A stretch of DNA of 23,651 nucleotides from a virus, in the IMG/VR virus record IMGVR_UViG_3300017971_000767, positions 1 through 23,651 of that record; one strand, 5' to 3'. This document shows, piece by piece, positions 1 through 23,651 of this stretch. The position numbers and the translations under genes are program-made. Below the pieces are notes generated by a model. That model did no database searches and was not told where the DNA came from. It saw only the letters and a program-made list of their open reading frames with translations. The stretch's first letter is position 1. Each line of letters starts with the position of its first letter.

Positions 1-77
1 CGCTTCGCGTTACCCGTAAATGGAAAACGTTGGAAGGACCCAAATTTTTTTTAAAGGAATTACTTAGAGAGGCGGCG

Positions 78-764
78 CTAGGCTGGCCCGGACGCGGCAA
101 GGGCGCGCTTAAATTCTTTACTAAATATCTGGCCAGCATTTTTTAAAACGTATTGCTCGACGGTCTGGACAAAGGGCCAGGTTTTATCAATCTTGGCACG
201 GCTGGACATACCCCAAAGATATTTTAAAGGCTTACGCTCTGGACCTACGCGGACAGCTATAAAAGGTAATCCGGCGGTGCTCTCAAATAAAAAAGGCCTG
301 GGTTTTCTGTGGCGTCCTTTTTTTCTCGGGCGTCCTATCCTCGTGGCCTTTATCTTTGCGATCATTGCTCGCGGCGTCAATCTCTTTTTTATCTTGCCTG
401 TAGCGGTCCGGGCGCCCTGGGCCAGGAGATCGTCGCGCGGTATAGCTACATAACGGTGACGCCCTGGGCGCTTAATGCCACCTGTAACGTGTAAAGGCAT
501 AAAACGATCAATGTCGTTTACTTCACTGTGCATTGTGTCGCGTTTAAAATCGGCCTTACGCGCTGGCTTAATCCTTACGCCCTGTAACATACGACGCTTT
601 GATCTTAAATTAAAAAACTTGTCCATTTCAGATCGGATCCGCAATTGGGATCCCTGGGCCAGGCGGGTAAGGGTGACGGCGGCGGCAAAAGGGATCTGGC
701 GTTGGTTATAACGCTCGATCGCTCTAAAGGTTTTTTTAAAATCAATTTCAACGGCGACACGCAT
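78..764 (-). CDS. Phage structural protein, minor-tail (gpZ-like) candidate
   Basis: Encodes a very basic 228-residue protein. The overall look (N-terminal EIDFKKTFRAIER, a basic middle, then a conserved-looking FLFESTAGLPFIAVRVG stretch at about 158-174 and an aromatic C-terminal half) resembles phage tail-completion/minor tail proteins of the gpZ type; that assignment is by pattern, not by search. Residues 144-157 (GRPRKKGRHRKPRP) form an AT-hook-like basic patch. An in-frame stop lies directly upstream of the ATG, so the start is well fixed. There is no Shine-Dalgarno sequence: a sigma70-like promoter ends 6 bases before the ATG, suggesting a leaderless message. The gene points away from the control region at 765-1725 and would be the first gene of a leftward structural unit continuing past the left edge. 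Coding is secure; the function is tentative. Confidence 0.8.
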   Translation of the reverse strand: MRVAVEIDFKKTFRAIERYNQRQIPFAAAVTLTRLAQGSQLRIRSEMDKFFNLRSKRRMLQGVRIKPARKADFKRDTMHSEVNDIDRFMPLHVTGGIKRPGRHRYVAIPRDDLLAQGARTATGKIKKRLTPRAMIAKIKATRIGRPRKKGRHRKPRPFLFESTAGLPFIAVRVGPERKPLKYLWGMSSRAKIDKTWPFVQTVEQYVLKNAGQIFSKEFKRALAASGPA

Positions 765-770
765 ATTTTA

Positions 771-799
771 AATATCGGTTATTCCCTGGGTAATGTCAA
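771..799 (-). promoter_or_regulatory. Sigma70-like promoter for the leftward structural gene
   Basis: On the minus strand a perfect -35 box TTGACA (799-794) is followed by a 17-base spacer and GATATT (776-771). The seventh base after the -10 box, the expected +1, is the A of the ATG at 764. The message should therefore be leaderless or nearly so, which fits the absence of an SD sequence. The spacing and the -35 are textbook; the -10 matches 4 of 6 positions. Confidence 0.6.
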
Positions 800-948
800 G
801 CGGGCGCCAGGCCGCGCCGTGGCCCTGGACTACTTGGCCGGTCCGGGTGCCCGGAATAGTCCAGGCGGCCGCTCCGTGGGCCCTGCTGGGCGTCCTGGGC
901 CCTGTCCTGGGCCGTCCGGGCCGTGCCGTGGGTAAATACGGCCACAAG

Positions 949-1016
949 TGAATAAAAGGGCCCTGGGAATGAATAATTACGGCCGTTTGTGAATAGATAT
1001 TTATAATAATGAATAA
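949..1016 (+). repeat. Four TGAATA direct repeats spaced 20-21 bp
   Basis: TGAATA begins at 949, 970, 990 and 1010, i.e. steps of 21, 20 and 20 bases, about two helical turns, so all copies face the same side of the DNA. A longer word, AA(A/T)TACGGCC, also recurs at 934 and 976, 42 bases apart. Phased direct repeats like these commonly bind a replication initiator or a partition or regulatory protein; no cognate protein can be named here. Confidence 0.55.
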
Positions 1017-1025
1017 AACGCCTAA

Positions 1026-1335
1026 AACTACGTTAAAAAGGCATTTACTACACTTACTACACTTTGCTAAAAAAACGTAGTATTTTATAACTTGTTTAAA
1101 ATTAATTTTTTACACTACGAAAACTACGTTACTACATACATATACATATACATATACATATATTTATTTATTTATATAAGAGGGGATCCCATTTTGTAGT
1201 TATTAAAATCCGTGTTTATGTGTGTGTGTGTATAAATCCAATTGTAGCGTAGTTTAGTAGTAGGCCTTGTAATTCAATGCCGCGCCGTGATATAAATATA
1301 TTACGCTGTCAAGTGGCCTAACTACGCTGTAGTAA
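1026..1335. repeat. AACTACG-type boxes in both orientations in AT-rich DNA
   Basis: AACTACGTT occurs at 1026-1034 and 1122-1130. A reverse-orientation copy, AACGTAGTA, is at 1074-1082, exactly 48 bases from each of them. Related boxes are GCGTAGTTTA at 1248 (reverse) and TAACTACGC at 1319 (forward). Short TACTAC words between them add partial copies. The surrounding DNA is very AT-rich. The arrangement suggests a multi-site protein-DNA complex, such as an origin or centromere-like site. Confidence 0.45.
1135..1225. repeat. Simple-sequence repeats (ACATAT, TTTA and TG tracts)
   Basis: A hexanucleotide ACATAT-type tract (about 1135-1162) passes into TTTA repeats (about 1162-1176), and a GT/TG tract lies at about 1217-1231. 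These low-complexity tracts are rare in compact phage genomes and make this the most easily melted part of the control region. Confidence 0.6.
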
Positions 1336-1469
1336 ATTTTTATAAATATCAAAATTATTCGTAAATATCATAAATGCCGGCCGCCGGTCCTGGGCCCTGG
1401 CCCTGGGCCGCCCGCGCGGCCGGATCCCGGCAATGGTGGAAAACCCGCCGGCGGTAAAAGGCTTGTATA

Positions 1470-1486
1470 TTATTGTATTACAATAA
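1470..1486. promoter_or_regulatory. Operator-like palindrome, copy 1
   Basis: A perfect 17-bp odd palindrome: arms TTATTGTA and TACAATAA around a single central T (1478). It is the first of three related sites upstream of the rightward early genes, centred at 1478, 1620 and 1660. Dyads of this size are typical of dimeric HTH or RHH repressors. Confidence 0.55.
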
Positions 1487-1608
1487 ATAAGCCGGATCCT
1501 GGGTTTGGCACGCTTTTTTAATAGCGTAAGGCCTTGAAAATAGGCGTTTTATATATGGTGGAAAATCCGGCATTTTCCGAGATCTCAGGCCCTTGGCCAG
1601 CCGTCCCG

Positions 1609-1631
1609 TGTTTATTGTAATACAATAAACA
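1609..1631. promoter_or_regulatory. Operator-like palindrome, copy 2 (strongest)
   Basis: A perfect 23-bp odd palindrome with arms TGTTTATTGTA and TACAATAAACA around a central A (1620). It lies just upstream of the best -35 candidate for the early operon (1635-1640). It shares the TTATTGTA core with the sites at 1470 and 1651, which argues against coincidence. Confidence 0.6.
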
Positions 1632-1634
1632 ATA

Positions 1635-1663
1635 TTGAGTTACGGCCCTATTTAATGTATTAC
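1635..1663 (+). promoter_or_regulatory. Candidate promoter for the first early operon
   Basis: TTGAGT (1635-1640), a 17-base spacer and TATTAC (1658-1663, 4 of 6 matches). It is flanked and overlapped by operator-like palindromes 2 and 3, which supports regulated initiation here. The weak hexamers leave room for another start site, since AT-rich DNA further downstream (1676-1692) contains other -10-like words without a good -35. Confidence 0.4.
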
Positions 1664-1669
1664 AATAAA
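1651..1669. promoter_or_regulatory. Operator-like palindrome, copy 3 (one mismatch)
   Basis: Arms TTTAATGTA and TACAATAAA around a central T (1660); one position in the left arm breaks the symmetry. It is 40 bases centre-to-centre from copy 2 and overlaps the candidate -10 box at 1658-1663, so a bound protein would block initiation. Confidence 0.5.
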
Positions 1670-1725
1670 TGGCATGATATTAGCTTTATATTGATCAAAC
1701 AAACACAAACCCAGGAGGTCGAAAA

Positions 1726-1913
1726 ATGAAAACAAGAGTTATCGAAAAAAACGGACGCCAGGCAGTCGCCACCATGTCGGCGCGGCCTCGAGCGTGCCGG
1801 GGATCGTGGCCTCGTTACACAAAAAGGACCTGGTAACAATTGACGACACGGATCCCGACGGTGAGACGATCGCGCTTACGGAAAAAGCCCTTAATTATCT
1901 CAAAGCCCTTTAA
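1726..1913 (+). pseudogene. Small winged-helix-like regulator split by a frameshift
   Basis: An ATG with a strong AGGAGG SD opens MKTRVIEKNGRQAVATMS in frame 1, which soon degenerates into Arg/Cys-rich sequence and stops at 1836. From about 1783 a different frame reads AASSVPGIVASLHKK, then DLVTIDD and ALTEKALNYLKAL, to a stop at 1911-1913. The second part looks like the recognition helix and wing of a MarR/winged-helix fold (GIVASLhKKdLV...ALTEKAL). Restoring one G in the GCG repeat near 1780 (GCGCGGCC to GCGGCGGCC) would give one continuous protein of about 62 residues. It is either a real inactivating deletion or a sequencing error. It lies directly behind the operator cluster, so it could encode its regulator. 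Confidence 0.55.
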
Positions 1914-1974
1914 CATTAACCCGCCGGCCGGGGTGCCCTGGGCCCTGGCCGGCAAAACCCAGGAGGTTTTATTT

Positions 1975-2154
1975 ATGAGTGAACAAAAAAAACGACGTGG
2001 CCGCCCGCGCTTACCCGAGGACGATCGCCTAGTGGCGTATAATATCCGGGTGCCGCTCGCGGTCAAGGCAAAGCTGGATCGGATCCCGGCGGTAAAGATC
2101 CGCGACGAGTTAACCAGGATCGCGCGCCAGGCGTTTGATCCCACGGCTGAATAA
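1975..2154 (+). CDS. Small RHH-like DNA-binding protein with a basic GRP tail
   Basis: A 59-residue protein. The N-terminus is a basic AT-hook-like patch (KKRRGRPRLP, residues 5-14). Then comes VAYNIRVPLAVKAKLDRI, which reads as the strand plus helix of a ribbon-helix-helix protein, followed by KIRDELTRIARQAF as the second helix. The ATG at 1975 is chosen because a strong AGGAGG lies 8 bases upstream; the reading frame is open further upstream but has no such signal. A role as a small dimeric regulator binding nearby operators is an inference. It is the second gene of the 1726-3062 operon. Confidence 0.7.
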   Translation: MSEQKKRRGRPRLPEDDRLVAYNIRVPLAVKAKLDRIPAVKIRDELTRIARQAFDPTAE

Positions 2155-2172
2155 TTTAACAAAGGCGGTATT

Positions 2173-2523
2173 ATGAAAAACAAAATTATCATTGAGTTAA
2201 CCCAGTTTGAGGCGGCCCAGGTTTACGCAATGGCCCTTAAACTCTTAGAGGGCGCCGGCTATCGTTACACGGCCCACGAAAAGGCGGCCGGCACGCGTGG
2301 CCTGGACAAGATCGACAAGGCAATACAGATCGCGGACCGGCGGGACCTGGCCGGGGTCCCGGCGCCCACGAAAAAGCGGATCCGCGAGGTCCTGAAAAAC
2401 CACGGATCATTTAAAACGGGCAAGGCCCAGGAGCGCGCGGATCAACGTAGCAAGTGTATGATCACTTATATTTGTGGCTACCGCGCGGCGGCCGCTAATA
2501 TCGAAAACGACCTTAACCTTTAG
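2173..2523 (+). CDS. Hypothetical early protein, 116 aa
   Basis: I do not recognise a family. The start MKNKIIIELTQFEAAQVYAMALKL suggests a beta strand followed by a long amphipathic helix, and the whole protein appears alpha-helical and lysine/arginine-rich, with no signal peptide or membrane segment. The SD (AAAGGCGG, 5 bases before the ATG) supports the start. It sits 18 bases after the RHH-like gene and 12 before the next gene, so it belongs to the same early operon. Small helical proteins in this position are often anti-host or regulatory factors, but nothing specific can be claimed. Confidence 0.7.
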   Translation: MKNKIIIELTQFEAAQVYAMALKLLEGAGYRYTAHEKAAGTRGLDKIDKAIQIADRRDLAGVPAPTKKRIREVLKNHGSFKTGKAQERADQRSKCMITYICGYRAAAANIENDLNL

Positions 2524-2535
2524 GAGGGCTCTATT

Positions 2536-2823
2536 ATGGAAAAAGAATATTATAGATCCGGCACGGGCAAAAACGGTCAACGCTTTGCGATCGAGCGCGT
2601 CTATTCTGGCGCCGCTCATCCGGGCGGCAAACCTCGGAGTAATTGGTATCTATTGGCCGATCTCGACGGTGCCGGATTAAAGCGGGCGCCGTTTGTTTGC
2701 CGCCGCCGTTTGGAAATTGTCAATCTTTACAAGCGGGTAATGAATCGCGAGGCCCGTATTGCCCGGATCGAGTTAAGCGAGGGCCTTTTTCCCGAGGTCA
2801 AGATCTTTAACGTAATTAACTAG
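2536..2823 (+). CDS. Hypothetical early protein, 95 aa
   Basis: No recognised family. The N-terminal half is Gly/aromatic-rich (YYRSGTGKNG, then SNWYLLADLDG), suggesting a small beta-structured domain; the C-terminal half is charged and helical (RRRLEIVNLYKRVMNREARI). It has one cysteine and no membrane segment. A strong SD (AGGAGGG) precedes the ATG, 12 bases after the stop of the gene before it, in a tightly packed early operon. Confidence 0.7.
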   Translation: MEKEYYRSGTGKNGQRFAIERVYSGAAHPGGKPRSNWYLLADLDGAGLKRAPFVCRRRLEIVNLYKRVMNREARIARIELSEGLFPEVKIFNVIN

Positions 2824-2837
2824 AGGAGGGTTTTATT

Positions 2838-3062
2838 ATGACAGTAGGCGAGTTAGTTAGCCGGCTGGAAAAGCTGGATCAAAGCGCCCAGGTTGCGATC
2901 GCAACGTGGAGCGCGGACGGCGGTAATTACTGGCTGTTACAACAAAACGCCCACGGCGAGTTAACCAAAAGGATCGCGCCGGCCCAGGGCGGCGGCACGG
3001 CGGTATTGATCGGCCACTTTGATCATTGCCAGGCCCACAACGCAAAACATATCTTTAAGTAA
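2838..3062 (+). CDS. Hypothetical early protein, 74 aa
   Basis: No recognised family. The opening MTVGELVSRLEKLDQSAQVAI is reminiscent of small phage proteins with a helix followed by a strand, where Asp/Gln residues precede a hydrophobic beta strand, and the rest (TWSADGGNYWLLQQN) is beta-like. The SD GAGGAGGG lies 8-15 bases before the ATG. It is the last gene of the first early operon; an intrinsic terminator follows 30 bases after the stop. Confidence 0.7.
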   Translation: MTVGELVSRLEKLDQSAQVAIATWSADGGNYWLLQQNAHGELTKRIAPAQGGGTAVLIGHFDHCQAHNAKHIFK

Positions 3063-3088
3063 AAGATACCTGTAAAGAAAAAAGCCAC

Positions 3089-3121
3089 AAGGCCCGGCGT
3101 CGCTCGCCGGGCTTTTTTTTT
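3089..3121 (+). terminator. Intrinsic terminator closing the first early operon
   Basis: A perfect 8-bp GC stem (GCCCGGCG at 3092-3099 with CGCCGGGC at 3105-3112), a 5-base loop (TCGCT) and a run of nine T (3113-3121). AA upstream can pair with the first Ts and lengthen the stem. It is oriented for rightward transcription and lies 30 bases after the stop at 3062. Confidence 0.9.
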
Positions 3122-3495
3122 GCCCGGACCTGGGCCCTGGGCCCGGCGGGTTTGTCAAGTAAAACGCTTTAAAGTTGTCAAGCAAATTTTTAAAAATCGT
3201 TTTTAATTCCAAAAATAAAATAACGTCGATTTTCAGAGACAAACGACGAGCTGGCCAGGCCGGCGCCGGCGCCGGGCAGCCCGGACCGCCCGCAATGCGA
3301 AAACTTTACAGGTTGCGACGCGAAAAAATAAGGCCCTGGGCCGGCGCCCGTGCGGTTACAAAGTTATAAAGTATTGACGCTAAAAAGTAATAAATATATA
3401 TTCGTAATATGGGCGCCGGTTAACTGGTTGGCCGGGTCCGGCGGCAAAGGGCCGGCGGGGATCCCACGGCGCCCGTGTTTTTACCTGGCGAGTAT
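3122..3495. other. Gene-free stretch between the two early operons
   Basis: About 370 bases without a credible gene. It contains a GC island of GGGCCC/CCTGG words (3122-3150), two direct repeats of TTGTCAAG (3152-3159 and 3175-3182, 23 bases apart), a perfect 12-bp palindrome ATTTTTAAAAAT (3186-3197), a GGCGCC-rich patch (about 3255-3290) and a clear promoter at 3374-3402. The repeats and palindrome could be regulator sites, but they lie about 180-220 bases upstream of the promoter. Confidence 0.6.
3374..3402 (+). promoter_or_regulatory. Strong sigma70-like promoter of the second early operon
   Basis: TTGACG (3374-3379), a spacer of exactly 17 AT-rich bases and TATATT (3397-3402): 5 of 6 matches at each box. 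It faces the run of rightward genes starting at 3496 and lies after the terminator at 3121, so it starts a separate transcript. The leader would be about 85 bases. Confidence 0.7.
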
Positions 3496-3765
3496 ATGGA
3501 CCGCGTGACCTTTGAGCAAATTAAAGCCCTTTGTATTCACATAGAGGATCAAAATTTACAGGCGATCCGCGACCTGTTTAAAAAATACGGCGGCGACTAT
3601 GATCGCGTCGACGTTTTACTTTTCAATTCTAATTTATTCCCGGAATTAATGGGCTATCGTTTGCCGGCCAGGATCCGCTTGACGGACAAGTTACCGGCAA
3701 GTATAGCCGGCCTTATTCTTAACCCGGAAAGCTGGCATAATAAATTTTTAAAAGGCGGTATTTAA
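3496..3765 (+). CDS. Hypothetical early protein, 89 aa
   Basis: No recognised family. The ATG at 3496 (MDRVTFEQIKALCIHIEDQN) is preferred over a GTG at 3475, because the seven residues added by the latter do not look like protein and neither start has an ideal SD (GGCGAG is close to the ATG). The protein is mostly helical with two hydrophobic segments too short for membrane spans (VDVLLFNSNLFPELM and SIAGLIL). First gene behind the promoter at 3374, with a TAATG overlap into the next gene that implies coupled translation. Confidence 0.6.
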   Translation: MDRVTFEQIKALCIHIEDQNLQAIRDLFKKYGGDYDRVDVLLFNSNLFPELMGYRLPARIRLTDKLPASIAGLILNPESWHNKFLKGGI

Positions 3766-3941
3766 TGGGAAATATTTACAAACAAAATAAACTTTGCACG
3801 CTGGGACCTAAAGAGTGTATAAGCCAGCCGCGCGGGTGCTATTTTTGCCGAACCATAAGGGACCGTAATATTAAGGGCCAGGTCAAGCGGTCCCATCAGA
3901 TCCCGGCCGTGGATCCTAAAAGAAATATTGAAAACAATTGA
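3765..3941 (+). CDS. Short Cys-rich protein, probable zinc-binding
   Basis: A 58-residue gene whose ATG overlaps the stop of the gene before it (TAATG). Cysteines at 11, 18, 25 and 28 (the last pair as CYFC) suggest a single zinc site, followed by a basic segment (RTIRDRNIKGQVKRSH). An SD-like AAAGGCGG lies upstream. The last 14 bases overlap the sigma-like gene that follows. Zinc-binding is read from Cys spacing only; the function is unknown. Confidence 0.6.
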   Translation: MGNIYKQNKLCTLGPKECISQPRGCYFCRTIRDRNIKGQVKRSHQIPAVDPKRNIENN

Positions 3942-4125
3942 CGATCAGATCCTTTTGCGCGCCCTTTGCCGGCGGCTTAACGATCGGGAATTAGTTATTA
4001 TTCACATGAAATATTTTGAGGGATATAACCAGGCCGAGATCGCGCGGCATTTACATTTATCCCAGTCGCGGATCTCTCAAATAAAAACGGCGGCAATACG
4101 CCGCTTACAAAAGGCGGTAATATGA
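3928..4125 (+). CDS. Sigma70 region-4-like HTH protein
   Basis: A 65-residue protein that is essentially one region-4-type helix-turn-helix: LNDRELVIIHMKYFEGYNQA, then EIARHLHLSQSRISQIKTAA. It shows the conserved pattern L..rE..ii.l.y.eg.s..EIA..l..S.srisqi...ai..L. In sigma factors this domain contacts the -35 box; as a stand-alone protein it may redirect host RNA polymerase or act as a late-gene activator (inference). The start is a TTG at 3928, because no ATG/GTG precedes the domain and the first ATG (4006) lies inside it. Only a weak AAAAGA precedes the TTG, so translation may depend on the overlapping gene upstream. Confidence 0.75.
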   Translation: MKTIDDQILLRALCRRLNDRELVIIHMKYFEGYNQAEIARHLHLSQSRISQIKTAAIRRLQKAVI

Positions 4126-4337
4126 AAACGGAAAAGCTAGGCATTGACGATCTTGTTGAGGTCAACGATCCCCAGGTTGCCAAACTGATAAGCGGCCGCG
4201 CTTTCAAAATGGGCCGTGTCTGTGAATTGCACGAGGATCCACGCTTTGTTAAGGTGAGATCATCTAATCCAAAATGTGATCTGGAAACGGCCGAGGTTTG
4301 GTTTAGCACGGATCAGCTAGATAAAGTAAACACTTAA
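4122..4337 (+). CDS. Hypothetical early protein, 71 aa
   Basis: No recognised family. It starts by an ATGA overlap with the sigma-like gene, with SD AAGGCGG just upstream. The composition (GIDDLVEVNDPQVAKLISGR, then MGRVCELH and VKVRSSNP, and a final AEVWFSTDQLDKV) reads as a small all-beta, SH3/KOW-like fold. The overlap suggests co-translation and possibly joint function with the sigma-like protein. Confidence 0.65.
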   Translation: MKTEKLGIDDLVEVNDPQVAKLISGRAFKMGRVCELHEDPRFVKVRSSNPKCDLETAEVWFSTDQLDKVNT

Positions 4338-4356
4338 ATCATAGGAGGCTTTATTT

Positions 4357-4542
4357 ATGGACACGGTTTTAAATTGTAAGGTCCCAGCCGTTACGGATCG
4401 CGCTTTAAATATTTATTGCGCGACCAAAGGGACCACAAAAAAGGACGTGGTAACGGCGGCCCTGGACAAGGCGATCCCGCCCGAGTTTTTCAAAACGGCC
4501 GAGGCCGAGATCAACGGGAAAAAGCGAGGGGGTAAAGGATGA
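4357..4542 (+). CDS. RHH-like small DNA-binding protein
   Basis: A 61-residue protein with the outline of a ribbon-helix-helix fold: a strand (TVLNCKVPAV), helix 1 (TDRALNIYCATKG), a turn with TTKKDVV and helix 2 (VTAALDKAI), then a short basic tail (NGKKRGGKG). RHH proteins usually dimerise and bind palindromic operators; this and the protein at 1975 are the two candidates for the TTATTGTA sites. A strong SD (AGGAGG) lies 9 bases before the ATG. The stop overlaps the next start (ATGA). Confidence 0.6.
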   Translation: MDTVLNCKVPAVTDRALNIYCATKGTTKKDVVTAALDKAIPPEFFKTAEAEINGKKRGGKG

Positions 4543-4763
4543 AATTAGCCGGCAATTTATTTTTAATGACATTGCTGGGCCTGGTTATTTATAAAGAGAC
4601 AGGATCGATCAGCGTGCCGGTCCTGTTTTTTTTAACCTGGACCTGGATCGCTATTGTCCGGCGTGATCTAAAAAATACCCAAAAATTCACGGCCCAGGCC
4701 GGCCGGCTTATAAGATCAATGAAATTAAACAAAGGGGATCGGAATGGCAAAGGCAAAAATTAA
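4539..4763 (+). CDS. Small membrane protein, two predicted spans
   Basis: A 74-residue protein with two hydrophobic segments, LFLMTLLGLVIY (about 7-18) and SVPVLFFLTWTWIAIV (about 25-40), then a long basic tail (RRDLKN to the end, rich in Lys and Arg) that would remain in the cytoplasm. It starts by an ATGA overlap behind a GAGGGGG SD. It is in an early operon, not beside the lysis genes, so a holin role is unlikely; superinfection exclusion or membrane anchoring of replication are possibilities without further support. Confidence 0.65.
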   Translation: MKLAGNLFLMTLLGLVIYKETGSISVPVLFFLTWTWIAIVRRDLKNTQKFTAQAGRLIRSMKLNKGDRNGKGKN

Positions 4764-4980
4764 GGCGGTTATTATAGGCGATCGTAAGGTCGAGTTTGAC
4801 GGCGTTAATGTGCCCGGCTATCATCAATATCTAAAAGAGACAGCGCGGGAATTTTTAAAACGGACATTGACGCCGGCCGAGTATAACAGGACCACGGACA
4901 TAGAGATCGACATTTACCGGCAAAAGAAAACCCGGCATATAGGGGGGCCGTCGCATGGCCAAAAAAACAATTTTAAATAA
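4744..4980 (+). CDS. Hypothetical early protein, 78 aa
   Basis: No recognised family. It overlaps the gene before it by 20 bases and the next one by 26, consistent with tight packing. The sequence begins MAKAKIKAVIIGDRKVEFDG, a basic head followed by an edge beta-hairpin, then a helix (HQYLKETAREFLKRTL) and a strand (DIEIDIYR). AAGGGG upstream is an acceptable SD. Confidence 0.6.
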   Translation: MAKAKIKAVIIGDRKVEFDGVNVPGYHQYLKETAREFLKRTLTPAEYNRTTDIEIDIYRQKKTRHIGGPSHGQKNNFK

Positions 4981-5197
4981 GATCACTGTCTCGGCCCAGT
5001 TAAGAATTACGATAAATAAAAAAGAAAAATTAAACGACGCCGAGTATAGCACGATCGCAAAATTTAACGAGTCGATCCCGGCCCTTATACAAGAGATCGA
5101 GAAAAAAACGGCCGTTACTTTTTTGGAATTAATAGGCGAGTTTCACGAGCGCGAGCGCCGCCGTAAAAAGGCGGCAAAGGGTAAGGCTAAAAAATAA
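4955..5197 (+). CDS. Hypothetical basic helical protein, 80 aa
   Basis: No recognised family. It has a beta-strand head (LNKITVSAQLRITINK), a long amphipathic helix (ESIPALIQEIEKKTAVTFLELIG), and a strongly basic tail (RERRRKKAAKGKAKK) that could bind nucleic acid. The SD is a run of Gs about 9 bases upstream. It ends 11 bases before the primase gene and is probably translated with it, which makes a replication-accessory role conceivable but unproven. Confidence 0.6.
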   Translation: MAKKTILNKITVSAQLRITINKKEKLNDAEYSTIAKFNESIPALIQEIEKKTAVTFLELIGEFHERERRRKKAAKGKAKK

Positions 5198-5208
5198 GAG
5201 GGTTAACA

Positions 5209-8007
5209 ATGTCCAAAATAGATTTTGAGAAGATCGCCCAGGCGGCCGCCGGCCGGATCCTGGACCTGGCCCAGGCATGGATCCCAGGCGGCCGCGTCGA
5301 GGGTAAAGAATATTTAATGATTAATCCAAACCGGCCAGATCAACGGCTGGGATCATTCAAGATAAATATTGATACTGGACAGTGGGCCGATTTTGCCGCC
5401 AGTGAAACGGGCGGGGATATTATATCTTTTTGCAAATATGTAAGGGGATTTTCTAACCAGGGCGAGGCCGCCGAGTTTGTGGCCCAGGCGCTCGGCGTGC
5501 CGGCCCAGGACGCCCAGGGCGCCCAGGTCCCGGCCCGCTCAAAGCCGGCCGAGGTTTGGAAAATGATCGCGCCGGTCCCGGCCGACGCGCCGCCGCCCTT
5601 TGAAAAACATTTTAAACTCGGTAAGCCGTCCGGGCGCTGGACCTATAAGGACCGCGCCGGCCAGGTGATCGGGTATGTTTACAGGTTTGAAACGTCCGAG
5701 GGAAAGCAAATTTACCCGGTTACATACCGCGTAAACGGCCGAGGCTTACGATCCTGGCGCTGGAAAGGGTTTAATAAACCGCGCCCATTATACGGCCTTG
5801 ACAGGCTCGCCAGCGCGCCAGGCGAGCAAGTGGTTATTGTCGAGGGCGAAAAGGCCGCCGAGGCCGGCCGGGCCCTGTTTGGTGACATTGCGATCGTCGT
5901 TACCTGGCACGGCGGCACGGAAAACGTAAAGAACACGGATTTTAAACCGCTCAAAGGCCGCAAGGTTGTAATCTGGCCCGACGCGGACAAACCAGGGATC
6001 GAGGCGGCCGATCGGATCGCCTATCTTATAAAGGACATTGCCCAGGCCGTTAAGATCGTAAACCCGCCGGCCCAGGCGCCGCGCGGCTGGGATCTCGCGG
6101 ACGCCCAGGCTAAGGGCTGGACCACGGCCCAGGTGATCCAAACCTTACAAAAGAATTTAAGGGATCCCGATCCGGCCGGCGCCGTTGAACCACGGCCCGC
6201 GCCGCCCGTGGGCCCTGGGCCCGGACCGGGCCGGCCGCCGGCCCAGGCGCCGCCGCCCACGAGCAAGGCATTTAATAGGGATAGTTACCCATTTAGGATC
6301 CTGGGATATGACGGGACAAGTTTTTATTATTTGCCGGACGGCGGCCAGCAAATAGTCGCTTTAACAGGTGAACAACACGACAAAAAACATTTAAGCGCGT
6401 ATTTAGCGCCGATCGATTTTTGGATCGATACCTGGACAAGTATAAAAAAGGTTAAGGATGAAAAAGGCAATTGGACAGAAAAGCGCGGCGGCGTTGACTG
6501 GGAGGCGGTAAAGCGGTTTTTAATATGGGAATTACAATATAAACACGGCGTTTATAACGGCGACGGCGCGATCCGTGGCCCTGGGATCTGGCGGGATAAT
6601 AAACGCTATGTTATCCACTTGGGCGACCGGCTGATCGTTGACGGCCAGGTTTTCAAAATGTCCAAACTTGAAAGCCCTTTTATATATGAGCGTAAACGGA
6701 CAAAGGAATTACAGATCCTTGATCCGTTGCCAGGCGCCGAGGCGCGGGCCCTGATCGATATTGTAAATAGTTTTTCCTGGGCAAAAGAAATAAATGGGCC
6801 TTTACTTGCCGGCTGGATCGTCGCCGGCTTAATGGGCGGCGCGTTGCCCTGGCGCCCTCACTTGTGGATCAACGGTCCGCAAAGTTGCGGCAAGTCGAGC
6901 GTATTAAAGGACGTGGTAAGGCGGATCCTGGGCGGCTGTATAGGAATCTATATTGAGGGCGCGACAACAGAGGCCGGCCTTAGACAGCATACTAACCATT
7001 GCAGTTTTCCGATCCTATTCGACGAGGCCGAGAGTAACGACCGCAAGGGTCAGGTCCGCATGGAGCAAATAATTGAATTAATGCGATCGAGCGCCAGCCC
7101 GGACGGCGGCAAGCTGTTAAAAGGTACGCCGCGCGGTTACGCCCAAACTTACGACGTGCAAAGCTGTTTTTGTCTGGCGTCCGTGTCCAATAATTCTAAC
7201 CTGGCGGCCGACGTGGCCCGGATCGTCAATCTTGAAATGTCGATCCCATCTAGCGCCGGCGAGAAATGGGAAAGTTTACGCGGCCGGGTAATGGACACGC
7301 TTAACCCGGAATTTTGCGGCCGCTTTCGTGCCCGTGTCTTTAAAATGTTACCCGTGATCCGCGAAAATATAGATACATTTATTAAGGCGGTCCGCGACGA
7401 GTTAGATAGTCAACGCTATGGCGACGTTTACGGCGTGTTACTGGGCGCCGCGTACTCAATTGACCACGACGATCGGATCGGCTACCCGGCCGCCCTGGCC
7501 CTGGTTAAAGATCAGGACTGGACAGAGGAGCGCGCGCAAAAATTCGACAAGGACGAGATCAAAGCAATGGTTAAAATTTTACAAAGGATCATAACGGTTA
7601 AGGGTCCCAGGACACAAGATAAAACAATTTGGGAATTATTAAAAATATGTCACGAGGGCCCGGCCGCGCCGGTTTACGACGACTTTGGAAATAAGGACCT
7701 GGATCAATTGACAAAGGCCGAGGCCGATCAGGCGGTCAGGCGTTACGGGGTTTTATATAAATACGAGGACGGCCAGCCCTGGGTATTGATCGCAAATAAT
7801 AACATCTATATTGAAACATGGTTAAAAGATACGCCCTTTAGTCCAAATTGGTATAAATGGTTAAAGCGGATCCATGAAACGATCGACGGCAAAGAGTTTG
7901 TGGCCCGGCCGCTCACGGCCCGCGTTTTCCAAAAAGGCCAGCCCTCGGCCCGTGGCGTAATGATCCCTTATGAGATCGCCGGCTATTACCTGGATCCAAA
8001 GGATTAA
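5209..8007 (+). CDS. Phage primase-helicase (TOPRIM primase fused to P-loop ATPase)
   Basis: A 932-residue replication protein. Residues 1-96 resemble the N-terminal domain of plasmid/phage primases (GSFKINIDTGQWADFAASE...GGDIISF) but lack the usual zinc cysteines. A TOPRIM domain follows: VVIVEGEKAAEAG (208-220), carrying the catalytic Glu, and WPDADKPG (256-263), carrying the acidic D-x-D pair. A Pro/Gly/Ala linker spans 320-352. The C-terminal half holds a P-loop NTPase with Walker A GPQSCGKSS (556-564) and Walker B ILFDEAE (602-608), as in phage/plasmid DUF927- or D5-type helicases. It should unwind DNA and lay primers at the fork. The GAGGG SD and context make the start secure. Its isoleucine codons show the GATC bias described under findings. 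Confidence 0.92.
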   Translation: MSKIDFEKIAQAAAGRILDLAQAWIPGGRVEGKEYLMINPNRPDQRLGSFKINIDTGQWADFAASETGGDIISFCKYVRGFSNQGEAAEFVAQALGVPAQDAQGAQVPARSKPAEVWKMIAPVPADAPPPFEKHFKLGKPSGRWTYKDRAGQVIGYVYRFETSEGKQIYPVTYRVNGRGLRSWRWKGFNKPRPLYGLDRLASAPGEQVVIVEGEKAAEAGRALFGDIAIVVTWHGGTENVKNTDFKPLKGRKVVIWPDADKPGIEAADRIAYLIKDIAQAVKIVNPPAQAPRGWDLADAQAKGWTTAQVIQTLQKNLRDPDPAGAVEPRPAPPVGPGPGPGRPPAQAPPPTSKAFNRDSYPFRILGYDGTSFYYLPDGGQQIVALTGEQHDKKHLSAYLAPIDFWIDTWTSIKKVKDEKGNWTEKRGGVDWEAVKRFLIWELQYKHGVYNGDGAIRGPGIWRDNKRYVIHLGDRLIVDGQVFKMSKLESPFIYERKRTKELQILDPLPGAEARALIDIVNSFSWAKEINGPLLAGWIVAGLMGGALPWRPHLWINGPQSCGKSSVLKDVVRRILGGCIGIYIEGATTEAGLRQHTNHCSFPILFDEAESNDRKGQVRMEQIIELMRSSASPDGGKLLKGTPRGYAQTYDVQSCFCLASVSNNSNLAADVARIVNLEMSIPSSAGEKWESLRGRVMDTLNPEFCGRFRARVFKMLPVIRENIDTFIKAVRDELDSQRYGDVYGVLLGAAYSIDHDDRIGYPAALALVKDQDWTEERAQKFDKDEIKAMVKILQRIITVKGPRTQDKTIWELLKICHEGPAAPVYDDFGNKDLDQLTKAEADQAVRRYGVLYKYEDGQPWVLIANNNIYIETWLKDTPFSPNWYKWLKRIHETIDGKEFVARPLTARVFQKGQPSARGVMIPYEIAGYYLDPKD

Positions 8008-8013
8008 AAAAAA

Positions 8014-8229
8014 ATGAAATGTAACGAGTGTGAGAATATATGCAAAGATCAATTTTTAGAATTTAAGGCCCTGGTAAAGGGCGGCACGGAAATAAAAGTA
8101 TTTAGGCGGCTCTGCTATAATTGTTTGAAAAAATTTTTATTAGAATTATTTTTAGATGAATTAAAAAACGGTCACGTTGACGACATATTAAAAAATCACG
8201 GGCTTAAAATTGTGTCAATCGAACAATAA
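8014..8229 (+). CDS. Short protein with two Cys pairs, probable zinc-binding
   Basis: A 71-residue protein. CNECENIC (Cys 3, 6, 10) and CYNC (34, 37) form a likely zinc ribbon, followed by a helical region (KKFLLELFLDELKN). It starts 6 bases after the primase stop and is probably in the same transcript; the SD is poor (AAGGA, then a run of A). Function unknown; small zinc ribbons next to primases can be accessory DNA-binding factors (inference). Confidence 0.65.
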   Translation: MKCNECENICKDQFLEFKALVKGGTEIKVFRRLCYNCLKKFLLELFLDELKNGHVDDILKNHGLKIVSIEQ

Positions 8230-8383
8230 AGGGTGCCCATTTTATCGTAACGGGTGCCCGGTTGTAAATTGTGAATTAAGATTTACGCCGGCCCGGTGTG
8301 CTTATTATGCTGAAATGAAAAACAAGGCGCCGGCCGGGGATCCAGAAAAAGAAAAGCCGCCGGAATTTTACGGCGACTTTTAA
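8210..8383 (+). CDS. Short Cys-rich protein (TTG start)
   Basis: A 57-residue gene read from a TTG at 8210, the only plausible start after the in-frame stop at 8189, overlapping the previous gene by 20 bases. Cysteines at 2, 9, 16, 21 and 30 suggest a compact metal-binding knot (KGCPFYRNGCPVVNC...ARCAYY), followed by an acidic, Pro-rich tail (GDPEKEKPPEFYGDF). Coding is supported by the sensible composition; the start is uncertain and no good SD is seen. No family recognised. Confidence 0.5.
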   Translation: MCQSNNKGCPFYRNGCPVVNCELRFTPARCAYYAEMKNKAPAGDPEKEKPPEFYGDF

Positions 8384-8400
8384 TTTTAGAGGGTTGTATA

Positions 8401-8649
8401 ATGGCCCATCAATTAGGCCGATATATCAATAAATTATATTTTATGTCCTGGATCATCAAGTATTTTAAGCGCGTCGCTTGTGCTTTTTGCCACGCCAGCC
8501 AGGCCGCCCGCCGCTTTAACCTGATCTATAAAATTCCTTTGATTTTCGGACGGCCGCCCAGCCGGTCCCTTGACCTCGATCGCAACAAATACGGCTACCC
8601 GATCCCCTATCATATCCGGCGTAACGGTAAGGACACGCCAGCCGATTAA
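8401..8649 (+). CDS. Doubtful small ORF, convergent with the nuclease gene
   Basis: An ATG follows a good SD (AGAGGG, 7 bases before it), giving MAHQLGRYINKLYFMSWIIK and 82 residues in total. From 8434 onward the frame runs antisense to the VRR-NUC gene, whose protein is clearly real, and its composition (HASQAARRF, GRPPSRSLDLDR) looks like a shadow. The SD is the only positive evidence. It may be a relic or may not be a gene. Confidence 0.2.
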   Translation: MAHQLGRYINKLYFMSWIIKYFKRVACAFCHASQAARRFNLIYKIPLIFGRPPSRSLDLDRNKYGYPIPYHIRRNGKDTPAD

Positions 8650-8799
8650 ATCAGATCCCCCAGGCGCTACGCCGTATTTAACCAGGGATCCGTCGCGGGC
8701 CCTGGCCGCGCCGCGATTATTCCTAAATAGGCGCGTGTCCTGGCGGCCGCCCAGGTCCTTTAATATTTTATTTTGGATCGGTGTCTCTATTTTGCCCAT
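8434..8799 (-). CDS. VRR-NUC family nuclease
   Basis: A 121-residue protein with the VRR-NUC (PD-(D/E)XK-like) arrangement: an N-terminal helix with TPIQNKILKDL, FRNNRGAARARDG, KYGVAPGGSDLIGW (the catalytic Asp of the G-x-x-D motif), VFVAIEVKGP (the E-x-K motif) and NQRNFIDQVKAAGG, the conserved basic/Gln segment. Single-domain VRR-NUC proteins are common in phages and act as structure-specific endonucleases on replication or recombination intermediates. It overlaps the gene upstream by 32 bases and is the last gene of the leftward helicase operon, converging on the gene ending at 8383. Confidence 0.88.
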   Translation of the reverse strand: MGKIETPIQNKILKDLGGRQDTRLFRNNRGAARARDGSLVKYGVAPGGSDLIGWRVLTVTPDMIGDRVAVFVAIEVKGPAGRPSENQRNFIDQVKAAGGLAGVAKSTSDALKILDDPGHKI

Positions 8800-9199
8800 G
8801 AGTATTAACCGGCGCCGGCCCGGATCCGCGCGAGGCCTGGATCTTGCCTATTTCAAAGTTAAGGCGATCTAAGGCCTTTTGTATTTTGTCCGGGTTGTTT
8901 AACCAGGCCGGATCTAATTTCTGATAAGTAACGGCTTTTAATTTTTCACTGAATAGCTGGCCAAATTTTTGACCTCGGGCCCTGGCCTCGGCCCTGGCCT
9001 GTTTTGATGTCCCGCGAAAAAATTTGATATGTTTTATTGTCGTAGTAAAACCATCTTGATCGATATAAACGACGGCGCCGCTTTGAAGCTGGGCCAGAAA
9101 AGCCCACAAGTTAATAGGATCGTTTAATTCTAATTCTTTGAGGACCTGGGCCGGGTGTTTTATCGGCGCCCGCGTTTTAACGTCGTGGTTTATTCTCAT
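8768..9199 (-). CDS. Hypothetical protein between helicase and nuclease
   Basis: 143 residues from the ATG at 9199, which lies 4 bases after the helicase stop. A longer frame from a TTG at 9298 would run inside the helicase gene, and its extra residues look like shadow sequence. The protein contains HPAQVLKELELNDP, a hydrophobic pair of segments (INLWAFLAQLQSGAVVYID) and a lysine-rich helical C-terminus (KIQKALDRLNFEIGKIQ). No recognised family. Its position between an SF2 helicase and a VRR-NUC nuclease suggests a role in the same DNA transaction. Confidence 0.65.
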   Translation of the reverse strand: MRINHDVKTRAPIKHPAQVLKELELNDPINLWAFLAQLQSGAVVYIDQDGFTTTIKHIKFFRGTSKQARAEARARGQKFGQLFSEKLKAVTYQKLDPAWLNNPDKIQKALDRLNFEIGKIQASRGSGPAPVNTHGQNRDTDPK

Positions 9200-9203
9200 G
9201 CTT

Positions 9204-10634
9204 TTAATATAATCTATTAGCGCGCTGGGCCGCTTTCTTTTGCCTGGCCGCCCATATATGGTTAGCCCAGCCCGGTTTATACCCGCGTATTTGTTCAAGG
9301 CGTAAAAGCTGGGCCAGGCTATTAGCGCGGCCCTGGGTCCGGCGCCGATCCTGGCGGGCCCGGATCTCGGCCATTTCCTCGGGCGTTAATCTCTTTAGGG
9401 TGCCCTGGACCTGATCAATTTTCCGCTCTTGCCCGATCCATTTTTCGCCGCATTGCGGACAGGCCGCCAGGTGGATCGGGAAAACGGCAAAACATTTTTT
9501 ACACTGTCTAACGCGCTCGACCTCGGATCCGTTACCGCGCCGGGCCTGGCGCTCTTGCTCGGCCAGGGTCCAGGATCTAACCTCGTCAACTAATCCGTGG
9601 CGGCCCGTGTTATTAACATGATCTAAAATTATGCTTTCTTTTTTCTCCGGGTGTATTCTAAGGATCCGGCCGCATTGCTGTAAAAACATACCCAGGCTTT
9701 TAGTGGGCCGCAAAAGGATCGCGGCCGTAACGATCGGTATATCGGTTCCCTCGCTTACAATTTCACAAGAGGTTAAAACCTTGATCTGGCCGTCGCCCAG
9801 GGCCCGGATCCTAAAAGCGCGCTGGGCGTTTGTCATTGTCCCGTCAAGTCTGGCGGCCGGGATCCCGGCGGCGTTAAATTTCTCGGCCACGTTTGCCGCG
9901 TGTTTTATTGATATGCAAAAGGCGATCGCCGGCGCGCCGGGACATATTTTTTTATAATGGCCCACGGCGTCGCCCGTGATCTGTGATTTATCGATCCGCA
10001 ATTCTAGATCGTCCTGGGCATAGTCGCCGCCGCGTGTCTTTACGCCGGTTATGTCGATCCCGATCGGCGGCGCGTAAACGACCGGCTGGGACAAATACCC
10101 ACGATCTATTAACTCGCGGATCGACGGTCCGCAAACAAGGCGATCAAAATAACCTTGATACTGGGCGCCCAGGCCGTCGCCGTTTGTCCGGCAAGGTGTA
10201 GCGGTCACGCCGAGCAAATAGGCGCCAGGGTAATAAGCCGCGACTTTCCCCCACTTGTTACCTTTTATACAGTGGTGGGCCTCGTCGATAATAATAATAT
10301 CAGGCGGCGGGATCCTGTCCAGGCGCCGGATCACGGTGTCAACGCTTGCGACCTGGACAAGATCGCCGGTCATTACGCGGCCCGGCCGGATCAAACCGTG
10401 AGGCGTCCCGATTTCGGTTAATTTTTCGGACGCTTGATCTAATAATTCTTTTCTGTGGACAAGGATCATTATACGGTTGCCGCGCGCGGCCGCTTGCTCG
10501 GCAATGTGACAAAATACGATCGTTTTACCGCCGGCCGTGGGCAATACATAAATGGGCGCTTTATATCCCTGGCGGTACGCGGTCCGCAAGTCGTTAACGC
10601 CCTGGGCCTGGTAATCTCGTAATTGATATTTCAT
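9204..10634 (-). CDS. SF2 DNA helicase (DEAH box) with a zinc ribbon
   Basis: A 476-residue RecA-fold helicase. Motif I LPTAGGKT (31-38), motif II DEAH (117-120), motif III VTATPCRT (143-150), motif V SEGTDIP (294-300) and motif VI QQCGRILR (319-326) are all present and in order. A zinc ribbon follows (CKKC at 378-381 and CPQC at 392-395). Phage SF2 proteins of this type act in replication-fork remodelling or recombination. The SD GGCGG lies 5-9 bases before the ATG at 10634. It heads a leftward operon with 9199 and 8799, driven by the promoter at 10712-10740. Confidence 0.93.
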   Translation of the reverse strand: MKYQLRDYQAQGVNDLRTAYRQGYKAPIYVLPTAGGKTIVFCHIAEQAAARGNRIMILVHRKELLDQASEKLTEIGTPHGLIRPGRVMTGDLVQVASVDTVIRRLDRIPPPDIIIIDEAHHCIKGNKWGKVAAYYPGAYLLGVTATPCRTNGDGLGAQYQGYFDRLVCGPSIRELIDRGYLSQPVVYAPPIGIDITGVKTRGGDYAQDDLELRIDKSQITGDAVGHYKKICPGAPAIAFCISIKHAANVAEKFNAAGIPAARLDGTMTNAQRAFRIRALGDGQIKVLTSCEIVSEGTDIPIVTAAILLRPTKSLGMFLQQCGRILRIHPEKKESIILDHVNNTGRHGLVDEVRSWTLAEQERQARRGNGSEVERVRQCKKCFAVFPIHLAACPQCGEKWIGQERKIDQVQGTLKRLTPEEMAEIRARQDRRRTQGRANSLAQLLRLEQIRGYKPGWANHIWAARQKKAAQRANRLY

Positions 10635-10653
10635 TTACCGCCTTTAAGAAAAG

Positions 10654-10689
10654 CCGGGCGCCCAGGTTTTAACAGGGACAGGCGCCCGG
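10654..10689 (-). promoter_or_regulatory. Hairpin in the helicase leader
   Basis: A perfect 9-bp inverted repeat (CCGGGCGCC and GGCGCCCGG) with an 18-base loop, lying between the predicted leftward start point (about 10705) and the helicase ATG. There is no U-tract, so it is not a terminator; it may stabilise the leader or bind a protein. Confidence 0.4.
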
Positions 10690-10711
10690 TTTAACGTTGC
10701 GCTTAAAAATT

Positions 10712-10740
10712 AATATATAAAAATGTAAATTAAAAATCAA
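10712..10740 (-). promoter_or_regulatory. Leftward promoter of the helicase operon
   Basis: On the minus strand TTGATT (10740-10735), a 17-base AT-rich spacer and TATATT (10717-10712): 4 of 6 and 5 of 6 matches. It is divergent to the promoter at 10773-10801, with about 30 bases between the two -35 boxes. Confidence 0.65.
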
Positions 10741-10764
10741 TATTTCCAGTTATTTTTAATTATC

Positions 10765-10784
10765 CATAATTATTGACAATTATG
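10765..10784. promoter_or_regulatory. Operator-like dyad between divergent promoters
   Basis: A perfect 7-bp inverted repeat, CATAATT and AATTATG, separated by 6 bases (ATTGAC). It covers the -35 box of the rightward promoter (10773-10778) and lies about 25 bases from the -35 of the leftward one, so a bound dimer could control both. Confidence 0.5.
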
Positions 10785-10801
10785 TTTTATTTTTATATCT
10801 T
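10773..10801 (+). promoter_or_regulatory. Rightward promoter of the recombination operon
   Basis: Perfect TTGACA (10773-10778), a 17-base spacer and TATCTT (10796-10801, 4 of 6). It lies 30 bases before the ATG of the first gene at 10831. Confidence 0.65.
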
Positions 10802-10830
10802 TAGTATTAAAACCTAGCCGAGGCGGCAAA

Positions 10831-11016
10831 ATGTTAGATCCAGAATTAGGCGACGCTGAATTAAAAATCATCTATGATCAGGCGGCAAAGATTTTGCCTC
10901 ACTTGGCAAGGCTGGCCCGGACCTATTACCTTGAATTAAAAAAACAGGAATTTACGGATCGTGAGTGCATACATTTAACGGCTGATTATATAGCTACGAT
11001 AAGCGGCAAACATTAA
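10831..11016 (+). CDS. Small hypothetical protein, 61 aa
   Basis: No recognised family; predicted to be entirely helical (GDAELKIIYDQAAKILPHLA, LARTYYLELKKQ). SD GAGGCGG is well placed. It is the first gene of the rightward recombination operon, behind the promoter at 10773. Confidence 0.65.
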   Translation: MLDPELGDAELKIIYDQAAKILPHLARLARTYYLELKKQEFTDRECIHLTADYIATISGKH

Positions 11017-11029
11017 CAAAGGCGGTATT

Positions 11030-11212
11030 ATGAAAGTTATCAAAGTTACTTACGGGGATCGCGCCGAGCAATTAAAGGCGCGGATCCAGGTTTACAAACA
11101 GTTAGAGGACAAGACAGGGGATCGGCGGCTCTTGTCCCATTATCGTTATTGCATCCGTAAGGCGTTAGATGAATTTACCCGCGTGATCGGGCTGGCCGGG
11201 CGGTCTATATGA
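11030..11212 (+). CDS. Small hypothetical protein, 60 aa
   Basis: No recognised family. A short strand (MKVIKVTYGD) is followed by two basic helices (RAEQLKARIQVYKQLEDK and RLLSHYRYCIRKALDEFTRV). SD AAAGGCGG precedes the ATG. It overlaps the nuclease gene by an ATGA, so the two are probably translated together. Confidence 0.65.
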   Translation: MKVIKVTYGDRAEQLKARIQVYKQLEDKTGDRRLLSHYRYCIRKALDEFTRVIGLAGRSI

Positions 11213-12012
11213 TCTATATCCGCGCTTCATTGTTGCCTTATTATTTTGACTGTCCGCGCCGGGGGTCCTGTCAATTATTTGGCCGTGAGATCGAAAGTTA
11301 TGATTATAAATTAAAATGGGTATCTAAGGGCGTGGCCGCGATCGTGGGCACGGCCGCCCATGAAAGCGCCGGCCATATTGTTGACGGCCTGGCCGCCCAG
11401 GGCGAGCGCGGAAAACTCGCGGACGCCACGGAAAAAGGGATCGTAAAATATCGGTCCGAGTTTGAAAAGGGCGCCGAGTTTGACGACGTAACGCCAAACA
11501 ATAACCACGCGGAAAAACAGATCGAGACACTAACCCGATCCTATTATCACGAGATCGCGCCAGCCCTGGACCTGGGCCAGATCGAGCGTGAGGTTAGCCT
11601 AAAGGCCCAGGTGGATCAAGATACAATATTAAGCGGTCACATTGACATTAACAGCGCCCAGGCGGTCCGGGATATGAAAACCGGGCGGCCCGGCGGTTAC
11701 TTGCCGCAATTAGGCGGCTATTCTCTTTTAAGAAATTCAAACGGTTATAATAAGGCCCGCGCTTGTTTTGTCGATCACTTACCCAGGACGCCGATCGCCA
11801 AACCTTACCCAGGCGCCAGGTCGATCCAGGTCGATCGCTTTTTATGCGAGGAGTCAGCATTTAGCACGATCAAGGCGATCCAAAATCATTATAACGATTT
11901 TATGAAAACCGGGCGGCCCTGGGCTTTTCCGGCAAACCCTAAAAGCGTTTTGTGTAATCCTAAATATTGCCGCGCTTACGGCACGGCGTTTTGTAAACTC
12001 GGAGGGCTTTAA
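11209..12012 (+). CDS. Cas4/RecB-like PD-(D/E)XK nuclease, probably Fe-S
   Basis: A 267-residue protein with the RecB-nuclease core: GTAAHES (His 51, motif I), SGHIDIN (Asp 146, motif II), VRDMKTG (Asp 155 and Lys 157, the D/E-x-K motif) and LPQLGGYS (Gln 167). One or both N-terminal cysteines (15, 21) and the C-terminal set (249, 254, 262) match the arrangement of Cas4/AddB-type proteins that close an iron-sulfur cluster. It should degrade DNA ends, probably as a 5'-3' exonuclease that produces recombinogenic tails (inference from the family). It is co-transcribed with the Gp3-like protein and the zinc-hook ATPase. Confidence 0.85.
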   Translation: MIYIRASLLPYYFDCPRRGSCQLFGREIESYDYKLKWVSKGVAAIVGTAAHESAGHIVDGLAAQGERGKLADATEKGIVKYRSEFEKGAEFDDVTPNNNHAEKQIETLTRSYYHEIAPALDLGQIEREVSLKAQVDQDTILSGHIDINSAQAVRDMKTGRPGGYLPQLGGYSLLRNSNGYNKARACFVDHLPRTPIAKPYPGARSIQVDRFLCEESAFSTIKAIQNHYNDFMKTGRPWAFPANPKSVLCNPKYCRAYGTAFCKLGGL

Positions 12013-12180
12013 ATGATCAAGCGGCTTTTAATTTCGATCCTGGCCGGCGCCCTGTTTATGGGCGTTGTCTATAATGAGATCTTACGGTCCGGGCCCTGGG
12101 CCGGCATATCGGCCGGCTTTGGGATCCTGTCTGGCCTATTAGTTTTTTTTATTCTTAATAATCTTAAACAAAGGTGGTAA
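12013..12180 (+). CDS. Tiny membrane protein, two hydrophobic segments
   Basis: A 55-residue protein with LLISILAGALFMGVVY (about 5-20) and AGISAGFGILSGLLVFFIL (about 30-48). Basic ends (KR at 3-4, KQRW at the C-terminus) suggest both termini face the cytoplasm. A strong GGAGGG SD is placed 6 bases before the ATG, which directly follows the nuclease stop. Function unknown; an odd member of a recombination operon. Confidence 0.7.
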   Translation: MIKRLLISILAGALFMGVVYNEILRSGPWAGISAGFGILSGLLVFFILNNLKQRW

Positions 12181-12182
12181 AA

Positions 12183-13433
12183 ATGCAAACAGAAAAGAGT
12201 TTAACCATTAAAAACCTAGTGCCGGGGTTAACGGAGCGCGGCAAGATCAAGATCGGGGAAAAAGGCGACTGGGTTAAAAGTCGCGGCGGTAAAGATTTTC
12301 AATTACCTAAAAAGCTGGATCACTTTTTAATTACCACAATGGAGCGCGACGCGCGGACCGGGAATTTTTTACAAGACACGGAACTAATGGAAAACCTGGC
12401 CGGCGACGGTCCGCTTACCAGGATCCCGATCCGTTTGCTGTATAATGATATTGAGTTAAATTTTCAAACACGTTATTCATGTTATAGCGGAACTCAATTA
12501 GTTTGCTACGGCGACGGACAGGACGCTTATAGGCTCAATAAGGATCAGGCCCGCGATCGTGTCCCGTGTCCATGCCAGGCCCAGGATCCAAAATACAATG
12601 GGCAATATAAATGCAAGATCAACGGTACGCTCTCTTGTATTATTGACAGCGCCGAGATCGTGGGCGGGGTCTGGAAATTTAGAACAACGTCCTATAATAG
12701 CGTTGTCGGTATTTTGTCCAGTCTTACGTTGATCCGGCGTATATCCGGCGGCTACCTGGCCGGCTTGCCGCTCGACTTGACGATCGCGCCCAAAACTGTA
12801 AACAATCCAATTGACGGCAAGGCTCAAACGGTATGGGTTGTTAATATCGAGTTTAAGGGATCGGTCCAGGCTCTACGCGACGAGGGGTATAGATACGCCC
12901 TTGAAGATAAAAAACACGATCTAAGGATCGCGGACATTGAGGCCGAGGCAAAGCGGCTATTGTCGCCGGACGCGGCCGGGTTTAATGAAATAGCCGAGGA
13001 CGTGAAAACGGAATTTTACCCGCAAGATGAAAAGGGGGATCGTATAGGTGAACCTGGGACCGGCGCGGCGCCGCCTATGGCCCAGCCGGCCGAGGATCCC
13101 GGCCAGGGCCCGGACGGGGCCCAGGACGCGGGCCAGCCGGCCCAGGGCCCGGACAAGGCCCAGGGCGGCGGCAAAACCCAGCCGGCAAAAAAGGGAAAGC
13201 GCGGCCGGCCGTCAAAGACAAAGGACGCGGATCCCGCGCCGCCTATGGCCCAGCCGGACGCCGGCGGGGATCCGGGACCGGCCCAGGGCGCCCAGGACGC
13301 GGGCCAGCCGGCCCAGGGCCCGGACATTACCAATAAGCCGGCCGAGGCCCAGGACGGCGCCCAGGACGCGCCAGGCGGCAAACAGGACACAAGTGGCGGC
13401 CAGCCGGCCGGCGGTAAACTTTCACTATTCTAG
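12183..13433 (+). CDS. Gp3/RDF-like phage protein with a repetitive C-terminal tail
   Basis: 416 residues from the ATG at 12183 (AAAGGTGG SD), rather than a GTG 9 bases upstream. The N-terminal ~270 residues match, from memory, the phage family often labelled 'hydrolase or metal-binding protein' or Gp3-like recombination directionality factor: GKIKIGEKG, KKLDHFLITT, VPCPC with nearby cysteines, and WKFRTTSYNSVVGILSSL. The cysteines (PCPC, YKCK, LSC) suggest a metal site. The tail (about 280-416) is low-complexity Ala/Gly/Pro/Gln/Asp with an internal duplication and an AT-hook-like KRGRPSK. The role is uncertain: in some phages this family reverses integrase direction, but no integrase is seen here and its neighbours are recombination genes. 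Confidence 0.75.
   Translation: MQTEKSLTIKNLVPGLTERGKIKIGEKGDWVKSRGGKDFQLPKKLDHFLITTMERDARTGNFLQDTELMENLAGDGPLTRIPIRLLYNDIELNFQTRYSCYSGTQLVCYGDGQDAYRLNKDQARDRVPCPCQAQDPKYNGQYKCKINGTLSCIIDSAEIVGGVWKFRTTSYNSVVGILSSLTLIRRISGGYLAGLPLDLTIAPKTVNNPIDGKAQTVWVVNIEFKGSVQALRDEGYRYALEDKKHDLRIADIEAEAKRLLSPDAAGFNEIAEDVKTEFYPQDEKGDRIGEPGTGAAPPMAQPAEDPGQGPDGAQDAGQPAQGPDKAQGGGKTQPAKKGKRGRPSKTKDADPAPPMAQPDAGGDPGPAQGAQDAGQPAQGPDITNKPAEAQDGAQDAPGGKQDTSGGQPAGGKLSLF
13068..13326 (+). repeat. In-frame internal duplication in the tail-coding region
   Basis: A 37-bp direct repeat occurs at 13119-13155 and 13290-13326 (171 bases apart) and a 22-bp one at 13068-13089 and 13236-13257 (168 bases apart). Both offsets are multiples of three, so about 56-57 codons were duplicated in frame and then drifted. 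It encodes two copies of APPMAQP...GAQDAGQPAQGPD. Confidence 0.8.
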
Positions 13434-13445
13434 GAGGTCAAACTT

Positions 13446-15101
13446 ATGGACATTACAATTAGGAATTATAGAGGCGTGGCCACGGCCGATATTGCCCACG
13501 AGAAAATAACATTTATTGCCGGCAAAAATCACAATGGAAAAACGAGTATAGCCGAGGCGATCGCCGCCACGTTAACCGGCAAGCTGATCCCTATTGCGGA
13601 CCTGTTAAAGCGGGACATTAAAAAGATCGTCCGCGACGGCGCAAAAGATGGATCATGCAAAATTAACGACGACGGCGCCCTGGCCCTGGCGACCTGGCCG
13701 GACTGTAAGAGCGTTAACGACGGCAAACCGATCAAGAATATTTCTTTATGGGACGCCGGCCTTGAATCGGTTTTAGATCTTAAACCCAAAGATCGCGGCG
13801 ACGCATTGGCAAAATTCATAAAAGCCGATCCCACGATCGAGGACCTGGCTAAAGAGTTAAGGGCCGTTGACCTGGGCCCGGACGTGATCGACAAGTTAAA
13901 AAAGGCCGTCGAGGTTTCGGGCTGGCAAACAATGTATTTAAAAGCAAAAGAGCGCGGCGCCGAGTTAAAAGCGCAATGGGCCTATATCACAAAAGAGCGG
14001 CACGGATCCCAAAAGGCCGAGGGCTGGGCGCCGGCCGCTTATTACCCGGCCCTGGGCGCCCGGACCGTCGAGGACCTGGACGACGAGATCAAGGCCGCTA
14101 AAAAGGACGTTGAGGCCGGGATCGCGGCGGCCGCCGTGGCCGGCGTCGAGATCGATCAGTTAAAGGCCCAGGCCCAGGACGCGCCACGTTACGAGGACGA
14201 GCGTAAAAATGCCGTTAAGGTTTACGACGAGTTAAAGGCCAAAATCGACACGGCCCAGGCTGAATTTAATAAACTTTCGGACGTGCCCAAAGAGCAAGGT
14301 TGCCCGCATTGCGGCGGGATCCTTACGATCGTTAACGGCGAGATCAAGGCTTACGAGGGAATGAATGACGACGAGGTTAACGAGCGGACCGCGCGGCTTG
14401 CCCAGGTCACTAAGGACCTGGCCGAGTATAGGGACCTGTTAAAAGAAACAGGCGAGCAAAAAACGATCGCGGATCAAAATCTTTCCAGGTGCCGGCACGC
14501 GGCCGCGCAATTAAAGGACTATGAGAAAAACGACGAGGCCGGCAAGTGGGATAAAAACCTTGACGAGTGCCGGGCCCGGCTCGAAAAGGCCGAGATCGAC
14601 CGCGCCGCCCTGGGCGCTTACGAGGCCGCCACGGAATTAAACAACGGGATCAAGGCTAATAAAAAGATCGTGGACGTTCTGGCGCCCGAGGGCTTACGGA
14701 AAACAAAGTTACACGAGGCATTAAGCCCGTTTAACAAATTGCTGGCCGAGTTAGCCGAGGCCGCCGGCTGGGCCCAGGTCCGTATCGATCCCGATTTTAA
14801 TATTTTCCATAACGACCGGCCGATCCTTTTTTGCTCGGCCAGTGAAAAATTTAAAACGCGGGTAATATTCCAGTTAGCGATCGGCAAGCTGGACAATACC
14901 CGGCTCGTATTAATCGACGGCGCCGACATTGTAGTAGGTACGGACCGTAACGGGATTTTCCAGGCTATCCTTGCCGCCGGCGTGCCGGCGATCGTGTTTA
15001 TGTCTATGGGCACGGCCCAGGCGGTCCCGGACCTGTCCGGGATCGGCGGCCGGTCCTATTGGATAGAAAGCGGGGTATTAGATGAAATCAAAAAACAATG
15101 A
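13446..15101 (+). CDS. Rad50/RecF-like ATPase with a zinc hook
   Basis: A 551-residue SMC-like protein. It begins with the typical strand MDITIRNYRGVATADI, then Walker A GKNHNGKTS (26-34). Two coiled-coil arms (about 205-280 and 305-400) flank a zinc hook CPHC (286-289). The second ATPase half contains a degenerate signature (SASEKFKTRVIFQLAIG, 464-480) and Walker B LVLIDGADIV (487-496), where Gly stands in the place of the usual catalytic Glu. It is shorter than SbcC/Rad50 (usually over 800 residues). No Mre11/SbcD partner is visible; the nearest nuclease is the Cas4-like protein at 11209. SD AGGAGG lies 10 bases upstream. Expected to tether or process DNA ends (inference). Confidence 0.88.
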   Translation: MDITIRNYRGVATADIAHEKITFIAGKNHNGKTSIAEAIAATLTGKLIPIADLLKRDIKKIVRDGAKDGSCKINDDGALALATWPDCKSVNDGKPIKNISLWDAGLESVLDLKPKDRGDALAKFIKADPTIEDLAKELRAVDLGPDVIDKLKKAVEVSGWQTMYLKAKERGAELKAQWAYITKERHGSQKAEGWAPAAYYPALGARTVEDLDDEIKAAKKDVEAGIAAAAVAGVEIDQLKAQAQDAPRYEDERKNAVKVYDELKAKIDTAQAEFNKLSDVPKEQGCPHCGGILTIVNGEIKAYEGMNDDEVNERTARLAQVTKDLAEYRDLLKETGEQKTIADQNLSRCRHAAAQLKDYEKNDEAGKWDKNLDECRARLEKAEIDRAALGAYEAATELNNGIKANKKIVDVLAPEGLRKTKLHEALSPFNKLLAELAEAAGWAQVRIDPDFNIFHNDRPILFCSASEKFKTRVIFQLAIGKLDNTRLVLIDGADIVVGTDRNGIFQAILAAGVPAIVFMSMGTAQAVPDLSGIGGRSYWIESGVLDEIKKQ

Positions 15102-15279
15102 GAAACATTTAACGCCGTTTGAATTGTCGGCACGCTGGAAAAACAAGATCACGCCGGACACGCTCGCAAACTGGCGATCCCAGGGTAAGGGCCCGCGCTA
15201 TTTTAAGGCCGGCGCGTCGGTCCTTTACCCGATCGACGAGATCGAAAAATACGAGCGTAAAAACTTAATCAAGGTTTAA
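15082..15279 (+). CDS. AlpA/excisionase-like HTH protein
   Basis: A 65-residue protein with the winged-helix fold of AlpA/Xis-type proteins: LTPFELSARWKN (first helices), ITPDTLANWRSQGKGPRYFK (recognition helix and turn) and VLYPIDEIEKYE (wing and final helix). Such proteins act as excisionases or transcription regulators. It overlaps the ATPase gene by 20 bases and precedes the methyltransferase by 2, so the three are co-translated. Without an integrase in view, a regulator role is as likely as excision. Confidence 0.85.
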   Translation: MKSKNNEKHLTPFELSARWKNKITPDTLANWRSQGKGPRYFKAGASVLYPIDEIEKYERKNLIKV

Positions 15280-15281
15280 TT

Positions 15282-15710
15282 ATGAAAGCATACCACAAAG
15301 CGGACCGCGACGACTGGGCCACGCCGCCGGAAATTTTCGAGGCCCTTAATAAAGAATTTAAGTTTACGCTCGACGTTTGCGCGACGCCGGAAAATGCCAA
15401 GTGTAAAAATTTTATTACGCCGGGCCAGGACGCTTTAACGGTGCCCTGGCGCGGCCGGTGTTTTATGAACCCGCCGTTTTCCCAGGCGGCGGCCTTTGTC
15501 AAAAAAGCCCACGACGAGGCCCGCGCCGGCCGGGCCCTGGTTGTCGCCCTTATGGCCGCCCGGACAGATACCCGGTATTTTCACGACTTTATTTATGGTA
15601 AGACAAAAATTAGGTTTTTAAAGGGCCGGGTCAAATTTGTGGGCGCCAAGTGGGCCGCGCCCTTTCCGTCCATGATCGTGATCTGGAAAAGCGCCGTATT
15701 TGGCCGCTAA
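15282..15710 (+). CDS. Phage DNA N6-adenine methyltransferase
   Basis: A 142-residue protein of the phage 'DNA N-6-adenine-methyltransferase' (Dam-like) family: DDWATPPEIFEALNKEF, then LDVCATPENAKCKNF (the SAM-binding region in this family), CFMNPPFSQ (63-66 NPPF, the catalytic D/N-PP-Y/F motif), and a FLKGRVKF/PSMIVIW C-terminus. The target is probably GATC, but that is inferred only from the family and from the extreme abundance of GATC here. Modification could protect the phage from host restriction. SD AAGG is weak; it is coupled to the AlpA-like gene. Confidence 0.88.
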   Translation: MKAYHKADRDDWATPPEIFEALNKEFKFTLDVCATPENAKCKNFITPGQDALTVPWRGRCFMNPPFSQAAAFVKKAHDEARAGRALVVALMAARTDTRYFHDFIYGKTKIRFLKGRVKFVGAKWAAPFPSMIVIWKSAVFGR

Positions 15711-15800
15711 ATTTGATATGGGCGCCGATCGCGGCGGCCGTCGAATTTGAGGCAATTTTAAAGGCAATGCCGCCGGCGCGTTTTAAGCCGTTTTAAGGAC

Positions 15801-15870
15801 CTGGGCGCCCTGGGCGTACACTCGGCCGTTTTGCTGGCCAGGTGCCCAGGGCGGCGCCCGTGGCGCCCAG
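15801..15870. repeat. Nested GC-rich inverted repeats
   Basis: An outer pair CTGGGCGCC (15801-15809) and GGCGCCCAG (15862-15870) encloses an inner pair CGCCCTGGGC (15806-15815) and GCCCAGGGCG (15844-15853). Together they could fold into one long hairpin in the gap between the methyltransferase and the next gene. There is no T-tract, so a terminator is unlikely. Confidence 0.5.
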
Positions 15871-15899
15871 TAGGCCTATAAAAAAGGGGTGTCTCAACT

Positions 15900-16130
15900 A
15901 TGGCCGGACCGGCTGATCATTACTGCCCGCATGAGCGGCGCGGCCTGTATAAAGGCGATCGGGTTTATTGCTATTGTTCACTTTTGAAACAAGGCCGGAT
16001 CGTTACGGTTTGGGCCGGCCTTACTTATCGGCTTAACATCAAGGCCGCCCAGGCCAGGATCCGGGACGGCCGCCGGACCGGGGCCCTGGGCCCGGACCTG
16101 GCGCGGGCCCATTGCGAGGACCTGGAATAA
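15900..16130 (+). CDS. Hypothetical Cys-containing protein, 76 aa
   Basis: No recognised family. The N-terminal half contains YCPHERRG and VYCYCSLLKQG, suggesting a small metal site; the C-terminal half is basic and helical (NIKAAQARIRDGRRTG). A run of Gs about 11 bases before the ATG is a possible SD. It is the last gene of the rightward operon, and its stop lies over the leftward terminator. Confidence 0.55.
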   Translation: MAGPADHYCPHERRGLYKGDRVYCYCSLLKQGRIVTVWAGLTYRLNIKAAQARIRDGRRTGALGPDLARAHCEDLE

Positions 16131-16156
16131 AAAAGCGGCCCGGAAAACCAGGCCGC
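16129..16156 (-). terminator. Intrinsic terminator of the leftward tail/lysis operon
   Basis: Read leftward, GCGGCCTGG pairs with CCGGGCCGC across a TTTT loop (one U-G pair), followed by TTTTTTATT. On the plus strand the hairpin has no T-tract, so it works only for the leftward transcript. It lies 40 bases after the stop of the holin-like gene. Confidence 0.85.
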
Positions 16157-16195
16157 CGGCAAGGGTCCGCGCAAGGCGGTATTACAAAGCGCGCC

Positions 16196-16387
16196 CTATT
16201 TTGCCTTGTCCTTTGCCCGGCCGATATTCAAGGCCAGGATCTCAATTAACTTGTAAATCAAGGCCATTTTCGCCCGCTTGTCCGGGGTTTTCGTAGCGGC
16301 CGTAATGACACTAGCGCCCGCAATAATACCCGTAACAATTTTAACGACGCCAGGACCATGATCAGTAATCCATTGTAAAATTTCCAT
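16196..16387 (-). CDS. Holin-like small membrane protein
   Basis: A 63-residue protein with one hydrophobic segment (VVKIVTGIIAGASVITAA, about 14-31), a charged turn (TPDKRAK) and a second weakly hydrophobic helix (ALIYKLIEILALNIG) before a basic end. Proteins of this size and layout commonly sit beside phage endolysins and are annotated as putative holins. A strong SD (GGGAGG) is placed about 8 bases before the ATG. It is the last gene of the leftward operon, directly after the endolysin and before its terminator. The holin role rests mainly on context. Confidence 0.6.
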   Translation of the reverse strand: MEILQWITDHGPGVVKIVTGIIAGASVITAATKTPDKRAKMALIYKLIEILALNIGRAKDKAK

Positions 16388-16436
16388 TTTAAAGGCCTCC
16401 CTTTTGGTTTGTTGCCCGGTAAATCTTTAAAACTCA

Positions 16437-16979
16437 TTAAGCCGCGCGTTTGTAGGTTTTGCCGCCGTCAGTAGAAATTAAAAAGGTGTTTTTAATAGCG
16501 CCCACGCGGTATAATAGATCGCTTGTAAAAATTAATTGCCGTGGGTTAGATAGGTGGATCCAGGGGCGCCGGCCGCCGCCACTTTCAAGGATCGCCTGGC
16601 CGATCTTGATCGTGCCGCGCCGGTATAATTTACGGATCTCCTCGTAACATTTATTAATGTCAAAGCGAGGGGTTACAAAATCGACGGCGCCGGCCGAGTA
16701 AATAAAATAAGGCCCGTATTTAATTTTATTTTGTTTTTTAATAGTGGGTATAACCTGGGCCCAAAAATGATCGCTCGTGGCGCTCGGAAAATAACCACGC
16801 TTTTTTAAACTTTTATATTTCTTTAAGGTCCTATAACAATCTGTGATCCTGATCGGGCTGTCAATTGTCCCGCGTATTATGTTTAAGGTCCGTTGTAAAA
16901 ATTCCAATAGATAGGCCTGGACCGGGCGCGGCCGGCGCGGAAAGTTTTTAAATTCCTCGGGTGAAAAATAATTATACAT
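16437..16979 (-). CDS. Endolysin, peptidase M15-like
   Basis: A 180-residue protein resembling M15A D-Ala-D-Ala peptidases used by phages as endolysins: SPEEF near the start, RITDCYRTLKKY, SATSDHFW (His 71), SAGAVDF (Asp 100) and PWIHLS (His 142). These give the His/Asp/His zinc set. In typical members His and Asp are about 7 residues apart; here they are 29 apart, with a lysine-rich insert (PTIKKQNKIKYGPYFIY) between. Its start overlaps the stop of the fibre gene (TAATG) and the holin-like gene follows. It should cut peptidoglycan cross-links at lysis. Confidence 0.8.
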   Translation of the reverse strand: MYNYFSPEEFKNFPRRPRPVQAYLLEFLQRTLNIIRGTIDSPIRITDCYRTLKKYKSLKKRGYFPSATSDHFWAQVIPTIKKQNKIKYGPYFIYSAGAVDFVTPRFDINKCYEEIRKLYRRGTIKIGQAILESGGGRRPWIHLSNPRQLIFTSDLLYRVGAIKNTFLISTDGGKTYKRAA

Positions 16980-17935
16980 TAAATTAACCCGCTTGTTTTG
17001 ATCCTTGCCTCAATATTTGTTATCGGCCCACTGTTATAGGAATTACGGAGATCGATCTTGTCCTGTCTCATAACGAGAAAAGGCACGCCGTTTTTAGCCG
17101 TTGTCCCGTCAAGGTCGCTATCATTTGTTGTATTGTAATTGATATAAAAGCCGCCCAGGTTTACGGGCGTGTCGCTGTTTTGTGCATAGATCCCGTATTG
17201 CGGCGCGAGTATATGGATCCCAGTGGGCGACACTACGCCGGTCTTAGTTAGGCCGCGCCAGTGGGCTTGTCGGATCTGTCCTGGAAAAGTGTATCTAATA
17301 TGCACGTCAATATAAAATTCTTTCCCGTCAAAGGACGATCCAAACTCAAACAGCGACACGTTGCTATTAGCCGCCAGGCTGTTTATTGTGAAAATGCCGC
17401 CGCCCTTAACCTTAATGTCATCCGTTGAATCGGCGCCGGTGCCCGTTACGGTTTTGTGTAAGCCCAGGGAATTAACGATCAGCGCGGCCGCAATGTCCAG
17501 ATCGCCCACCATGATCCCGCCGGTCCTGGTTATTACGGAAAATGCAAGCTGTTTTAAATTTGACTCGTCAGGTGATAGGCCGCCCTTTTCGATCAGGTTT
17601 ATTAATTCCTCTTGTATTTGGTTCATATACAGGGAATTTAAAACGGTCCGCGCGATCGTGTCCGCGATCCCGTCCGTGTACATTTTTGATTGACTCGTTA
17701 CGGTTACGCCGCTTTGTGTGCTTTGGGCGTTACGGTTAAGCGTGATCGTGTTTACTGTTTTAGACAGGACGCGGATCCGGCCTATGTCCTCAAAGCCGGC
17801 CGACACTAAAACATAGTCGCCGGGGTTAATGCCGCCAGTGGATCCCAGGCCGGTAATTACTGGGCTGGAAATTGTCGTATTGCCGGTATCTGAATAGCCG
17901 CCAGGTGTCGCGGTCCCGTTATTTACTCTATTCAT
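16979..17935 (-). CDS. Tail fibre-like protein with a shared repeat domain
   Basis: A 318-residue protein. Residues 18-81 form a beta-rich domain (TISSPVITGL...NPGDYVLVSAGF...RVLSKTVNTITLNRNAQ) nearly duplicated twice in the upstream neighbour. The rest has features of a fibre or its receptor-binding end: a short helical linker (NQIQEELINLIEKGG) and a beta C-terminus with DVHIRYTFPGQIRQAHW. Position after the gp48-like gene matches where Mu-like phages carry their fibre. SD AGAGGT lies before the ATG. Probably attaches to the baseplate and contacts the host surface (inference). Confidence 0.75.
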   Translation of the reverse strand: MNRVNNGTATPGGYSDTGNTTISSPVITGLGSTGGINPGDYVLVSAGFEDIGRIRVLSKTVNTITLNRNAQSTQSGVTVTSQSKMYTDGIADTIARTVLNSLYMNQIQEELINLIEKGGLSPDESNLKQLAFSVITRTGGIMVGDLDIAAALIVNSLGLHKTVTGTGADSTDDIKVKGGGIFTINSLAANSNVSLFEFGSSFDGKEFYIDVHIRYTFPGQIRQAHWRGLTKTGVVSPTGIHILAPQYGIYAQNSDTPVNLGGFYINYNTTNDSDLDGTTAKNGVPFLVMRQDKIDLRNSYNSGPITNIEARIKTSGLI

Positions 17936-17949
17936 TTTTTAACCTCTCT

Positions 17950-18987
17950 TTAAATAGTTTGATATAAAAAAGTAATATGTGACTGTTTAAGGCGGCCCAG
18001 GACGCACTTGATCAAGGTGTCATTGTCGGCCGGCGGGGATCCCAGGGAAAATTTTATTTTTACCGCGTACCTATAAACGTCGCCCAGGCCGTCGCCCATG
18101 CCAAAAGGTTGACCTCTAAAGATCCGTATTGTCTCGCCCGTGCTGTTTGCCGTGGCGTTACGGTCCACGGTGATCGTGTTTGGGCTTTCCGTTTTAGATA
18201 AAACTTTTACCTCTTTAATATTGGATCCTGTAAAGCCGGTATCTATACTTAAATAGTCGCCCACTAGGATATTTGAAACGGTGCTTACATTGGTAATTGT
18301 TGGACTCGTGATCGTAATGTCGCCGGTTATATCGGCCGCCTGTTTTTCCGGGCCAATTAAAAAGGCGTCGTAATACTCAAAGCCCACAAGCGTATAGCCC
18401 AGCCAGGTAATAACGGCGGTAAAAAAACGCTCGCTAACCTCGGCCGTGTTAAAATATGCTGTCAGGCTGGCGCCGGCCGCCGTGTGTGTTGCGTTTTGCT
18501 CTAGGGTGATCGTGCTGGCGGTTTTATCCGTTACCAAATAACGGCCATTGCCTTTATAGCCCGCCGAGGGCGCCACGGCGTCGCCTACCTGGATCCCGGA
18601 CGTGTCCGCGATCCCGGTGATCACATTGGATCCGGCCGTAACGTTGCCCGTGCCGGTCCAGCCCGTCGCCAGGCCGCCCGGAAATATCAGGCGGGCCCGG
18701 ACCTGGGCCCGGCGGTCCGTTAATGTCGCGGGTATATTAAAACACTGATCCGGGAATCCGGCGTCTTTTTCCCAGTCGCCTATTAACAGATCCGCGCCCT
18801 CGGGCGTGCTTTCACAATTGAGATCGCTAATTTGGGTATCGATCCGCAATAACTCGACGGCAAAGGCGCTTAAAAGGGCGTACATTGCATTATAAGTAAT
18901 ACGCGGGAAAGCGGGCCCTTGCGGCAAAAGTTTTTGTAAAAACTTTGTATAGTCGCCCTCGTTATATTTTGGATCGCATATATTCAT
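17950..18987 (-). CDS. Baseplate protein, Mu gp48/YmfQ-like, with two inserted domains
   Basis: A 345-residue protein. The DUF2313/YmfQ frame is clear: YTKFLQKLLPQGPAFPR (13-29), ELLRIDTQISDL, ADLLIGDWEKDAGFPDQC (65-82), TLTDRRAQVRARL (88-100) and a final KCVLGRLKQSHITFLYQ. It is interrupted twice, at 115-178 and 222-290, by copies of the roughly 65-residue domain seen in the fibre protein. Removing both leaves about 210 residues, the usual family size. This is a baseplate/tail component that in Mu lies between gp47 and the fibre. The start lacks a clear SD. Confidence 0.88.
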   Translation of the reverse strand: MNICDPKYNEGDYTKFLQKLLPQGPAFPRITYNAMYALLSAFAVELLRIDTQISDLNCESTPEGADLLIGDWEKDAGFPDQCFNIPATLTDRRAQVRARLIFPGGLATGWTGTGNVTAGSNVITGIADTSGIQVGDAVAPSAGYKGNGRYLVTDKTASTITLEQNATHTAAGASLTAYFNTAEVSERFFTAVITWLGYTLVGFEYYDAFLIGPEKQAADITGDITITSPTITNVSTVSNILVGDYLSIDTGFTGSNIKEVKVLSKTESPNTITVDRNATANSTGETIRIFRGQPFGMGDGLGDVYRYAVKIKFSLGSPPADNDTLIKCVLGRLKQSHITFLYQTI

Positions 18988-18996
18988 AATATTTTT

Positions 18997-20088
18997 TTAA
19001 TTAAATGTTATGTCCGTTGGATCGATCGTGGGTAATTCATTTGTCCCTAGTTGCACGTCGCCCACGCCCACGCTTACGCTGTCAACCTCAATATCGGTTA
19101 TTGTATGATCGACCTCGCCGGCCGCCAGGCTGATCGCCTCGTCAAGTTGCGATCTAAATAATAGCATACCCACGTCAGTATTATCTTTAAACCAGGCCTC
19201 GAGGCTGTCCTTTACGTTATTCTGGACCTCGGCCGTGTTTGGGTTAAGGTCCATTGTAATTGAGATCTTGCGCTCGACTGGCGCGTAAACCGTGGCCTCG
19301 ACGCCTACGGGCGCGTGGGCGTCAATAACGGCCTGGACCGTGGCAATATTTGACGGGTTAGGAAAAATAGGGCTTTGGTTGTCCAGGACAAAAAAGATCC
19401 CGACGGTCCCAGGGCCGTTAAAAGATCCAATAATCCAAACCCGCGTAACGCCCAGGCCCGGCGTGTCTAAAACCCAGCCTATATAATCGGCGTCGTTACC
19501 GCCCGTCGCCGGATTTTGTACGCGCTGTAAAACGCGATCTCTAAGATCGTCGTCGCTTTCCAGGTCCTCGCCGCCCTGGATCCCGTCAGCGTCAACAAAG
19601 GCTTGATCGTCGATCCCCTCGAGCGGGCTAGTCAGGGTTAAAATGTCGCCCTCCTCTTGATTGCCGGCCACGCCGGACGCCAGGGCGTCAACCTCGATCA
19701 CGCCCACGCCGCCGGCTATTGTAACAAGGGCCTTTGTCTCGTACTCGATCCCGTCCGCGTTTTGATATTGAGTATTAGCCGGGATCTGTTTGCCGTCCGT
19801 GCCGGTCACGTTACACTTGCCGGCCGCAAAAGTGGGCTGGCGCCGGGTCTTTCCCCATTTTGTCGCGTGCCGCTCTAGCCAGGCGTTTGTCGCGGTAACA
19901 ATAAAAAGCTGGCCGCCCAGGAAATCAATAAATCCAAAGGTCAAATTTACCGCGCCGGCAAACACGCGGGCCAGGACGCGCAAAATGGATCGCCTTAAAA
20001 TCCCGGTGCCCTCCTCGACGCGGCTTAATATGTCGCTTTCGATCCGGCTAACTAATTCCTGTAAAGTGGGCCGTGGAAAGTCTGCCAT
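18997..20088 (-). CDS. Baseplate J protein, Mu gp47-like
   Basis: A 363-residue protein with the baseplate-J hallmarks: a helical N-terminus (TLQELVSRIESDILSRVEEG), NAWLERHATKWGKTR, IPANTQYQNADGIEYET, ALASGVAGNQEEGDILTLTS, then ESDDDLRDRVLQRVQNPATG with NDADYIGWVLDTPGLGVTRV. This is the wedge component that surrounds the hub in contractile tails. An AGGAGC SD precedes the ATG. It lies between the gp46-like gene (3 bases upstream) and the gp48-like gene, the same order as in Mu. Confidence 0.93.
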   Translation of the reverse strand: MADFPRPTLQELVSRIESDILSRVEEGTGILRRSILRVLARVFAGAVNLTFGFIDFLGGQLFIVTATNAWLERHATKWGKTRRQPTFAAGKCNVTGTDGKQIPANTQYQNADGIEYETKALVTIAGGVGVIEVDALASGVAGNQEEGDILTLTSPLEGIDDQAFVDADGIQGGEDLESDDDLRDRVLQRVQNPATGGNDADYIGWVLDTPGLGVTRVWIIGSFNGPGTVGIFFVLDNQSPIFPNPSNIATVQAVIDAHAPVGVEATVYAPVERKISITMDLNPNTAEVQNNVKDSLEAWFKDNTDVGMLLFRSQLDEAISLAAGEVDHTITDIEVDSVSVGVGDVQLGTNELPTIDPTDITFN

Positions 20089-20091
20089 TTT

Positions 20092-20601
20092 TTACGCTCC
20101 TGTATCTGTTAATAATTTTTTCCAAACAAAATAATATTTTTTCAATTCGTTATCGTTTGGCTTTTTGATATTTATTTTAATGCCCAGGCTGTAATTGTCC
20201 AGCCGGGCCACGTCAACAGTGAAAAACTCGGCCACGCCGTCCGTGACTAACCAGGCCAGGGCCTCGTTAACCATTTCCTCGGCCTCGCTGGCGGTTAACT
20301 CATTTATCATTTTGTAACGCGCCAGGGTCCAAAGGCGGGATCCTATATAGTCGTTTGGTTCAAGGGTATTATCTCCCCACCAGCCGCGCCGGTCATTTTC
20401 CGTTAACGGTGGATCGCCACCAAATACCAGGCGGCGATCTGAAAACAGGGAAATAATAAGCGCGGTTTTAAGGCCGTCCTCGTCAAGTTCTAAAAGGCCG
20501 ATCTGTGACACTGGGACAAACGGACCGCCGCCGATCCACCATATATGTGAATCGACGGTCTGATCTTCCCAGCGATCAACACTAACAAAACACTCGTACA
20601 T
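20092..20601 (-). CDS. Baseplate protein, Mu gp46-like
   Basis: A 169-residue protein with the GP46 family pattern: LKTALIISLFSDRR (the family's conserved alternation), RGWWGDN, GSRLWTLARYK, AEEMVNEALAWLVTDGVAEFFTVD. It is a baseplate wedge part related in role to T4 gp25. AAAGGG lies about 7 bases before the ATG. It directly precedes the gp47-like gene. Confidence 0.9.
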   Translation of the reverse strand: MYECFVSVDRWEDQTVDSHIWWIGGGPFVPVSQIGLLELDEDGLKTALIISLFSDRRLVFGGDPPLTENDRRGWWGDNTLEPNDYIGSRLWTLARYKMINELTASEAEEMVNEALAWLVTDGVAEFFTVDVARLDNYSLGIKINIKKPNDNELKKYYFVWKKLLTDTGA

Positions 20602-20613
20602 AGATTAACCCTT

Positions 20614-22776
20614 TTAGGCGATCGTTTCTTGTTTAATATACTCGCCGTCAACGGTAGTTGTGATCGTGCCCTCGGCGCCGCCGCTACCTACGGCGATCGT
20701 CTTGGGCTTGCCGGCGGCCTGGCCGGTATGCCGCGTTAATACGTTACGGTTAAATAATATGTCCTTTAACGTGGCCTTACTCACGATCCCGGCGGCGGCC
20801 GCGCCGATCGCCTCTAAGCTGTCCGTTGTCCTGTCAAAGCCGGACGATCCGCTTATATGCTTTAACTCGTCGATCAGGTCCATCTTGTCGCCGGCCTGGG
20901 CGATCGTGCCGCTCGGCAATTTCCCTTGTACCTCGTTTGTATCGTCGTAAATGTTTTTAAGGTTTGCCGCCGTGATCCAGCCGGATCCCTTAATGTCGGC
21001 CAGGTGATTAATGATCGTTGTTTGGTTTGCATCCGTGCCAATTTTCGCGCCGTCCTCGTTTTTGGCCTTGATATAGCCGCCGGTTTCCTGGATCGGCGTG
21101 CCGGCCACGGTCTTAATATTTGAATCTACCCAGCCGCCGGTAAAGGAAATATTACTAGGGATCTTTGTGTTAAACTGGGCCGTGGTTAACAGGCCGGACA
21201 CGTTAGCGATCGGGCCCTCCTCGAGCGCGTTAGCGGTATAGCGCGGGATCCCGCCGTCGTCCTCGGTCATAACATTAAAGCGGTCAATAAATCCCTCGAT
21301 CGTGATCGTTGTACCGCCGCCGGATCCGATATAACTAATACGGCCCTTGCCGCCACGGATCAAAAGGTTGCCGGCCGTGCAAGTCGTAAGATCAATTTCT
21401 AGGTGTCCCTCAAAATCATCAATTATTACATTGTCGCCGGCATTGTTGATCCCTTTAATTGTCGGTTTGCCAGAACAATTTTTTAATTTAGCGTTTGACG
21501 TTTCGCCGCTAAAATTAACGTCGCCGCCGGCAAAATAACATCTCTCTAAATACCAGGTCCGCGTCGGTTGAATAGTGCCCTCAATAAAACAGCCGATCGC
21601 CCATGCGTCGTTACTGGCCCAGCCGGTAACAAACGCGCAATTATAAAAACGCGATCCGCCGGACTCGCCGGACATTTTTAATCTTAGATTTATAAAAACA
21701 TTGGATAGCATTTGAGGCGGGGATCCGGTAAATTCTATATATCCCATGCCGGTACCCCAGGGACACGTTAGGCCCTCAAAGGTTTTATATTTTCCTCTTA
21801 TGCCTGGCCCTAGATTTATACTTTCGTTACCTGGGCCCTGGTTAATTTTAAGGTGTTTTATTAAGTGGGCCACGGCAAGATCCAGGCCTTTATCTAATTT
21901 TAGCAATGGCGCGCCAGGTACGCCATAAGGCAAGGCGTCCGTGTCTATCCCGTCAACCATATCAACGTAGATCGCGCCGTCCTTAAAGATATTTTTTAGC
22001 GCGTCCTGGCGGTCAAAGGCCGGCGCCAGGTAAAGATCCAGGGCCTCGCCACTGGCCGGAAAAGCGGCGTCAGCGCCGGCGTCCGCTACTATAAAGGTCC
22101 AGCCGGATCCGTGGCCGGCCTCTGTTAGATCCGTGCCGGTCCACTCGGTATCTATTGTATTAGTGCCGCCCTCGGAAATATCAAACTTATCCTTATTAAG
22201 GGCGATCCCAAATACTTTTTGTGTGGTGTCGCCGGTGTCGTTAAAGAAATAGCCGCCCAGGATCATATAATTTTTTGTTTGCGTTGCCGAGGCGTCCGCG
22301 TAATGTAAGATCGCGCCCTCTAGTTGAGTAAGATCCAGATCCAGGTTGTCGCCGCCCGAGGTAAACAGGGCGCCCAAATCACTATAGCCGGACTTTGTAA
22401 TCCGGCCGCTCGTAATGCCGGACCGCTCAACAAACGACTCGGACGTTATGGCCTTTACTAAGTCACTGGGTAATTCGACGTGGGCGCTATATCTTTTTAT
22501 AGCCATACCTGGGCACGTCCCATCATTTTCGACGACTAGCTGGACATTACCCGTTTTAGTGATCTGGCTTTTATTGATCTCTAACCAATATTGTCCTTTG
22601 CTTAATTCGTCAAGGGTGTAATGGGTTGTAGGCGTTAACAGGGTAAAAGATCCGTCGTCCTCGTAGGCAAAATTTACGTCTATCCCGCTCGCCGTGGCGC
22701 CGGTTATGTCGTCGCCGTTTGCATTTTCCAGCCGGATCGGGATCCGTAATGTCCTGTTTAAATAACCCTTATTCAT
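20614..22776 (-). CDS. Large tail spike/fibre-like protein with a probable beta-helix
   Basis: A 720-residue protein. The N-terminal ~105 residues form a beta-sandwich-like domain (NRTLRIPIRLENANG...GQYWLEINKSQ) like those that attach phage receptor-binding proteins. The centre (about 370-500) has short repeating strands with turns (RFYNCAFVTGW, WAIGCFIEGTI, YLERCYFAGGDVNF, LKNCSGKPTIKG, NVIIDDFEGHLEID), typical of a right-handed beta-helix spike. The C-terminal part is Gly/Thr-rich and linker-like. No catalytic residues were recognised. SD AAGGA precedes the ATG. It lies upstream of the gp46-like gene. Confidence 0.75.
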   Translation of the reverse strand: MNKGYLNRTLRIPIRLENANGDDITGATASGIDVNFAYEDDGSFTLLTPTTHYTLDELSKGQYWLEINKSQITKTGNVQLVVENDGTCPGMAIKRYSAHVELPSDLVKAITSESFVERSGITSGRITKSGYSDLGALFTSGGDNLDLDLTQLEGAILHYADASATQTKNYMILGGYFFNDTGDTTQKVFGIALNKDKFDISEGGTNTIDTEWTGTDLTEAGHGSGWTFIVADAGADAAFPASGEALDLYLAPAFDRQDALKNIFKDGAIYVDMVDGIDTDALPYGVPGAPLLKLDKGLDLAVAHLIKHLKINQGPGNESINLGPGIRGKYKTFEGLTCPWGTGMGYIEFTGSPPQMLSNVFINLRLKMSGESGGSRFYNCAFVTGWASNDAWAIGCFIEGTIQPTRTWYLERCYFAGGDVNFSGETSNAKLKNCSGKPTIKGINNAGDNVIIDDFEGHLEIDLTTCTAGNLLIRGGKGRISYIGSGGGTTITIEGFIDRFNVMTEDDGGIPRYTANALEEGPIANVSGLLTTAQFNTKIPSNISFTGGWVDSNIKTVAGTPIQETGGYIKAKNEDGAKIGTDANQTTIINHLADIKGSGWITAANLKNIYDDTNEVQGKLPSGTIAQAGDKMDLIDELKHISGSSGFDRTTDSLEAIGAAAAGIVSKATLKDILFNRNVLTRHTGQAAGKPKTIAVGSGGAEGTITTTVDGEYIKQETIA

Positions 22777-22779
22777 TTT

Positions 22780-23268
22780 TTAATCCTTTTTTAATATTGA
22801 TCGTTTTACGCTTTTCTGGACCGGGCCCGCCAGGGCGTTAACCTTGACGTTGAATTTATCTATTAAGCGGGATAAATAAATACATTGGTTACAAAATGTT
22901 TTATTAAAAAACTCGATCCTATATTTGTCCAATGCTGAATTTTTGATCGCTATAACCGCGTGCTGGATCCGGGTCCGCTCGCCGTTTACCGGCAAGGTTG
23001 CCGCGTCGTAATTTTTAAGGCCCTCTAACAAGTGGGCGATCGCGCCGGGCCCTAAAATAATATCGTCGTCCATTAAGATTGAATATTCCTTGTTGTCGCG
23101 GTAATCACTGGCGACGCTATAATTATTAACGACGTTTTCACGGTCCAGGCCCTCGATCTCGGACGGGCTGGAAAAAACGGCCAGGCCGCAATTATTAGCG
23201 GCGATCCCGCCCAGGACAAGGGGATCCATCACATAGCCGGTTTTAGAATAAGTTTTTATTATTTCCAT
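22780..23268 (-). CDS. Glycosyltransferase-like protein in the tail operon
   Basis: A 162-residue protein resembling a reduced GT-A glycosyltransferase: EYSILMDDDIILGPGAIAHL (61-80) contains the D-x-D metal/sugar-nucleotide motif (DDD, 67-69) in the usual hydrophobic setting, followed by LEGLKNYDAATLPVN. It is shorter than typical GT2 enzymes (200-300 residues), and the N-terminal nucleotide-binding strand-helix repeat is minimal. The start overlaps the stop of the gene before it (TAATG) and its stop lies 3 bases before the spike gene. It may glycosylate a tail protein or be a structural derivative; catalysis is unproven. Confidence 0.55.
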   Translation of the reverse strand: MEIIKTYSKTGYVMDPLVLGGIAANNCGLAVFSSPSEIEGLDRENVVNNYSVASDYRDNKEYSILMDDDIILGPGAIAHLLEGLKNYDAATLPVNGERTRIQHAVIAIKNSALDKYRIEFFNKTFCNQCIYLSRLIDKFNVKVNALAGPVQKSVKRSILKKD

Positions 23269-23651
23269 TAATTAAAGTTATTGTTAAAGACCGGCGACGG
23301 GCCGCCGGCGCCCTCGTCAACCTGATCAAACATTAATTGAATATACGGCGCCCACGTTGTTTCATCATTCCAGGCCGATCCCGTGTCTGTCCTATGCGAG
23401 TAATAGGCGTCCTTTGCTGTCCAGGCGCCCAAAATATCGTTATTTAAAAATTTTAATCCATACAAAAATTGAGCGTTACTGCCTGTATTCATTGTTACAT
23501 AGCGGTAAGTCGATCCCTTGTCGAGAATAACAGGCGCGGACAAAGGTAAAAAGGTCCATCTATGCGACGTAGTGGATCCCCATACATTTTCGTCAAGTGA
23601 AATTGAATCTAAAACCGTGTTATCGGCCTTTAATAATTTCATTGTATTGTC
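23268..23651 (-). CDS. Partial tail-associated protein, cut by the window edge
   Basis: At least 124 residues from an ATG at 23642, but the frame stays open to the window edge, so this Met may be internal and the gene may begin outside. The sequence (LKADNTVLDSISLDENVW, STYRYVTMNTGSNAQFLYG, AYYSHRTDTGSAWND) looks like the beta-sandwich C-terminal end of a tail or carbohydrate-binding protein. It is upstream of the glycosyltransferase-like gene in the leftward tail operon. Confidence 0.65.
   Translation of the reverse strand, partial: DNTMKLLKADNTVLDSISLDENVWGSTTSHRWTFLPLSAPVILDKGSTYRYVTMNTGSNAQFLYGLKFLNNDILGAWTAKDAYYSHRTDTGSAWNDETTWAPYIQLMFDQVDEGAGGPSPVFNNNFN

Follow-up and report, generated by a model that had tools for sequence, protein, structure and literature searches.

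Isoleucine codons follow the neighbouring DNA letters in a virus genome with an extreme, GATC-led oligonucleotide dialect

Genome content and nearest relatives

The DNA analysed here, called the window throughout, is the whole of the linear IMG/VR virus record IMGVR_UViG_3300017971_000767 (positions 1 to 23,651), which comprises 23,651 bases with a GC content of 50.8%. The following features were recognized:

1..23651 (no strand): the whole window, with 367 GATC sites spread evenly and one homogeneous oligonucleotide dialect
5209..8007 (+): primase/helicase ORF of 932 aa; Toprim (PF01751), DUF6371 (PF19898) and phrog_35358 (E = 6e-87)
9204..10634 (-): RadD-like superfamily II helicase; 51% identity to Bordetella phage PBb002
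12174..13433 (+): Gp3-like recombination-directionality-factor-like protein; PF18897
13446..15101 (+): RecF/SbcC-like ATPase
15282..15710 (+): predicted Dam-family N6-adenine methyltransferase, small (142 aa); PF05869, NPPF motif
17950..18987 (-): Mu gp48-like baseplate/tail protein; PF10076
18997..20088 (-): baseplate J-like protein; PF04865; 42-43% identity to Bordetella phages PBb001, PBb002 and PY223
20614..22776 (-): ORF of 720 aa, without an assigned function

The predicted methyltransferase matches PF05869 with an E-value of 8.5e-32 and TIGR01712 with an E-value of 1.5e-24, the latter match falling under the curated cutoff of TIGR01712. No nucleotide-level relative of the window was found by megablast among 50,697 phage records. 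The nearest named phages for the helicase (about 51%), the primase (about 34%) and the baseplate J protein (about 42%) are the Bordetella phages PBb001, PBb002 and PY223, and single-protein searches of IMG/VR for close relatives yielded none for the primase, none for baseplate J and only distant ones for the helicase.

Isoleucine codon choice

According to the original prediction, isoleucine in the primase gene is written ATC in 33 of 35 cases when the base before the codon is G, but in only 4 of 31 cases otherwise. A recount gave exactly these numbers (after G: 33 ATC, 1 ATT and 1 ATA; not after G: 4 ATC, 14 ATT and 13 ATA; Fisher P = 5e-12). Pooling the genes, which had been named as a way in which the dependence might disappear, preserves it: over 20 genes ATC is used in 186 of 209 cases after G and in 25 of 236 otherwise (Fisher P = 5e-69), and when the primase is left out the figures are 153 of 174 and 21 of 205 (P = 1e-57). 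Single genes repeat the pattern, namely the RadD-like helicase (20/20 after G, 2/22 otherwise), the RecF/SbcC-like ATPase (20/22, 6/20), the baseplate J-like gene (10/12, 0/15) and the 720-aa ORF (26/29, 3/33). The primase ORF, with 47 GATC sites, is itself ordinary for this genome (16.8 sites per kb versus 15.5 per kb window-wide).

The same dependence in unrelated genomes that have no excess of GATC would have counted against a role of the motif, and it was not seen in 268 other loci. There, the log2 odds ratio of the isoleucine rule has a median of about 0 and correlates with the GATC excess (Spearman 0.70), and it is at most 0.78 throughout the 94 loci without a GATC deviation. The window, with a value of 6.3, ranks first of the 269 loci, and the runner-up reaches 2.7. 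Because the odds ratio follows the GATC excess and is near zero where there is no excess, the isoleucine rule can be regarded as a by-product of the word GATC. In short, this genome chooses its isoleucine codons by the neighbouring DNA letters, and is the strongest case among the approximately 270 related stretches of virus and genome DNA compared.

GATC excess in all frames and codon tuning on both sides

The window contains 367 GATC sites, compared with 92 expected from base composition (3.97-fold), 65 in dinucleotide shuffles and 145 under a trinucleotide Markov model. The sites are distributed evenly (37-54 in each 3-kb piece), and their spacing across the window is Poisson-like, at about 16 per kb. 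The hexamer GGATCC occurs 56 times (2.4 per kb), against 6.0 expected from base composition.

For the genes, we used a synonymous shuffle in which codons are permuted among positions of the same amino acid, so that both the protein and the codon usage are preserved; a shuffle preserving codon pairs cannot work here, because it keeps every codon junction. Within genes, GATC occurs 262 times against 85 in the shuffles (z about 25), which places it at the top of all 256 tetramers, the next of which has a z of 13. It exceeds the shuffle in each of frames 1, 2 and 3 (63 versus 28, 29 versus 2.3 and 170 versus 55, with z of 10, 19 and 21, respectively). Outside the ORFs of at least 80 aa, 50 GATC sites were found in 4.3 kb, compared with 16.6 expected from composition, in sequence that may include short genes; the excess factor is thus 3.0 outside ORFs and 3.1 in genes, the two being calculated on different baselines.

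The codon preceding isoleucine is tuned as well. Before isoleucine, fourfold-degenerate codons end in G in 127 of 195 cases; before methionine they do so in 1 of 33, and before AAN codons in 10 of 254. Of 28 glycine codons followed by TC, 27 are GGA, compared with 12 of 71 before other T, and CGA makes up 9 of the 13 arginine CGN codons followed by TC but 4 of 267 such codons elsewhere. Serine codons preceded by xGA are TCN without exception (43 of 43, versus 128 of 249 otherwise). For aspartate, GAT is used in 68 of the 99 cases in which C follows, whereas asparagine, tyrosine and histidine before C favour C. The words that differ from GATC in its outer base are all depleted (CATC 0.16, AATC 0.51 and TATC 0.73 of expectation). 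A dependence on the neighbouring base similar to that of isoleucine was also recognized for glutamine (CAG makes up 88 of 101 codons preceded by C, but 0 of 30 preceded by G), glutamate (GAG makes up 116 of 131 codons preceded by C and 11 of 40 preceded by G), phenylalanine, lysine, aspartate, glycine, arginine and serine.

A preference for single codons cannot produce such tuning on both flanks of GATC. Translational selection or codon-pair bias, by which a G-ending codon followed by ATC would be translated better, agrees with a pattern visible at codon junctions, but GATC is in excess in the two remaining frames as well, and also in sequence that lies outside ORFs. Translation is therefore excluded as the sole cause, and we give this explanation almost no chance of being the right one. 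Since both flanks of the motif are tuned, and since the excess is found in all frames and outside ORFs, it is a DNA word, not a codon, that is favoured. The earlier argument that a DNA motif shapes the synonymous sites, and that tRNA abundance cannot do so, is thus supported by the all-frame excess over the synonymous shuffle and further by the sequence outside ORFs and the codons before isoleucine.

Genome-wide word dialect

The part of the earlier interpretation that places a motif at the DNA level on synonymous sites holds; its framing around isoleucine and the primase does not, because GATC heads a long list of words that the genome either favours or avoids. For the mean squared tetramer z, the window has a value of 19.1, the highest among 269 loci, for which the median is 3.7, and the window also ranks first in the z of GATC (23, followed by 10.7). 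In the same common analysis of loci it is first for the glutamine and aspartate rules and second for the glutamate rule. This composition is homogeneous, each piece of the window correlating with the remainder at r = 0.88-0.95. GATC is, in other words, the top word of an extreme oligonucleotide dialect that spans the genome.

On the side of the avoided words, GCAG/CTGC and GAAG/CTTC occur 8 times each, both strands summed, against nearly 200 expected, a depletion of about 25-fold. Of the 64 palindromic hexamers, 30 are absent, and several others are enriched 4- to 14-fold; the abundant ones include GCCGGC (88), CGGCCG (76), GGCGCC (58), GGATCC and CGATCG (43). Several missing palindromes have Markov expectations of 5-23, such as CCGCGG (0 versus 23), CCCGGG (0 versus 11) and TCCGGA (0 versus 7.5).

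Some further features of the composition were noticed. CCGCGG and CCCGGG are absent while GCCGGC and CGGCCG rank among the commonest hexamers of the window, and GGCGGA/TCCGCC occurs twice, with 26 expected. G/C and A/T bases are clustered in runs (AA/TT 1.4-1.5 and CC, CG and GC 1.2-1.4 of expectation), and the mixed dinucleotides AC, AG, CA, CT, GA and TG stand at 0.64-0.75 of expectation.

Many missing palindromic hexamers are reminiscent of the avoidance of restriction sites and palindromes in phages and bacteria. If the host carried many restriction systems, their targets might be lost until mainly GATC, protected by methylation, remained; the absent palindromes, the Dam-family methylase gene of the phage and the existence of whole bacterial genomes with extreme word avoidance (for example, the mirror-image genome G560 described below) are all in keeping with this. 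However, the non-palindromic tetramers GCAG, GAAG, GGAG and GAAC are depleted as strongly as the palindromes, several classic palindromes are over-represented, and the restriction targets GGCC, CCGG and GCGC are strongly enriched or common. Nor should such a funnel lift GATC twelvefold over the synonymous shuffle in frame 2. Restriction avoidance accounts for the missing palindromes, but not for GATC above the shuffle or for the missing non-palindromes, and as a full explanation we judge it unlikely.

The Dam-family methylase

The predicted methyltransferase gene and the position of GATC far ahead of every other word would suit a selection for GATC as methylation marks, set by the phage Dam-family enzyme or by a host Dam, in which case the purpose of the dense sites would lie in protection, packaging, the timing of replication or mismatch repair. 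The phage gene was considered as the driver of the excess and failed in this role: in eight unrelated phages that bear a PF05869 gene, GATC ranges from 0.19 to 2.85 of expectation, and the isoleucine rule is mostly reversed or missing. Conversely, no PF05869 gene was found in the 340 related or homologue loci, among which are GATC-rich ones, or in the contigs with a similar dialect described below. A phage-borne Dam-family methylase is thus insufficient for the GATC excess and apparently not needed for it. Methylation marks would also leave unexplained the dozens of further words that are favoured or avoided, and strand marking should require a far lower density than the 16 sites per kb, spaced in a Poisson-like manner, that are seen. 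We therefore regard selection for such marks as improbable, to about the same degree as the loss of restriction targets.

Comparison with known systems

In the subcluster B3 mycobacteriophages (Pipefishvirus), GATC and GGATCC are both present at about four times expectation throughout the genome, without an accepted cause (PMC4841201). The window shares with them the approximately fourfold, genome-wide GATC excess, and its GGATCC likewise exceeds four times expectation. In Phlyer, which we take to be a B3 phage (its record gives the genus Pipefishvirus), GATC is at 4.1 of expectation and GGATCC at 1.8 per kb, and in each of the frames GATC lies above the synonymous shuffle (194 versus 121, z = 8.6). 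With the number of codons equalized, however, the excess in the window is far stronger (255 versus 85, z = 23), and its isoleucine rule is near absolute. The two genomes also differ in GC content (67.5% in Phlyer versus 51%), and their tetramer profiles are uncorrelated (r = -0.18). The window was not recognized as a member of Pipefishvirus: it has no megablast match to any of the phage records, and its genes resemble proteins of Bordetella phages.

The second system is HIP1 of cyanobacteria, whose variants include GCGATCGC and GGGATCCC, with GGCGCC and GCCGGC as exceptional HIPs, and whose origin has been proposed to lie in methylation-dependent mismatch repair and orphan methyltransferases (PMC4390886). 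GATC-centred palindromes at high density are common to HIP1 and the window. A repair process of this kind, which would make and keep iterated palindromes, gains some appeal from the abundance in the window of the cores of GCGATCGC and GGGATCCC and of GGCGCC and GCCGGC, and from a cyanobacterial genome (G1600) with a moderate isoleucine rule (ATC in 72 of 114 cases after G, 54 of 158 otherwise). However, HIP1 is a fixed 8-mer on an otherwise ordinary background, and the excess in the window sits at the level of a 4-mer with varied flanks, within a broad dialect. The octamers are not highly iterated in its 23.65 kb, GCGATCGC having 4 copies (0.17 per kb) and GGGATCCC 7 (0.30 per kb). The sample covered 390 cyanobacterial genomes, and those rich in GGATCC that were read use a different dialect: seven of them (G1493, G1518, G1532, G1557, G1568, G1580 and G1590; loci L506-L512, L514 and L515) have GGATCC at 2.75-4.2 per kb genome-wide, and the four whose octamers were counted have GGGATCCC at 0.75-1.4 per kb, which is the HIP pattern, but their tetramers show no correlation with those of the window (r from -0.12 to 0.10). 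A HIP1-like origin accordingly seems very unlikely to us, more so than methylation marks or restriction avoidance.

Very-short-patch repair by Dcm/Vsr raises CCWGG and lowers neighbouring words, acting on the deamination of methylcytosine. CCWGG is abundant in the window (239), but the Vsr process yields no GATC. Considering the GATC excess of the B3 phages and HIP1, the kind of phenomenon was already known; what is new is the strength of the excess and the breadth of the dialect.

Search for a host and for other carriers of the dialect

The tetramer profile of the window was absent from all 340 related loci, and no locus from the alignment-based searches, which gave 80 loci each, has the dialect (best r = 0.52). 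A scan of IMG/VR for two CCTGGGC and one GGATCC close together found a 48-kb virus contig, IMGVR_UViG_3300037540_000254 (L435, L499 and L500), with GGATCC at 2.3 per kb, versus 2.4 in the window. Its tetramers correlate with those of the window at r = 0.6 and its synonymous z values at 0.68, and it favours the same palindromes, although part of this likeness is due to the selection of the sample, since the search pattern itself contains GGATCC and CCTGGGC. The contig has no depletion of GCAG (observed/expected about 1.0). It probably carries a related dialect and perhaps has a related host. GGCC stands at 3.2-3.6 and GAAG at 0.3 of expectation in it. Three other contigs from the scan show a milder likeness.

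About 1,940 bacterial genomes, each of which was screened by one diagnostic word, the outliers then being read, yielded no host with this dialect. The contrast between SGCAGCS and its reversal was used for 398 Pseudomonadota, 118 Desulfobacterota, 59 Planctomycetota and 385 Alphaproteobacteria (the phylum or class being deduced from the named locus on which each sample was centred), and the density of GGATCC for 12 and a further 369 proteobacteria, 115 Verrucomicrobiota, 80 Elusimicrobiota and the 390 cyanobacteria. Two genomes, G560 and G640, looked right in GCAGC but avoid GATC, and were rejected as the host type; G911 and G752, as well as the GGATCC-rich proteobacteria, Verrucomicrobiota and cyanobacteria, were rejected on account of profiles that differ from that of the window.

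Proposed origin of the dialect

The explanation that we prefer, at somewhat better than even confidence, is that the genome would be at equilibrium with a strand-symmetric, frame-blind process that favours some short words and removes others, with GATC favoured above all others and the choice of codons simply a consequence. The process may be context-dependent mutation or repair, or a fixation bias acting on the DNA, inside the host cell, and the phage would then bear the dialect of its host; a repair bias linked to methylation is one plausible form. An excess that ignores the reading frame and continues outside ORFs speaks for a process in which DNA, and not protein, is read. Because neither a host nor a close relative was found in the searches above, we infer, rather than observe, that the host probably imposes the dialect. 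If the dialect is set by a cellular environment common to both, the sharing of favoured words with the 48-kb contig would be expected. Selection at the DNA level would leave much of the same trace as a mutation or repair bias. It is also conceivable, but we think it doubtful, that the phage or its host possesses a new context-dependent mutation or repair system, possibly directed by methylation, which would turn near-miss words into GATC, erase words such as GCAG and GAAG and hold the whole genome in a restricted set of words.

Codon choice is usually read in terms of translation or base composition; here, the preceding base predicts in about nine of ten cases whether or not isoleucine is ATC, and the codons of glutamine, glutamate, aspartate, glycine and serine are partly predicted by a neighbouring base too. 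With the host in hand, such a strong case would allow a direct test of whether mutation, repair, methylation or selection sets the oligonucleotide signature of a genome, and the dialect may be used as a tag to find that host and its other phages.

A natural contrast to the window is provided by G560, a 2.6 Mb Planctomycetota MAG in which GATC is almost erased. In the approximately 74 kb read (L341-L346), the observed/expected ratio is 0.01-0.07 for GATC and 0.01-0.04 for GGCC, and isoleucine follows a mirror rule, with ATC used for 2 of the 275 codons preceded by G and for 484 of the 814 others. The 1.7 Mb genome G640 (L349-L352), drawn with the Alphaproteobacteria, the class of L114, behaves similarly: ATC is used in 7 of 310 cases after G, the observed/expected ratio is 0.04-0.11 for GATC and 0.01-0.04 for GTAC, and GCAGC is much more depleted than GCAG. 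CTAG and GTAC are also nearly absent from the stretches of G560, and CTAG is practically absent (observed/expected 0.00-0.01) from the Parabacteroides phage PM708P4 (L372) and from locus L365.
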